NCBI RefSeq assembly: GCF_026672275.1
Contig: NZ_JANQCD010000010.1
Span: forward strand, 1-64,000
DNA: 64,000 nucleotides
Source of the DNA: Marinifilum sp. D737
Lineage (GTDB): Bacteria; Bacteroidota; Bacteroidia; Bacteroidales; Marinifilaceae
Direction: 5' to 3'
Made by a program: the position numbers and the translations under genes. How positions within the stretch are numbered: position 1 is the stretch's first letter; each line of letters begins with the position of its first letter. The notes beneath the pieces were generated by a model. It was not told the origin of the DNA and ran no database searches. It saw nothing but the letters and a program-made list of their open reading frames with translations. Positions 1 through 64,000 of this stretch are shown piece after piece.

Positions 1-293
1 TAAGTGCGGCGGGGTGATCTTCTCTCCCGATTATGAATTTTGTTGCATTTGGCTCCCAAATGCTTACAAATTCTATTTCGGGACGAAGCTTCCCCGTCTT
101 TCTAAAATTTTTCTACGTCTAACCAGTTTGACCTTCCAATGCCCCAAAAGCCCGTTCGAATTGAGCAGTTTATTTTAGATCACCTCACGATCCCTTTTAT
201 CTCTATCTTTTTCACTTTAAGTACTGCAAGTATTCCAAGTATTTTAGGCATTTATGGTATTTACCCACTATAAATCATACAGAGCCAGTTTTC
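1..293. other. Left-edge stretch without a recognisable gene
   Basis: No convincing gene. One plus-strand frame is open from base 2 to a TAG near base 175, but its translation (beginning KCGGVIFSPDYE) resembles no family I know and the frame has no start in the window. It could be the tail of a gene or chance. The DUF4861 gene ends at 294 and no clear terminator hairpin follows it here. Confidence 0.4.
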
Positions 294-1538
294 TTAATAT
301 GAAATCTGAACAGGAGTATTCACTCTTAAAGACAGGTTCTTCATATACTCCTCCATTTCATCAGGTGAAGCTATTCCATTCTTTTGCTTGTTCCAAACGG
401 CAGTCACATAATATTCCAGAAAATTTCCCTGAGGCTTTAGTCTCACAACATAATTCGAAGAATCTTCATCAAAATCTCCTCCCCAATACTGTTGAGGTAC
501 AAGCACCCCAAGACCAACGGTAACCTGAGGATACTTTTCATGGTCAAGGCGTGGAAAATCGGTTCCCCATACTGCCAACCAGCCCTCCAACTTGTTTTTT
601 CGAACATCAGACTGATCCATTTTACGAATTCCCGTGCACAATTCCAGCTGCAATTCATCAATGTAAGCACGATAAATCATTTCTCTGTGCCCTGAATAAA
701 TCATCATTCTCGACAAAAGGGTCTGAGTACCATCAACGCCCATGGCACACATGTCGATAACAGAACGAACTGGCCCACGCGATCGGATCACTGCATATCG
801 TCCCTTTGTTGCTTTTATATTTTGAGATTTTTTGCCATCCCACATTCTCAATGATCCTACACCCATGGTGTTTTTTACAAACAGGATATCACCACCATAC
901 TCATTGGCAATAAACTCATCGTTGGAATACCACTTGGTAGTATCCAGTTCAAGACGCTGATGCATTTTGCCATACACATCAATACTACTTCTGTCATCGA
1001 AATACATGCGGTAGGCAATATGCTCCGATTCCAATGCCGGACCATGATGCATGGTTTCCTTATACAAGTCGCCACTCGCACTAAAGATGCTATCCTTAAT
1101 AATAAAAGGTTTCTTCCCGTTTTTTAAGCCCATTTGAGCATGAACACCACTTTTGAAAACATATTTACTTGCAATATTCTTGCTCACTTTGCAGATTTTC
1201 ACTTTCAAATTTGAACCTTTTTTGATATCAATTTGAAACGAAAGTTCATCTTCTTTACCATCGCCATTTAAATCGTCCAACTGAGAAGGAATTACAGAGT
1301 CGGCCAGGCAAACCAGGAGACTGGCTTCTGAATCAATTTGCATTTCAGCCTTTAAATCAGAAAGCTTAATCTCCACAGGAATCAAGGTCCGATCTTTATT
1401 TAAAGGATTCGAAATACTCAGCTCCTGCTCAGCTATCCTTTCAATTTTTAATGGGTTTGAAGAATTTGATACACCCTTGCATTGTACCAAACAGATAAGT
1501 ACAAGAAGGTTTACTAAAAGTAGATTTACTTTTCGCAT
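294..1538 (-). CDS. DUF4861 family lipoprotein (copy A)
   Basis: About 415 residues, function unknown. I start it at the ATG at 1538, because that start gives a clean lipoprotein signal (MRKVNLLLVNLL then LVQC); the open frame further upstream would place 48 charged residues before it. There is no acidic stretch after the Cys, so a periplasmic rather than surface position is inferred. Near residue 110 lies IPSQLDDLNGDGKEDEL, an Asp/Asn-rich loop resembling a calcium site, and a central SRGPVRS motif follows. Both motifs recur in the second DUF4861 protein at 47.6 kb. It is the last gene of the minus-strand lyase run, 144 bp after the T9SS PL8 lyase and separated from it by a hairpin. The family is frequent in uronate-polysaccharide loci. 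I infer an accessory sugar-processing or binding role, unproven. Confidence 0.75.
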   Translation of the reverse strand: MRKVNLLLVNLLVLICLVQCKGVSNSSNPLKIERIAEQELSISNPLNKDRTLIPVEIKLSDLKAEMQIDSEASLLVCLADSVIPSQLDDLNGDGKEDELSFQIDIKKGSNLKVKICKVSKNIASKYVFKSGVHAQMGLKNGKKPFIIKDSIFSASGDLYKETMHHGPALESEHIAYRMYFDDRSSIDVYGKMHQRLELDTTKWYSNDEFIANEYGGDILFVKNTMGVGSLRMWDGKKSQNIKATKGRYAVIRSRGPVRSVIDMCAMGVDGTQTLLSRMMIYSGHREMIYRAYIDELQLELCTGIRKMDQSDVRKNKLEGWLAVWGTDFPRLDHEKYPQVTVGLGVLVPQQYWGGDFDEDSSNYVVRLKPQGNFLEYYVTAVWNKQKNGIASPDEMEEYMKNLSLRVNTPVQISY

Positions 1539-1585
1539 AAAGTAATGATTAATGAGAGTTATATATTGATTTTTTAAACAATGGA

Positions 1586-1627
1586 AAGAGCCTGTAAACT
1601 GAGGAAATACAGTCTCTACAGGCTCCT
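1586..1627 (-). terminator. Hairpin after the T9SS PL8 lyase gene
   Basis: A perfect 9-bp inverted repeat, GAGCCTGTA (1588-1596) and TACAGGCTC (1617-1625), lies between the PL8 stop and the DUF4861 start. The T-run after it in the minus direction is weak, so it may attenuate or stabilise the transcript rather than end it. Confidence 0.55.
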
Positions 1628-1682
1628 TTCTTATCCGATACCAATAAGCTGAGTTCGATTTAAAACATGTTCTCAGTTTCAA

Positions 1683-4600
1683 TTATTTTTTTAATATGAG
1701 CTTTTTCGACAGAAGCTGTCCATCCATTTGCAAGCGAACAATGTATATGCCAATCGCATTGGGAACATCAACGCTTAATTCTTTTGAATCACTATAAAAA
1801 ACAGATTTTAGGACTCGTCCTCCAAGGTCATAAACCTGTACCATGGTATCACTGGGAAAAGGTCGAGAAGATTTTATCACAATCTTTCCATCTTTGCCAT
1901 ATACCAATAAGTCTTTACCAGCATCGATATCCTCCACACCGGTCACTACCGTATTAAAAGAGTCTGTAGAAGAAAGAACGGAAACATTTCCAGCTTCGTC
2001 CTCTGCCACGGCATGAAGCACATAAGATTCATTCTCCTGAAGATCATTCATCTGTCCTTCCCACATCTTATTGGCCACACAAGCATGTTGTCCGAATTGT
2101 ACCGAGCCAGCCCCGCTCATCACCTGTTCAGCAAGTGGCTTTGCATTGGCTGCCAAATCCACATACCAATAAAGTGTTCCATTTTCATTACTGGTTAACT
2201 CCAGGCCCGCAGTAGTGCCCTGAATGTCTTTTACCTGGATGTGCTTGATTACGGGTGCAACAGCATCAGTGATTTCTTCACCTTTTATCAGTTTTATCTC
2301 TCTAGGAATCCCATCTTTTACATTGAATTGTATTTGGGTTTCCGTATTGGTTCTCAATAGGATGCTTACATCAGAAAATTGTCCATCCATCTCCCAGTTC
2401 CCCTTCAGGCAAATCACAATAGCAGACTCCTGGCTGGCTTTGGCAGTAGTATAAGCAATTTCAGGAATATGAAGATCCGGATCGCAAACACTCATGTTCA
2501 ATTTATCCTGTTCGGCATTGGCTTGTAGCATTACCAAAGCAGAAGCATTAATTTGCTTCACAAACTCATCCGATAATTCTGAATTTGCATCAAAGAACAC
2601 ATAGCCAGTAGTATTTGTAGCTCGATCCCAAACAATGTGAGCATTCTGATCTTGTTTTAACACCTTATAGGCAGCCGTTTCCGCTTGATTCATATTTGCA
2701 GCAAAAGCTTCCATTGCCGCCACATCAGCTTGCGGAAGAATAACATATTCATAGATTTGATTCGAAGGTGATGTCCCGTGATCAATCCAGGCGCTGGCAA
2801 AATCACCCTGAGTAGCAGCCTTGGTTTTATTGTGTCGTGAATCCTGGCTAGCTCTTGAAATTTTCAAGTTAGTACCTGATTTCAACCAATAGGCATTCCC
2901 AACAGGATCAACCAACCAATGGTTCTTGTCTGCATTGAAATCCTGCTGCAAAGGAAAGCTTGTGATGGCATTGCTCCCATCAACATACATGGCTGTAGAT
3001 TGATCTATAAGATTTACCTGGAACAAAGTTGTTTCCGTAGGATATTGCGAATTGGAATTTGAAATATCAGAACCTAAACAGATGATTCGGTTTTCGAAAC
3101 AAAACACCGACTTGTTGGCCTGGTGATCAGCTGTGAAATTGGTTCTGTCCTTTTCTCTCAGCTTCATTCCAAAAATACCATTCTCACCACTCAAGTTCGA
3201 AGCTCCGGTAAACCCTTCATTCGATTTCTCCATCAGCGTTCCGCTGTTTGGGCTATTCAGTAAATTCAAAGGAAGGTGAATGCTGGTAGCGCCCGGATAA
3301 CGATTCCAATCCCAACCATTTTCAACAAACCCACTTTTCGAAGACTTTACAGGATCACCGCTTCCAATTACCTGAACCGTACCATAACTCTGGTAACGAC
3401 CATACCTGTTGTCTTTCGAATAGATTTCAGATCCCCATACATGTTTATTGTATCCTTTTACACTTACCATCCAATTGTCGCGACGATGAATACCCAAAGC
3501 TCCATAGTTGTAAGTAAAGTTCCCACTTGGCGCCACTTCCGCGCTAATTCCCATACCTGCGAACTCCTTCTTGAAAGCAGTATTTGAGCTTTCTAATCTC
3601 ATGTAGGCCTGAGCCATCTCTGTCCAAATATCTTCACCCGTGTCCGGATTACCTGATTTAGCCAAGTAGGCATAAGCATTTTTCATACCACTACTTATGG
3701 TACCTGCCAGAGGATGACGACCACAAATTCCAAATCCCCAATCCAAAAGATTAGAGTAGTTGCGCATAGCCATTATTCCTTTTCCAAAATTTCTTCTGGC
3801 CTCATCGGAAAGCGCATAACAAGTACCATTCACAAAACGAAGGTAGGTGCCCACTCCAGCATATCCCCCCTTACTATAGGCAGGATACAAACCACCATGG
3901 TGAAATCCGCAACCATCCTCTTTGATACCTCCCATTGTACCTGGAACTATTTTCAACGAAATATCCATCCAGCGCTTAATGGCTTTCATTTCGCGAGCTT
4001 TTTCCGGAGAATCATCCATGCTAATCACTGCAATTAAACGTGGAATAACAGTAGTATTCCAGCTATCCATCAGCCCTTGCAAAGTTCCAACTTCCGGTTC
4101 AATTCTGTACTCCTGAATCCCGGTCCAGTAATTCATCATGGCAACGGCCTCACCCAGTCTGCCATCAGCTTTCAAAGCATCCCTCATCAGAAAAACAGCA
4201 GGAGGAAATTCTCTGAAGTTATACCCATAATGGTGATTGGTTCCCATACCACTACCAACATTCAGCCCTTGATCCATCACATAGTCCAGAAGATCGTAAA
4301 ACATTTGTTTCGCCTCATCATCCTTGTTGTGAAAGTATATCTGGGCCAAGTCTTTTAAAACCGGGCCAACCTGATCCATCTTAACATCTCCAATTGACTG
4401 GTCATACTCATCATCGCTTACGTATGGGCGTCCTGTAATCTGTCCATCCAACCTTTGAATATCAAAACTTCTAAACTTGTCCTTAACCGTGGTGACCTTA
4501 GATGCCGTTGGCTGGGTTCCCTGGTAGGCCAACACCATCTCCTTTTTGATGGCGTCAAAAGCCTTCTGCTCCTCAGCACTCACACTCGATGCCAATGCAA

Positions 4601-5216
4601 TATCATGAGTATAATTATCGTACCAATACCAAAGTGCAGCCCAATGATTGTGGTTCATCGAAGGATTAATGTAAGGCAACTGCTTATCTGGTGTTACCCT
4701 GTCGTGAATGCGAGTACCTGGAAACATCATTCTATCAAAGCACAGTGAACCACTTTCCACATCCGAAGGGGCAATAATTTTCATATAATCCAAACTCTGA
4801 TTGCTTTTTGGACCACTCATGTCTTCTTTAAAACGAATCCAACAGGCACGCCATCCTTTAAAATTGATCCCATAATCGAAGTAATAGTCCACACTACTTC
4901 CTTTTCCGAATTCAAACCTAATGGTACCATCAACAGGCGTTTCATTGTACACCCACAACATCAATCCACCTTTATAGGTAGTCACTGCCGTATTAATGTT
5001 AGGAGGATTTGAAATATTCAACTCTGCTCCCTGGTTCCAATCCCACTTTACCGATTGAGATCCCAACTTATAATGAGCATCACTCATTTTCAGGCTGGAA
5101 CCGGAGCTGGTACTCCACCCTGTGGGAACGGAATTTTCCAAACCGATGTACTGTGCGTAACTCAACATGCAAGTACAACACATCAGCATCAGTAATAACA
5201 ACACATTCTTTTTCAT
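1683..5216 (-). CDS. T9SS-secreted PL8 chondroitinase ABC-like lyase
   Basis: 1177 residues. It should cleave chondroitin/dermatan sulfate (and perhaps hyaluronan) by beta-elimination, giving 4,5-unsaturated oligosaccharides. Order: signal peptide (1-21), carbohydrate-binding beta-sandwich (about 22-170), alpha/alpha barrel (about 180-560), central and C-terminal beta domains (to about 980), a fibronectin-like domain (about 983-1085) and a T9SS type A sorting domain (about 1092-1177, ending KKLILKK). Residues matching the catalytic set of Proteus chondroitinase ABC I are His440 and Tyr447 (FHHGGLYPAY), Arg500 (CGRHP) and Glu597 (WGSEIYSKDNRYGRYQS); their spacing agrees with H501/Y508/R560/E653. 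It is longer than ordinary PL8 enzymes because of the two C-terminal modules, which predict export through the type IX system and surface anchoring or release. It is the only T9SS protein in the window. Confidence 0.95.
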   Translation of the reverse strand: MKKNVLLLLMLMCCTCMLSYAQYIGLENSVPTGWSTSSGSSLKMSDAHYKLGSQSVKWDWNQGAELNISNPPNINTAVTTYKGGLMLWVYNETPVDGTIRFEFGKGSSVDYYFDYGINFKGWRACWIRFKEDMSGPKSNQSLDYMKIIAPSDVESGSLCFDRMMFPGTRIHDRVTPDKQLPYINPSMNHNHWAALWYWYDNYTHDIALASSVSAEEQKAFDAIKKEMVLAYQGTQPTASKVTTVKDKFRSFDIQRLDGQITGRPYVSDDEYDQSIGDVKMDQVGPVLKDLAQIYFHNKDDEAKQMFYDLLDYVMDQGLNVGSGMGTNHHYGYNFREFPPAVFLMRDALKADGRLGEAVAMMNYWTGIQEYRIEPEVGTLQGLMDSWNTTVIPRLIAVISMDDSPEKAREMKAIKRWMDISLKIVPGTMGGIKEDGCGFHHGGLYPAYSKGGYAGVGTYLRFVNGTCYALSDEARRNFGKGIMAMRNYSNLLDWGFGICGRHPLAGTISSGMKNAYAYLAKSGNPDTGEDIWTEMAQAYMRLESSNTAFKKEFAGMGISAEVAPSGNFTYNYGALGIHRRDNWMVSVKGYNKHVWGSEIYSKDNRYGRYQSYGTVQVIGSGDPVKSSKSGFVENGWDWNRYPGATSIHLPLNLLNSPNSGTLMEKSNEGFTGASNLSGENGIFGMKLREKDRTNFTADHQANKSVFCFENRIICLGSDISNSNSQYPTETTLFQVNLIDQSTAMYVDGSNAITSFPLQQDFNADKNHWLVDPVGNAYWLKSGTNLKISRASQDSRHNKTKAATQGDFASAWIDHGTSPSNQIYEYVILPQADVAAMEAFAANMNQAETAAYKVLKQDQNAHIVWDRATNTTGYVFFDANSELSDEFVKQINASALVMLQANAEQDKLNMSVCDPDLHIPEIAYTTAKASQESAIVICLKGNWEMDGQFSDVSILLRTNTETQIQFNVKDGIPREIKLIKGEEITDAVAPVIKHIQVKDIQGTTAGLELTSNENGTLYWYVDLAANAKPLAEQVMSGAGSVQFGQHACVANKMWEGQMNDLQENESYVLHAVAEDEAGNVSVLSSTDSFNTVVTGVEDIDAGKDLLVYGKDGKIVIKSSRPFPSDTMVQVYDLGGRVLKSVFYSDSKELSVDVPNAIGIYIVRLQMDGQLLSKKLILKK

Positions 5217-5235
5217 ACTTAGCTATTTATAAGAT

Positions 5236-5275
5236 AAAAAAGGATGCCTGTATCCCCATACAGCATCCTCTTTTT
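5236..5275 (-). terminator. Intercistronic hairpin between two lyase genes
   Basis: AAAAAGGATGC-C-TGTAT pairs with ATACA-GCATCC-CTTTTT around a short CCCC loop, with A and T runs on either side. It fills the 63-bp gap between the heparinase-like gene stop (5280) and the PL8 start (5216). It could be a partial terminator or a processing/stability element inside an operon. Confidence 0.65.
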
Positions 5276-5279
5276 GACT

Positions 5280-7694
5280 CTATTTTACAAATTTAATTTC
5301 CAGTTTTTGCTCCATTCCTCCTTCCAGGTGAAATTTCATTGCACCATTCTCAAAACTGTAATCGATTATACGACCATTAATTTCAGCATCGACTGGTTGA
5401 GATGGAACAGCCAGACTTAGCTGTGCTTGTTCTTTCGAATTAAAATCAATCACCATGCTCTCCTCTTTGATAAAAGCATGCACGGAAATCTGTTTATCAG
5501 ACACAAGCAATGTCTTCTCGCCATGGCTGACTTTACGGATATCTCTTCCGAACCATTCAATTGCTTTCTGCTTGTCAAACCGTATTCCTGCCATATCACC
5601 GGTAAATTTCAACTGGGAAAGAGATGCTTTTTCACTCCAGGAGATTTCTGTTAGGATATCCCCTTTCTCATTCTGAATTTGAAGCCCTTCACCTTCTGGC
5701 AAGCGCACAACTCTTTTGCCCTCCAATTGATCCTGAAAACCTAATAGTAAAAGGGAACTAGCCTCTTTCGCCTTTTGTCTTCTTTTTAGCACATGCCCCA
5801 ACTGCACATGCCCAATACCATCTTTCTTACGAAGATAATTGTCGTAAAACCAAGCTTCTTCCACAGAATCACTCCAATTGGATGAAGAGAGATCTTTCAC
5901 CAATAACAAAGGAGATTTCCCTTTTCTTGGATCGATCAACCATTCCTTATTTTCTTTTGAATAAAATGGATTTACCTCTCTATCCCTGGTGTATTCATAT
6001 GCATCTTTCTTTCCTTTCCTACTGGCATAAGAGTGCAAGAGCAAATCAAAATCCACTTCCTTTTTTGCTTGCATTTCATCACGAATTAAAAACAATCCAT
6101 TGCAAGCAAGCACTTCGCGATGCCAGAAGTTCAAATCTTTCGAAGGATACATATTTGAAGGATCACAAACCAAGTTGAAATAATCATACTCCCCTTGATT
6201 TCCGGTACTAATGATAACATCCGTTTTCCCCCAGATCGCTTTGTTGCCTGGATATTCACCAAACTCACACCAAACATCGCCATCGCCAACCTGGCCTTCT
6301 CCATTTACCAACAGTACATTGTGCTCATGAGTATATTTTGGATTGGAATATCCCATGTCAATAATATAGGGAACCCCTGCCCTGTGCAACATGAATTGTC
6401 CGTCATCAGGATGTCCATGCCCCTGATAATGCTGACCCGATTTAATGGTAAAATAGCTGGCATCATTTTTCCATGAAGAGCGCCAAACGTACATTCCGGC
6501 ATCCTCGAAAAAACGCCAGTTTGGTAAAGTATTTACATCAACAGCAGGTACTGATGCATCTTTCCAAATGTATCTCCATACATCGTAATTGGATTTCTGG
6601 TCCTGATCTTTTTCTGTTTTCTTCTCGGCACGCCACAGCTCAACCTCTCCTAATTCAAGCTCTGAAGACAACCATTGCGCAAGTGGATCTTTTAAATTCT
6701 TAGCCAATGCCGGAAATACCGAGTATGGATTTCCCCAAAACTTAGGGTTTGCATCGGCATACCTTGCCAGGCCTCCAAAATTATCCTTTCCGCCAGGCAG
6801 AATAGAGTACATACAATAAGCTGAAGCATTTTTGAACCAATCCAAACTCTGGTAAGGTTCTCCATAAGCTTTCTCCAATGCATTTCGGCGCAACTCCATC
6901 CACTGGACATAGGTTTTCAACTGAAACATGAAATAGGTTGCTCCCTCATCGCTAAAACCATCACTCATCAAGGAATTCATCTGACTTGTTAGCGTTTCAT
7001 ATTTGTGCTCCAAACAATCTGTCCACTCCTTCTTATATTCTTGTGGCACATCGTCAACACCATACAAAACAGCACTTAAGGCAGCGTACACGTTAGTTCC
7101 GTGATTGCAATTCATAATCGCAAAATTGTTTGTGTGGAACCTTGAATAATCTTCATAAAAATGGTGAGCAATACGAACAAGCCTCTGATTGATGTATTTA
7201 CGTTCTTTCTTCGTAAAATTCTGATATTGCCAATCATAAGAAGCTGTCAGAGCGATTAAGGCCTGAGCAATTCCCAAATCTCCTCCAGGACCTTTGCCTT
7301 TTCCATCTATCCATTTGTCCCATTCTTTCCATTTCAGTATGGTCCAGAAATGCTTCTCGAAAGTCTCCTGATATTTTTGTTTCGGATCCAACAATTGTAC
7401 CAGTGCCACTGCAGCTAGTTTTTCAGGAAAAGAAAATACCAGCTTCGATTTTGGGCGCTCTATGGGCTCCATTTTATTTAGCTTCTCACAAATCAGGAGT
7501 AAACTCTCCCATTCAGTTTCGTGCGTTGTTAAACGCATATCGACAAATTCTTTTAACTCATCCTTCTGGAAAAACACACGAGGATGATTCTTCACACTTT
7601 GTGCCTGTGAATTGCGAATGGTTCCTGCGAAAAGAATAATCATCAAGACCACCAACACAAGATCTCCCAATCTAATTTTCAATCTTTCTTTCAT
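5280..7694 (-). CDS. Heparinase II/III-like polysaccharide lyase
   Basis: 804 residues from the ATG at 7694, chosen because it directly precedes a signal peptide (MKERLKIRLGDL..., cleavage near SQAQ); earlier in-frame ATGs lie inside the PL6 gene. Layout: alpha/alpha toroid (about 40-390), then antiparallel beta-sheet domain. Candidate active-site residues by analogy with heparinase II (His202/Tyr257/His406) are His198 (NCNHGTN), Tyr254 (DEGATYF) and the HGHPDDGQF cluster (His426, His428). Asp446 (IIDMGY) and His458 (HEHNVLLVNG) match that enzyme's zinc site. It should cleave uronate-containing polysaccharide by beta-elimination in the periplasm. The exact PL family (PL21-, PL33- or PL35-like) and substrate are not decidable by eye; chondroitin/hyaluronate is inferred from its PL6 and PL8 neighbours. 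Confidence 0.88.
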   Translation of the reverse strand: MKERLKIRLGDLVLVVLMIILFAGTIRNSQAQSVKNHPRVFFQKDELKEFVDMRLTTHETEWESLLLICEKLNKMEPIERPKSKLVFSFPEKLAAVALVQLLDPKQKYQETFEKHFWTILKWKEWDKWIDGKGKGPGGDLGIAQALIALTASYDWQYQNFTKKERKYINQRLVRIAHHFYEDYSRFHTNNFAIMNCNHGTNVYAALSAVLYGVDDVPQEYKKEWTDCLEHKYETLTSQMNSLMSDGFSDEGATYFMFQLKTYVQWMELRRNALEKAYGEPYQSLDWFKNASAYCMYSILPGGKDNFGGLARYADANPKFWGNPYSVFPALAKNLKDPLAQWLSSELELGEVELWRAEKKTEKDQDQKSNYDVWRYIWKDASVPAVDVNTLPNWRFFEDAGMYVWRSSWKNDASYFTIKSGQHYQGHGHPDDGQFMLHRAGVPYIIDMGYSNPKYTHEHNVLLVNGEGQVGDGDVWCEFGEYPGNKAIWGKTDVIISTGNQGEYDYFNLVCDPSNMYPSKDLNFWHREVLACNGLFLIRDEMQAKKEVDFDLLLHSYASRKGKKDAYEYTRDREVNPFYSKENKEWLIDPRKGKSPLLLVKDLSSSNWSDSVEEAWFYDNYLRKKDGIGHVQLGHVLKRRQKAKEASSLLLLGFQDQLEGKRVVRLPEGEGLQIQNEKGDILTEISWSEKASLSQLKFTGDMAGIRFDKQKAIEWFGRDIRKVSHGEKTLLVSDKQISVHAFIKEESMVIDFNSKEQAQLSLAVPSQPVDAEINGRIIDYSFENGAMKFHLEGGMEQKLEIKFVK

Positions 7695-7716
7695 TATCGT
7701 ATTGTATATTTTCAAT

Positions 7717-9168
7717 TTACATCCAATTCGGACCAACATCTTTTCTTTGAAGTATTTGTTGTAATCCGCCACGCTTCCCCTGAGGAGAGTAATATACTCC
7801 TGAAGATTTCACTTTCTTCAAATCAAAATCCAAACGTTGCAACATCTCACTGGTCAAGTTCTTTTTCCATGCAGAAATATCAGCTGCTGGTAAACTCTTT
7901 GAGTTCGTTACTGTGAAAACTTGTTTCTCATCTTTCAACTTTACCTTCATCTTCTGCAAGCCTTTATTTGGTTTAATCCCGCTACTTCCCTGGAATACAT
8001 TCCCTTCAAAAACCAAATATTGAGGCTCTGTATGCTTTTTAATATGAAGCATTCCTCCAATCATCACGTTATGAAAGAAGAACATACTATCGGGTGGAAA
8101 CACTTTGTTTCTGTGCCCCAGGTCATTGATTACATCAATTGAAGCAGATCTATTATTCACAAAGAGATTATGGGCTATTGTATTTTCAGCAGTCTTTGGA
8201 AAGTGAGCACCAATCAGCCCCAATGCCAATCTTTTTGGATCGGAAGGAGAAGCAGAACCAAAGCTGACAACTCCTCCTGACTTGGGAGCCAGTCCACTGA
8301 AATAATTATTAACCACCAAATGCTTTCTGCTTCGAACTGCAACTCCGCCACATCTGTTTTTTCCCTCTTTATTGGAGATAAAAAAGTTGCTTTCCACAAT
8401 TCCTTCTACTCCCTGGCGAAGGCTCAATGCTCCCTTGCAATTCAAAAATGTATTGTAACGAAATGTATTTCCGCAACTCTTCGATGACATAATTTCACTT
8501 TCTCCACTGCAATCTTCGAATAGGTTAAATTCTACCGTAGTATAACAATAGCGCTTTGCCATTGAACCATGACCAATACGCATGGCTGATCCTCCATTTT
8601 TCCCAAGAGGAGGACGTGAGAAATAATTATGGTCCACCAAATGGTGATTCCCACCATTCTTGGGAACATCTACATTAATGTAACTCGCACTTGAAGTTTT
8701 TCCCTCGAACCAACAATGATCCACTCGGTTGTAACAACCATTCAATTGCACCCAAACGCCTGTAACCTGATTGTAATTTCGAAAACGACAATTTGTAAGT
8801 CTATTATTTTCTCCAGATACAAGAACCAAAGCTCCATCCTTATCTCTTTTCCCTTTATTAAAATCTATGCCAGATAGAACGATGTTGTTTCCTGAAACTA
8901 CAATGGAAGTATTTCCCTTGACAATTACTTTCCCGGGATGCTCTGCCTTTACTATAATCGGCTGTTCCTTGCTCCCACTCCACTTTAAATCCAGCGAAAG
9001 ATCCTTGTACTCTCCATCTGCCAACTCAATAACCTGACTACCTGACTCTAACACTGACACCAATTCTTTTAGGTCTCCCACTCTGGTCACTTTCTGGGCA
9101 GTAACGATATCAACAGATAGCCATAATATGACTAAAAAACTGATGCTTATTCTATAAATCTTATTCAT
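7717..9168 (-). CDS. PL6 chondroitinase B-like lyase
   Basis: 483 residues with a signal peptide (about 1-24), then a right-handed parallel beta-helix with many N/V-rich rungs. The catalytic stretch CSGESEIMSSKS gives calcium ligands Glu223 and Glu225 and the base Lys230, and LRQG gives Arg251. Spacing (5/7 and 21 residues) equals that of Pedobacter chondroitinase B (E243/E245/K250/R271). The residue after the Arg is Gln252, where that enzyme has His272. PL6 enzymes cleave dermatan sulfate or alginate; I favour dermatan sulfate because of the PL8/sulfatase context and the close match of the CSGESEI block. Its start codon overlaps the end of the upstream gene, so translation is probably coupled. 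Predicted periplasmic. Confidence 0.92.
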   Translation of the reverse strand: MNKIYRISISFLVILWLSVDIVTAQKVTRVGDLKELVSVLESGSQVIELADGEYKDLSLDLKWSGSKEQPIIVKAEHPGKVIVKGNTSIVVSGNNIVLSGIDFNKGKRDKDGALVLVSGENNRLTNCRFRNYNQVTGVWVQLNGCYNRVDHCWFEGKTSSASYINVDVPKNGGNHHLVDHNYFSRPPLGKNGGSAMRIGHGSMAKRYCYTTVEFNLFEDCSGESEIMSSKSCGNTFRYNTFLNCKGALSLRQGVEGIVESNFFISNKEGKNRCGGVAVRSRKHLVVNNYFSGLAPKSGGVVSFGSASPSDPKRLALGLIGAHFPKTAENTIAHNLFVNNRSASIDVINDLGHRNKVFPPDSMFFFHNVMIGGMLHIKKHTEPQYLVFEGNVFQGSSGIKPNKGLQKMKVKLKDEKQVFTVTNSKSLPAADISAWKKNLTSEMLQRLDFDLKKVKSSGVYYSPQGKRGGLQQILQRKDVGPNWM

Positions 9169-9892
9169 CTTTCCCTTTTATTTGATATACCTTCACATTA
9201 TCAACACTCATATGGTTGTTGATGGTTCGTATTCCAAACCAACCCTTTTCATAAGCATCCTCATCCTTAAAATCATATATTATTGCTCCATCGCGGATAA
9301 ACTGTACTCGTCCATCTAAAGCGATTAGTTGAATTCTGTAAGTCTTATTCGCTTCAATTAACACATCAGGAGCAGACAAATCATGTCCGGCAAGAAGAGG
9401 CTTGTTTCCATCTCCTGCATAACGGCGAAATCGAGTCTTTGTATTGTTATGACCTCCCATTCCCACATAGTACAATTGCAAGGTATCGTAATCGTGAAAC
9501 ATGCCTGATGCCTTTCGGGGAGAGTCAAACAAATCCTTCGGGCTTCTAGGATCAGTTGCATTCCAAAAGCAATTCAAATCACTCACCCGATCATTTGGAC
9601 CGCCTTTTCCTATTACTGTTGCATCATATTCAATTAGGACTCCACCCTCGAAATATTGATCCAGCCAAATGGAAGCTCCCTTGCAAACATCAATATCCAT
9701 TTTGCCGTCTTTCACCAAAACTGAGCTACATGAATCTTCCTGAATTTCGCTAATCCAATTGTCCAAACTACCATCGTTAAAGGAATCTTCAAACAGTAAT
9801 TCTGATATTTCATACCAATTTTCTTTTTCAGATTTTGCATTACATGCACATAAAGAAAGCACAAGAAATACCAGTCCAAATAATCGCATCAT
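9161..9892 (-). CDS. DUF6250-like concanavalin-fold lipoprotein
   Basis: 243 residues. The lipoprotein signal (MMRLFGLVFLVLSLCAC) is followed by a single beta-sandwich-like domain. Motifs include LFEDSFNDGSLDNWI near the start, DLNCFWNATDPRSP, YVGMGGHNNTKTRFRRY and WFGIRTINNHMSVDNVKVYQI at the end. It resembles the DUF6250/DUF1961 (YesU-like) group found in polysaccharide loci, whose role is unknown; glycan binding or a minor lyase/hydrolase activity are both possible. It is the first gene of the minus-strand lyase run and overlaps the PL6 start by 8 bp. It may be a distant relative of the DUF1961-like protein at 19 kb, which ends the divergent run. Confidence 0.7.
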   Translation of the reverse strand: MMRLFGLVFLVLSLCACNAKSEKENWYEISELLFEDSFNDGSLDNWISEIQEDSCSSVLVKDGKMDIDVCKGASIWLDQYFEGGVLIEYDATVIGKGGPNDRVSDLNCFWNATDPRSPKDLFDSPRKASGMFHDYDTLQLYYVGMGGHNNTKTRFRRYAGDGNKPLLAGHDLSAPDVLIEANKTYRIQLIALDGRVQFIRDGAIIYDFKDEDAYEKGWFGIRTINNHMSVDNVKVYQIKGKDE

Positions 9893-10599
9893 TTTCTTCT
9901 ATTTTAAATATATTACACCCCACACTTCAAAAGAGGTCAACAAACAACAATTCAGAGCACTTAACTACTCCTGAAAACGATTTCAAGATACCTGAAAGCA
10001 TCACCTCATACAAACCAAGCCTGTCCCAAATATCCATTTCGGCACACCAGCAAAGCAAAAAGCCCTAAAACGCATTGATACACTACACTTTAAAAAACCG
10101 TACAATATCTTCCGTACGATTTTACACACGGTAAAAACACCATTAATAATCGCTCGTTAATGCAGCTCTTCTTTTGATTTTCTGTGTATTACCAACACCA
10201 AACACCAAACCACTTGATTTATATGGAGATAATAGATTTTCCTACCATCCATAATTTTCCGAACAATTGTAACACTCATAACAACAAGGAAATTAAACCA
10301 GTTGCATTTTTTGAAACCCACAACACACCTTCTTTTACCATTTGATCTACTGACACTTACAAAACTTTACCGCGAGAAAAGTGCCAGAATTGAAAAAGTC
10401 CTCCACTCCACAGTACGCAATTCATAATTTTAAATGCATTTCATAGAAAAATCATGCAAGAATAAAGCAGTCTCTCTTTGAGATGCAATGAAAAACAACA
10501 CTGGGAAGTTTACTGCCGATTCAATCTTTCAAAGACAAAATTTGATGATTGAAATAGTCGGAGAATGCCAGGTATCATTAACGAAAAAACAAGAATCAT
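9893..10599. promoter_or_regulatory. Divergent promoter region between the two lyase operons
   Basis: 707 bp without a gene, so both lyase runs must start here. It holds two CCGTAC repeats 14 bp apart (10098-10103 and 10112-10117), followed by a perfect TTTTAC-acacg-GTAAAA inverted repeat (10120-10136). A GTGCCA-containing stretch (AAAAGTGCCA, 10377-10386) occurs again at 18896. A segment at 10024-10053 resembles one at 20043-20073 upstream of the TonB receptor gene. These are candidate operators; the regulator is not identified. Confidence 0.6.
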
Positions 10600-12852
10600 A
10601 TGAACAGAATCCACACCATCTGTATCACATTTTTTGCCTGCCTATTTTTGTCGACAAGTGCCTTGTCACAGGAAAAAGGAAATGCAGATCTTCAAAAAAT
10701 AAGAACAGTACACCAAGGGAAGAAGTTATCGGCAAAGGGAGAATCTCTCAGCACAGAAAAAATACTCTCCTTACTTCAGGACGATGGTAGTTTTTCCGAT
10801 GAAACTCCCCATACGAAACATATTAGAGGACGCATCACACAATTAGCCATTGATTACAAAAAAGCAAAGCAAGCCAACAAAAAAAAGTTGCGAAAGGCCA
10901 TTTACAGTTCCTTGCAATATTGGATCAATCATCGTCCAAAATATAAATTCCCAAGAGTGCCTTTTGAAACGCTAAGAGCGATGGCTGCCATCGAATTGGT
11001 TATCTATAATGACATGATAAAAGAGCGGGAGTCAAACCCAGCCATGGCAAGTACAATAGACACACTTATTCAAAGCATTAGCGAATTTAGTCACTGGTGC
11101 TGGTTTAATGGCAAAAGCCCTAAAGTCTTCGATAAACATGAAGGTCATAACAGAGGTGGCAATGTAGGTTACCGCTTGTGGGGCATGACAGCCATAGCTT
11201 CTTGCTCTGGAAACGAAAGTGAGATGGATTGGGTGCACGAAATTGTAAAAGAACAATTTCCAAGAGTTGTAAATACTCCTACAGATTTCCCTACTGGCTT
11301 TACTACTGATGGATCATGGATTCAACACAATGCCGGAGGCGCACAAAACTACTGGGTTGGATATGGAGTTCACTGGATCAATCATGTTCTTAACTATGCT
11401 GAAGCAACAAAGGGAACACCATGGGCTCTTACAGAAAAAGAATGGAACACCATTGCTGACTACTATCTGGATGGCATACAGTGGTATCATTTTAAAAACC
11501 GTGCAGCCTTGAATTTAGCCGGAAGACACAATGCATTGAAGAAAGCTCCAGCTGACAACGGTGACATGAAGAAAAAGATCACCAAACTGATGGCTGTCTC
11601 TCCATATACATTAGAGAGAGAAGCTGAATTAAAAACACTTCTTCAAAAACAGAGGACTACACACACCGCAACTCTTGATTCTACCAAGTATTTCTGGAAT
11701 ACAGATTTGTTGATACACAGCACACCGAATGCTTACTTCGCAATTAAGATGTTATCAAACCGAACTACAGGATGCGAAACCTCTGAAAGTGAAAGGGCAC
11801 ACGGAAAAAACAACTTTTTTAGTGGTGATGGTTCTACCATGATCTACCGAAATGGAAAAGAATACGACAAAGCACGTATTGGATGGAATTGGCGCGCTTT
11901 ACCAGGTATTACTGCTCTTCAAAAAAATGGAAAATTGCCCTTGAGTCCATGGGGACGTGAAAGTAAAAGTAAAAATCAATTTGCCGGCGGGTTGGCAGCC
12001 AATAAAAAAGGGATTGCTGCCTTTCAATACAATCGTGTAAATAGCTATGCAAACCTGCAAGCCAACAAAGCATATTTTACCTATGACAATGTTCTTCTTG
12101 CCCTGGGAAATAGCATCAGAAAAAACAAAGATGATGATTTCGATGTATGGACAACACTGAATCAAAGTATCAGAAACGGATCGATTCATTACAATATCAA
12201 TGGTAAAAAAGGAAAGATTAAGGAAGGTAAATCTTCAAAACTTAAGTTCAAAGACATACAGAAAACTTCGTGGGTTTATCATGATGGCATTGCTTACCTG
12301 ATTTTCCCAACAAAAAAAGCAAGTTCATTGCTACTATTTGCCGAAAATAGAACTGGCAATTGGGCGGATCTGGATGGCCGCTATTTAAACGCAAACAACA
12401 AGGAAGGTCAATTGGAAGAAACCTCCATTTTTCAGCTTTCCTTGTCACATGGCAAACATCCCGACCAAGCTGACTATTCATATATCGTAATTCCAGGAAT
12501 TGAAATCAATAGGGTAAAAGAAATCTGTAAGGAGAATTTCCCTCTTATCATTCAAAACAATGATGGACAGCAGGCTATTCAAATTGATGCCAACACTTAT
12601 ATGATGGTCTTCCACAAAAAAGGTTCCGTATCTCTTAAAGATGGAATCAGCTTGGAAAGCGATGTACCTGTTGTAGCCATGCTATCGCTGAACAATGAAG
12701 AGGCTGTAATTCAAGTTTCTGATCCTCTTCATCAACAAAAGAGTGGAAAGATAAAAATCAATACAGGGAATAACATCCTTGAATCAAACATTGACTTCCC
12801 ACAAGGAATCAATGTTGGAAAATCAACTGAAATAAAATTAAATCTTAAATAA
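10600..12852 (+). CDS. PL8 chondroitin AC/hyaluronate-type lyase
   Basis: 750 residues with a signal peptide (about 1-24, cleavage near ALSQ), an alpha/alpha barrel (about 50-390) and beta domains. The likely catalytic set is Asn188 (RGGNVGYRLWG), His243 (TDGSWIQHN), Tyr255 (WVGYG) and Arg309 (LAGRHN), matching N175/H225/Y234/R288 of Pedobacter chondroitinase AC. The His-to-Tyr distance is 12 rather than 9 residues, and the Arg is shifted by the same 3, so a three-residue insertion sits inside the active-site loop. It cleaves chondroitin sulfates A/C and/or hyaluronan, probably in the periplasm. It is the first gene of the plus-strand operon; GH88 follows 13 bp later. The substrate is inferred from the family. 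Confidence 0.88.
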   Translation: MNRIHTICITFFACLFLSTSALSQEKGNADLQKIRTVHQGKKLSAKGESLSTEKILSLLQDDGSFSDETPHTKHIRGRITQLAIDYKKAKQANKKKLRKAIYSSLQYWINHRPKYKFPRVPFETLRAMAAIELVIYNDMIKERESNPAMASTIDTLIQSISEFSHWCWFNGKSPKVFDKHEGHNRGGNVGYRLWGMTAIASCSGNESEMDWVHEIVKEQFPRVVNTPTDFPTGFTTDGSWIQHNAGGAQNYWVGYGVHWINHVLNYAEATKGTPWALTEKEWNTIADYYLDGIQWYHFKNRAALNLAGRHNALKKAPADNGDMKKKITKLMAVSPYTLEREAELKTLLQKQRTTHTATLDSTKYFWNTDLLIHSTPNAYFAIKMLSNRTTGCETSESERAHGKNNFFSGDGSTMIYRNGKEYDKARIGWNWRALPGITALQKNGKLPLSPWGRESKSKNQFAGGLAANKKGIAAFQYNRVNSYANLQANKAYFTYDNVLLALGNSIRKNKDDDFDVWTTLNQSIRNGSIHYNINGKKGKIKEGKSSKLKFKDIQKTSWVYHDGIAYLIFPTKKASSLLLFAENRTGNWADLDGRYLNANNKEGQLEETSIFQLSLSHGKHPDQADYSYIVIPGIEINRVKEICKENFPLIIQNNDGQQAIQIDANTYMMVFHKKGSVSLKDGISLESDVPVVAMLSLNNEEAVIQVSDPLHQQKSGKIKINTGNNILESNIDFPQGINVGKSTEIKLNLK

Positions 12853-12865
12853 TAAAGTTCAAAAA

Positions 12866-14089
12866 ATGAAGCAAAATCTTCAATTTACGATTCTTTTGAC
12901 TTGTGTGGCCTTTCTTTGGTCATGCAATAGTCCAAAACATTCTTCTAACAATATTGTAGAGGAAAATGTAGAATTCGCGACTCAGCAAATTGGTCGTGAA
13001 ATAGAAAGCATGAATGCCAAAGGAGAAATCTTGAATCCCAGAACCATTCATAAAGATGGAACCACCAGATACAATACTCCTGAGCTTTGGACCAGCGGAT
13101 TTTTTCCTGGTTCGTTATGGTATTTGTATGAATTAACTGGCGATAGCAAATGGAAAATTGAAGCTGAGAAAGTCACTGAAACATTAGACACCGTTCAGTA
13201 CCTAACATGGCATCACGATGTAGGTTTCATGGTATACTGTAGCTATGGTAATGGTTACAGATTAACAAAGAAACCTGAATATAAGGATGTAATTATTCAA
13301 GCTGCAAAATCATTAAGTACCAGGTACCGTCCAAACGTGGGAGCAATCCAGTCTTGGAATGTTCACCGTGGATGGCAAGCTAAAAGAGGATGGCAATGTC
13401 CGGTGATCATTGACAACATGATGAACCTGGAACTGTTGTTCGAAGCTACAAAACTAAGCGGAGACAATAGCTTTAGAGATATCGCTATTAAGCATGCTGA
13501 AACCACTATGGATCACCATTTCCGTGAAGATTACAGCTCGTATCATGTGATTGATTACGATACCATCACAGGACAAGTACGCAATAAAGTAACTGCACAA
13601 GGTTATGCTGATCATTCTGCCTGGTCACGTGGACAAGCTTGGGCAATTTACGGGTACACACTTTGTTACCGTGAAACCAAAGACCCTAAGTTTTTGAAAC
13701 AAGCAGAAGCTATTGCCAACTACCTTTTCACACACCCAAGAATGCCTAAGGATCTTGTTCCTTACTGGGATTTCGATTGTAAAAATATTCCAAACACCCC
13801 AAGAGATGCTTCAGCTGCAAGTGTAATTGCTTCTGCATTGTATGAATTAAGCACTTACAATCCTGAAAAATCAGCTAAATACAAGAAATTGGCCGATGAA
13901 ATTGTTGTTAACCTTTCTTCTCCTGCTTATCGTGCTAAACTGGGAGAAAATAACAACTTTTTATTGATGCACAGTGTAGGTAGTATCCCTCATGGAGCAG
14001 AGATTGATGTTCCTTTAAACTATGCTGACTATTATTTCCTTGAAGCTCTTTGCAGAAAAAGAGAATTGGAAAAACCAGCAGCCAAATAA
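12866..14089 (+). CDS. GH88 unsaturated glucuronyl hydrolase (lipoprotein, copy 1)
   Basis: 407 residues. It removes the 4-deoxy-4,5-unsaturated hexuronate from lyase-generated disaccharides by vinyl-ether hydration. Lipobox LWSC near residue 20 makes it a lipoprotein; the residues after Cys (NSPKHSSNN) lack an acidic export stretch, so a periplasmic face is inferred. The (alpha/alpha)6 barrel has Asp118 (WHHDVGFM) and Asp183 (IIDNMMNLELL), equivalent to Asp88 and Asp149 of Bacillus UGL. GH88 enzymes are usually about 380-400 residues, so it is full length. It lies between the AC-type and ABC-type PL8 genes, whose products it would process. It is a paralogue of the GH88 at 25.7 kb. Confidence 0.95.
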   Translation: MKQNLQFTILLTCVAFLWSCNSPKHSSNNIVEENVEFATQQIGREIESMNAKGEILNPRTIHKDGTTRYNTPELWTSGFFPGSLWYLYELTGDSKWKIEAEKVTETLDTVQYLTWHHDVGFMVYCSYGNGYRLTKKPEYKDVIIQAAKSLSTRYRPNVGAIQSWNVHRGWQAKRGWQCPVIIDNMMNLELLFEATKLSGDNSFRDIAIKHAETTMDHHFREDYSSYHVIDYDTITGQVRNKVTAQGYADHSAWSRGQAWAIYGYTLCYRETKDPKFLKQAEAIANYLFTHPRMPKDLVPYWDFDCKNIPNTPRDASAASVIASALYELSTYNPEKSAKYKKLADEIVVNLSSPAYRAKLGENNNFLLMHSVGSIPHGAEIDVPLNYADYYFLEALCRKRELEKPAAK

Positions 14090-14095
14090 TTTCAA

Positions 14096-14135
14096 CTTGT
14101 CCCCGTAATTTTTCGGGGACAAGCTTTACTTTTAT
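14096..14135 (+). terminator. Strong hairpin after the first GH88 gene
   Basis: A perfect 10-bp stem, CTTGTCCCCG (14096-14105) and CGGGGACAAG (14114-14123), is followed by a T-rich tail (CTTTACTTTTAT). It begins 7 bp after the GH88 stop. It is probably a partial terminator, with a further promoter possible in the 115 bp before the next gene. Confidence 0.8.
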
Positions 14136-14250
14136 ATTCTTGTAATAGAAAAGTATCAAATATTGATTTTGGTACACTTTATTCCTCAATCATTATCTTG
14201 CATCCGGCAAGTATTCTTTTCTTGCAACAGCAAAAGCCAATACATATACA

Positions 14251-17200
14251 ATGCATACAAAAAAACATACTAAAATATTTCACTGTTTAAGACAGGTCTT
14301 AGTGGTAGCCTGTGTTCTTATCAGTGCCAGGTTATCAGCTCAGGACCTTTTTGTTCCTGAAATTATCACCTTCGAAGGAGAGCGAGTAAACTCCCAATGG
14401 AGTGCTGATTCAAAATCAGAACTACAAGTTAGCGAACGTCATTTTAAACATGGTAAGCAAAGTTTAAAATGGACATGGGAACGCAAAGGTTTTCTGGAAC
14501 TGGATCAAAATATAAACTTTACTCCCTTTAATCCTGAAGCGGTGGATAAGTCAATTCCAACCTTTTGCTTTTGGGTTTATAATGAAACTCCTAAAGATGA
14601 AAGAATCACGGTTCAGTTTGCTACCAATGAAACTGTAAACTGCGAGTTTGAATTCGGATTAAACTACAAAGGATGGAGAGCTGCCTGGGTAGCTTTCGAA
14701 CGCGACATGAAAGGTACTCCAGTAACCAGCATGAACAAGATGAAAATCATTGCTCCTGAAAATACTTCTGGCAGCTTGTATTTCGATCACATCATGTTGT
14801 GCACCCCTGCCGACAGCAGATGGAATACTCCAGATTACCAGGTTCCTTTTGTGAACGCTAAAACTGAAAACCACTGGTTGGTTCTTTACAAGTCGAGCTT
14901 AAACAAGCCAAGCCAAAAACTTGAACCTCTGACTGACAAACAGATCAAAGGGATTCAGATGATCAACAAAAGGTATAGCAAGTCTGTTATCAAAAAAGTA
15001 AAAGTCACTGACAAGTTGATGAAGCAAATCAGAAAAGACTATGCCAAATACAAGATTTCCAGAAGTGAAGATCAAATTACTGGAGAGAACATCTGGTTCT
15101 GTCGCTTCTCGGAAATATACCGTCCATACTCTAAGGATTGGAAAAACTACTTCAACAAGCTTAACAAAGGCTTTAAGAAATATACCAAACTGATGTTTGA
15201 TGTTGCCTGTGCCTACAATCAAACAGACAATGCAGAATACAAAAGCGAGTTGGAGGAATTGTTCTTCAATCTATCTGATCACATTATTGACCAGGGCTGG
15301 GCGGAAGGTAGCGCCAACGGAACCCTTCATCATCTGGGATATAGCATGAGAACCTACTACTCAGCCTATTTCCTAATGCGTGAATCATTAATCAGGACCC
15401 AAAGAGCAGACCAGGCTCAAAAGGCAATGGAATGGTACTCTGGCGTAAAAGAGGTATTTGCTCCCTTCCATGGCAAAGGCATGAGCATTGATGCTTTTAA
15501 CACTTCTGTAATGGGTAGATTGGCAAGTATTCTGATGCTGGAAGATTCTCCTGAGAAAGTACGCTACTTGAAAGCCTATGTAGCTTGGATCGACAACGGA
15601 CTGGCAATTGCTCCTGGTTTGAAAGACAGCTTCAAGGTAGATGGTTCGGTTTTCCACCACGCCAACAATTACCCTGCCTACGCTACCGGAGGATATGATG
15701 GTGCCACAAGAATGGTGTACTATTTTAGCAAAACTCCATTTCATGTTTCTGAAGAAGGACATAGAATCTTAAAGGAATCATTATTAAAGACACGTTTGTT
15801 CTGTAACAAGGAAACCTGGCCAACATCAATGTCGGGACGCCATCCTAATGGGAAAGGAAAACTATCTGCTACTCATTATGAATTAATGGCCTTGTCAGGA
15901 ACTCCTGATGGAAAGAAGAAAATTGACAAGGATATGGCTGCTGCTTACCTAAGATTAATGGATGGTAAGAAAGCAACCAGTAGTGTTAAGAAATTCCAAA
16001 AAGCCGGAATACAGGCAGAAACTGATCCTAATGGCAACTGGACCATGAACTATGCTGCTCTGGGCATTCACCGCAGAGACAACTGGTCGGTTACTGCACA
16101 AGGACACAGCCGTTACCTATGGGCTGCCGAGCACTATATAGGCGCCAATTTCTATGGCCGTTATATGAAACACGGGCAAGTTCAGATCTTAGCCGGAACC
16201 AATAAGCCAAGTGTATTTACTGCCGGGTTTAATGTAAAAGGTTGGGACTGGGGCCGATTTGCCGGAACCACTGCCATTCACTTGCCAATAGAACAATTGC
16301 GTGCCAACATTCTTAATGTTGACCAGGTAACTGGTTATGAGGAAATGCTTATGTCTGATGAAGCATTTGCAGGAGCCATTTCTTTGGAAGGAAAGAATGG
16401 TGCATGGGGAATGAAACTTCATGAGCACGACAAGTACAATGGATCCCACCGTGCTCTAAAATCAGTTTTCTTTTTCGACGAGAAAATCATCTGCCTTGGT
16501 AGTGACATTGAAAACATCAATGCTGATTTTGAAACGGAAACCACCCTATTCCAAAACTATTTGAAGCAAGAGTCTGACGCAGTTCAAATGAATGGCAAAG
16601 AAATTTCTGAATTTCCCTTTGCTTATGCTAGTAAAGGAAAAAAAGCGAACCTATTAACCGACAATGTTGGAAACAGCTTTTACATACCTTCAGCCTATAC
16701 TGTAGAAGTGGGCAAGCAATTACAGCATTCAAAAGATCAGAAGAAGGAAACTCCAAACCAGGGAAACTTTGCAACAGCAGTGATTCGCCACGGCAAAGCT
16801 CCAAAAGGGGAATCATATGAATATGCCATATTGGTTCAAAGAGGACACAAAGAGTTACAGAAATTTGCCAAGCAAATGAAGAAAAAGGCCAAAGCTCCTT
16901 ACACCGTTCTTCAGAAGGACAGCAAAGCACACATTGTTCGTGAAAATGCAAGCAAAACAACTGCCTTTGTTCTGTTCGAAGCAAATGAACAAATCAACAT
17001 CTCAGGAGTGAAAGCTGTTGATGCTCCGGTATTGGTAATGCTGAAAGATAAAAAAGACACCAAAGTACTTAGCCTTTGTGATCCTGATCTGCACCTGTAT
17101 GAAGGTCCTGCAGATGTGGTGATTGAAAATGGTAAAAGAAAGGAAAGAAGTATATACTCTCGCAAGTGGAAAGACAACGAAAGTAAGATTTCGAAAGTGA

Positions 17201-17337
17201 GAATAAGCATTGAAGGAAACTGGTCTGTTCCAAACAACAAATACTGTACATTGATTAGCAACAAAGACAATCAAACGGTATTGGAATTCAGCTGTCAGCA
17301 TGGCTTGACCAGAGAAGTTGAACTACAAAAAAAATAG
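14251..17337 (+). CDS. PL8 chondroitinase ABC-like lyase (periplasmic)
   Basis: 1028 residues with a signal peptide (about 1-31, cleavage near LSAQ), then the same arrangement as the T9SS PL8: N-terminal sandwich (FEFGLNYKGWRAAWVAFERDM), alpha/alpha barrel and beta domains. Catalytic candidates are His470 and Tyr477 (FHHANNYPAY), Arg530 (SGRHP) and Glu627 (WAAEHYIGANFYGRY); spacing is identical to the other copy. It has no fibronectin-like domain and no T9SS domain, so it should stay in the periplasm and act on imported oligosaccharides. The two ABC-like enzymes are clearly diverged, suggesting different sulfation or chain-length preferences rather than a recent duplication. The sulfatase gene starts only 3 bp after its stop. 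Confidence 0.93.
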   Translation: MHTKKHTKIFHCLRQVLVVACVLISARLSAQDLFVPEIITFEGERVNSQWSADSKSELQVSERHFKHGKQSLKWTWERKGFLELDQNINFTPFNPEAVDKSIPTFCFWVYNETPKDERITVQFATNETVNCEFEFGLNYKGWRAAWVAFERDMKGTPVTSMNKMKIIAPENTSGSLYFDHIMLCTPADSRWNTPDYQVPFVNAKTENHWLVLYKSSLNKPSQKLEPLTDKQIKGIQMINKRYSKSVIKKVKVTDKLMKQIRKDYAKYKISRSEDQITGENIWFCRFSEIYRPYSKDWKNYFNKLNKGFKKYTKLMFDVACAYNQTDNAEYKSELEELFFNLSDHIIDQGWAEGSANGTLHHLGYSMRTYYSAYFLMRESLIRTQRADQAQKAMEWYSGVKEVFAPFHGKGMSIDAFNTSVMGRLASILMLEDSPEKVRYLKAYVAWIDNGLAIAPGLKDSFKVDGSVFHHANNYPAYATGGYDGATRMVYYFSKTPFHVSEEGHRILKESLLKTRLFCNKETWPTSMSGRHPNGKGKLSATHYELMALSGTPDGKKKIDKDMAAAYLRLMDGKKATSSVKKFQKAGIQAETDPNGNWTMNYAALGIHRRDNWSVTAQGHSRYLWAAEHYIGANFYGRYMKHGQVQILAGTNKPSVFTAGFNVKGWDWGRFAGTTAIHLPIEQLRANILNVDQVTGYEEMLMSDEAFAGAISLEGKNGAWGMKLHEHDKYNGSHRALKSVFFFDEKIICLGSDIENINADFETETTLFQNYLKQESDAVQMNGKEISEFPFAYASKGKKANLLTDNVGNSFYIPSAYTVEVGKQLQHSKDQKKETPNQGNFATAVIRHGKAPKGESYEYAILVQRGHKELQKFAKQMKKKAKAPYTVLQKDSKAHIVRENASKTTAFVLFEANEQINISGVKAVDAPVLVMLKDKKDTKVLSLCDPDLHLYEGPADVVIENGKRKERSIYSRKWKDNESKISKVRISIEGNWSVPNNKYCTLISNKDNQTVLEFSCQHGLTREVELQKK

Positions 17338-17340
17338 ATC

Positions 17341-18840
17341 ATGGCTAAAGATATATCAAGAAGAAACTTTATACGAAACACCGCTGCAATTACTGCAGGT
17401 ATGACCCTAATTCCACAGGGCTTACTAAGTTCTTGTACCAGAAAAGGGAAAAAACCAAACTTGCTTTTCATCTTCCCGGATCAATACCGAAAACAAGCCA
17501 TGGGATTTATGAAGCAAGATCCTGTGTTAACACCAAATATCGACAAGCTGGCAAATGATGGTGTTGTATTTAGCAATGCTGTTAGCAACCATCCTTTGTG
17601 TAGCCCATACCGTGGTATGATGCTAACCGGAAAGTATCCATTGTCGAATGGAGTATTGTCGAACTGCCACTCGGGAAGAACAGAATTTGGGAACTTCTTA
17701 AAACCAGATGATATTTGCTTCTCAGATGTATTGGCAAACAACGGTTACGATGCTGCCTATGTAGGTAAATGGCACCTTGACGGACCTACTCCAACCCAAA
17801 AAGGAGAACCTAAAGTATGGGATTCCTATTGCAAACCTGGTAAACATCGCCACGGATTTAATTTCTGGTATTCTTATGGTGCAGATGACAACCACTTGAC
17901 TCCTCACTACTGGATCAACGACGCAGGTGAAGATCAAGCTCAATACTTTAAGCAATGGTCTCCTGAGCATGAAGCTGAAGTTGTAGAAAAGTACCTGGAA
18001 AATGCTGGTGATAAATTCAGAAATGATGACAAGCCATTTGCCATGTTCTGGGCCATCAACCCACCTCATCACCCTTTTAACCTGGTACCTGAAAAATACA
18101 AGGACCGTTTCGAAGGCAAAACCGAGAAGGATGTTCTGAACCGTCCGAACGTACAATTTACCGACAACAGAGAAATGGGTAACAAAGGTTTTGGCGATAT
18201 GTTTGTGGAAAAACGAATCGATCAGTCCATTGATTACTTCTCAATGTGTGAAGGAGTAGACCTCCAAATTGGAAAGATTTTGAAAAGCTTGAAAGAACAA
18301 GGTTTAGATGAAAATACCATTGTCATTTTCACCTCTGATCATGGTGAAATGCTGGGTAGTCAGGGTATGATGCACAAGAATGTTTGGTTTAGCGAAGCCT
18401 TTGATATTCCATTCATTATTCGTTGGCCTAAGAAGATTAAACCTGGCACCGATGACTTGTTAATGAGTGTACCTGATGTAATGCCTACCCTACTTGGTTT
18501 AATGGGAATGTCGGATGATATCCCTTCGGAAGTGGAAGGAAAAGACTACTCAGGAATCTTCAGAAATGAGAAAGTGAACCGTCCTGAAGCGGCTTTGTAT
18601 TTCTTTGCCAAACCAGAAGACGATACTGAAAAACGCAGAGGTGTGAAAACCCATACCCATACCTATGTGATCGCATATGATAACAAAGGTGAGAAACATC
18701 ACTTCTTGTATGATGATGTAAACGATCCATATCAAATGAAAAATATTTATGGAGAGAATACGGAACTGGAACAAGATTTAACCGAAAAACTTCGTGAAAT
18801 CTTAATCCGCACAAACGATCCGTTTGTTTCCTATTTGTAA
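17341..18840 (+). CDS. S1-family sulfatase with Tat-type signal
   Basis: 499 residues. It hydrolyses a sulfate ester, probably on chondroitin/dermatan-derived saccharides. The N-terminus has a twin-arginine motif (SRRNFI) and then LLSSC, so it may be a Tat-exported lipoprotein, which fits export in folded form. LCSPYRGMMLTG carries the formylglycine signature CxPxR with Cys87. Metal-binding elements are FIFPDQ near residue 45 and TSDHGEMLGSQG near residue 335. The maturing enzyme (anSME or FGE) is not in the window. It is the only sulfatase here, unusual for a glycosaminoglycan locus, where several positional specificities are normally needed. I cannot assign 4-O, 6-O or 2-O specificity from sequence. 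Confidence 0.93.
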   Translation: MAKDISRRNFIRNTAAITAGMTLIPQGLLSSCTRKGKKPNLLFIFPDQYRKQAMGFMKQDPVLTPNIDKLANDGVVFSNAVSNHPLCSPYRGMMLTGKYPLSNGVLSNCHSGRTEFGNFLKPDDICFSDVLANNGYDAAYVGKWHLDGPTPTQKGEPKVWDSYCKPGKHRHGFNFWYSYGADDNHLTPHYWINDAGEDQAQYFKQWSPEHEAEVVEKYLENAGDKFRNDDKPFAMFWAINPPHHPFNLVPEKYKDRFEGKTEKDVLNRPNVQFTDNREMGNKGFGDMFVEKRIDQSIDYFSMCEGVDLQIGKILKSLKEQGLDENTIVIFTSDHGEMLGSQGMMHKNVWFSEAFDIPFIIRWPKKIKPGTDDLLMSVPDVMPTLLGLMGMSDDIPSEVEGKDYSGIFRNEKVNRPEAALYFFAKPEDDTEKRRGVKTHTHTYVIAYDNKGEKHHFLYDDVNDPYQMKNIYGENTELEQDLTEKLREILIRTNDPFVSYL

Positions 18841-18860
18841 GACTTAGCATATCTTGATTC

Positions 18861-18967
18861 AAAAAAGGGCTGAGTAGTAAATTTGCACTTTGCGTAAAAG
18901 TGCCATCCAATTGTTTCATTGAAATTATCGCTTCATATTTACTGGATGTTTACTACTGGCCCTTTTT
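18861..18967 (+). terminator. Long structured intergenic element after the sulfatase gene
   Basis: AAAAAGGGC and AGTAGTAAA (18862-18881) pair with TTTACTACT and GCCCTTTTT (18949-18967) apart from a small central mismatch. Inside lies a second hairpin built on GCACTT/AAGTGC near 18885-18903. The outer stem ends in a T-run, so it can act as a terminator, although the next gene lies only 16 bp further. Confidence 0.6.
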
Positions 18968-18982
18968 CTAAACTTTAAAGTA

Positions 18983-19834
18983 ATGAACAGAATTCATCTA
19001 TATCTTCTCACCATAGTTCTCACTTTTCTTACGCTTCAAGTAGTGGCTCAAGAATCTCTGGAGAAGGGAAAAGAGAAGAAATTGGTATACGAATGTGACT
19101 TCAATCAAAAATCATCACTGGAAGACTGGGTGATGGAAGGCCCGGGACTTGCCAAAATCAATAAAGGTCGTCTGGAGCTTTATTCCCGTTATCACAAAAA
19201 AGTGAATCGGAAGATGAAAAAAGGTGAGATTGTTTTTGAAGAAGGTACTGATAAATGGTATCAGAACTATGTAGATGGCCTGGCTTTAAAAGCAGAGCCA
19301 AATATGTATCCTTCTTACAAGTTGGGCGATACTTTCAGGGGTGGACACCTGGTTTACTGGAACAAAACCATTACCCCTGAAAACTACGTGATAGAGTTCG
19401 ATTTTCAGAGTCCTATTCCCTTCCCTTTGCACATGATCATGTTTTCAGCAACAGGTACAAAAGGGGAAAATGTATTCCATCCTTCCCTAAAGAAGCGCTG
19501 TGGTGTAGCCGCTCAGTATACAAAAGGTGACATTTACAATTACCGCATTTCCTTTTTGGCTCCCAAACGCGGCACGGCCAATATGCGCAAATGTCCCGGC
19601 AGAAGATTGGTAACAAAAGGATCAGATCTAACGCTTGAAAACCTTACCGGAAAACATCACCTGAAGGTTATTAAATGGAAAGACCAGATTGAATTTAGAA
19701 TAGATGGCCAATTGGTTTTTCAATATCACGATAAAGAATCGGATGCTGCCCTGGGAGCTGGTCAAACAGCCATTCGGTTAATGGTTCCTGCAAGAGGCTA
19801 CTACGACAACTACCAAATCTTTGAATTAAAATAA
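18983..19834 (+). CDS. DUF1961-like secreted protein
   Basis: 283 residues with a signal peptide (MNRIHLYLLTIVL..., cleavage near VVAQ). A concanavalin-like sandwich runs from about 35 to the end, with YECDFNQKSSLEDWVMEGPG, a GGHLVYWNKTITPENYVIEFDF strand pair (shown only in part of the fold), LHMIMFSATG, ISFLAPKRGTANMRKCPG and the closing ARGYYDNYQIFEL. It matches the DUF1961 (YesU-like) family found next to lyases and unsaturated uronyl hydrolases; the activity is unknown. It ends the plus-strand lyase operon and is followed by a strong terminator. Binding or isomerising an unsaturated product is possible but unproven. Confidence 0.75.
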   Translation: MNRIHLYLLTIVLTFLTLQVVAQESLEKGKEKKLVYECDFNQKSSLEDWVMEGPGLAKINKGRLELYSRYHKKVNRKMKKGEIVFEEGTDKWYQNYVDGLALKAEPNMYPSYKLGDTFRGGHLVYWNKTITPENYVIEFDFQSPIPFPLHMIMFSATGTKGENVFHPSLKKRCGVAAQYTKGDIYNYRISFLAPKRGTANMRKCPGRRLVTKGSDLTLENLTGKHHLKVIKWKDQIEFRIDGQLVFQYHDKESDAALGAGQTAIRLMVPARGYYDNYQIFELK

Positions 19835-19856
19835 AAATTTAGCACATAAGTACCTT

Positions 19857-19889
19857 CCCCTTTTCCCTTACGGTAAAGGGGATTTTTTT
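19857..19889 (+). terminator. Rho-independent terminator of the plus-strand lyase operon
   Basis: Stem CCCCTTT (19857-19863) and AAAGGGG (19875-19881), then a run of seven T (19883-19889). It lies 22 bp after the DUF1961-like gene. Confidence 0.9.
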
Positions 19890-20158
19890 GCACTCATACC
19901 TCGTATCACTTTAAAAAAAGTGCACTTATAAACTATGAAGTCTTCCTGATTTCAGGAAAACAAAAGAACTACTATTCCTACCACTTCTAATAAAAGAGTT
20001 ACAGTATCCTTGCTAATTAAGCCTAAAAAAGTTTTCATTCTATCCCAAATCCCATTTTTGGCACTTCCCAGCACTCTAAATCCACCTGAAACACATTCTA
20101 TTTCCATTTATTCGTGCCAAGTTAATTTTCAAAATATTAATTCTGGAAAAATTAAAAT
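19890..20158 (+). promoter_or_regulatory. Upstream region of the TonB-dependent receptor gene
   Basis: About 270 bp without a gene. TCCCAAAT-CCATTTTTGGCAC-AGCA (20043-20073) resembles the segment at 10024-10053 in the divergent lyase promoter region. GTGCCA cores occur at 20114-20119 and, on the opposite strand, at about 20059-20064. This is a possible shared operator between this gene and the lyase operons. Confidence 0.4.
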
Positions 20159-22495
20159 ATGCGTTCAAGCCTACTATTCCTATTTTTCGTTTGTCTGTTC
20201 TCTGCAAATATGCAAGCTCAGGACCTAAGCATTAAAGGACAAGTTTTCGATACAAAACTAAATCAATCCTTACCTTTTACCCAAGTTGCCATTTGTAATG
20301 TTGAGTCCGATGCTGGCATGAGTGGAACCCTGACCGATGACGAGGGAAGTTTTTCCATTACCGTACAACAGAACAGCACCTATAAAATCATTATCCAGTA
20401 CCTGGGATATGAGACCTACGAGAAGCTCTTGAATGTAACAACTGAAAGCATAGACCTGGGTGTTATTGCGCTCTCTCCATCGGCTCACAACCTGCAGGAA
20501 GTATTTGTAACAGCCGAAAAAAAGTCAATCGGTAAAGAAAATGGAAATTGGGTGTTGTACCCCGATAAATTGCCTGAAGGCGGAACCAACTCAGCCATAG
20601 AATTGCTAAGTTCCATTCCGTCAGTTTCGGTTGATATGGAAGAGGCTGTCAGTATTCGAGGGCGACAAGCCAGCATCTTAATCGATGGTGTCAGAATTGA
20701 CGATCAATCGGAATTAGATCAGATCTCTCCCTCCTCTATTGCTAAGATTGAGGTGATTCAGAACCCCACGGCAAAATACGATGCCGATGGAAGTGTAATT
20801 AATATTCAGCTCAAATCTCCCATACAATCTCGCTCTTCGAGTAAATTCAGAGCTTCAGTTGATCACTTTGGGAATCACCAGGAGAACTTCTCAACCAACA
20901 AAAAACACAATAACTGGGGCGGATTCTTTCAGGCCAACTCCAACATCAACGAATTCAATACTACCATCAACCAGTTGCGCCAAAATCTTTTACCAGGCAA
21001 CTCTCCTTATATCAGGCAAGCCAGAGACCAATCGCAAAAAAACAACAGTCAACAAGCCAGAACAGGAATCAACTACCGACCTTCGAAAAAACACCTGTTC
21101 AAAATAGATGGACTGTGGCAAAACAACCAGGTAGATCCAGAAATCAACATCTTTAAGGAGTTATTAAATGAAGAACAGATACTGACCAAATACACAGAAC
21201 AGGAGCAAACATTTGAAAAGGATAAATTTACACAGCAATATCGCACACAATACATTGGTAAATGGGACAAGCAGACTTTAAAAGTAAGTAGCAGCTATCG
21301 CAAACAAAAACAGTATGAAGACAGGCTGATGAACAGCTTGAATTTTGATCCTGAAGGGAAGCCCATCAATACCCTTCCGGCAGAGAAAAAAGATGACATT
21401 AATTTATCGGTTGAAAAGTTTCAAGGCAAGCTGGACTACACAAGAGAATTGAATGATAAAGTGAGCCTTGAAGGAGGAGTTGATTGGAGCATGGAAAAGC
21501 AAACACAAAACTCGATTCAGGAAAAGTACAATCATGGCGAGCAGGATTGGATCATGGTTCCATCTAAAACATTCAACTACCAATATGAAAACAGCAGTTC
21601 TGCCCTTTACGGGATTATTGATTTTAAAACCGACAATTGGTTCGTTACTGCCGGATCAAGACTTCGATATGTTGACAGGTCGACCAAGAATGCCCGTAAC
21701 GAAATTATAAATCAACAACACAACTCCTACCTGAGCCTTTTACCAAGCTTTCATGCAGGAAGAAATTGGGAACATAGTGACGTAAGTATCTCCTACAAGA
21801 AAAGCCAGAAATTGCCACGTTCAGGACAGTTGAATTCATATAAAAACGATGCCAATCCTCTGAATATCTATTTTGGCAATCCCGATTTAAAGCCAGAAAA
21901 AGAACATTCTGTTTCCGTGGATTATGCCATGCACAAAGAGAAGTTTCAAGTGGGAATTGCCATCTTTCATCGCTTTGTAGAAGATGTGATCATGCAAGAA
22001 TACTATACTATTGGAGATACTCTTTTTAGAACCTTCAATAATTTAGCAAAGCAATTTGTAACAGGTAACGAGTACACCTTTAATTACTTGCCTGCCAAAT
22101 GGTGCAGATTAAACGGCAGTGGCACCATCTTCCATCAAAAGTTCTCAGGAAAAGGCATTTCTCTGCCAAAAAAGCAATTGTGGAGCTACAGCTACAAGCT
22201 TACCGGACAATTTAAATTGCCCCGAAGAATAAACATGCATGTGAACTACACCTACAATTCCAAAACCTTACAAGCATACGGACTGAAAGGAGAACTTTAT
22301 AATCTGGATATGGCATTTAGTCGCGACTTCTTCAAAAAGAAACTAAAGATATCGGTAAAAGGAGTGAATTTACTTGATAGCAAAAAGCAATTGAACGAGG
22401 TCGAAAACATACAGTTTGTTTCACAAAGCTCAAGGTATATGGATTCCAGGAGACTTATTGTAGGCTTAGTTTACAAATGGCATCATTCCAATTGA
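20159..22495 (+). CDS. TonB-dependent receptor, outer-membrane beta-barrel family (not SusC)
   Basis: 778 residues. Signal peptide (1-20, ending MQAQ), carboxypeptidase-regulatory-like domain (about 24-105), plug (about 130-225; SAIELLSSIPSVSV, IRGRQASILIDGV, IEVIQNPTAKYDADGS) and a beta-barrel to the C-terminus (LVYKWHHSN). It lacks the long SusC barrel (about 1000 residues) and has no SusD partner, so it belongs to the shorter outer-membrane receptor family. It is flanked by its own promoter region and converges on the sensor/AraC gene. Cargo is unknown: an oligosaccharide, a cofactor or a metal are all possible. The next gene toward the right end (22608) is its only obvious candidate regulator. 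Confidence 0.85.
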   Translation: MRSSLLFLFFVCLFSANMQAQDLSIKGQVFDTKLNQSLPFTQVAICNVESDAGMSGTLTDDEGSFSITVQQNSTYKIIIQYLGYETYEKLLNVTTESIDLGVIALSPSAHNLQEVFVTAEKKSIGKENGNWVLYPDKLPEGGTNSAIELLSSIPSVSVDMEEAVSIRGRQASILIDGVRIDDQSELDQISPSSIAKIEVIQNPTAKYDADGSVINIQLKSPIQSRSSSKFRASVDHFGNHQENFSTNKKHNNWGGFFQANSNINEFNTTINQLRQNLLPGNSPYIRQARDQSQKNNSQQARTGINYRPSKKHLFKIDGLWQNNQVDPEINIFKELLNEEQILTKYTEQEQTFEKDKFTQQYRTQYIGKWDKQTLKVSSSYRKQKQYEDRLMNSLNFDPEGKPINTLPAEKKDDINLSVEKFQGKLDYTRELNDKVSLEGGVDWSMEKQTQNSIQEKYNHGEQDWIMVPSKTFNYQYENSSSALYGIIDFKTDNWFVTAGSRLRYVDRSTKNARNEIINQQHNSYLSLLPSFHAGRNWEHSDVSISYKKSQKLPRSGQLNSYKNDANPLNIYFGNPDLKPEKEHSVSVDYAMHKEKFQVGIAIFHRFVEDVIMQEYYTIGDTLFRTFNNLAKQFVTGNEYTFNYLPAKWCRLNGSGTIFHQKFSGKGISLPKKQLWSYSYKLTGQFKLPRRINMHVNYTYNSKTLQAYGLKGELYNLDMAFSRDFFKKKLKISVKGVNLLDSKKQLNEVENIQFVSQSSRYMDSRRLIVGLVYKWHHSN

Positions 22496-22607
22496 TTGCA
22501 ACAACTAAACTTAAACAGCAAGCAAAAGCAGCCTTGAGGTAGGATGAGAGTTCCTTCCAGACTCCTTATCCAAGTTTTATGGGGATATCAAAAATATGCT
22601 AGAAAAA

Positions 22608-25466
22608 CTACTTCTCCTGCTTTTCCAGATATTCACTAGGAGTTAAATCGGTAAACTTCTTAAAAATTCTGTAGAAAGAGGTTTTCGAGTTAAAACCACA
22701 ATCTTCGGCAATTGCCAGCAGAGTATAATCTTTATTCTGGGGATCCTGTAAACGGCTCTTTACTTCATCTACCCTATAAGTATTAATAAAATCGTTAAAA
22801 CTGATTTGTAAGCCATCACGCAAGGTGTTTGAAAGCTGTACTTCACTCCAGGAAAGCTGAATGGCCAATTGTGACTTGGTCAATCGTTTATCGAGATAAG
22901 GCTTTTCTTCCTCCATAAATTGATTAAGAGTTTTAATACTTTCCTCCCACTCCTTCTTTTTAGTTGCTGGAGCTGCCTTTTTGGTCACCACCTTAGCCTT
23001 TACGTTTTTTCTTCCTCCTTTCTTTCTGTGATTTGCATACACTAAAGCTCCTGCCGATAAAATGGATGCAAGTACTAAGAGATAAAGCAACCATGAATAT
23101 TGTTTCCAGTTCCTGTTCACAACAATCATCAGGACTGCAGGAGATGAGCTCCATTTCATATGATTATTGGACACCAATACTTCAAGCTGATGTTCACCAA
23201 TAGCCAGTTCAGGAATTACAATCTTATGTTCTCCCAAAGGCAATAGAGTCCAGGTGGTATCTAATGAAGAAATACGATAGCGAATTCTGTTTTTTTCAGG
23301 TTCCCAATAAGACATGGAAGCTACCGCAACACTTAATTTCTGATCGGTATGATACAATTCAACTTTCTGCTGAAACACATCTCCTGATTCTCCTGAGTTT
23401 GAATAAGAGACAAATTGAGCCTCCGGAATGAAGGAATTCATTTTAAAGTGGGAAGGATAGAAAGAGTTCAGTCCATTATTTCCTCCGAAATACATTTGTC
23501 CGCTGGTATCAATGCAAGCCACCTTGTATTCAAAAATATTCCCTTGTAAGCCATCTTCCTGATAAAAATTGGCAAACTGCTTTTTCTCCACATCAAAGCT
23601 GCTTAATCCTTTATTGGTGCCAAGCCACAAACGGTTCTTTTCATCCTCCAGTATACTCAACACCACGTTTCCGGGTAGTCCGTCCTTCTCATCAAAGCTG
23701 ATAAAGGTGTCTTCTTTTTCGTTGTAGAGGTTGAGTCCATTACTGGTAGCAATCCACAAGCTTCCTTTGCTGTCTTCAAAAATATCGTACACCCTGTTAC
23801 TCGACAAACTGCCTTTTTTATTTGAAGCTCTGTAGCTCTGAAACCTGGTCTCTCCTCTTTTTAAACGACAGAGACCTCCCATGTGGCATGACACCCAGAT
23901 GTCACCATTGGTCACCTGCGAGATCACTTTTACATTTTGATTTGTCAGATCATTTTTTTCCTTGTTCAAAAGCTCTATACTTCCCTTTTGGGGATTCCAT
24001 TTCCAGATTCCCTTATCAAGTTCGGAAAACCAGTAATTCCCTTCATCATCCTCCAGGATCTCAAATACACTCTTTTGGAAAAACAGTTTCCCCTTTGCCG
24101 TAAAGTTTTCAAATATCTTGCTCCTCGTATTGTATTTTAACACTCCTGCATCGGTACCAAAGAACACCTGCCCTTTGCTATCTACATAAGCCGTTCTAAC
24201 CGTCTTGTGTTTTTTCTTCCTCTTGGTAGCTTGGCTCACTTTAGCTGGCCTAAATTCTTTTTTAACCGGATCAAAATGGCTTATGCCATCCCTCATCATG
24301 CCAACCCAAACATTGCCCAGTGTGTCAGAAACTACTGCGCGTAAAGTATTGTCGGGTAAAGAATATTTATTTTGCGGAATATTCTGATACAATTCGAAAG
24401 GCAGGTTGTTAGGCGAAAAATAGTTGATTCCCTGCATAGTTCCCACCCAAAAACTTCCAGACCTCTCACTCATAACTGCCAGAATGTTATTGCTAGAGAT
24501 ACTCTCTTTCAATAGGGGATGATGCTGGTAATTGTAGAATCTTTCTTCCTCTCGATCAAAGAAATTCAATCCCTTTTTGGTTCCGATCCAAAGATTTCCT
24601 TTTTCATCATCATTAATGGCAGTGATGTAGTTGTCAGACAAACTATACTTATTTCCTTCCGAATGACGATAAGTAACAAAACTCTCATCTTTATCCTGAA
24701 ACAGATTCAAACCTCCCGCTGTAGCAATCCAAATTTTGCCTTCTCTATCCTTAAACAAATCTTCTACATAGTTAGAAATCAGCTCCCCGTCTTTTCTTTT
24801 TCTGGATCGACGAAAGTGCTGTTTCTTTTTCTTCTTTATATCTAAAACCGTAATTCCATTTCCTGCCGTACCAATCCATAGGTGCCCATTCTTATCGAAA
24901 CACAACTCATTAATTAAGCGCTCTCCTTTCGAGTAACTTACAGTTTCACTATTAAAGGGAAAGTGTTCATATTGTTCAAACTGATCCTGTTCTCTATTGA
25001 ATTTAAACAATCCATTACGTGTACCAGCCCATATTTCATTGCTTCCTGAAATAGCCAAATCATTCACATAAAGGCTTTGTGCTTTATTAACTTCAAAGGG
25101 CATCAGATAGTATTTCATCTTCCCCGTTTCCCGATTCAGAAAAACCACCCCAATTTGGGTAGCCATCCAAATATTCTGATCCTTGTCCTCTATGAGCGCA
25201 TTGATTCTTTGATCGGCAATCCTGGTAAAAGGAACCTGAGGTAAGGGGTAATTGACAATTTGATAACCATCGTAACGATTCAAGCCTTCTTTGGTTCCCA
25301 GCCATATCAATCCTTTTGAATCTTGCAGCATGGAGTACACAACGTTCGAATGCAAACCATCAGAAGTGGTAAACTTTTGAAAACGAATCTCCTTACCCTT
25401 TGCATCTGTATGCATAAACAGCAAACAAGCAAAAACCAAAGCCAATATGTACTTTATCAATGTCAT
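22608..25466 (-). CDS. Membrane-spanning sensor fused to an AraC DNA-binding domain, no kinase
   Basis: 952 residues. Signal/anchor (1-22), a double propeller of Reg_prop repeats (about 25-680; recurring LWIGT and NLWIGTKKGLNFF-type blades), a Y_Y_Y domain (about 690-765), one transmembrane helix (about 775-795, WLLYLLVLASILSAGALVY), a basic linker rich in Lys, and a C-terminal AraC-type helix-turn-helix (about 835-950; LAIAEDCGFNSKTSFYRIFKKF). Histidine kinase, ATPase and receiver domains are absent although the periplasmic half is like a hybrid two-component system. It would sense a periplasmic oligosaccharide and act directly on DNA from the membrane. It converges with the TonB receptor gene and lies beside the second sus/GH88 unit; target genes are unknown. 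Confidence 0.88.
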   Translation of the reverse strand: MTLIKYILALVFACLLFMHTDAKGKEIRFQKFTTSDGLHSNVVYSMLQDSKGLIWLGTKEGLNRYDGYQIVNYPLPQVPFTRIADQRINALIEDKDQNIWMATQIGVVFLNRETGKMKYYLMPFEVNKAQSLYVNDLAISGSNEIWAGTRNGLFKFNREQDQFEQYEHFPFNSETVSYSKGERLINELCFDKNGHLWIGTAGNGITVLDIKKKKKQHFRRSRKRKDGELISNYVEDLFKDREGKIWIATAGGLNLFQDKDESFVTYRHSEGNKYSLSDNYITAINDDEKGNLWIGTKKGLNFFDREEERFYNYQHHPLLKESISSNNILAVMSERSGSFWVGTMQGINYFSPNNLPFELYQNIPQNKYSLPDNTLRAVVSDTLGNVWVGMMRDGISHFDPVKKEFRPAKVSQATKRKKKHKTVRTAYVDSKGQVFFGTDAGVLKYNTRSKIFENFTAKGKLFFQKSVFEILEDDEGNYWFSELDKGIWKWNPQKGSIELLNKEKNDLTNQNVKVISQVTNGDIWVSCHMGGLCRLKRGETRFQSYRASNKKGSLSSNRVYDIFEDSKGSLWIATSNGLNLYNEKEDTFISFDEKDGLPGNVVLSILEDEKNRLWLGTNKGLSSFDVEKKQFANFYQEDGLQGNIFEYKVACIDTSGQMYFGGNNGLNSFYPSHFKMNSFIPEAQFVSYSNSGESGDVFQQKVELYHTDQKLSVAVASMSYWEPEKNRIRYRISSLDTTWTLLPLGEHKIVIPELAIGEHQLEVLVSNNHMKWSSSPAVLMIVVNRNWKQYSWLLYLLVLASILSAGALVYANHRKKGGRKNVKAKVVTKKAAPATKKKEWEESIKTLNQFMEEEKPYLDKRLTKSQLAIQLSWSEVQLSNTLRDGLQISFNDFINTYRVDEVKSRLQDPQNKDYTLLAIAEDCGFNSKTSFYRIFKKFTDLTPSEYLEKQEK

Positions 25467-25552
25467 TCCTCTATTTAAACGATTACTATTTTAAGAACAG
25501 CCTAAAAATAATATTTCAATCTCTGACAAAGAATCAAAACCATTATTATTAT

Positions 25553-25592
25553 AAAAAAAAAGCTCTCTTAAAGTAAAATACCTAAGAGAGCT
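25553..25592 (-). terminator. Rho-independent terminator after the second GH88 gene
   Basis: Perfect 10-bp stem AGCTCTCTTA (25561-25570) and TAAGAGAGCT (25583-25592). In the minus direction it is followed by a run of eight or more T. It ends the sus/GH88 transcript. Confidence 0.92.
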
Positions 25593-25669
25593 TCGTACCA
25601 AATGAATGTATTCAACCTGAAGGTTTCACACATTTATTTCATAATAATTTCATATTTGTACCATCGGAC

Positions 25670-26929
25670 CTACATCTCAATGGTCAATGCTTTTCTTCTT
25701 CTTAATGCTTCCAGGTAATAGTAGTCAGCATAAACCAGGGCCACATCAATTTCATGGCGCTGTGGTTTTGCTCCTGTACTATGCAATAGGAAAGCATCGT
25801 TCACACCTTTTGCAGAATAGCTTGGTGATGCCAAAGAGTTCAAAATGGCATCAGCAGCCTTGCAATAGCGTTCTTTCAATTCCGGTTTGGTAAGCAATGA
25901 GCTAAGTTCCACCATACCAGAAGCTGCAATAGCAGCAGCCGATGCATCACGTGGTTCACCTTTCTTACCTGTCAAATCAAAATCCCAGTAAGGAATATGA
26001 TCTTCTGGTAAACCAGCAATAAATCGTTCTGACACCTTCATGGCAAAGTCTAAAAACTTAGGATCTTTGGTTTCACGATAAACCATGGTGTAACCATAAA
26101 CAGCCCAAGCCTGTCCTCTGGCCCAAACACTTTCGTCAGCATAGCCTTGAGAAGTGTTTTTATTTCGAACAGCTCCCGTATTTTCATCGTACTCTACCAC
26201 ATGATAACAACTGTAATCATTTCTAAAATGGTGCTTCATGGTAGTCTCAGCATGCTTTACCGCAATATCTCTGTAAACAGGATTCCCAGTCTCTTTCGAT
26301 GCCCAAAACAAAAGCTCCAGATTCAGCATATTATCGATAATGGTAATATGTTGTTTCCACTGAGGATGCAGCTCATTCGACCATGACTTGATGGTTCCTA
26401 CCTTAGGATTGTATCTGGTGATTAATGAGTTTGCAGATTCTATCAATACATCACGGTATTCTTTCTTTCCTGTCAATCGATAAGCCTGTCCGTAAGAGCA
26501 ATACATCATAAAGCCTACATCGTGATGTTCCTTGTTGTATTTATACGGTTCCAAAGGCAAAGTTCTTTTCAAAGCCTCCTCTTTCCAATACTCATTTTTG
26601 CTTACATCATACATCTGCCAAAGAATGCCAGGATAAAAGCCAACCGTCCAAACAAGGACTCCATTTTCAGGCATTTTCCAATGCTCTTCTCCACTCTCAA
26701 TTAAGCGAGGATGTGTTTCAAAGTCAGTATGCAAAGCCACCGATTTCTTCAATTGTCCTTCGCAAAATTTCATCTCCTGCTCTATGTTCACATTAAGCTC
26801 TTCCTGGAAAATTGGCAACATTTCCTGTTTACTGGTATCTTTTCCTTTTGAAGAAGCAGATTGCATGCAAGAGGAATTTACCCCCACCAGTAATCCTAAT
26901 GCGATAAAAAGTATAATCTTTTGCAACAT
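25670..26929 (-). CDS. GH88 unsaturated glucuronyl hydrolase (lipoprotein, copy 2)
   Basis: 419 residues, same reaction as the copy at 12.9 kb. The lipoprotein signal ends NSSC near residue 20; the residues after Cys (MQSASSKGKD) give no strong acidic surface-export stretch. The (alpha/alpha)6 barrel carries Asp137 (EHHDVGFMMY) and Asp199 (TIIDNMLNLELL). It also has the DASAAA/IAASG helix and the closing YADYYYLEAL shared with copy 1. It is the last gene after SusC and SusD, separated from susD by a short hairpin, so it may be expressed less than susCD. Having two divergent GH88s suggests different preferences, such as sulfated versus unsulfated disaccharides or linkage type. Confidence 0.95.
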   Translation of the reverse strand: MLQKIILFIALGLLVGVNSSCMQSASSKGKDTSKQEMLPIFQEELNVNIEQEMKFCEGQLKKSVALHTDFETHPRLIESGEEHWKMPENGVLVWTVGFYPGILWQMYDVSKNEYWKEEALKRTLPLEPYKYNKEHHDVGFMMYCSYGQAYRLTGKKEYRDVLIESANSLITRYNPKVGTIKSWSNELHPQWKQHITIIDNMLNLELLFWASKETGNPVYRDIAVKHAETTMKHHFRNDYSCYHVVEYDENTGAVRNKNTSQGYADESVWARGQAWAVYGYTMVYRETKDPKFLDFAMKVSERFIAGLPEDHIPYWDFDLTGKKGEPRDASAAAIAASGMVELSSLLTKPELKERYCKAADAILNSLASPSYSAKGVNDAFLLHSTGAKPQRHEIDVALVYADYYYLEALRRRKALTIEM

Positions 26930-26956
26930 TATTTTCTTTTAAACAGCTTGGTAAAA

Positions 26957-26979
26957 GAACAGGGAGCTTCTCCCTGTTC
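26957..26979 (-). terminator. Hairpin between susD and GH88
   Basis: Perfect 10-bp stem GAACAGGGAG and CTCCCTGTTC with a 3-base loop, followed by TTTTACC in the minus direction. It lies in the 59-bp gap after the susD stop and could reduce read-through into GH88. Confidence 0.8.
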
Positions 26980-26988
26980 AATTGATCT

Positions 26989-28578
26989 TTATTTCCACAA
27001 TGGATTTTGTTCCATCAACTTGTTCTCGTTCATTTCCTTCAAAGGAATTGGCATTAAATAGTGCTTCTCAGCAACATTAATAGATGAACGGTACAACCAC
27101 TCTCTCGAAGAAGCAACATTAGCAGCTTCCATTTCTGTTTTCAGTTCTGTCAATTTTTCAACCAACACGCCCCAACGAATCAAGTCATGCTTACGAATTC
27201 CTTCAAAACAAAATTCTCTCAATCTTTCAGTCATCAATTCTTCATGAAAATCAGCAGCTGTAGATACCAAATCAGCATCAACATTAGCTAATCCTGCACG
27301 ATTACGAACCTGATTCATAAACGGAACAGCTTCAGCAGTTTTATCCAACTCATTCAAAGCTTCAGCTTTCATCAATAGAATATCAGAGTAACGAAGAATT
27401 GGGAAATTAATTCCAGTGTAGTTCTTATCCAAATCACCAGGTTCCAAACCATACCAGCTGTATGATCCATCAGCGTTATCGACTTTTTGAATACGACGGA
27501 ACTTACCTGGGAACCACTCGTATCTGTTTTTCTGAATCTTTACAACTCCGCTTTTATCAACTTTAAAGTTGGCAACATTCCAATCGTAACGCTCATCATT
27601 ATCCTGATCGTAAGCATTAATCAAGGATAATCCTGCATAGGTAAATGCATAAGCATATGGAGAATCTTTTTGTTGACACATGATTCCGTTTAGGTTACCA
27701 TGTTTACCATCTTCACGAATACCTGCACTTCTTTGGTTCTCAAACTGAACTTCGAAAATAACCTCGGTATCATCATTAACACCTTTAATTTCGTTCATGA
27801 AGATGTCTTCATAGTTCTCAATTAAATTGTGCTCACCACTGTTAATAATTAGGTCGCAATACTCATTTGCCTTGGCATAAGATTCTGCTGGCATGTGTTT
27901 TAATGGCACACCAGCTTTTGTCATATACACTCTTGCCAACAATCCCCAGGCAGCAGTTCTGCTAACTCTTCCGTATTCAATCTCCTCAGAAGGTAGTGGC
28001 AAGTTTGGCGCAACAGCTTCCAGTTCAGTAATAATAAACTCGTAAATATCTTCAGCCGAAGTACGTGCAATATCATTGGCAGTTGCATCGCCAACAGATG
28101 CCGTTCTCAATGGAACTCCACCCCACCAACGAACCAAGTCGAAATAGAAGAAAGCTCTTAGGAAACGAGTTTCAGCTTCATATCTCAATTTTCTACTTTC
28201 CTCTGTAAACTCTGCATCTGGCAAGTTCTCCAACAACAAGTTGGCACTGTTGATTCCTCTGTACAAGGTTCTCCATGTATTTTCTAAATCAACGGTAGAA
28301 GCATTGTGGATATACAAACCTACAGTCCATGAGTTATAAGAACGTGAGAAAACAGCCTCGTCTGTTCCTACCATAAATTGAATAGGCAACTGTTCTCCAT
28401 AAGTGTAACGGTTTCCAACATCACTGTAAACAGCATTTAATGCTAATCTACAATCCGCCTCATTGCGATAAAAATTATCAGGACTTATTGTTGAAAGTGG
28501 TGTCTGATCTAACTCCGATTCACAAGAAGTAAAAAGGACAGACAGAACTGCGAATATGATTAAAAATGATCTTTGCAT
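26989..28578 (-). CDS. susD: SusD-like outer-membrane lipoprotein (unit 2)
   Basis: 529 residues. The lipoprotein signal ends LFTSC; CESELDQTPLSTISPDNFY follows, the usual SusD start. TPR-like helices run through the first half (TWRTLYRGINSANLLLENL, AETRFLRAFFYFDLVRWWGG) and the RagB/SusD C-terminal part contains FPILRYSDILLMKAEALNEL and LREFCFEGIRKHDLIRWG. It binds oligosaccharide at the cell surface and closes over its SusC partner, encoded immediately upstream (71 bp, with a hairpin in between). The ligand is inferred to be a glycosaminoglycan fragment from the locus; binding residues cannot be read by eye. Confidence 0.97.
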   Translation of the reverse strand: MQRSFLIIFAVLSVLFTSCESELDQTPLSTISPDNFYRNEADCRLALNAVYSDVGNRYTYGEQLPIQFMVGTDEAVFSRSYNSWTVGLYIHNASTVDLENTWRTLYRGINSANLLLENLPDAEFTEESRKLRYEAETRFLRAFFYFDLVRWWGGVPLRTASVGDATANDIARTSAEDIYEFIITELEAVAPNLPLPSEEIEYGRVSRTAAWGLLARVYMTKAGVPLKHMPAESYAKANEYCDLIINSGEHNLIENYEDIFMNEIKGVNDDTEVIFEVQFENQRSAGIREDGKHGNLNGIMCQQKDSPYAYAFTYAGLSLINAYDQDNDERYDWNVANFKVDKSGVVKIQKNRYEWFPGKFRRIQKVDNADGSYSWYGLEPGDLDKNYTGINFPILRYSDILLMKAEALNELDKTAEAVPFMNQVRNRAGLANVDADLVSTAADFHEELMTERLREFCFEGIRKHDLIRWGVLVEKLTELKTEMEAANVASSREWLYRSSINVAEKHYLMPIPLKEMNENKLMEQNPLWK

Positions 28579-28596
28579 TTGTTAATTTTTTTAAAA

Positions 28597-28632
28597 TGCC
28601 ATTTCAAAGAATGATTCTGCTTTGAAATGGCA
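28597..28632 (-). terminator. Intercistronic susC-susD hairpin
   Basis: Perfect 13-bp stem TGCCATTTCAAAG (28597-28609) and CTTTGAAATGGCA (28620-28632), 10-base loop, then TTTTAAAAAAATT toward susD. It lies inside a transport pair that must be co-expressed, so it is more likely a stability or attenuation element than a full terminator. Confidence 0.75.
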
Positions 28633-28648
28633 GTTCATAAGCTTTTAA

Positions 28649-31600
28649 TTAAAAAGTTAAGTCAACACCAAAAGTTACTGTTGAACTTACAGGATAAGCA
28701 GAGTAGTCCAGACCTGGAGTCAAAGCACCATACTTACCTACTGATACCTCAGGATCATAACCAGAATAGTTGGTTAAAGTCCATAAGTTTTGAGCAGAAG
28801 CATATACTCTTGCTTTCGAGAAACAAGTTTTCTTCAAGAGCTTCTTGCTAAAGTTGTATCCTAAAGAAACAGTCTTCAATTTCAAATAAGAACCATCTTC
28901 CACTACTCTATCAGAAACTTTATTTCCTTCAGGAGCATAACCTAACACAGCCTTCTCACCACGAATAATGTGAATATCATTTGTTGGGTTTGTAGGAGTG
29001 TAACGATCCGCTACAGAAGCATAAAAGTTGTGATTCTCTTTAATAGAAGGGCTTTCAAATACAATTCTGTTGGCATTTAAAATATCATTACCATAAGACC
29101 ATTGGAACAGGAATGAGAAATCCCAGTTCTTATATTTGAAAGAGTTATTGATACCCCCGAAATGCTTAGGTTCCGGATTACCAATTACAGTTCTGTCACG
29201 CTCATCAATGGTATTATCATTATTCAGGTCCTTGTATTTTACTGAACCTGGAACAACAGCTCCACCATTATCAGTAATGTTATCTTTCAATACATATCCT
29301 TCACCATTTACATAGTTGAAGTCATCAACCTGATACAATCCATCAGATAACAAACCATAGATTTGACCAACAGGGCTACCTACTTCAGTGATATACTGAT
29401 ACTCTGTATACTTATAGTTCCACTCTGGATTAGTCAACATGAATGATTCACCGTCATTCAACTTAACTGTTTTATTTCGGTTGAAAGAGATGTTAAAGTT
29501 GGTGGTCCATTTGAAATCTTCGGTATCGATATTTCTTGAGGTAATGGCAACTTCAAGACCTTTATTTTCAATCTCTCCAATGTTAGCAACAACACTTTTG
29601 AATGATGTTGAAGGAGCCATTGAACGCATCAATAATAGATCTACAGTATTCTTCTTGTACACATCAACATTCACATTTAATCTGTTATCGAAGAATCCCA
29701 TATCCAAACCTGCATTGTACTGGTAAGTAGTTTCCCACTTCAGGTTCTTGTCAGCAAGATTGGTCATGTAAATCCCTTTTGAATACTGACCTGCGAAGTT
29801 GTAACCATTATCAGTATCCGCATTCATCTGGCTGTGCGCCGAATAAGTTGGGATTCTGTTGTTACCCGTAGCACCCCAACCAGCTCTAAATTTTAAATTC
29901 GAGAACAGGTTCAAATCTTTAACAAACGACTCTTCTATCATTCTCCATCCGAATGAGAATGACGGGAAGTATCCCCACTTGTTCTTTCCTAAGAACTTCG
30001 AAGATCCATCCATACGGAAAGATGCTGTCAACAAGTATTTTTCACGGAAAGAATAATCAACACGCGAGAAATAGGACAATAAAGTTGATTTCTCAGCATA
30101 TGATTCAGGAACGATTGGTTCTTCACCCAATCCAATATTATCAACACCCAGGTTATCCAAAGGCATATGAGTATTCTTTGCTCTAAACCAATCACTGTCT
30201 CTTGAACTGAACTCATATCCTAACATTCCAGTGAATTTGTGATCCTGAATTTTAGTCTTGTAAGTCAATACATTCGAAGTAGAAAGAGTATAGTATCTTC
30301 TATCGGTAAGCGTAGCATTGATACCATTGGCTCCTTTGTATCCTTCCAGGGTTTCTTGTCCGTAGAACAATTCCTGACGACGGTTGTCAGATACATATCC
30401 CCCTGTTAGCTTTAAGTTCAAACCTTTTGCCAAAGTAAAATCAGCATAAGCATTTGCACGGAAAACATTCCAGTCAGTCTGACGATCGGTATTTTTCAAT
30501 GTCTTAACAGGATTGAAACGCATGTTATTTGGATCTTCCAAATCGATACCATTCTGCAAACCATCATCGTTTACAGGCTCTACCGGACGGAAAGTAATCG
30601 CATCAGCCAAAATACTTACTCTGTTGTTACCAGCAACTTTATCACCAGTTTGCTTCATTACAGAATAGTTCATATTCACACCTACCTTAATCTTGTCGGT
30701 TAGGTTGTGATCTAATTTTAATCTTCCGTTGTATTTTTCGTAGCCAGTTTCAATCATGGTTCCCTGCTGGTTAAGAAAATCAAAAGAAACGTAGTGTTTT
30801 GTTTTGCTGTTACCACCACTCATTGATACATTGAGGTTCTTCATGATTGCTTCACGGAAAATTTCATCCTGCCAGTTGGTTCCTTTTTTATTGCGATACA
30901 ATTCAGGATCTACCCAATGTTCTTTAAACTTATCGATAGACTCTCCACCTTTGGCATTAGCTACTTCCTGCTGAAGAACAACAAAGTCATAAGGGTTCAT
31001 CACATCCAAGCGGTTCTGAATCCACTGTACACCTACAGATGAATTAACACTTACTTTTGAAGGACCTGACTTCCCCCCTTTTGTTGTGATGATGATTACA
31101 CCATTGGCACCACGAGAACCATAGATAGCAGAAGCTGAAGCATCTTTCAACACATCATAGCTTTCAATATCGCGAGTTGAAATCATACCTGGATCAAAAC
31201 TCTCCATAGGAATTCCATCAACCACATACAATGGTGAATTATCTCCTGTTACCGAGTTAGCTCCACGTATAACAATCTGCATTCCCGAACCTGGCTGACC
31301 ATCGGTACTGGTAACCTGTACCCCTGCCATACGACCTGACAATGCCTGGTCGAAATTCGCTACAGGAGCTTTTGCCAGTTCATCAGGACGAACCGATACG
31401 ATTGATCCGGTAACATCCTTCACACTCTTGGTTCCGTATCCAACAACAACAACTTGGTCTAATTGCTGAACATCAGAAGCCATTTCAATTTTAAAATCTG
31501 TTTGATTTCCAACAGTAATTTCCTGAGTTGCAAAACCAATAAAAGAAACAACAATGGTTGCATTCTTACCAACAGACATTTGAAATTTCCCATCAATTGA

Positions 31601-31792
31601 TGTTACTGTACCATTGGTAGTTCCCTTTTCCAAAACACTAACACCCGGTAGTTCCAGTCCAGTATCGTCAAGTACAATCCCACTAATTTTTTTCCCTTGC
31701 GCATAAGACAGGGAGCTTGTAAATGTTAGCACCAATACCAATAAGCATTGTACTACATTTCTCATTCTATTTCTTGAATTAATGAAGTTCAT
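28649..31792 (-). CDS. susC: SusC-like TonB-dependent transporter (unit 2)
   Basis: 1047 residues (1038 if the second ATG at 31765 is used). Signal peptide (to about residue 32, SYAQ), carboxypeptidase-regulatory-like domain (about 34-108; SGIVLDDTGLELPGVSVLEKG), the SusC hallmark QVVVVGYGT near residue 115, plug (about 120-230; GQPGSGMQIVIRGANSV, LKDASASAIYGSRGANGVI) and a large beta-barrel ending VTFGVDLTF. It imports oligosaccharides across the outer membrane using TonB energy, lidded by the following SusD. Order in the transcript is cadherin-repeat lipoprotein, anchor-J protein, SusC, SusD, GH88. It has diverged from the other SusC here, so the two probably take different fragments. Confidence 0.97.
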   Translation of the reverse strand: MNFINSRNRMRNVVQCLLVLVLTFTSSLSYAQGKKISGIVLDDTGLELPGVSVLEKGTTNGTVTSIDGKFQMSVGKNATIVVSFIGFATQEITVGNQTDFKIEMASDVQQLDQVVVVGYGTKSVKDVTGSIVSVRPDELAKAPVANFDQALSGRMAGVQVTSTDGQPGSGMQIVIRGANSVTGDNSPLYVVDGIPMESFDPGMISTRDIESYDVLKDASASAIYGSRGANGVIIITTKGGKSGPSKVSVNSSVGVQWIQNRLDVMNPYDFVVLQQEVANAKGGESIDKFKEHWVDPELYRNKKGTNWQDEIFREAIMKNLNVSMSGGNSKTKHYVSFDFLNQQGTMIETGYEKYNGRLKLDHNLTDKIKVGVNMNYSVMKQTGDKVAGNNRVSILADAITFRPVEPVNDDGLQNGIDLEDPNNMRFNPVKTLKNTDRQTDWNVFRANAYADFTLAKGLNLKLTGGYVSDNRRQELFYGQETLEGYKGANGINATLTDRRYYTLSTSNVLTYKTKIQDHKFTGMLGYEFSSRDSDWFRAKNTHMPLDNLGVDNIGLGEEPIVPESYAEKSTLLSYFSRVDYSFREKYLLTASFRMDGSSKFLGKNKWGYFPSFSFGWRMIEESFVKDLNLFSNLKFRAGWGATGNNRIPTYSAHSQMNADTDNGYNFAGQYSKGIYMTNLADKNLKWETTYQYNAGLDMGFFDNRLNVNVDVYKKNTVDLLLMRSMAPSTSFKSVVANIGEIENKGLEVAITSRNIDTEDFKWTTNFNISFNRNKTVKLNDGESFMLTNPEWNYKYTEYQYITEVGSPVGQIYGLLSDGLYQVDDFNYVNGEGYVLKDNITDNGGAVVPGSVKYKDLNNDNTIDERDRTVIGNPEPKHFGGINNSFKYKNWDFSFLFQWSYGNDILNANRIVFESPSIKENHNFYASVADRYTPTNPTNDIHIIRGEKAVLGYAPEGNKVSDRVVEDGSYLKLKTVSLGYNFSKKLLKKTCFSKARVYASAQNLWTLTNYSGYDPEVSVGKYGALTPGLDYSAYPVSSTVTFGVDLTF

Positions 31793-31825
31793 TTCTACAA
31801 ATTAAGATTCTTCAATCAGCTAAAT

Positions 31826-32497
31826 CTACTTGCGAATAGCTGTAACTTTAACATTCGACAAGAATGTTGTTCTTGTCATATTCTTCACGGATTTGCCACT
31901 ATGAATGGAACGAAAAGCAATAACAACACTTTTCCCCATGTATTTTTTCAGACTAATCTTTCTTTCCACAGCCTGGTTTTGTTTGTGAATACTCTCCATC
32001 CACAACTCATCCCACTGTGCAGCTTCAACATCTCCATTGTAGTTGTCCGAAATCAACACTTTCAATTCATTGGCACTGTCAGTTCCATACTTAGAATAAG
32101 CCTCTATCACCAATTCTGCTTTCTTGCAATTGGCAAGCTCAATCTCCTCAGACACCAACCAGTCATCATTTACCGATCGGTTTGGAACCATGATTACACC
32201 ACGCTTTGAGTTTCCACCTTTACCGTTCACACTCCAGTTTCCCCATCCACTTGTCCACTTTTTATTATCGGACTGAACAGGTTCTCCTTCTACACTAATG
32301 GCTGTAAAATTACCAGTTTGTGGTTCCCCCTCTACTGCTTTTAATTCTTGCCAGCCATCCTCAAAGATCGTTACTTTTCCCTTATTCTTATTCTTTGGTG
32401 CTTTATCTCCCGCCATAGCAGTCGTTCCAAAGAATAGAAGAGATACCAGCATTGCTGCTGATACCTTTCTTGTGATATTTTTATATGCTATGTTCAC
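31826..32497 (-). CDS. Stand-alone secreted copy of a surface-protein C-terminal domain
   Basis: 223 residues beginning with GTG, which gives a basic N-terminus ahead of a signal peptide (cleavage near AMAG); the next ATG would lose the basic residues. The start lies 11 bp after the stop of the cadherin-repeat gene. The domain (about 45-223; FEDGWQELKAVEG, WTSGWGNWSV, VNDDWLVSEEIELANCKKAELVIEAYSKYG) is homologous to the last 185 residues of that lipoprotein: FEDGWDDV, WTYGWGNWTV and ENDDWLLAENVDLSNC correspond block by block. This resembles a cleaved-adhesin/choice-of-anchor J jelly roll, probably glycan binding. It has no lipobox, so it may be periplasmic or released. Function unknown. Confidence 0.75.
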   Translation of the reverse strand: MNIAYKNITRKVSAAMLVSLLFFGTTAMAGDKAPKNKNKGKVTIFEDGWQELKAVEGEPQTGNFTAISVEGEPVQSDNKKWTSGWGNWSVNGKGGNSKRGVIMVPNRSVNDDWLVSEEIELANCKKAELVIEAYSKYGTDSANELKVLISDNYNGDVEAAQWDELWMESIHKQNQAVERKISLKKYMGKSVVIAFRSIHSGKSVKNMTRTTFLSNVKVTAIRK

Positions 32498-32508
32498 GTC
32501 AATCTGAA

Positions 32509-34335
32509 TTATTTACGCAATGCTTTTACTTCGAAATTATATATGCAATGATTACGAGTTGCACTATCAATATTGATTCCTGAAGAAGCAAGAGTCTCAT
32601 GGTGTAAAGCAATGGTTACTACTTTACCATCGAATTGACTTAAATCAACAATTCTTTCCTGACAGTTTCCATTTGCTAATGCCTCATAACTAATCTCTAC
32701 CCAAGTTGCAGTAGTAACATCGCCAGTAAAATCTTCAGACACTTTTAATTTTAAAGTCTGTCCATCTAATCCATACTTATAATAACCTGCAAATGTTAGT
32801 TCTGAATTAAGACAATTGCTTAAATCTACATTCTCTGCCAGCAACCAATCATCATTTTCTGATTTCTTAGGAATAATAATGGCACCTCTCGAGCCAATTA
32901 CTTGGTCAAGATCCAAAACAGTCCAATTACCCCATCCATAAGTCCACTTGTTATTATCTGCCTGAACAGGATCACCAACAATTGAAACGGTAGTCATATT
33001 TCCTAATCCTTTTTCACCAGCCTTAGGAGACACGTCATCCCAACCATCTTCAAATACAACTTCAAAAGTTGGAACCTGAATGGTTACAGTAATTACATCG
33101 GTAAAAGTAACCTCACCTTTAATGTTCGTAGCTTTTACAGATAAGGTATATTCACCAATAGCAAGATCATTTCCCTCAGCAAGGCTAATTACACCTGTGT
33201 TCTGATCAATTGCAAATGCTCCTTTGTCATCAACAAGCGCATAAGTAATAGGTGTTGTTCCTACCACTGTTGGTTGTACTGACTCGAATGCAAAAGATTC
33301 GTTAACCACATATGCTGACTTTGAATATTGTAGATCAGAAGGCAATACTGCTTTGATTTCTACAATCTGGAAAGAAGCTGCATTTTCAAACTCTACACTT
33401 CCGTGAGCATTAGTAGCGACAACAGTAAGATTATAGGTATTAATTTCCAATGAATGATTTTCCGGCAATGAAATTACTCCTGTATTTTCATCAATGGTAA
33501 ATGATCCAAAATCGTCTTTCAATGCGAAAGTAAATGGACCTGTTCCAGCTACAGTAGGTTGAGCACTTTGCTTTGCCTGTAATTGCTGTACATCCAAATA
33601 TCCCTGAGGTGAGTATACCAAATTGTATGCTTTGGTTTCAACTTTCACCATAACTACCTCTTTAAATTCAGCTACACCTGCAGCATTTGATACATTCACA
33701 GATAGCTTATAGTTTCCAGCTTCAATATCTGAATTCAAAGCCAATGAAATCTCACCGGTTTCAGCATTTATAGCAAAATCACTTTCTCCTTCTAATGAAA
33801 AAGTAGCAGGTTGGCTTCCTTTAAATAAAGGCTTGCTTGTTTTCTGTCCTTCAGCTCCACGAACAAGGGTCTGCATGTATGGTGCATACTGTAATCCCTC
33901 AATTGCACTTGGAAGAATTCTAAACTCAACAGCTTCAGGAAAAACTTGCTCACCAACTTTGTTGCTTACCTTCACATTCAGTTTGTATAAACCAGCTACC
34001 AACTCGTTATCATTAGCTAAGCTAATTACCCCGGTTGAATCCTTAATGGTAAATACATCCTCTACATAAACACCACCCTCTTCGGCAGTACCTTCCACAA
34101 TTTCAAAAATTGGTTGAGAATCTGAAAAAACTACAGGTTGTGAAGTTTCCATTGCCTTTCCTTCGTATACTTCGGTAACTGAAGCATAACATAAACCACT
34201 TGGAGCCAAAACGTCTTCTGCAGATTCACTGTCATCATCGCAAGAATATGCAATTACTGAAAGCAAGGCGAATGCCACTGCCAACCATTTGGATCCAAAA
34301 CGCCATTTGTTTTTACAATCGTTTGAATAATTCAT
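32509..34335 (-). CDS. Surface lipoprotein with four cadherin-like repeats and an anchor-J-type domain
   Basis: 608 residues. Lipoprotein signal ends IAYSC; the next residues (DDDSESAED) form an acidic surface-export-type signal, so outer-surface exposure is inferred. Four repeats of about 90 residues follow (about 45-415), each with an ITGVISLA/ETGEISLA-type strand and a GEYTLSVKATN-type strand (DENTGVISL, DQNTGVISL, NAETGEISL, KDSTGVISL). The last domain (about 420-608) is the jelly roll also found alone in the next gene. As first gene of the unit ahead of SusC/SusD it occupies the place of a surface glycan-binding protein: the repeats would act as a spacer and the final domain as binder. 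No known binding site is recognised. Confidence 0.82.
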   Translation of the reverse strand: MNYSNDCKNKWRFGSKWLAVAFALLSVIAYSCDDDSESAEDVLAPSGLCYASVTEVYEGKAMETSQPVVFSDSQPIFEIVEGTAEEGGVYVEDVFTIKDSTGVISLANDNELVAGLYKLNVKVSNKVGEQVFPEAVEFRILPSAIEGLQYAPYMQTLVRGAEGQKTSKPLFKGSQPATFSLEGESDFAINAETGEISLALNSDIEAGNYKLSVNVSNAAGVAEFKEVVMVKVETKAYNLVYSPQGYLDVQQLQAKQSAQPTVAGTGPFTFALKDDFGSFTIDENTGVISLPENHSLEINTYNLTVVATNAHGSVEFENAASFQIVEIKAVLPSDLQYSKSAYVVNESFAFESVQPTVVGTTPITYALVDDKGAFAIDQNTGVISLAEGNDLAIGEYTLSVKATNIKGEVTFTDVITVTIQVPTFEVVFEDGWDDVSPKAGEKGLGNMTTVSIVGDPVQADNNKWTYGWGNWTVLDLDQVIGSRGAIIIPKKSENDDWLLAENVDLSNCLNSELTFAGYYKYGLDGQTLKLKVSEDFTGDVTTATWVEISYEALANGNCQERIVDLSQFDGKVVTIALHHETLASSGINIDSATRNHCIYNFEVKALRK

Positions 34336-34384
34336 TGAATTAACGTTTTGATATTAGATTAGTATTAGATTTTCAACATCGTTC

Positions 34385-34465
34385 CGAAAACGACTGCGTA
34401 AATGTATCTTTGCTGGTAAAGGACAATGTGACATTTTTATTCAAAACATGTCCAATATCATTCAA
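34385..34465 (-). promoter_or_regulatory. Two-block promoter element upstream of sus unit 2
   Basis: Block 1 (34385-34407) and block 2 (34440-34465) each match a block upstream of the other sus unit (39560-39582 and 39614-39639): 20 of 23 and 23 of 26 positions, with 32 and 31 bp between blocks. In the minus direction block 1 contains TACATTTA, close to the Bacteroidota -7 consensus TAnnTTTG, placing block 2 (core GATATTGGACATGTTTTGAA) just upstream of the -33 region, where an activator would bind. The hybrid two-component system at 40.1 kb is the natural candidate. Confidence 0.7.
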
Positions 34466-34674
34466 CTACCACCTTTCAAGTACGATAATCCAACTAACCA
34501 CACGTTTTTCACCCATGTATGAATAATTTTGGATGCAAAAATATCAAAGTTAAAATCTTCTCAAACTTTTTATAGACAGAGCACTATAAAAAAGAATCAT
34601 TACAAGCAGGAAGGAAATGCTCTAAGCAGTTGGTTTCACCTGTTGCACGAAACCATAATCAGGAAACAAAAGAA

Positions 34675-34742
34675 TCCCATCTCCAAACTGTATTGGAAAT
34701 GGGAATAGAAAATAAAAAGTCGGCACTTAGCGCACCGACTTT
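34675..34742 (-). terminator. Terminator after susD of unit 1
   Basis: AAAGTCGG (34716-34723) and CCGACTTT (34735-34742) form a stem followed in the minus direction by TTATTTTC. A second hairpin with one mismatch (TCCCATCTCCAA with TTGGAAATGGGA, 34675-34703) follows. It separates sus unit 1 from the promoter of unit 2. Confidence 0.82.
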
Positions 34743-34748
34743 CTTATA

Positions 34749-36278
34749 TTATAAATCAGGATTAATCAGAATATCCCTTGCCGGAATCGGGAACAGGTAT
34801 TTATCCTCTGTAATGGTTGACGGATCAAAATCACTGCGCTCATCGGCATGATTCATATTTGCCTCTTTAACCATTTTACGGCGAACCAAATCGTGCCAAC
34901 GCTTCATTTCGAATGCAAACTCCCAGGCACGTTCCTGAAGTACCACTGCATCGAACTCTTCTTTGCCAGCACCGGCAGCTAGCTTTTGACTTTCTACTTC
35001 ACTTCCCAGGTAAGCACGATCCTGAACCTCCCACAAAGCTGCATAGGCTTCAGCCGATGGAGATCCTTCTGCCAGGTTGGCTGCTTCAGCATAAATTAAT
35101 AATACATCAGCATAACGGAAAATCGGGAATAAACAGTTCGAAGTAGCTTCTTTCCAGGTAGCACCACCAATATCTCTGAATTTAGCAATGAAAGGGTGTG
35201 CTTCCACAGAGTTCTCCCACGAGAACCATTTAGACTCAGGCATCAGGTTCCCCTTCTTGTCATATTTAATGGTTTCATAAATGGTCCATTCCTTACGGTT
35301 ATCATTAGGATAGTTACGAGCAAACTCTTTTTCTACAAGAACTTCTCTCCAACCGCCTTCATCCTTACCACGGAAAGCCTTGTTTCCAAAACTACCATAG
35401 TTTCGATTTGAAGCAAAATCAGTATAAAACGCAAAAATGTGTTCACTTTCAGAAAGTCGATCTTCATAAGTCCAAAGGGTAGAAAAATCATTTTCCAATT
35501 GGTAATTTCCTGCGTCAATCACCTCTTTTGCCTTATCGGCAGCCTTCTGGTAGTATTCGGCACCTTTCTCCAACGGCCAACCTGCCATGTGAAGATATAC
35601 ATAGGAAATCAGAGTCTTTACAGCTCCCAAGGTAGGACGTCCTTTTTCAGCCTGCGTTGCTGGCAATGTCTTTTCTGCTTCCAAAGCATCAGCCAAAATA
35701 AACTCATACACCTCTTCAACAGACGATTTTGTTACATTTTGTGCATCGCCGCCATTCATTAACTCTTTTACAATTGGCACTTCACCCCAGTAACGCACCA
35801 GGTTGAAATAGGCAAAAGCTCTCATAAATCGAACTTCGGCAATACGATCCTCTTTTAACTCATCTGACATTGGAATCTCCTGAATTCTATCCAGATTATT
35901 CAGTACATTGTTGGCAGCACCAATTCCTCGGTACAAAGCCTTCCAAACCATTTCCAGGTCATTGTTCTCGGTAGAAACTTCGAAATCATCGAATTCAAGC
36001 AGTCTTTGCTTGTTCAAGCCTCGCGTTGAAGTAATATCATCAGCACCACAATTCAATCCCCAGCCTCTTCCACTTAAACCACTCAAGCGACTGTTATCCT
36101 TATAGATGTAGGTGTAAATAGGGTAAATTGCAGCATCTAGTTCCTGCTGTGTGGAAAAATAGTTGTCCGGACTTAAAAGGTATGCATCCTCTTCCTCCAG
36201 AAAATTACAGCCCCCCAACAGGCCCAAGCTAATTACCAAGCCAAAGCCAATATTTAATTTATTTATAAATTTTTTCAT
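34749..36278 (-). CDS. susD: SusD-like outer-membrane lipoprotein (unit 1)
   Basis: 509 residues from the ATG at 36278; the longer open frame would begin with TTG and delay the signal peptide. Lipoprotein signal ends LLGGC, followed by NFLEEEDAYLLSPDNYFST, which is acidic and consistent with surface export. SusD features: ALYRGIGAANNVLNNL, RFMRAFAYFNLVRYWGEVP, LFPIFRYADVLLIYAEAANLAEG and FEMKRWHDLVRRKM. It forms the binding lid of the SusC encoded just upstream (94 bp, with a weak hairpin). Ligand is inferred as an oligosaccharide from the locus. It is well diverged from the unit 2 SusD. Confidence 0.97.
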   Translation of the reverse strand: MKKFINKLNIGFGLVISLGLLGGCNFLEEEDAYLLSPDNYFSTQQELDAAIYPIYTYIYKDNSRLSGLSGRGWGLNCGADDITSTRGLNKQRLLEFDDFEVSTENNDLEMVWKALYRGIGAANNVLNNLDRIQEIPMSDELKEDRIAEVRFMRAFAYFNLVRYWGEVPIVKELMNGGDAQNVTKSSVEEVYEFILADALEAEKTLPATQAEKGRPTLGAVKTLISYVYLHMAGWPLEKGAEYYQKAADKAKEVIDAGNYQLENDFSTLWTYEDRLSESEHIFAFYTDFASNRNYGSFGNKAFRGKDEGGWREVLVEKEFARNYPNDNRKEWTIYETIKYDKKGNLMPESKWFSWENSVEAHPFIAKFRDIGGATWKEATSNCLFPIFRYADVLLIYAEAANLAEGSPSAEAYAALWEVQDRAYLGSEVESQKLAAGAGKEEFDAVVLQERAWEFAFEMKRWHDLVRRKMVKEANMNHADERSDFDPSTITEDKYLFPIPARDILINPDL

Positions 36279-36319
36279 TTGATTATCATTTATCTTCAAT
36301 TGCCAAATGGAAGCCTAAA

Positions 36320-36342
36320 GGAAAATTGAGCAAGCATTTTCC
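36320..36342 (-). terminator. Short hairpin between susC and susD of unit 1
   Basis: GGAAAAT (36320-36326) and ATTTTCC (36336-36342) with a 9-base loop. It is weak on its own but lies in the same position as the 13-bp hairpin in the other sus unit. Confidence 0.45.
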
Positions 36343-36372
36343 ATATTCAACTCCATAGCTTCTGAGTTTTAT

Positions 36373-39300
36373 TTAAAAAGTAAGGTTAATACCAAAATTA
36401 AACACTTTAGCCAAAGGATATGGAGCACGGTCAAAACCTACAAGGTAGTCAGCATTATTTGCCCCTCCAGGGTTATTCACTTCAGGATCGTAACCTCTGT
36501 AATCGGTAGATGTCCATAAATTCTGTCCACTTACAAACACACGCATCTTTTCAATGTTATAACGCTTTAGTACCGATTTACTAAATGTATAACCCAATGA
36601 AATATTGCTTAAACGGATATAAGATCCATCCTCTACAGTTGCAGATGAATTATCCAGATAAGAAGTTTTATAAGTCGTGCTAAATGCAGGAATTGAATTG
36701 CTTGGATTTTCAGGAGTCCAACGGTTCTGAATATCAACGTTTGTAGGGTCCTGATTTCCCCAACCCATTGAACGGCTATACACTTCATTCTTGATATCAT
36801 TTCCAAATGTACCTGTAAACAAGATATCCATATCGAAATTTTTATAGGTGAATGAGTTTGACCAGCCCATATTCCATTTTGGATATCCATAACCAATTAT
36901 CGTGCGGTCGTCAGCAGTGATAGACTTGTCATTATTCACATCAACAAATCTTGCATCACCAGGCTTGTTACCATATACCGCTGCCTTATCGGCTTGATCT
37001 TGCTGCCATACACCGTCAAATTTATATCCATAAATCAAACCTAACGACTTTCCTTTCTGAATCAATGCAAGTGCATTATTCTCACCCATGATGATCTTTT
37101 CAGAATCTCCCAAATCCATCACTTTGTTTCGGTTGATACTCACAGTAACATTACTGCTCCATTTCAACTCGCCAAACGAATGGTTGGTTCCCAGGTCAAA
37201 TTCAATACCCTTATTCTCAACCTCTCCCAGGTTCTTGAATTCCGATTTGAACCCTGTATAGTAAGGAACAGCCACTTCCAACAACAAATCTTTTGTTTTC
37301 TTATAGTAGTAATCAGCAGTTAATGACAATTTTCCGTTGAATAATACAAGGTCGAAACCAAAGTCTACCTGAGCGGTTTTCTCCCAAGATAGGAATGGAT
37401 TATTTGAACGAGCAGGAGCAATTCCTACACTAACTCCAGAACCATCAATAGGATAATTTACACCAGTGCTCATTAAACCTTTAGACTGATATGGAGCAGT
37501 AGCCTGAGAACCTGTAACACCAAAGCTGGAACGCAATTTCAGGTTATCAAGGAAATCCAAATCTTTCATAAATGATTCCTCAGACAGACGCCATGCGAAA
37601 GATCCACTTGGGAAATATCCCCATTTGTGATTGTCAGCAAACTTCGACGAACCATCAGCTCTCATGGCAAGAGTCACCAAATACTTGTTGTTGAATACAT
37701 AGTTTAAACGTCCTAAAAATGACATTAACTGCCAATCAACAAAAGAAGAAGATGGCGACAATGGCTCTTTACCCAAAGACACATCATAGAATCCATTTTC
37801 AACATCAAAATTTTTCACTGCCAAAGCTGAAGCTTGTGTCTTCGAACCAGTTTGCTCATTCACAAAAGTAAAGTTGATTTTATGTTTTCCAACTTGATTC
37901 TTATAGGTTAAGATATTGGTATTCTGCCAAACAAATTCCTTACGGTTATTAATATTGGCTCTACCATTGTCTCCTTCACCAGCGTAAAGATTCACACTTG
38001 AATACATATTAGAAACGTAATCTCTGGTGCTATAACCTCCAGATACTCTCACATTCCATTTATCATTGATTTGATAATCGAAATATGCATTGATATTTTG
38101 CTTCACGTTATCGATGTAATGGTTTTGCTCCTTATAGTCTGCTACCGGATTCGATACCGTTGCAAAAGATGAACGTGTATAATTTCCCTCCTCGTCGTAA
38201 ATAGGAAGAGTAGGCTCCATGGTAATGGCATCATTAGAGATAGATCCGTTTGGCCAGCTCAACTTGTGAGGTCTGTCCTTACTAAGGATTCCATTGATAC
38301 GAACCCCCATCTTCAACTTCTCAGAAAGATCTACATCAACATTAGCACGATAGCTAAATCTCTCATAGTTTGAATTTTTAAGAATCCCTTCCTGATTCAA
38401 ATACTGACCAGAAAACAAGAAATTGAATCCATTCTTTTTCCCACTTACCGATAAATCATGATTGTGAGTCAAAGCTGTACGATACACCTCATCTTGCCAG
38501 TCTGTACCACCATTTCTTTTGAAATTCTCAATCTGCTCAGCAGAATACTCTTCAGCACCTCCTGTTTGAACACGTTTTTGGTTGATTACCTCAGCATAAG
38601 AAGCCGCATCTAACAGGTCCATTTTATTTGCTAATTGCTGAACTCCCATGTAACCATTGTAGCTCACCTGCATTTTTCCATCTTTTCCCCCTTTTGTGGT
38701 TACAAGAATTACCCCATTGGCGCCTCTGGAACCATAAATTGCAGTTGCCGATGCATCTTTCAACACTTCCAAAGATTCAATATCATTCGGATTCAAATCA
38801 GAAAGAGATTGACCAATAAAACCATCCACAATTACCAAAGGAGCATTGCTACCATTGATAGAATTTGTTCCACGAATTCTAATTTTAATATCTCCCCCTG
38901 GAGCGCCACTGTTCGACTGAACAGAAACCCCTGATAATTTCCCTTGCAGCGCCTGACTTACATTTGGTGTTTGGATGTCCACAATCGATTCCGCTGAAAC
39001 ACGAGAAGTAGCCCCAGTCAGGTCACTTTTGCGCATGGTTCCATATCCAATGGCAACCACTTCATCCAATCCCACATTATCAGCCTGCAACTCAACATTA
39101 ATGCTTTGCTGAGTTCCTACTTTAACCTCCTGTGTTTTCATCCCAACAAAAGAGAAAATCAAAATATCCTCAGCAGTAGGGACAGTCAATACATACTTTC
39201 CATCTAAATTGGTGGTAGTACCAATAGAAGTTCCTTTCACAATAACGGAAGCTCCTGGTACTCCTAATCCATCTTCAGCCAATGTAACAATTCCGGAAAC

Positions 39301-39375
39301 GGATCGTTCTTGTGCTTGTAGAAATTGTACCCCTACAATAAAGAGGCATACAAACAGTCCAATAGTTTTTTTCAT
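36373..39375 (-). CDS. susC: SusC-like TonB-dependent transporter (unit 1)
   Basis: 1000 residues. Signal peptide (1-21, LQAQ), carboxypeptidase-regulatory-like domain (about 25-98; SGIVTLAEDGLGVPGASVIVKG), hallmark EVVAIGYGT near 107, plug (about 115-225; GAPGGDIKIRIRGTNSI, LKDASATAIYGSRGANGVI) and barrel ending FNFGINLTF. It imports oligosaccharides with the SusD that follows. It is the first gene of its transcript; the conserved two-block element lies 185-265 bp upstream. The nearby hybrid sensor gene ends 741 bp away on the same strand, the classic order of a regulated sus unit. Confidence 0.97.
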   Translation of the reverse strand: MKKTIGLFVCLFIVGVQFLQAQERSVSGIVTLAEDGLGVPGASVIVKGTSIGTTTNLDGKYVLTVPTAEDILIFSFVGMKTQEVKVGTQQSINVELQADNVGLDEVVAIGYGTMRKSDLTGATSRVSAESIVDIQTPNVSQALQGKLSGVSVQSNSGAPGGDIKIRIRGTNSINGSNAPLVIVDGFIGQSLSDLNPNDIESLEVLKDASATAIYGSRGANGVILVTTKGGKDGKMQVSYNGYMGVQQLANKMDLLDAASYAEVINQKRVQTGGAEEYSAEQIENFKRNGGTDWQDEVYRTALTHNHDLSVSGKKNGFNFLFSGQYLNQEGILKNSNYERFSYRANVDVDLSEKLKMGVRINGILSKDRPHKLSWPNGSISNDAITMEPTLPIYDEEGNYTRSSFATVSNPVADYKEQNHYIDNVKQNINAYFDYQINDKWNVRVSGGYSTRDYVSNMYSSVNLYAGEGDNGRANINNRKEFVWQNTNILTYKNQVGKHKINFTFVNEQTGSKTQASALAVKNFDVENGFYDVSLGKEPLSPSSSFVDWQLMSFLGRLNYVFNNKYLVTLAMRADGSSKFADNHKWGYFPSGSFAWRLSEESFMKDLDFLDNLKLRSSFGVTGSQATAPYQSKGLMSTGVNYPIDGSGVSVGIAPARSNNPFLSWEKTAQVDFGFDLVLFNGKLSLTADYYYKKTKDLLLEVAVPYYTGFKSEFKNLGEVENKGIEFDLGTNHSFGELKWSSNVTVSINRNKVMDLGDSEKIIMGENNALALIQKGKSLGLIYGYKFDGVWQQDQADKAAVYGNKPGDARFVDVNNDKSITADDRTIIGYGYPKWNMGWSNSFTYKNFDMDILFTGTFGNDIKNEVYSRSMGWGNQDPTNVDIQNRWTPENPSNSIPAFSTTYKTSYLDNSSATVEDGSYIRLSNISLGYTFSKSVLKRYNIEKMRVFVSGQNLWTSTDYRGYDPEVNNPGGANNADYLVGFDRAPYPLAKVFNFGINLTF

Positions 39376-40115
39376 TAGATCATAAATTGTTTAGAGCGGT
39401 AGATGGCATCCAAATCATCAATACATAATTTGAATACTTCTCTAACCAGGTTTAGTAAAAGCAAGTCATCACAAATATTCTACTCCCAAAGACAGTTTTT
39501 GAAACCATCAAATCGTTTCCGTCTGCTTAATTTCAGAATATTTGTATAACTTATAGTTTCGCAAACGAATGCATAAATGTATGATCAGTACAAAATGAGC
39601 CTTTATAATTTTGTTCAAAACATTTCCAAAATCATTCGAGAAGCAAAAACAAACCGTTTATAGCCTGATTATTGGATAATTTGAGCATATGGTTGGATAA
39701 TAATGGATGTGGTTTTTCACATAAAAAACAACAATCCTCTTTTAAGATAAACAGCTATTAAAATTATGTTGGTGCTGAAAGCAAGCCTGAACATCGTCTG
39801 AAATAACCAAACAAAACTTCAGAAAAAGAAAAACCGCATTTTTAAAGGCTTGGCAATTACTTCTATTCAAATTACAGCGTCTCCAAGCGAATTTGGCGAT
39901 CACTTTATGCGCATAAGATGTTGTTCACCAAATTACCATTAACTACTTCCCTGCCGTTCTGTTAGGCTTTTTTTGAAATTAAATTTCAATTCCTGATGAT
40001 AAACTGAGTCGGATGAAAACCAGATGTTATACTAAAAGGAAATCCTATTCACCTGTAAAAAGAAAACCCCGTACTCTACAAGAGTGCGGGATTTTCCTTG
40101 AATATCTATTTCAAT
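39376..40115 (-). promoter_or_regulatory. Promoter region of sus unit 1
   Basis: 740 bp without a gene. The two conserved blocks (39560-39582, 39614-39639) shared with the other sus unit lie here. Further upstream, TTGGATAAT occurs twice (39672-39680 and 39693-39701), 21 bp apart, i.e. on the same helix face, as expected for AraC-type sites. A perfect TTGAAATT-A-AATTTCAA palindrome lies at 39973-39989, function unknown. The rest holds nothing I recognise. Confidence 0.65.
40056..40090 (-). terminator. Terminator of the hybrid two-component system gene
   Basis: CCCGTACTCT (40068-40077) pairs with AGAGTGCGGG (40081-40090) with one wobble, followed in the minus direction by TTTTCTTTTT. It lies 25 bp after the gene's stop. 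Confidence 0.88.
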
Positions 40116-43100
40116 CTAATCATTTTCTACCTTAGGATCTTCTCCCTTGGCATACCTCGATGGAGAAATCTTAAAATGATCGCTAAAGCATTTGCTAAAA
40201 TATCGGGGCGTTGTAAAACCTACCGAATAGGCAACCTCAGAAACACTCACGCCCATTTCCGATCGGAGCATTACAGCGGCCTTTTTCAATCGACTACTCA
40301 ATATGAATTCATTCGGAGTTTGCCCTGTAATTCCTTTTATTTTGGCATATAAACTTGTACGGCCCAGGCACATTTCCTGTGCAAACTGGTTGACATCAAA
40401 CTTAGAGTTATCGAGATTCTCTTCAATCACCTTCATGGCCTTCTCCAAAAGCTCAGCATCCAATGAATTGGAAGTAATGTTTCTCACCCCAATACCTGGA
40501 TTTGTTCTGAACTTATCTTGCAGCAAGGCTCTTGATTTGATTAGGTTTTTACATCTCGCCTGAAGCAGTTTCATATTGAAAGGCTTGGTAATGTAATCAT
40601 CGGCACCAATCTCCATTCCTTCAATTTTATATTCCAAGGCATCTTTAGCAGTTAAAAGGATGATTGGAATATGACTTGTATTCAAATCCGTCTTTAATTT
40701 TTCGCACATCTCAGTACCCGTTAATACAGGCATCATCACATCACTAATAATTAGGTCGGGCTGTATTTCAATGGCTTTCTCCAAGCCTTTCTGTCCGTTT
40801 TCAACCCCAATTACCGTGTAATGTTCGGCAAAGGAAGAGCACAACATATCGCGCACTTCAAAATTATCTTCCACGATTAACAAAGTCGGATTTGTTGATA
40901 AGCCAGTTGTTTCAGGCAATTTACTGTCTGATTCCTCCATCTGATCGGCAAGTATTTTTGTATTGGAACTAAGTTCAAATTCGAACTCTTCGTCCCAAAT
41001 AACATTTTCGTCATCGAAATGCTCTTTCCCCTTAGGCAAGTAGACTTCGAAACAAGAACCCTCGTCGGCTTTGCTATCAACCTTTATTTCGCCTCCATGA
41101 AGATCTACAATCCCTTTTGTTAGCGCCAATCCGATTCCTGATCCCAGGTGTTGATGTTTTTGCTGGCTCAAATGGTCAACCTGGTAGAATCGATCAAAAA
41201 TCTTATCCAAATATTCCTCAGGCATTCCTTTTCCAGAGTCCATTACTTTCACAACCACCTGCTTTTCCAGGTTATCCAGCAACAGGTATACAGAGCCTCC
41301 ATCGTCGGTAAATTTAAAGGCATTGGATAGCAAGTTAAACAGTACTTTTTCCAACTGCCTTGCATCGAACCACAATGGAATACTTTGCTGATGACATACC
41401 AATTTAAAACTAATATCTCTTCGTTGTGCATACTCTTTAAAAGAGTCATATATACTATTGGTAAATTCTACGAAATCATGCTCATTTACTCTTAATTTCA
41501 CATAGCCAAGCTCCTGTTTTCTGAACTCCAACAGCTCATCAACCAAGTTCTTCAATCGATAGGAATTCTTAAATGCGACCAAAATTTTGTTGTAGATTTT
41601 GGGAGCGACACCAGATTCATCCAACAGCCCTTCCAATTGCCCGAGGATCAATGTAAGGGGCGTTCTAAACTCGTGAGATATATTGGTAAAGAATCTCAAT
41701 TTTGATTGATTCAACTCTCTGATTCTTTCCTTATCAACCTGCTCCTTTTTCAAATTCTCCTCCAAAATGGCTTTTGAAATTAATACTCGGTTGATGTAGA
41801 TTAAAATACTGGCAACAAATGCCAAATACAGCAAGTAAGCCCACCAGGTATTGTAAAAAGGAGGATCAATTTTAATATCCATTTGTGCCATTGGCCCGTG
41901 TGTACCATCTCGATACACCTCTCTCACCATAAAGGTATAGTCTCTGGGAGGCAAATTGGTATAACTTACAGTTCTTCGGTATCCCGCATCTACCCAGTTT
42001 TCATCAAAACCTTCCATTAAATACTGGTACTGCGATTTGTTTGCCTTTAAGTAGTTGAATGAAGTAAAATCGAAAGAGATTACGCTATGTCTGTGATTTA
42101 GGTTGATTTTCTCAGTAAAAGGCAATGTTTTGCTTAAAATCTCACTCTCATCGCCCACACGTACCACTTTGTTGTTTACTTTCAAGGAAGTAAAATAGAG
42201 AGGATGGCTAATGCTTTGATTTTGCAATTCCTTTTCCCAAAAGGAAACCATACCATGAATTCCGCCAACAAAGACTTCTCCATCTGAAGTAATATACAAT
42301 CCTCTTTCGTTGATTTCACCAAGCGGGAAACCACTTTCGTAGTCGTAAGCTCTGAATACTTCCTCTTCAACGTCGAACTTACTAATCCCTTTACTGGTAG
42401 CAACCCAAAGAAATCCGTATCTCGATTCTGTAATCCCATAAATAAAATCAGACGGCAAGTCATAATTCTTGCTAGAGTATACTTTGAAACTATCATCTTC
42501 GGGCAGATAACGATTCAAGCCTCCACCAGAGGTAGCAATCCAAATTCGTCGCATATGATCCTGGTAGATCTGATAAACGAAATCACTACTTATATTGGCA
42601 TGCTGACTATCTCTTCTGTAATTCTTAAGATCTCCTGACTTTACATCAAAAACACTTAAACCTTTTGTTTCTGAACCAATCCATAATCTGTCATTCTTAT
42701 CGAGTAGCAAAGCAAGGATTTTTTGCCCTACCAGCTGCCTTTGTTCCTCGTCTTCGAAGAAATCAGTAAACCTTTCCGTTATGGGATCGAACAATACCAC
42801 TCCTTGGTTGGTTCCAAGTATTAGTTTCTTTTTATAAGGGATAATAGCTGAAATGATGTTACTAGGGATGGAATATGACTGCTGATCATTTTTTAAATAC
42901 TTTTTTATTCGGCCGGTTTTAATATCCAGAACATTAAGACCTCCCATATGCGTTCCTATCCACAAGCTATTGTCATTATCTAAATATAAACTTTTGGCAT
43001 TGTTGTTTGATAAACTTTTAACACCTTCCCCTTTGGTGATATAGGTAAAACGTTTTTCCTTTCTATCGTAGAAGTTCACACCTCCCCCTTCTGTTGCAAT

Positions 43101-44147
43101 CCACAGATTCTTGTCATCGTCCTCTAACATCGATCCCACAACACGGTAATTGATAGACTTGTTATACTCGGGATCAGCAACAAAATATCTGAATATATTG
43201 GTTTTAGGATTATAGATATTCACCCCACCAAAATAGGTTCCAATCCAAATACTCCCCTCATGGTCGCGAAACATGGTATAGATTGAATTATGACTAAGGG
43301 CATTGGGGTTTTTATCAGACTGGTAATAATTAGAGAACTTCTGACTTTTTGTGTCCAAAACACTAACGCCAAGGAAAGTTCCAATCCAGATTCTCCCTTC
43401 CCGATCTTCTGAAATATCACGAACTACATTGTGAGCTAAGCCTGTATTTTGAGTATGGTGTTGTAATACCTTTTCTTTATAGATTTCATATACCCCATTG
43501 TTCTTTGTTCCTACCCAAATGGTATCTGTTTTACTTTTATAAATACAGGAAACTTCATCTTTTAATATGGTCTTAAGGCTCCCATTGTTCACTTGATTAA
43601 TCAAGAGTCCTTTGTCCTTCATTCCCAAAAAAAGATCTCCATTATCGTCCTCGTAAATCTCAACTACACTGTTCTCTTCTGTATGTATATCCTTAACAGG
43701 AGTAAATTCAGATTTTGTTTCATCTAATCGAAACAATCCGATATCAGTTCCCACCCAAATGTCTTTTTTACCAATGTAAAAGCAATTTACATCCTCATGA
43801 GGGTAGTTAATCAACTCGTCAGTCTCAATGTTATAAGTCGATAAACCTTCCTCTGTTAAGATCCAAATTCGATTTCTGGAATCAAATTGCAGATCCCGGA
43901 TATTATTCCCCAAAATACTATTGGGATTCTCCCTCTCATGACGAAACACATCTATTTCGTAACCATTATACCTGTTCAATCCATCACGTGTCCCAATCCA
44001 CATGGTACCCAGATGATCCTGCTCAAGTGCAGTTACAGATATTTGGGACAAACCATCTTTCAAATCAATATGATCGAAATAGATATCCTGAGCCTGACAA
44101 ATCAAGATCTCCAGCAAAAAAACGAATAGAAGAAAGGTTTTTTTCAT
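40116..44147 (-). CDS. Hybrid two-component system (HTCS) sensor/regulator
   Basis: 1343 residues in one chain: signal peptide (1-19), periplasmic double propeller of Reg_prop repeats (about 25-690; repeated IWIGT/LWIGS), Y_Y_Y domain (about 700-775), transmembrane helix (about 785-805, WWAYLLYLAFVASILIYI), histidine kinase with His825 (NISHEFRTPLTLI), ATPase domain (GSGIGLALTKG), receiver with Asp1136 (PDLIISDVMMP) and AraC-type helix-turn-helix at the C-terminus (VSEVAYSVGFTTPRYFSKCF). Full length for the family. It senses a periplasmic oligosaccharide, in related Bacteroides loci an unsaturated disaccharide made by the lyases, and activates the locus. Likely targets are the two sus units with the shared upstream element; this link is inferred. 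Confidence 0.96.
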   Translation of the reverse strand: MKKTFLLFVFLLEILICQAQDIYFDHIDLKDGLSQISVTALEQDHLGTMWIGTRDGLNRYNGYEIDVFRHERENPNSILGNNIRDLQFDSRNRIWILTEEGLSTYNIETDELINYPHEDVNCFYIGKKDIWVGTDIGLFRLDETKSEFTPVKDIHTEENSVVEIYEDDNGDLFLGMKDKGLLINQVNNGSLKTILKDEVSCIYKSKTDTIWVGTKNNGVYEIYKEKVLQHHTQNTGLAHNVVRDISEDREGRIWIGTFLGVSVLDTKSQKFSNYYQSDKNPNALSHNSIYTMFRDHEGSIWIGTYFGGVNIYNPKTNIFRYFVADPEYNKSINYRVVGSMLEDDDKNLWIATEGGGVNFYDRKEKRFTYITKGEGVKSLSNNNAKSLYLDNDNSLWIGTHMGGLNVLDIKTGRIKKYLKNDQQSYSIPSNIISAIIPYKKKLILGTNQGVVLFDPITERFTDFFEDEEQRQLVGQKILALLLDKNDRLWIGSETKGLSVFDVKSGDLKNYRRDSQHANISSDFVYQIYQDHMRRIWIATSGGGLNRYLPEDDSFKVYSSKNYDLPSDFIYGITESRYGFLWVATSKGISKFDVEEEVFRAYDYESGFPLGEINERGLYITSDGEVFVGGIHGMVSFWEKELQNQSISHPLYFTSLKVNNKVVRVGDESEILSKTLPFTEKINLNHRHSVISFDFTSFNYLKANKSQYQYLMEGFDENWVDAGYRRTVSYTNLPPRDYTFMVREVYRDGTHGPMAQMDIKIDPPFYNTWWAYLLYLAFVASILIYINRVLISKAILEENLKKEQVDKERIRELNQSKLRFFTNISHEFRTPLTLILGQLEGLLDESGVAPKIYNKILVAFKNSYRLKNLVDELLEFRKQELGYVKLRVNEHDFVEFTNSIYDSFKEYAQRRDISFKLVCHQQSIPLWFDARQLEKVLFNLLSNAFKFTDDGGSVYLLLDNLEKQVVVKVMDSGKGMPEEYLDKIFDRFYQVDHLSQQKHQHLGSGIGLALTKGIVDLHGGEIKVDSKADEGSCFEVYLPKGKEHFDDENVIWDEEFEFELSSNTKILADQMEESDSKLPETTGLSTNPTLLIVEDNFEVRDMLCSSFAEHYTVIGVENGQKGLEKAIEIQPDLIISDVMMPVLTGTEMCEKLKTDLNTSHIPIILLTAKDALEYKIEGMEIGADDYITKPFNMKLLQARCKNLIKSRALLQDKFRTNPGIGVRNITSNSLDAELLEKAMKVIEENLDNSKFDVNQFAQEMCLGRTSLYAKIKGITGQTPNEFILSSRLKKAAVMLRSEMGVSVSEVAYSVGFTTPRYFSKCFSDHFKISPSRYAKGEDPKVEND

Positions 44148-44349
44148 AGGTTACAGGTGTTTTTTGACAACAAGATTGAGTCTTTCTTGTTGCAACAAAT
44201 TAAATCATTTCCTAGCGCATTCAAAAATTAAATAGACCGGTATACTTATCTGATATACTGCTATTAAACATTACCACCAACAATTCTCACTTTATCTATT
44301 TAACAGTCTCAAGTTTTACTTGATAAATTCTATTAAATAGATCTAAAAA
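44148..44349 (-). promoter_or_regulatory. Upstream region of the HTCS gene
   Basis: About 200 bp between the HTCS start and the terminator of the MFS operon. No copy of the sus two-block element and no other motif I recognise, which fits constitutive low expression of the sensor. Confidence 0.3.
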
Positions 44350-44388
44350 AAAGGCAAAGTCGATTCCAATGAATGCAACTTTGCCTTT
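44345..44388 (-). terminator. Terminator of the uronate catabolic operon
   Basis: Perfect 11-bp stem AAAGGCAAAGT (44350-44360) and ACTTTGCCTTT (44378-44388), followed in the minus direction by a run of about eight T. It lies 52 bp after the MFS gene. Confidence 0.93.
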
Positions 44389-44440
44389 AACCAAACAGAT
44401 TAACAATTATTCAATCGTCAATTATAAAATTATTGTGAAG

Positions 44441-45760
44441 TTATTCGCTAAGTTGCAAATCCTCGTTCAATGGCTTCAATTTAGGTAACATTAAATGTAT
44501 GATTCCTAGGATTACAAGGTATAGTAAACCTGCAACCAGGAACATCCAGAAATAGAATGAGTTTCCTGAAGAATCCAATCCAGTACCTAAAGCAAAGTCA
44601 ACCAACATACCTGCAATGGCACCAACCATTCCACCTATACCGACTACAGAAGCTACCGCTTTTTTAGGCATTACGTCTGACACAAGGGTAAACAAGTTTG
44701 CCGACCATGCCTGGTGACCTCCAGAAGCCAAGGCGATTAAACTTACTGCAATCCAAACATTGTTCGTTAAAGCAGCAAAGGCAACTGGAGCAATACACAA
44801 AGCACAAATCAATAAAGAAACCTTACGTGCTGCGTTCAAATTCCATCCTCGATTGATAAAGAACTTGGACAAGTATCCACCACCGATACTACCAAAATCA
44901 GCTACCAAATAAATAACTACTAAAGCTCCACCTAATTCTTTAATGCTATCCAATCCAAATTTTTGTTTGAAGAAAATTCCACTCCAAAACATAAAGAAGA
45001 ACCAAACTGCATCGGTAATTTTACCTATAGCAAAAGCCCATGTTTGTCTTAGTGGCAATACACGAGACCATGATAATTTCTCAGCCTCTTTTTCAACATC
45101 TTTGGTTTCGTTATCTTGTAAAATATACTCTAACTCCTCTTTTGATACTTTTGGATGCTCTTCAGGTTTCTTATAAGTTCTCAACCATAGCGTAACCCAG
45201 ATAGCACTAAATGCACCAGTCACTAAAAAGGCAAACTGCCAGTTGTCACCGTTAGAAGCAACTACTAAAGGAATAATAGCAGGAGCCAATACTGCTCCTA
45301 CATTAGAACCTGCATTAAAAATACCTGTAGCAAAAGCACGGTCTTTCTTTGGGAACCACTCAGCAACCGTCTTCACCGCTGCAGGAAAGTTACCAGCTTC
45401 ACCGATACCTAAACCAAATCTGGCACCAATAAAGCCAACCAATGCAAATGCAGGACGCACTGCTGCATGAAGCATACCAAATATACTCCAGATGGCAATA
45501 GATAATGTATATCCAATCTTGGTTCCAAATCGGTCGATTACACCACCCATTGATACCATACCAATTGCATAAGCAGCCTTGAATGCCATATTGATGTACC
45601 CATAATCGGCGTTACTCCAATTGAATTTCTCCATTAAAGTAGGGCCTAATACTCCCATAATACTGCGATCCATATAGTTAATGGTTGTTGCAGCAAAGAG
45701 TAAGGCAAGAATTCTATATCTGTAATTTCCTGCCGGCTTTTCTAAACCTGTTCCACTCAT
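44441..45760 (-). CDS. MFS hexuronate transporter (anion:cation symporter type)
   Basis: 439 residues with about 12 hydrophobic segments. Typical ACS-family features: TTINYMDRSIMGVLGP in the first helix, the GGVIDRFGTKIGY loop between helices 2 and 3, and ARFGLGIGEAGNFPAAVKTVAEWFP. It belongs with ExuT-like carriers, which move hexuronates or unsaturated uronates across the inner membrane with protons. It is the last gene of the DUF4861-kdgK-eda-MFS run, 34 bp after eda. With both GH88s predicted outside the cytoplasm, it is the obvious importer of the released unsaturated uronate. Substrate inferred from context. Confidence 0.88.
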   Translation of the reverse strand: MSGTGLEKPAGNYRYRILALLFAATTINYMDRSIMGVLGPTLMEKFNWSNADYGYINMAFKAAYAIGMVSMGGVIDRFGTKIGYTLSIAIWSIFGMLHAAVRPAFALVGFIGARFGLGIGEAGNFPAAVKTVAEWFPKKDRAFATGIFNAGSNVGAVLAPAIIPLVVASNGDNWQFAFLVTGAFSAIWVTLWLRTYKKPEEHPKVSKEELEYILQDNETKDVEKEAEKLSWSRVLPLRQTWAFAIGKITDAVWFFFMFWSGIFFKQKFGLDSIKELGGALVVIYLVADFGSIGGGYLSKFFINRGWNLNAARKVSLLICALCIAPVAFAALTNNVWIAVSLIALASGGHQAWSANLFTLVSDVMPKKAVASVVGIGGMVGAIAGMLVDFALGTGLDSSGNSFYFWMFLVAGLLYLVILGIIHLMLPKLKPLNEDLQLSE

Positions 45761-45794
45761 ATTAATTTCTTTTAACGAGGTTATTCTCCTCAGG

Positions 45795-46463
45795 TTATCT
45801 CAATTTCTTAATAATTTCGAATGCTTTGGCTGTAGCCTTTTCAATTGCTTCGTAATCGAACGAACCATCTGCTTTTTTAATCATCAGCTGTGATCCCATT
45901 CCTACGCAATGAACTCCTGCATCAAACCAGGCTTTCAAATTCTCCTCATCAGGCTTCACACCTCCTGTTGGCATAATTGATGACCATGGGAAAGGACCTT
46001 TAACAGCCTTAACGAATTCCGGTCCACCAACCTGAGCACCAGGGAAAATTTTCACTACTTCAGCTCCCAGCTCTTCTGCATATGAAATTTCAGTAAGGGA
46101 ACCACAACCAGGAGACCAGGCAACCTTTCTGCGATTACATACTTTTGCCATTTCTGCATTCAGAATTGGAGAAACTACAAAGTTAGCTCCCAACTGAATG
46201 TACAATGAAGTTGTTCCTGCATCAATAACAGAACCAACACCCATCATCATTTCAGGACATTCTTTAGCTGCCCATTTATTTAGCTCTGCAAAAATTTCAT
46301 GAGCGTAATCACCACGATTCACGAACTCAAATAATCTTGCACCACCATTGTAGCAGGCCTTAACCACCTGCTTACACACTTCTATATCTTTGTGAAAGAA
46401 AACAGGAATCATTCCTGTCTCTTTCATCTTTAAAGCAACTTCTATTCTAGTAAACCTTGCCAT
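45795..46463 (-). CDS. eda: 2-keto-3-deoxy-6-phosphogluconate aldolase
   Basis: 222 residues from the ATG at 46463; the open frame begins three codons earlier with TTG. It splits KDPG into pyruvate and glyceraldehyde-3-phosphate in the cytoplasm. Class I aldolase TIM barrel: Lys138 in VVKIFPGAQVGG is the Schiff-base lysine, FEFVNRG near residue 45 holds the general acid/base Glu, GVGSVIDAGT follows the E. coli GAGT motif, and MPTGGV forms the phosphate site. Length agrees with the family. It follows kdgK by 40 bp and catalyses the last step of the unsaturated uronate route encoded here. Confidence 0.95.
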   Translation of the reverse strand: MARFTRIEVALKMKETGMIPVFFHKDIEVCKQVVKACYNGGARLFEFVNRGDYAHEIFAELNKWAAKECPEMMMGVGSVIDAGTTSLYIQLGANFVVSPILNAEMAKVCNRRKVAWSPGCGSLTEISYAEELGAEVVKIFPGAQVGGPEFVKAVKGPFPWSSIMPTGGVKPDEENLKAWFDAGVHCVGMGSQLMIKKADGSFDYEAIEKATAKAFEIIKKLR

Positions 46464-46503
46464 TCCAATCAATTAGTAATTAATAATGAACAATTAATAA
46501 TAG

Positions 46504-47544
46504 CTAGCGAGCTACACGTCCTGAAGCATCACCGTCCATTAGTTTCTCAACTTCTTCAACAGTTACCTGGTTGTAATCACCATAGATGGTATGTTTCAAA
46601 CAAGAAGCTGCTACAGCAAAATTCAAGGCTTTCTGATCATCATTTGGCCATGTAAGCAATCCGTAAATCAATCCACCCATGAATGAATCACCACCACCAA
46701 CACGGTCTACAATGTGTGTAATCTGGTAAGTATTGTTGGCTTTGAACAATTCCTTTCCATCATACAAAACTCCCGACCATGAGTTATGGTTTGCATTGAT
46801 TGATCCACGTAAAGTTGTAATTACCTTTTTACAACGAGGGAATTGCTTCATGATTTGCTGAGAAACAGAAAGGTAAGCATCAGCTTCTACGTGACCTCCT
46901 GTTACATCAACACCTTCTGGGTGTATTCCCAACACCATGGCTGCATCTTCTTCGTTACCCAGAACAACATCGGTACCAGCAACCAGCTCAGGCATTACTT
47001 CACCAGCTGATTTACCATACTTCCAAAGATTCTTACGATAATTCAAATCACAAGAAACGGTAATTCCTCTTTCGTTTGCGGCTTTAATCGCCTCCAAACA
47101 AACATCAGCTGCGCCTTGCGAAATTGCAGGAGTAATACCTGTCCAGTGAAACCAACTTACCCCTTCAAATACTTTCCCCCAATCGATCATTCCTTTCTCG
47201 ATTTGAGAAATTGCAGAGTGTGCGCGATCGTAAACCACTTTACTACCGCGGCTTACAGCTCCGGTTTCCAAAAAGTAGATTCCCAAACGATCACCACCAT
47301 AAATGATATCATCAGTGTTTACACCATATTTTTTCAAATCCATTTCACAAGCACGTGCAATGTCGTTCTTTGGTAAACGAGTCACAAAGCTCGATTCAAT
47401 ACCATAGTTTGCCAAAGAAACAGCCACGTTCGCTTCACCTCCACCATATGTAGCAGTAAACGATGATGCCTGTGAAAATCTTTCATATCCCGGTGTTGCC
47501 AATCGCAACATGATCTCTCCAAAAGTAATTACCTTATTACTCAT
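46504..47544 (-). CDS. kdgK: 2-keto-3-deoxygluconate kinase (PfkB family)
   Basis: 346 residues. It phosphorylates KDG to KDPG with ATP. PfkB fold: the GGGEANVAVSLANYG motif near residue 35 and the ATP/catalytic signature DRVGGGDSFMGGLIYG with catalytic Asp286. VYDRAHSAI and WFHWTGITPAIS are typical of KDG kinases, whose substrate carboxylate is bound by such Tyr/Arg residues. It lies between eda and the DUF4861 gene, in the order of the pathway. A close fructo- or ribokinase is unlikely given the neighbours. Confidence 0.94.
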   Translation of the reverse strand: MSNKVITFGEIMLRLATPGYERFSQASSFTATYGGGEANVAVSLANYGIESSFVTRLPKNDIARACEMDLKKYGVNTDDIIYGGDRLGIYFLETGAVSRGSKVVYDRAHSAISQIEKGMIDWGKVFEGVSWFHWTGITPAISQGAADVCLEAIKAANERGITVSCDLNYRKNLWKYGKSAGEVMPELVAGTDVVLGNEEDAAMVLGIHPEGVDVTGGHVEADAYLSVSQQIMKQFPRCKKVITTLRGSINANHNSWSGVLYDGKELFKANNTYQITHIVDRVGGGDSFMGGLIYGLLTWPNDDQKALNFAVAASCLKHTIYGDYNQVTVEEVEKLMDGDASGRVAR

Positions 47545-47568
47545 CTCTATCTATCTTTTCCTTATTAT

Positions 47569-48831
47569 CTATTTTACACTTACCACAATTGGTGAACTCA
47601 ACTCTTCAGCTTGCTTCGCCATAAGGCTTTTGAAACTTTCCTTTTTTGCCCAGTTTGCATTTTCTTTTTCCCACACTGCAAAAAAGTAATGTGTAGCTGC
47701 TTTATTATTCGAAATCTTCTGAGTTACGAAGTGAGTTTCTCCAACTGGTTGATTCCATCGGCTGCCTTTTATTACCTCTTTTGGCAATAAAGGAGCATCC
47801 CCTGTTCTTACTTTCTTAGCAGATTTCACAAGAATTCCCAATCCAAGGAAATCCTCATTCATTGATTGTTTATCGTGAGTAGCAACACCTGTGAATTCTT
47901 TGTTCGCTTCAAATTCAAATGGCTTTTCCTCTTTCAAATAACTGGTAACAATACCTGTTGCCAATTCAGCTTCATCGTCAAGACCTTCAACTGTAACATC
48001 ACTTTGGAACCAATATTTTCCAGCCCAAATAGAGATTCTTTCGGTAGCACTTAACATCTTACCATCAACATTCCAACCTGATAATTTCAAATCAAAAATA
48101 GAACGCACAGGACCTCGTGATACAAGCTGAAATTCGAAACGCTCAACGCTTCCCAATCGATAAAGAGAATCTTTGTGAAACATTGCTAAACCGCCAGCTC
48201 CCAACGAAGGACCAACGTGCAATACATCCATTCCCCAATCTGATAATTTGTGGTAAGAACCACTTGTTTTGGTTCCAATTTTATTCATCACCATTTCAGA
48301 AGACAGCTTACCGAATAAATCTTTTGCATTACGACAGTCGAAGTAGTTACGGAATCCCATAATGTCATTTTCCCAGCTTACACTTTCCGCCTGATATTTT
48401 ACAGGAACACCAGTATATCCTTTTGGAGAAACTGCCTGATCAACACCTTCAAATCCTTCTTCAATACTACCTTCACCCAAACGAACATTGGTACGGATGG
48501 TATATTGTGGAACTTCATTTAATGAAACCAATTTTACTTGAGGACGTTTGGTTTCATTTGAGGCAAAATTGCTAACAAATACCAACTCATCCCAATTTCC
48601 ATCACGGTCCAAATCATCAACCTGTGATGGTATATATTTGCCATCGGCTCCTAATACAACAGGAACCTTATCGGCAGGAATTTCACCTACTAATTTCTTT
48701 ACATCTGCCCTGCTGATTACAACAGGTGCATCCGTTCTATTTTCAAGCAATTCATTTTTCAACTCTAAGGACGGAGTTGTACAGGACTGAAAAACAAAAG
48801 CCAAGGCAGCAACAACAAAATATCTTTTCAT
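47569..48831 (-). CDS. DUF4861 family lipoprotein (copy B) in the KDG operon
   Basis: 420 residues from the ATG at 48831; an upstream in-frame TTG only adds five residues before the signal. Lipobox FQSC near residue 16, followed by TTPSLELKN, so probably periplasmic. It shares IPSQVDDLDRDGNWDEL and SRGPVRSIFDL with copy A at the left end, plus a long central region with FRNYFDCRNAKDLFGK. It is the first gene of an operon whose other members are a cytoplasmic kinase, an aldolase and the uronate importer. This suggests that it acts on, or delivers, the free unsaturated uronate just before uptake. Enzymatic activity unknown. Confidence 0.78.
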   Translation of the reverse strand: MKRYFVVAALAFVFQSCTTPSLELKNELLENRTDAPVVISRADVKKLVGEIPADKVPVVLGADGKYIPSQVDDLDRDGNWDELVFVSNFASNETKRPQVKLVSLNEVPQYTIRTNVRLGEGSIEEGFEGVDQAVSPKGYTGVPVKYQAESVSWENDIMGFRNYFDCRNAKDLFGKLSSEMVMNKIGTKTSGSYHKLSDWGMDVLHVGPSLGAGGLAMFHKDSLYRLGSVERFEFQLVSRGPVRSIFDLKLSGWNVDGKMLSATERISIWAGKYWFQSDVTVEGLDDEAELATGIVTSYLKEEKPFEFEANKEFTGVATHDKQSMNEDFLGLGILVKSAKKVRTGDAPLLPKEVIKGSRWNQPVGETHFVTQKISNNKAATHYFFAVWEKENANWAKKESFKSLMAKQAEELSSPIVVSVK

Positions 48832-48899
48832 GGTCTTTTCTATCAAAAGTGCTTATTTAACTAGCTCTATAAAAGAGAATTTATAGCCAATTGGTAAAC

Positions 48900-48968
48900 T
48901 AAAAAAGGAAAGGAAGAGTTATGGGTTCACTCCCCAGCAACGCCATTATAGATTCATTCTTCCTTTCC
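48900..48968 (-). terminator. Terminator after kduD
   Basis: Perfect 11-bp arms GGAAAGGAAGA (48907-48917) and TCTTCCTTTCC (48958-48968) around a 40-base loop, followed in the minus direction by TTTTTTAG. It separates kduI-kduD from the DUF4861-kdgK operon. Confidence 0.8.
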
Positions 48969-48990
48969 GTATTGTACACAACTTTACTAA

Positions 48991-49782
48991 CTATTCTTCG
49001 TTCGAAGGTTTTCCAATGGTAGCAAGAATACCACCATCAACATACACCACATGTCCATTAACAAAGTCTGATGCTTTTGAAGCAAGGAATACCGCTGTAC
49101 CACCTAAATCTTCCGGATCGCCCCAGCGAGCTGCCGGCGTGCGGTTAATGATAAATTCGTTAAATGGGTGACCATCTACACGAATTGGTGCTGTTTGAGA
49201 AGTAGCAAAATAACCAGGACCAATTCCATTGGTTTGGATTCCGTATTTCGCCCATTCTGTTGCCATATTTCTGGTCAACATTTTCAATCCACCTTTTGCC
49301 GATGCATAAGCACAAACATCATTACGTCCAAGTTCACTCATCATTGAGCAAATGTTAATGATTTTACCTTCACGACGCTCAATCATTCTACGACCAACGT
49401 ATTTACCCATAATGAAAGGCCCTACCAAGTCAATATCAATTACCTGACGGTAATCTTTTACTTCCATATCCTGCATAGGAACACGCTTGATGATACCAGC
49501 ATTATTTACAAGGATTCCAATAGGACCAACCTCATCTTCGATTTGTGCAACACCAGCTTTTACTGCATCTTCATCAGTAACATCGAAAATATAACCATGC
49601 ATTTCGATGCCTTTTTCAGCGTAAGCTGCTTTACCTCTTTCCAAAGCATCTGGCGAAATATCATTTACAACAATTTTCGCACCTGCTTCTGCTAAAGCGG
49701 TTGCAATGGCCATACCAATACCATGAGTAGCACCAGTAACCAATGCAACCTTCCCTTCTAACCTAAATAAATCTAAAATCAT
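48991..49782 (-). CDS. kduD: 2-deoxy-D-gluconate/5-keto-4-deoxyuronate dehydrogenase (SDR)
   Basis: 263 residues. It reduces 2,5-diketo-3-deoxygluconate to KDG with NAD(P)H. Rossmann motif TGATHGIGMA (cofactor loop), NNAG near residue 92, catalytic Ser in NICSMMSELG and the YxxxK pair Tyr159 and Lys163 (AYASAKGG). The C-terminal GHVVYVDGGILA closes the dimer interface. It lies 35 bp after kduI, so one transcript. Family paralogues with gluconate substrates exist, but adjacency to kduI makes KduD the best assignment. Confidence 0.93.
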   Translation of the reverse strand: MILDLFRLEGKVALVTGATHGIGMAIATALAEAGAKIVVNDISPDALERGKAAYAEKGIEMHGYIFDVTDEDAVKAGVAQIEDEVGPIGILVNNAGIIKRVPMQDMEVKDYRQVIDIDLVGPFIMGKYVGRRMIERREGKIINICSMMSELGRNDVCAYASAKGGLKMLTRNMATEWAKYGIQTNGIGPGYFATSQTAPIRVDGHPFNEFIINRTPAARWGDPEDLGGTAVFLASKASDFVNGHVVYVDGGILATIGKPSNEE

Positions 49783-49817
49783 AACAACTACTATATAATT
49801 AATAACACAACAACTTC

Positions 49818-50660
49818 TTAGCGCAATTCATCTGGTTGACAGATATCCATATCACCATAGTCAAGGTTTTCACCACCCATACCCCAGATGAAAGTATAAT
49901 TACTTGTACCGGCAGCCGAGTGAATTGACCATGTTGGAGAGAAAACAGCTTCTTCGTTCCCCATCCACAAGTGACGAGTTTCTTTTGGCTCTCCCATAAA
50001 GTGACAGATTGCCTGACCTTTTGGTACTTCGAAATAGAAGTAAGCTTCCATTCTTCTGCTATGCGTATGAGCTGGCATGGTATTCCATACACTACCTGGG
50101 TGCAACTCGGTCATCCCCATTTGCAATTGATTGGTTTTAATGGTATCCGAAACAATCAACTTGTTCAAAGTTCTTCTGTTCGAATTTTCCGGCTCACCCA
50201 ATTCAATGATAATTGCATCTTCACGTCCAATTTTCACTGTTGGAAATACTTCGTGAGCTGGAGCTGAGTTCATGTAGAAATGAGCAGGTGCTTCAGCATT
50301 TTCACTGCTGAATAAGATTTCCTTCTTTCCTTTTCCTACATACAAAGCTTCTTTATAGTCTAGCTCGTACACTTCACCATCAACCGATACAGTTCCTTTT
50401 CCACCTACATTAACAATTCCAAGCTCTCTTCTTTCCAAGAAATACTCCGCCTTTAATGGATCAATGCTTTCTAACTTTAAGGTTTCATTTACAGGCACTG
50501 CACCACCAACAATCAAACGATCGTATTGTGAGTAAGTTAGATTCACATTACCTTCTTCCATGATATTCTGCACCAAATACTCATCTCTTAATCGATTGGT
50601 ATCGTAGTTTTTAGCATCCGCTGGATGGGTAGCATATCTTTCTTCGTATTTCAATCCCAT
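49818..50660 (-). CDS. kduI: 5-keto-4-deoxyuronate isomerase
   Basis: 280 residues. It converts the linear form of the unsaturated uronate (5-keto-4-deoxyuronate) into 2,5-diketo-3-deoxygluconate. Cupin-type fold with metal ligands His198, His200 and Glu205 (PAHTHSRRMEAYFYF) and His247 (WSIHSAAGTSNY). These lie within two residues of the E. coli KduI ligands (H196, H198, E203, H245). Full length. It is the first gene of the kduI-kduD transcript, divergent from the LacI-type regulator with two palindromic operators between them. Confidence 0.97.
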   Translation of the reverse strand: MGLKYEERYATHPADAKNYDTNRLRDEYLVQNIMEEGNVNLTYSQYDRLIVGGAVPVNETLKLESIDPLKAEYFLERRELGIVNVGGKGTVSVDGEVYELDYKEALYVGKGKKEILFSSENAEAPAHFYMNSAPAHEVFPTVKIGREDAIIIELGEPENSNRRTLNKLIVSDTIKTNQLQMGMTELHPGSVWNTMPAHTHSRRMEAYFYFEVPKGQAICHFMGEPKETRHLWMGNEEAVFSPTWSIHSAAGTSNYTFIWGMGGENLDYGDMDICQPDELR

Positions 50661-50756
50661 TGCTAACTATTTTTATAATTTGAAAAATTTTAATCGAGTA
50701 ATGTAACCTGTTTTATCACCTCTCGATGGATACAAAGAAAGAAAATGCAATTGAAT

Positions 50757-50772
50757 TGTGCAATCGATTGTC
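50757..50772. promoter_or_regulatory. LacI-type operator 1 (kduI side)
   Basis: GTGCAATCGATTGTC contains the perfect palindrome CAATCGATTG (50761-50770) with a central CG, as usual for LacI-family sites. It lies about 100 bp upstream of the kduI start. Confidence 0.72.
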
Positions 50773-50891
50773 TTATTATTCTTCATTTTTACTTTTTTTA
50801 ATCGATATTGAAATACATTCAAAAAGCAACAAACATCTGCTTTTTAAAGCTTTTAGATAGTGTAATATTTTTTTTAATTTAAATTTAATCC

Positions 50892-50906
50892 GCGCAATCG
50901 ATTACC
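50892..50906. promoter_or_regulatory. LacI-type operator 2 (regulator side)
   Basis: GCGCAATCGATTACC shares GCAATCGATT with operator 1; its core is at 50895-50904. It lies about 78 bp upstream of the regulator start, so it could mediate autoregulation or, with operator 1, a DNA loop over about 134 bp. Confidence 0.7.
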
Positions 50907-50983
50907 TTTTGTTTGTCACTTTTAGGCTATTTATAAAAATTAATTGCATCTTTGCAACGTGAATTAATACCTCTATAATTAAA

Positions 50984-52006
50984 ATGAAGAACGAGAATAA
51001 CGTTACCATACACGATATTGCCAAAGCATTAAACATCTCCGGATCTACCGTATCCAGAGCGCTTAATAACAATGCGCGCATCAGCGAAAAGACAAAAAAG
51101 GCAGTAAAAGACATGGCCAAACAGTTGGGTTATCAACCCAATGCACTTGCATCTAACTTGCGCACAAGTTGCACAAATACCATTGGTGTGATTATTCCCA
51201 GAATTAGCCGTTACTTCTTCTCTTCTGCAATTACTGGTATTGAGGAACTTGCACGCGAAAAAGGATTTAACGTTATCATTTGCCAATCCAATGACCTGGA
51301 AGAAAGAGAATCCGATTGTGTACAAACACTTTTTGCTTCGAGAGTAGATGGAGTAATCTCTTCGGTAGCCTTGAAAGCAGAAAACTACGACCACTACAAA
51401 ACCTTCACCAACAGAAATATACCACTTGTATTTTTCGATAGAGTTGTAGATGAATTAGAGACAAGCAAGGTAGTGGTGGATGATTTTAAGGGTGGATTTA
51501 TTGCTGCCGAACACCTTATTTCAAAAGGGTGCAAACGAATTGCACACATTAGCGGACCACAACATTTGAACATATACATCAATCGTCTTCAAGGCTTTTT
51601 AAAAGCAATGCGTAAACACCATATCGATATTAATGAAGAATTAATAATTGAAAGTCCATTAACGCGGGAAGATGGTTTGAGGTGTGCAAAAACACTTTTG
51701 GAATCAGACAATCCGCCTGATGCTATATTTGCCGGGAATGATACAACTGCCCTAAGCATTATTCTTTATGCCAAAGAAAAAGGGATTAAGATACCCGAAG
51801 AGGTAGCAGTAGTTGGATTCAGTAATGAACCGTTCTCGGAATTCCTTAGCCCTTCTTTAACCACGGTAGAACAATCTGGTTTTGATGTGGGAACCAAGGC
51901 AACTGAACTTTTATTGGATATCATCCAGAATAAAACAGGCAACAAGCAGGAAACCATTGTACTTCCTGTTAATTTAATTGAACGAGAGTCGTCAGACAAG
52001 AAATAG
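50984..52006 (+). CDS. LacI-family transcriptional regulator
   Basis: 340 residues. N-terminal helix-turn-helix (VTIHDIAKALNISGSTVSRALN, residues about 5-27), hinge helix (ALASNLRTSCTNTIGVIIP, about 54-72), then a periplasmic-binding-protein-like effector domain (PPDAIFAGNDTTALSIILY and PEEVAVVGFSNEPFSEF). It is divergent from kduI with a 323-bp gap containing two CAATCGATT sites, so it very probably controls kduI-kduD and itself. The effector is inferred to be a pathway sugar acid such as KDG, as for other uronate regulators. The distantly placed kdgK operon shows no matching operator, so it may be controlled otherwise. Confidence 0.93.
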   Translation: MKNENNVTIHDIAKALNISGSTVSRALNNNARISEKTKKAVKDMAKQLGYQPNALASNLRTSCTNTIGVIIPRISRYFFSSAITGIEELAREKGFNVIICQSNDLEERESDCVQTLFASRVDGVISSVALKAENYDHYKTFTNRNIPLVFFDRVVDELETSKVVVDDFKGGFIAAEHLISKGCKRIAHISGPQHLNIYINRLQGFLKAMRKHHIDINEELIIESPLTREDGLRCAKTLLESDNPPDAIFAGNDTTALSIILYAKEKGIKIPEEVAVVGFSNEPFSEFLSPSLTTVEQSGFDVGTKATELLLDIIQNKTGNKQETIVLPVNLIERESSDKK

Positions 52007-52032
52007 CTTGTGCAAAAATTGCGCAGCAAGCT
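52005..52032 (+). terminator. Possible hairpin at the LacI gene stop
   Basis: AGCTTG-TGC pairs with GCA-CAAGCT with one bulged G, starting inside the stop codon. No T-run follows, so it is a weak candidate. Confidence 0.35.
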
Positions 52033-52430
52033 CTACCATTCATTCATCTTAGCGGAATACATAGCCGCATGATAAGATCAGGCAAACTGCTGGTTTGATA
52101 ATTAAGAATCACAATGGTTCATATCCTGCAAAGCAAACGAAGCACTTTACATAACCAATAGTACCTAAAAGATGTAAATACAATGTTTTGGTATTAATTT
52201 ATAATATTGACAAAAGATCCCCCCTTGCTGCCGCTCGAAACGAAGTTCGATGAAACCCATTCTTTCGTGTGGTTTTACAACTAATTTATTACCCTAACAT
52301 CAACTGGCTTAGCATCGCAAAGATGCTTAGTCAGCAATAGATTTTTCCCATTCATGACATTCAACATCTTTCCTATCAGCGATATTCTTTATCTTGTGCA
52401 TGAAAATAAACACTAATAATTTACGATATC
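52033..52430 (+). other. Intergenic region before the M64 peptidase gene
   Basis: About 400 bp without a gene. AGCATC-gcaaa-GATGCT forms a small hairpin near 52312-52329. The promoter of the peptidase gene is presumably in the last 100 bp, but I cannot place it securely. Confidence 0.4.
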
Positions 52431-53840
52431 ATGAAAAAACTTACTGCATTTGCTTTGCTATTGGTGAGCATCACCTTTGCAGCACAAGCACAATATGCTG
52501 AGTATTTTACGAACGCTACCATGCGTTTGGATTACAATCATATTGGTAATGCCAACGAAGAACACTTTGCTTTCGACCAAATGGTGAACGATGGCGAGTG
52601 GGCTGGAAGTAAAACTGCCTTGCTGGATGAACTGAACCTGGGCAAATACTTCTTCGAGATTAAAGATCCTAAAACTGGTAAATTACTATACTCACGAGGT
52701 TTCTCGAGCATTTACGGCGAGTGGGAAACTACTCCTGAGGCTGAAAAAGAATGGGGATCATTCCACGAATCGGTACGTTTCCCTTGGCCTAAGCAAGAGG
52801 TGGAATTAACAATCCTGAAAAGAAATATCAAGAATGGTTTCGATCCGGTTTGGACATACATGGTAAATCCTGAACATCACCGATCGTTCCGTGGCGAGGT
52901 GAAAAACCATTACACCACTCACGATATTGTTGTAAACGGAAATCCTGAAAAGCAAGTGGATATTGTGGTATTGGGCGAAGGATATGCAAAGGAAGATATG
53001 CCAAAATTCAAGAAAGATGCGGAACGTTTTGCTGAGGTTCTTTTAAGCACTGAGCCTTTTGCCAAGTACAAAAACAAATTCTCCATTAGAGCGGTAGAAA
53101 CTCCTTCTCCTGATTCTGGTGTAAACCACCCTCATCAGGACATTCATACTCGTTCGGCTCTATCGGTTACCTATGGTGCTTTCGATTCGGAACGCTACGC
53201 TTTGGGTTACGACAACAAAACCATTAGAGATGCGGCGGCAGCTGTTCCTTACGAGTTTACGGCAATTCTAATGAACGATTCGATATATGGTGGTGGTGGT
53301 ATCTACAACCTTTACATTACTGCTGCGGTTGACAATGCTTTCCAGGAGTATTTGTTTGTTCACGAATTTGGTCATCACTTTGCCGATTTGGCGGATGAGT
53401 ATTACACATCGGCAACGGCCTATGAAATGGATGCTGAACACCTGGAGCCTTGGGAATTGAATGTTACCGCAAACACCGATCCTGAAACCATTAAATGGAA
53501 AGACATTGTAACACCAGGCACTCCAATTCCAACGCCTTGGGAAAAGAAAAAATACGACAAGCACAGTATCGAGGTACAGAAAAAGCGTGTAGAAATGCGC
53601 AAGGCCAAGGTAGAAGAAAAGGTAATGGAAGATTTCTTTATCAAGAAGCGCGAATGGGATGACAAGCTACTATCGAATATGGAACACAGTGGTAAGGTTG
53701 GTGCATTTGAAGGTGCTCAATACAAATCGAAAGGCTTGTATCGTTCTGCTGCCAACTGTATCATGTTTACCCGTCACAATCAATTTTGTCCGGCTTGCCA
53801 GAGAGCGGTTAAGCTGATTATTGATCAGACTACGAAATAA
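52431..53840 (+). CDS. M64-family zinc peptidase (IgA peptidase M64)
   Basis: 469 residues. Signal peptide (1-20, ending AQAQ), N-terminal beta domain, then the peptidase domain from about 165. VHEFGHHFADLADEYY gives the zinc motif with His311, Glu312 and His315, and the following LADEY is the M64 hallmark. NHPHQDIHTRSALSV (ahead of it) and a Cys-containing C-terminus (CIMFTRHNQFCPACQRA) are also typical. Named after an IgA-cleaving protease, but Bacteroidota members are general secreted proteases of mostly unknown target. In this locus it could open the protein part of proteoglycans. It is single-gene and convergent with galE. Confidence 0.92.
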   Translation: MKKLTAFALLLVSITFAAQAQYAEYFTNATMRLDYNHIGNANEEHFAFDQMVNDGEWAGSKTALLDELNLGKYFFEIKDPKTGKLLYSRGFSSIYGEWETTPEAEKEWGSFHESVRFPWPKQEVELTILKRNIKNGFDPVWTYMVNPEHHRSFRGEVKNHYTTHDIVVNGNPEKQVDIVVLGEGYAKEDMPKFKKDAERFAEVLLSTEPFAKYKNKFSIRAVETPSPDSGVNHPHQDIHTRSALSVTYGAFDSERYALGYDNKTIRDAAAAVPYEFTAILMNDSIYGGGGIYNLYITAAVDNAFQEYLFVHEFGHHFADLADEYYTSATAYEMDAEHLEPWELNVTANTDPETIKWKDIVTPGTPIPTPWEKKKYDKHSIEVQKKRVEMRKAKVEEKVMEDFFIKKREWDDKLLSNMEHSGKVGAFEGAQYKSKGLYRSAANCIMFTRHNQFCPACQRAVKLIIDQTTK

Positions 53841-53844
53841 AAAC

Positions 53845-53888
53845 CTCATCCCCTAACCCCTTCTCCTTTAGGAGAAGGATAGGATGAG
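53845..53888 (+). repeat. Nested hairpin, possible dispersed repeat
   Basis: CCTTCTCC-TTTA-GGAGAAGG lies inside outer arms CTCATCC and GGATGAG. The CCTCATCCCCTAACCCC style resembles small dispersed repeats, but only one copy is present in this window. Confidence 0.5.
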
Positions 53889-53894
53889 AGAAGA

Positions 53895-53944
53895 AATAAA
53901 GGGCCGTAAGTATTTCAACTTACAGCCCTTTATTTTCTATGGTA
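53895..53944. terminator. Bidirectional terminator between M64 and galE genes
   Basis: AATAAAGGGC and GTAAGT pair with ACTTAC and GCCCTTTATT around ATTTCA, with A/T runs on both sides. The two convergent genes can share it. Confidence 0.88.
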
Positions 53945-53955
53945 TCATATGCTAG

Positions 53956-54987
53956 TTAAAACTTCATCGTCTTTAGGTTCTCCTGCCATTTCCAAGCTGA
54001 AAGTAAGGTTTCATCCAATGTACTTTCTGCCTTCCATTTTAGTTCTTCGTTTGCAAAAGTGGTATCTGCATAAATCTGCTCGATATCACCTTCACGTCTG
54101 TCGGTAATTCTGTGTGGAACCTTCTCTCCAGTCGATCTCTCGAATGAGTTGATAATCTCCAATACCGAAACACCATTTCCTGTTCCTACATTAAAGAATT
54201 CACAATTGGCTTTGTTCTGATCATTCAGTAATCGTGCAATGGCAACCACATGTGCTTTTGCCAAGTCAACCACGTGAATGTAATCGCGAATTGCCGATCC
54301 GTCAGGGGTGTTGTAATCATCTCCAAATACACTTAGCTCCTTGCGAATACCAGCTACAGTTTGTGTAAGGAAAGGAATTAAGTTGTTAGGAACACCCAAT
54401 GGCAACTCACCAATTAAGGCAGTTTCATGCGCTCCAATTGGATTAAAATATCTCAAAGCAATTCCTTTCAAACTTGGGTTTGCCTTGCACACATCACGGA
54501 TGATGTCCTCACAAATGCTCTTGGTATTTCCGTATGGCGATTCTGCCTCCTTTCGTGGAGTTTGCTCGGTTACCGGCAATTGATCCGGTTGACCGTACAC
54601 TGTACACGATGATGAGAATACCAGGTTCTTCACCTCAAACTCCTGCATGCACTCCATTAGGTTCATTAAAGAGTTTAGGTTGTTGTGGTAATACATCAAT
54701 GGTTTTTCAACCGACTCGCCCACTGCTTTCGAAGCTGCAAAATGAATAATGGCTTCAAGATTTGTATGCTTTTCGAAGAAAGCTTTTGTCTTTTGTTTAT
54801 CCGTTAAATCAAAACACTCAAATTCTGGTTTTGTTCCTGTTATCTTCTCAATCTGATCCAGAACTTCAACTTTAGAGTTTGACAGATTGTCAACAATCAC
54901 CACATCAAATCCATTGTTCTGTAATTCTACTACCGTGTGAGAACCAATAAAACCAGTTCCTCCGGTTACCAATACTTTTTTATTCAT
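53956..54987 (-). CDS. galE: UDP-glucose/UDP-hexosamine 4-epimerase
   Basis: 343 residues from the ATG at 54987, where the NAD motif starts at once (KVLVTGGTGFIGSH). It interconverts UDP-glucose and UDP-galactose (and perhaps the N-acetyl sugars) with tightly bound NAD. SDR catalytic elements: SSSCTVYG and the YxxxK motif in SPYGNTKSICEDI. At the place of the gatekeeper Tyr299 of E. coli GalE (LPAYWAD) it has Ile305 (IEQIYAD), so the sugar pocket is not closed by a Tyr and UDP-GlcNAc/GalNAc may fit. It lies 38 bp after the GH2 gene, suggesting it handles galactose released by that enzyme. Confidence 0.93.
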   Translation of the reverse strand: MNKKVLVTGGTGFIGSHTVVELQNNGFDVVIVDNLSNSKVEVLDQIEKITGTKPEFECFDLTDKQKTKAFFEKHTNLEAIIHFAASKAVGESVEKPLMYYHNNLNSLMNLMECMQEFEVKNLVFSSSCTVYGQPDQLPVTEQTPRKEAESPYGNTKSICEDIIRDVCKANPSLKGIALRYFNPIGAHETALIGELPLGVPNNLIPFLTQTVAGIRKELSVFGDDYNTPDGSAIRDYIHVVDLAKAHVVAIARLLNDQNKANCEFFNVGTGNGVSVLEIINSFERSTGEKVPHRITDRREGDIEQIYADTTFANEELKWKAESTLDETLLSAWKWQENLKTMKF

Positions 54988-55025
54988 TTGTTTTTTTTGA
55001 TTTATTCCTAAAATCACTGTCAATA

Positions 55026-58220
<3,195 letters not shown>

Positions 58221-59705
58221 TTAATGAACATTCAACTGACCTTTTGAATCTGCCTTTTTCAGATTTCGAACACTTGTGCTTCCTGCACCTTCCATGCTCA
58301 AATCAATTGGTTTGTTTGTTTTCCACGCTCCACGGGTGAAATCAGGAATATCAATAGGACGAGATTTGTTTGCAATAGACCACTCGCTTAATGGTGTGAT
58401 ACAACTCCATGCAGCAGCATCGTACACATCCATATCTACTGGCAATCCGTTACGCAAACAATCTATCAATCTCCAATCCATCACGAAATCCATTCCTCCA
58501 TGACCACCAACTTGCTTGGCCATTTCACCTACTCGGCGAATGATTTCAGGAGTATATTTCTCTTCCAACTCTTTAAACTGAGCCTGATCAATTACATTGT
58601 GTCCAAATGCGATGTGTTGTTTTGGCCACTTTTGTGCAAAGCATTTGGTTCCACTCAACATGTGAATTCTTGAGTAAGGACGAGGAGAGCTGATATCGTG
58701 CTGAATCATGATGGTTCTTCCCTTATTGGTACGAATCATTTGCATGTCCATATTACCACGCATTTCCCAGCCAACAAATTGCTCGAAGAATGGATCTTCC
58801 TGAGCCATCTCTTTAATTCTGTGCTTCAATGTAAAATCATCCGACATCATGGCTGTAAGATAATCCATTTTATCTCCACGGTTGATATCCATAGCCTGGC
58901 AAATAGGTCCTAAACCATGAGTTGGGTACACATTTGCTTTACGCTTATTTTCGTGTAAACGCCACATTTTAGTGTAGGCACCATCACTCATTTTATCATC
59001 CTTTGGCTTGTTAAAGTGCCAATAATCAAGATCATGAATATAAGCACCTTCGCCATGAATCAAATCTCCAAACACTCCTTGTTGTGCCATGCTGATGGTC
59101 AACATTTCGAAAAAGTCATAACAACAGTTTTCCAAAATCACACAGTGCTTGCGTGTTCTTTCTGAGGTTTCTACCATCTGCCAGCACTCATCCAGAGTTT
59201 TAGCCGTAGATACTTCAACAGCTGTATGCTTGTCGCCTTCCATTGCAGCAATTGCAACAGGCACATGCCATTCCCAGGGAGTTGCGATGTATACCAAATC
59301 AACATCACCACTATCACAAAGCTCTTTAAAGCCCAAATCACCATTCACATACTCTTTGGCTTTTGGCAAACCTGCATCCGAAAGTATTTTTTGTGCACCA
59401 TCAACAGCAGCTTGACGAATGTCACAAACTGCAGTAATTTCAACACCTTCTATATATGTCATTCGCTTTACAGCTCCCGAACCTCTATCTCCAATTCCAA
59501 CAAAACCTACTCTTACCGTTTCAAGCTTAGGTGCAGCATATCCACACATGTTAAAACTCATTTTTGGTAGCTTTCCCGCTAGTTCCTTTATATGCGGTAA
59601 GTTACTTTCCTCTTTTGTTCCTGCACACGATGCTAAAGGTGCAGCTGCAATAACTCCAGCTCCTAAAGCCAGGTTACTTAAAAATGATCTTCTGTTCGTT
59701 GCCAT
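58221..59705 (-). CDS. Gfo/Idh/MocA protein, GH109-type
   Basis: 494 residues from the ATG at 59705; the longer open frame starts with TTG. A Tat signal (NRRSFLSNLALGAG, then LASC) predicts export with bound cofactor, perhaps as a lipoprotein. The Rossmann motif VGFVGIGDRGSG binds NAD. LENCCYDFFE, GEGAYIHDLDYW, YPTHGLGPICQ and GRTIMIQHDISSPRPY are the characteristic blocks of GH109 alpha-N-acetylgalactosaminidases, which use an NAD-dependent redox mechanism. If that is right it removes alpha-GalNAc, a mucin-type or blood-group A residue rather than a chondroitin one. Many Gfo/Idh/MocA proteins have other activities, so the assignment rests on these motifs. Confidence 0.82.
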   Translation of the reverse strand: MATNRRSFLSNLALGAGVIAAAPLASCAGTKEESNLPHIKELAGKLPKMSFNMCGYAAPKLETVRVGFVGIGDRGSGAVKRMTYIEGVEITAVCDIRQAAVDGAQKILSDAGLPKAKEYVNGDLGFKELCDSGDVDLVYIATPWEWHVPVAIAAMEGDKHTAVEVSTAKTLDECWQMVETSERTRKHCVILENCCYDFFEMLTISMAQQGVFGDLIHGEGAYIHDLDYWHFNKPKDDKMSDGAYTKMWRLHENKRKANVYPTHGLGPICQAMDINRGDKMDYLTAMMSDDFTLKHRIKEMAQEDPFFEQFVGWEMRGNMDMQMIRTNKGRTIMIQHDISSPRPYSRIHMLSGTKCFAQKWPKQHIAFGHNVIDQAQFKELEEKYTPEIIRRVGEMAKQVGGHGGMDFVMDWRLIDCLRNGLPVDMDVYDAAAWSCITPLSEWSIANKSRPIDIPDFTRGAWKTNKPIDLSMEGAGSTSVRNLKKADSKGQLNVH

Positions 59706-59825
59706 TATTGAATGTTTTAATAGTCTGTTTATCAATTTAGTTTTCTTGACTAAATTTAATCTTTTTACTTATACTTTGATTAACAAAAGCTTAATTAAAA
59801 AGAGGAAATATAATCCTCCTTTTAA

Positions 59826-61148
59826 TTAAGGTAATTTGGTGAAATCTATATTTGGTTGTGTTTGTGTTTTCGGTCTGATAAAATCTGTATCGAATGCCAC
59901 TCTATCGCTAAAAAATCCACAGTTTCTTAAATAGAACTTTCCATTCTCTTCTCCCCCTGCATAATCTCTTCTTGCATCTTTTCTTGCAGTAGCATCTGCA
60001 GTAAATTTAGCCTCGTTCAATTCAAACCATGCACCATTTTTATCAACTACCCATTGATTGGTGTAATAAGCTTTTCTGTCGAAAGGTCCCATTTCAGTAA
60101 TAAAGTTCTCTAAAAATGAATGAGGCCTTTTCAAGTAAGTGCTTGTTTTAGGTCTTCTAAAACTTGCAATCAATTCCCACTCTCCTTTTTCAGGAGCATA
60201 AAACCATGCTGTATAGTCGGTACAATTGTTATCCGAAGGCACACCTTTCAATAAAAATTTATAAGGATTATCGGCTTTCCAATTGTAAACTTTGTAACTC
60301 TGTCCACCTGATCCTTCATTTCCAAATTTACCAGTAGTTACTCCCTCACCTTTCTTCAATAATTTAATTCTGTATTCTTCAGGAATACTGTTAGGGTCAT
60401 CAGTTTGGTATGGACTCCAAACTGAAAATAATATTCTTCTTTCGGTTTCTGAATTTACCTGTATGCCAAAGTATCCCTCGGCAAAACCATTGGCCATATA
60501 ATAAGATCCCACTACGTCCTGACCAGCTGGTACAGTAACTTCATTATAAAACCATTCAACATTTTCTATATTATCCGGAACCTTATAGGCCAGATGAACT
60601 GAAGGTCCTCTTCTGCCCCAATAAAAATCATCCTTTACACAAATTACAGGCTTCGAGCTAACTTCACCTCCAATTAAAATATCTGTAAAAGTACCGAAGG
60701 TAGTTCCTGATTTTTCAACTCCTTTTACATCCACATGATAATAGCCTGGTTCCGCAACAGTAAAGCTTCCAATATCTAATTTTGAAAAGCTCGAATTCGA
60801 AAGTTTGATTTCTTTACTTTCATTATTGAATGAAAACTCAACTTCTGATACGGCACTTGTATTTTTTGCTCTAACTCCTAATTGAATTTCCCCTGCTTGC
60901 TCTACCCAAAACCAAGTTCTTATTACTGATTCTTTATTATTCCAGTTACTCACACCATCCTCTGTAATCATTTGACTGTTCAGATTGGTTTGATTAATAA
61001 CCCATGAGTTACCGGCAACCGGTACATTAAGGGTATAGTTCACTGAAGTTTCTTTGACCTCTTTGCCTCCACCACTTTTACTACATGCACACATTAAAGC
61101 CACAATGCAGCTTCCTAAAATCAGTAGATTTAAATATTGTTTTAACAT
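59826..61148 (-). CDS. DUF3472/DUF5077 lipoprotein
   Basis: 440 residues from the ATG at 61148, which leads directly into the lipoprotein signal ending LMCAC. Domain 1 (about 30-155) is a DUF5077-like beta sandwich (TWFWVEQAGEIQLGVRAKN, FTVAEPGYYHVDVKGVEKSG). Domain 2 (about 165-400) is DUF3472-like (RRGPSVHLAYKVP, FGIQVNSETERRILFSVWSP, TAWFYAPEKGEWELIASFRRP). The function of both is unknown; the combination is frequent around mucin and host-glycan enzymes. It ends soon after FYLRNCGFFSDR, whereas the partial paralogue at the window edge continues into an F5/8 domain. Separate transcript, with a 507-bp gap upstream. Confidence 0.8.
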   Translation of the reverse strand: MLKQYLNLLILGSCIVALMCACSKSGGGKEVKETSVNYTLNVPVAGNSWVINQTNLNSQMITEDGVSNWNNKESVIRTWFWVEQAGEIQLGVRAKNTSAVSEVEFSFNNESKEIKLSNSSFSKLDIGSFTVAEPGYYHVDVKGVEKSGTTFGTFTDILIGGEVSSKPVICVKDDFYWGRRGPSVHLAYKVPDNIENVEWFYNEVTVPAGQDVVGSYYMANGFAEGYFGIQVNSETERRILFSVWSPYQTDDPNSIPEEYRIKLLKKGEGVTTGKFGNEGSGGQSYKVYNWKADNPYKFLLKGVPSDNNCTDYTAWFYAPEKGEWELIASFRRPKTSTYLKRPHSFLENFITEMGPFDRKAYYTNQWVVDKNGAWFELNEAKFTADATARKDARRDYAGGEENGKFYLRNCGFFSDRVAFDTDFIRPKTQTQPNIDFTKLP

Positions 61149-61655
61149 TTTATATTTATTTAAACTTTGTGCCCTCACTACTCATTCCCATTAATAATGC
61201 GAGCACAAAGTGTATTGCCTATACTCGAATTCTTTACTACTCGTATGAGTAAAGGCATTTAATTTGAAAAATCATAAGCGAAGACGGCATGGATTCTAAA
61301 AGCCTTTTCTACCAAATTTATGTAAACGCCTGTTTAATTTCAAAACTACCGTCTCCTGCTTATTGATAATCACTAACTATAACTATTTCAATAAAATACT
61401 TAACAAGTAAATAAAATCAATTACTACTATAAGAATAAATCTCTCTAAAATGGTTTTCAATTGCTAAACCTGATACACCATCTATTTCTATAGACCAAAA
61501 ATGACAAATATCTCTATCTAAAAAGTAGACATATTACGCTAAGAGGTAGATTTTTTTCTCAAATAGCCAATAATTGAATTAATGTCACTTTTGGACAGTT
61601 TTCTTTCCTTAGTTGCTTATTAAATACAATAAGCTTCTTATTTACAACCTTATTA
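61149..61655 (-). other. Intergenic region upstream of the DUF3472 gene
   Basis: About 507 bp without a gene between the metallopeptidase stop and the DUF3472 start. The sequence is AT-rich; no clear terminator stem or repeat was recognised. Confidence 0.4.
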
Positions 61656-63215
61656 TCAAAAACACATAATCTCAGCCAATGCTGCAAATTGCTGTCCATC
61701 GAAAGCCGAGTTCATGATAATCTTAAAATACCTAAATTCTGTTTTTTTATTGAGCGTCAAATGATGAAGAGTATTGATTTCCTTCAACTGAAAATTACCC
61801 ATACTTTGCCACTGATTATTGTCCGCACTAACCAATATTTCAATCTCTTTCACCTTTCGCATTCCATCTCTCTGAAGAAAAGAAAAACCGCTTACTTCAT
61901 GTACTTCATTCATATCTACAGTAAGATAATGTGGATAAGAAGTTGCATTTGAAGACCATCTGGAGTGCCAAAATGTATTGGCATCACCATCTAAAACATG
62001 ACTTGCAAACTCATTGTTTTCTTCAGAACTAAAATCAATAACCTGCCATTTGCTTCGGTCAAAATTTTCTTTATCACCAAACTCTATAATTGGCTCATCA
62101 TTTTTAAAAGTAAACGAATAGGAAAACTTAGATATCTCACCATTAACATGATTAAATAATAATCGTAACACATATGGTGTATTCCCCTTTTGATGGAATT
62201 CACTTATAGGCATACTCACCTCAAAAGAATTATCGTTACCTACTGGCAAAGCCCAACTAACTGCGTCATAATCGGCATTATCAGTCGCAGGATCACAATA
62301 AAAACAAACGTAATTAACATCCTTATCCGTATTAAAAGTTCCGGATAATTTGAGCTTACCATCTTCATAAGATGCTAAAATGCTGCCAACAGTAAGAGTT
62401 GCAGAAGTATAAAATGAATTCTCAAAATCACTAACAACCTGACAGTTATTAAGAATAGCACAACTAGCTTCTGTTAAAAATGTGGGTGTTTTTCCATAAG
62501 TATAATTCCCGGAACCCATTAGAGAAGTTCCCTTGGAGCTAAGACTAGCCTCTGATACCTTCTCTTTGTTATGAGGAAGATTAAGGCCATGCCCAAGCTC
62601 ATGCAATAAACCTCCAATATACTTCGTAGCATCATTTCCTCTTTTGCTATCCTCTCCAAAAAACTGGACATCCATCTCTGTATAGTCTAAGGCAAAGCAG
62701 TAACGTCCCCAACCATAAAAGGGAACATCTGGATTGTCATGATCTTCAACAGGAGTAAGTATAAGCGTATGATCACTACTTTTTTCATCTGGATTGGCCT
62801 CAAAATATTCATCAACCTCTTCAATTACTTTTGCTCCTCCACCCTCGTAAGGATAGTTTGCAGTTGCGTATTTACCTTGTATATAAATAACTTTCACACG
62901 TTCCTTTTCCTGATCAACCAACATATTAAATGTCTTATCACCAAAACCGTATTCTTTCATATACTTTCTGTAAAACGCTTGACCGTGTAATAGAATTTCA
63001 CTTAAACGACGATGAGAATCTTTTCTTTCTTTTACATCGGTAGGAAGAAAATACACAACGTTCAGATTGTATTTAGCAGAAGAGCTATAATTAAAAGTTT
63101 CCTCTTCAGGTAATGGCTCTTCAATTGGAGAAGTCTCATCTTTCGAACATCCTAAAAAAAGAATTAGCAGGAAGAGAAAATAAAAGATGGTTTTTAATGG
63201 GTAGAATGTTTTCAT
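61656..63215 (-). CDS. Metzincin-type zinc peptidase with C-terminal F5/8 (CBM32-like) domain
   Basis: 519 residues. Lipoprotein signal ends FLGC, followed by SKDETSPIEEPLPEEE, acidic and consistent with surface export. The peptidase part (about 45-260) carries the extended zinc motif HELGHGLNLPH with ligands His205, His209 and His215 and general base Glu206; SLMGSGN further on is a Met-turn candidate. A middle beta region (about 275-370) follows. The C-terminal F5/8 discoidin-like domain (about 385-519; HVLDGDANTFWHSRW) should bind terminal sugar such as galactose or GalNAc. It resembles Bacteroidota glycan-targeted proteases and probably cuts glycoproteins (mucin-like or proteoglycan core). 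It shares its F5/8 domain with the neighbouring partial gene. Confidence 0.85.
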   Translation of the reverse strand: MKTFYPLKTIFYFLFLLILFLGCSKDETSPIEEPLPEEETFNYSSSAKYNLNVVYFLPTDVKERKDSHRRLSEILLHGQAFYRKYMKEYGFGDKTFNMLVDQEKERVKVIYIQGKYATANYPYEGGGAKVIEEVDEYFEANPDEKSSDHTLILTPVEDHDNPDVPFYGWGRYCFALDYTEMDVQFFGEDSKRGNDATKYIGGLLHELGHGLNLPHNKEKVSEASLSSKGTSLMGSGNYTYGKTPTFLTEASCAILNNCQVVSDFENSFYTSATLTVGSILASYEDGKLKLSGTFNTDKDVNYVCFYCDPATDNADYDAVSWALPVGNDNSFEVSMPISEFHQKGNTPYVLRLLFNHVNGEISKFSYSFTFKNDEPIIEFGDKENFDRSKWQVIDFSSEENNEFASHVLDGDANTFWHSRWSSNATSYPHYLTVDMNEVHEVSGFSFLQRDGMRKVKEIEILVSADNNQWQSMGNFQLKEINTLHHLTLNKKTEFRYFKIIMNSAFDGQQFAALAEIMCF

Positions 63216-63277
63216 TATTTATTAGCACGTTAAAATTAATTTTCATTAGAATCTACTAGTGAACATTCATTTCACAC

Positions 63278-64000
63278 TTAGTCTAATGTATAGGTCGCAA
63301 TTTCTGCCATAGCAGCATTATTAGTTCCATCATGCGATACTTTAGCTATAAACTTAAAATATCGAAAAGATTTTGCTGTGCTCAGTTCGATGAGTTGCTG
63401 ACTGGTATTCTTTTGCAGAACAAAATCGCCCAAGCTCTCCCAGTTAGTATTGTCAACACTAATTTGGATTTCCAAATCCTGAACTGTTCTGGAAAGATTT
63501 TGCCTTTGAGAGAAACTAAAACCATTTACAGTATTAGATTGTCCCATATCAACAGTAATGTGATGCGGAGCTGTTGCAGAACAACCTCCAGACCAGCAAG
63601 AATGCCAGTAAGTGTCTACATCTCCATCAAGCACATCTGCAGCCCGGCCAGTTTCTCCTTCTCCTCCTTGGTCTTCCTGAGTACTATAATCTATCACAGA
63701 CCAGCCAGTTCTATCAATTAATGTTTGCGTTTTAATTTCAGGAACTTCTAATTTCGAAAAGTCAATAGCAGGTGCTGTTCCGTTAGCTGTTCTCGAAAAA
63801 GAGGTATTAGGTGTTTCATTATCACTGAAAAAGCCACAATTTCTAAGGAAAAAATGATCCCCTTCTTTTCCTCCATCATAATCTAACCTTACCCCCTGAC
63901 TTCCAGTATTATCGGTTGTAAATGTAGCATTAGTCATTTCAGTCCAGCTTCCCTGCGTATCATAAACCCATTGGTTGGTATAAGTTACTTGTCTGATTTC
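63278..64000 (-). CDS. Partial DUF3472 protein with F5/8 domain (cut by window end)
   Basis: Only the C-terminal 240 codons are in the window; the frame remains open to base 64000 with no start. The first visible residues (VTYTNQWVYDTQGSWTE) match YYTNQWVVDKNGAWFE of the DUF3472 protein at 59.8 kb, and FFLRNCGFFSD matches its FYLRNCGFFSD, so the missing part should be DUF5077/DUF3472. From about window residue 95 an F5/8 domain follows (DVLDGDVDTYWHSCWSG), very close to that of the metallopeptidase. It lies 62 bp upstream of the metallopeptidase start, so one transcript is likely. Probably a glycan-binding surface lipoprotein. Confidence 0.85.
   Translation of the reverse strand, partial: EIRQVTYTNQWVYDTQGSWTEMTNATFTTDNTGSQGVRLDYDGGKEGDHFFLRNCGFFSDNETPNTSFSRTANGTAPAIDFSKLEVPEIKTQTLIDRTGWSVIDYSTQEDQGGEGETGRAADVLDGDVDTYWHSCWSGGCSATAPHHITVDMGQSNTVNGFSFSQRQNLSRTVQDLEIQISVDNTNWESLGDFVLQKNTSQQLIELSTAKSFRYFKFIAKVSHDGTNNAAMAEIATYTLD

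Follow-up and report, generated by a model that had tools for sequence, protein, structure and literature searches.

Introduction

At pBAD, AraC recognises half-sites that lie 21 bp apart as a direct repeat, the inner one beside the polymerase, and a further operator is found upstream. Hybrid two-component systems (HTCSs) form one of the main regulator classes for glycan use in Bacteroides (PMC11253607). For B. thetaiotaomicron, Ravcheev et al. in 2013 (PMC3878776) predicted 16 HTCS motifs and described direct repeats averaging 21 bp in all of them; one, BT3334 (HTCS_Hya), is assigned there to chondroitin sulfate/hyaluronan, with a regulon that includes sulfatases. Direct binding of PUL promoters by the receiver-AraC halves of HTCSs is reported for the bt4114 and bt4662 promoters, by EMSA (PMC11253607), and for BT0366 at the BT0365 promoter (PMC5061871). 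The promoter of the primary sigma factor in Bacteroidota is given as TAnnTTTG at -7 and TTTG at -33 (PMC7366714).

Here we consider a stretch of 64,000 nucleotides from the marine bacterium Marinifilum sp. D737 (GCF_026672275.1, contig NZ_JANQCD010000010.1, positions 1-64,000 of the forward strand), hereafter the window, in which an HTCS gene lies beside two transport units (Table 1). Domain matches place its propeller sensor, kinase, receiver and AraC HTH within one chain, the presumed phospho-acceptor residues being H825 and D1136. We conclude that an element shared by the two units is probably an activator-dependent promoter with a predicted operator of the locus's own HTCS. The binding studies cited above concern other HTCSs and other glycans, and the passages that report them give no half-site geometry. 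The operator presented here is predicted from sequence; it supplies a defined candidate, together with possible regulon members, in Marinifilaceae.

Results and Discussion

Table 1. Positions in the window of the genes, predicted operators and promoter features discussed in the text
Feature	Position	Strand	Comment
Lyase-side palindrome, copy 1	10022-10045	.	Between DUF6250 and PL8 genes
Lyase-side palindrome, copy 2	20041-20064	.	Upstream of outer-membrane receptor gene 20159-22495
Second AraC-type regulator gene	22608-25466	-	Reg_prop sensor, AraC HTH; rival or lyase-side regulator
SGBP gene (BT4661-like)	32509-34335	-	Opens downstream unit
Conserved stretch past -7 box (YGCANTCGTTTNCG), SGBP unit	34383-34398	-	Putative first transcribed bases
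-7-like box TACATTTA, SGBP unit	34399-34406	-	36 bp from second O1 half-site
O1, SGBP-SusCD unit	34429-34466	-	Half-sites 34450-34466 and 34429-34445; 21-bp direct repeat
O2, SGBP unit	34518-34534	+	Only an outer half-site, in opposite orientation; inner one not recognised
Second candidate -7 box TATTTTTG by O2, SGBP unit	34536-34543	-	Inferred promoter
SusC-like gene	36373-39375	-	SusD-like partner 34749-36299
Conserved stretch past -7 box (YGCANTCGTTTNCG), SusCD unit	39558-39573	-	
-7-like box TACATTTA, SusCD unit	39574-39581	-	35 bp from second O1 half-site
O1, SusCD unit	39603-39640	-	Half-sites 39624-39640 and 39603-39619; 21-bp direct repeat
O2, SusCD unit	39671-39708	+	Half-sites 39671-39687 and 39692-39708, opposite orientation; 21-bp direct repeat
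HTCS gene	40116-44147	-	Reg_prop sensor, Y_Y_Y, HisKA, HATPase, receiver, AraC-type HTH; receiver-AraC half 40119-41159; putative activator

The original prediction was of a two-block element upstream of both SusC/SusD units. Both regions do carry it, but the first unit opens with the gene of a surface glycan-binding protein (SGBP) and not with SusC. Block 1 (34385-34407 and 39560-39582) is identical at 20 of 23 positions and block 2 (34440-34465 and 39614-39639) at 23 of 26; the blocks are separated by 32 bp in the first copy and by 31 bp in the second. Compared over both blocks, the intergenic regions agree at best at 43 of 49 positions, against a maximum of 33 and a mean of 30.7 in 60 dinucleotide shuffles; the shared element is real. 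Elsewhere in the window neither block has a match below 6 mismatches; a block-2-like word at 44199-44224, with 8 mismatches, is without a counterpart in Marinifilum sp. N1E240.

The blocks as first drawn cut through the true unit, since block 2 holds one half-site and only the start of another. The operator proper, O1, is block 2 with the next ~11 bp, and consists of two AraC-type half-sites in direct repeat with a 21-bp period (matrix consensus TTTGAATGATATTGGAA), so that the reading of block 2 as an activator site agrees with what is published for HTCSs. In a matrix scan 21 was the best period in all 14 promoters compared. Plain self-comparison gives a clear 21-bp repeat, with 8-10 matches in 16 positions, in six of eight copies and a weak one in both N1E240 copies (5/16 and 7/16); an offset of 10 bp does equally well. 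The predicted O1 thus takes the published form of HTCS operators (PMC3878776), being two same-strand sites ~21 bp apart that precede SusC/SusD operons of the HTCS's own PUL; the likeness is one of geometry. The core 16-mer alone is unspecific: allowing up to three mismatches gives 424 occurrences in the genome, and the reversed control gives 294.

Block 1, which had been predicted to be a -7 region, comprises the minus-strand box TACATTTA and the conserved stretch past it. TA..TTT was sought at 32-38 bp from O1, and in 14/14 promoters it was found 35-36 bp from the second O1 half-site, while the sequence of the spacer diverges. All 14 boxes read TAnnTTTA; the TA and TTT were demanded by the search and the last base was free, and it is A throughout, as against the published G. 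No conserved TTTG (-33 box) was found within 30 bases before the -7 box when the 14 promoters were compared, an absence that fits an activator-dependent promoter. A hairpin was considered as a conserved feature of the presumed first transcribed bases and rejected, since it is predicted in the same place in six of seven SGBP copies and in none of the seven other promoters; no Rfam family reached its gathering score anywhere in the window.

When the 18 gaps of at least 60 bp in the ORF list were scored for direct repeats, the two element regions reached 35.6 and 33.5 and the other 16 did not exceed 5.3 (99% of random 400-bp stretches score below 10.6), which bears out the statement that nothing comparable precedes the lyase operons. 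HTCS autoregulation was also considered and rejected, the gap upstream of the HTCS gene scoring only -3.0. A whole-element model finds two copies only in the genome, and the many copies at unrelated promoters that would have spoken against the prediction are absent. Among 57 genomes the element occurs at E<=1e-6 in six, the same six that have an HTCS receiver-AraC half of at least 71% identity; the model was built from four of these, with G004 and G020 outside it. In all four further HTCS loci that lie outside both model and matrix (Marinifilum breve, Ancylomarina DW003, Labilibaculum and an unclassified Marinifilaceae) the element comes straight after the HTCS gene, with E from 2e-28 to 5e-10. 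In total it is directly 3' of this gene in 8/8 testable loci, four of them from new genomes, and the operator is conserved with orthologous HTCSs across species of Marinifilum, Ancylomarina, Labilibaculum and an unclassified Marinifilaceae. Sixteen more distant homologues (35-41% identity) have no strong operator copy at their loci and so offer no case of the motif shifting with its regulator; the best direct-repeat scores there, 20.5 (L106), 20.1 (L110) and 19.6 (L115), exceed those often reached by random sequence of this size. Weak model matches also occur in other genomes, including G048 (E 3e-4), and G023 and G055 (E 0.003); the 10-kb G048 stretch encodes no relative of the window proteins.

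From this placement we infer that the HTCS, whose DNA-binding domain is 83-98% identical in the eight relatives compared, binds O1 and is the likely activator, as originally suggested. The most serious alternative, which we nevertheless consider unlikely, is that O1 is a genuine operator, but one recognised by the second regulator of the locus. That protein is likewise of AraC type and resembles the HTCS in its sensor, but neither a kinase nor a receiver was matched in it at E<=0.001, and the full domain set of an HTCS was not found. Its gene occupies the same locus in G001, G003, G011, G020 and Labilibaculum, is present in G004, and is absent at E<=1e-100 from eight other genomes tested. Presence was judged in genomes that cover the relevant region, the M. 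breve, DW003 and BB29 stretches ending before the gene; because both regulators are found in every element-bearing genome examined, co-occurrence cannot separate them. Its DNA-binding domain is conserved (70-97%), but less so than that of the HTCS in G011, G020 and Labilibaculum. While the element adjoins the HTCS gene in every testable locus, the second regulator lies 9-14 kb away, behind the SGBP-SusCD unit, and the lyase-side gaps have another motif in common.

The new part of our finding, which the original prediction missed, is a set of inverted half-sites upstream of O1; the rest follows a known style. These occupy fixed upstream positions in 13/14 promoters and form a putative distal operator, O2. 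Within 120 bp upstream there are 20 inverted matches against ~1.5 expected, all at two positions; controls gave 3 on the same strand, and 6 and 4 far upstream, with ~3.9 expected in each. The susC promoter of G004 is without O2, and half of the promoters have one inverted half-site or none. Same-strand matches near O2 were seen in DW003 at -61 and in the SGBP promoter of G004 at -62 and -41. The HTCS operators of PMC3878776 are described as a single direct repeat, unlike the arrangement seen here, and the main text of that paper does not contain the words 'inverted' or 'divergent'; in the passages of main text covered by our literature searches, no inverted second operator is mentioned for an HTCS.

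The facing half-sites of O1 and O2 are at a distance of 47-48 bp, or roughly 4.5 helical turns. It is possible, and we suggest it tentatively, that HTCSs can act as dimer pairs on a mirror-symmetric operator of four half-sites, two 21-bp direct repeats that point apart. If so, two membrane-bound sensor dimers would be clustered at each promoter, giving a sharper switch, and in SGBP operons a second, basal promoter would have its start beneath the upstream repeat as well; as a candidate -7 box of that promoter, TATTTTTG or TATTTTTA is found at the matching place beside O2 in six of seven SGBP promoters. Labilibaculum may, again tentatively, have the same arrangement two turns tighter, with a half-site that is ambiguous. 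A model-free search for this geometry upstream of 25 other SusC genes, among them L008, which carries O1, showed a peak at neither period 21 nor spacing 47, but the search is insensitive, spacing 47 being inconspicuous in the window's own promoter as well, and it bears little on how general the geometry is.

O2 might instead stand outside the activator circuit and serve a divergent promoter or an antisense RNA. It does point the opposite way, and Bacteroides is known to have antisense RNAs at susC genes (PMC7366714). We regard this as quite improbable, since on the outward strand TAnnTTTR stands at the corresponding distance in 0/14 promoters, and the window has no plus-strand ORF of at least 150 aa from 22496 to 50983.

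Less probable still is a two-block ECF sigma-factor promoter, with a -35/-10 pair and no activator. There are indeed two conserved blocks, and TCGTTT in block 1 bears a faint likeness to an ECF -10, but a gap of 31-32 bp is more than a sigma factor spans, block 2 belongs to a 21-bp repeat that follows the HTCS gene, and a scan of 26 proteins from among the window's 35 ORFs of at least 150 aa gave no ECF or anti-sigma match. That the element is a functionless leftover from duplication of an upstream region is barely credible, even with two SusCD units side by side, for both copies persist in N1E240 amid diverged DNA, the SGBP and SusC genes downstream of them fall into different Pfam families, and the spacing stays fixed while the spacer drifts.

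In the HTCS-dependent mechanism that we propose, a periplasmic oligosaccharide, probably from chondroitin sulfate or hyaluronan, would activate the HTCS, whose receiver-AraC half would bind O1 as a dimer, the two half-sites 21 bp apart presenting one face of the DNA beside RNA polymerase. The bound dimer would replace the missing -33 contact, permitting transcription to start at the -7 box 35-36 bp away, and a second dimer on the inverted O2 would probably strengthen or sharpen activation. The direct repeat, fixed spacings, conservation, inverted half-sites and placement beside the HTCS gene are computed, and we infer the binding protein, phosphorylation, direction of regulation and start site. 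This scheme resembles AraC at pBAD in combining a 21-bp direct repeat near the polymerase with a further upstream operator; it differs in that the HTCS is a membrane-bound kinase fusion, and in that the upstream operator is a nearby inverted repeat and not a distant loop site. If O2 is used, each promoter would need two dimers for its activation by the HTCS; this could help to explain the switch-like induction of PULs and would change how HTCS operators are predicted.

Concerning the extent of the regulon, the original prediction had the HTCS driving the transport units directly and another regulator handling the lyases. The HTCS is the likely activator, but a restriction to transport is not supported, because a third, strong copy of the direct repeat lies upstream of a sulfatase gene on another contig; the predicted regulon probably extends beyond transport. 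The idea of a separate lyase regulator gains indirect support, as the lyase-side gaps lack the HTCS-type operator and share a different palindrome, and the locus also codes for the second AraC-type regulator. The core 16-mer also occurs with one mismatch at two further places, C59:33490 and C83:12278.

Architecture of the element

The paired blocks that the original prediction placed upstream of both transport units were recovered with exact coordinates and spacers, and score 43 of 49 positions, against a maximum of 33 when both intergenic regions were dinucleotide-shuffled 60 times. Each unit encodes SusC and SusD; the first begins with the gene of a surface glycan-binding protein (SGBP) resembling BT4661, then come a small gene (DUF5017 match, sub-threshold), SusC, SusD and GH88. 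When the element is aligned with itself, matches peak at offsets of 10 and 21. The repeat of 21 bp stands out in six copies (8-10 of 16 positions) and is faint in both copies of Marinifilum sp. N1E240 (5/16 and 7/16), where those locus proteins that were found are 51-94% identical and both elements are kept in diverged surroundings. With a half-site matrix the best period is 21 in every copy, those of N1E240 included, and the 10-bp signal would fit an AraC half-site contacted by two HTH motifs. The reading of block 2 as an activator site is supported, but the block's borders were off: it comprises half-site 1 and the first bases of half-site 2 of a proximal pair, O1.

A study of Bacteroides thetaiotaomicron describes all 16 predicted motifs of hybrid two-component systems (HTCS) as direct repeats with a mean distance of 21 bp, and explains them by dimers bound to a single face of the DNA (PMC3878776); O1 is likewise a direct repeat of about 21 bp. 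Judged by its sequence, the element is an HTCS direct-repeat operator of a known kind, putative as to binding and activation. The original observation was right and its reading mostly right.

The comparison of promoter geometry covered 14 promoters: the window, M. fragile, N1E240, M. breve and the metagenome-assembled McD1.5 gave two each, and Ancylomarina euxinus, Ancylomarina DW003, Labilibaculum OB13 and Marinifilaceae BB29 one each, without the near-identical M. flexuosum pair. The first TA..TTT 32-38 bp after the G of the second half-site was sought; in 14/14 the distance is 35 or 36 bp and the box reads TAnnTTTA, in keeping with block 1 as a -7-like box. Of the 24 columns from this box on, 15 do not vary, and in ten of these the base was not imposed by the search itself. 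Promoters of the phylum are described with TAnnTTTG and TTTG boxes (PMC7366714), whereas the box here is TAnnTTTA; no TTTG common to the 14 promoters was found in the spacer before it, which is not conserved. The lack of a -33 box beneath an adjoining activator site would fit activator dependence.

Features of the locus and related sites
Feature	Position	Description
HTCS	40116-44147	
Second regulator	22608-25466	HTCS-type sensor and AraC HTH; without kinase or receiver match
Two-block element	34385-34465; 39560-39639	
O1	34429-34466 (-); 39603-39640 (-)	Proximal half-site pair
O2	34518-34534; 39671-39708 (+)	Distal inverted half-sites
Bases directly after -7 box	34383-34398; 39558-39573	CA-TCG-TT-C pattern, almost invariant in 14 promoters
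TATTTTTG box beside O2	34536-34543	Box at same place in 6/7 SGBP promoters
Third strong O1-type repeat	L157:16636-16673 (contig C63)	Upstream of sulfatase gene; score 31.5
Lyase-side palindrome (TRTCCCAAAT ... ATTTNGGCAC)	10022-10045; 20041-20064	
Single operator-core matches	C59:33485-33505; C83:12278-12293	Own genome, other contigs; one mismatch each
Inverted repeat with T run (CTCTCTTA ... AAGAGAGCTTTTTTTT)	25467-25669	Conserved
Words ATCGATTGCGC/ATCGATTGCAC	50661-50983	Two conserved words, gap adjoining LacI-type regulator gene

A putative second, inverted operator

Scanning with the half-site matrix revealed an additional direct repeat upstream on the opposite strand, O2. It was tested with matrices from O1 sites only, built each time without the promoter under test (nor, in the window/M. 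fragile pair, its twin) but with the O1 sites of other relatives. Up to 120 bp upstream, inverted half-sites at p<1e-3 gave 20 matches over 1456 positions (about 1.5 expected) and the same-strand control 3, the promoters being related and hence not 14 independent tests; farther out, at 121-400 bp, the counts were 6 and 4, with about 3.9 expected for each over 3920 positions. All 20 inverted matches cluster at two distances: twelve between -67 and -69, ten of which are at -68, and eight at -47 or -48. An outer half-site is thus present in 12/14 promoters and an inner one as well in 7 of those 12. The Labilibaculum promoter has a single inverted match, at -48, which can be read as an inner half-site at the normal position with the outer one missing, or as the outer half-site two helical turns closer, a reading based on the match sequence and a weak partner from the repeat scan. 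The same matrix test found no inverted half-sites at the McD1.5 susC promoter.

No outward promoter with O1 geometry was found beside O2 in the 14 promoters. Directly adjoining O2 in 6/7 SGBP promoters is TATTTTTG or TATTTTTA, possibly a second, basal promoter covered by O2. We found no description of such an inverted second operator, which is new as far as the literature was searched.

Specificity and the probable regulator

The proposed genome scan, using a whole-element model of eight copies (Marinifilum sp. D737, M. flexuosum DSM 21950, M. fragile JCM 15579 and N1E240), returned two full copies in the 5.08-Mb genome; the next match (E 0.12) is the SGBP-unit element read in mirror, and others are weaker. 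Its filters are strict, and weak or single repeats can escape, the sulfatase site described below among them. Two single operator-core matches lie on other contigs (Table).

Among 57 genomes, six have the element at E<=1e-6, four of them sources of the model (McD1.5 and A. euxinus M1P were not), and the same six carry an HTCS receiver-AraC half that is 71-100% identical. In the five genomes that follow in HTCS similarity (best match 45-55%) no element reaches that E threshold; one, G023, gives a weak match (E 0.003). Relatives of the HTCS at >=69% occupy nine loci. In one the contig ends 187 bp past the HTCS gene; in 8/8 others the element directly follows that gene, and four of these (M. breve, DW003, OB13, BB29) played no part in building model or scanning matrix. 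In A. euxinus it lies between the HTCS and SGBP genes, with no further SusCD unit found alongside.

The alternative candidate binder is the second regulator. Co-occurrence does not settle between the two, because it too is present in six element-bearing genomes (M. flexuosum, M. fragile, N1E240, McD1.5, A. euxinus and Labilibaculum; the sequences of M. breve, DW003 and BB29 end before its region), and it is absent at E<=1e-100 from the 8 other genomes tested. DNA-binding domain identity in N1E240, A. euxinus and Labilibaculum is 70-84% for the second regulator and 86-90% for the HTCS. Two points speak for the HTCS as putative binder: the element's place next to its gene and the geometry published for such systems.

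Extent of the regulon

The HTCS had been proposed to drive the transport units directly. The predicted O1 beside its gene agrees with this, but transport is probably not alone, since a third strong O1-type repeat precedes a sulfatase gene. Its counterparts score 31.5 in M. flexuosum, 24.5 in M. fragile (repeat score alone, irrespective of the downstream gene), 25.3 in N1E240 and 31.6 in A. euxinus; that of N1E240 is located within the ORF if this is taken from its first ATG, which makes the ORF's start uncertain. By visual inspection, an AnnTTTG box with C or G before it lies about 35 bp further on; the search for an O2 at this site found none, and the site matches the whole-element model weakly (E 0.35).

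Nothing comparable had been seen at the lyase operons, and indeed no repeat in the lyase-side gaps resembles O1 (best scores 5.1, 4.6, 0.6 and -0.9). The HTCS regulon therefore probably comprises transport and one or more sulfatase operons, and the lyases would be controlled otherwise. As to the different regulator suggested for the lyases, the lyase-side gaps do share another motif, a palindrome in the lyase-divergent gap and upstream of the receptor gene at 20159; the regulator itself remains putative, and the palindrome is a candidate operator for it. The palindrome's TRTCCCAAA arm is also present at the first place in M. flexuosum, M. fragile, N1E240 and A. euxinus, at the second in M. flexuosum and N1E240, and scattered elsewhere; the relaxed whole palindrome has three matches genome-wide, both lyase-side copies and one within an ORF.

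The window is the beginning of contig C11 of a host assigned to Marinilabiliales, Marinifilaceae. Its locus has genes for PL8 lyases, GH88-family proteins, one sulfatase, two SusC/SusD pairs, the HTCS and the second regulator; the enzyme set points to chondroitin sulfate or hyaluronan. The conserved inverted repeat with a T run is likely the terminator of the SGBP-SusCD-GH88 unit, and the two conserved words near the LacI-type regulator gene are likely that regulator's own operators.
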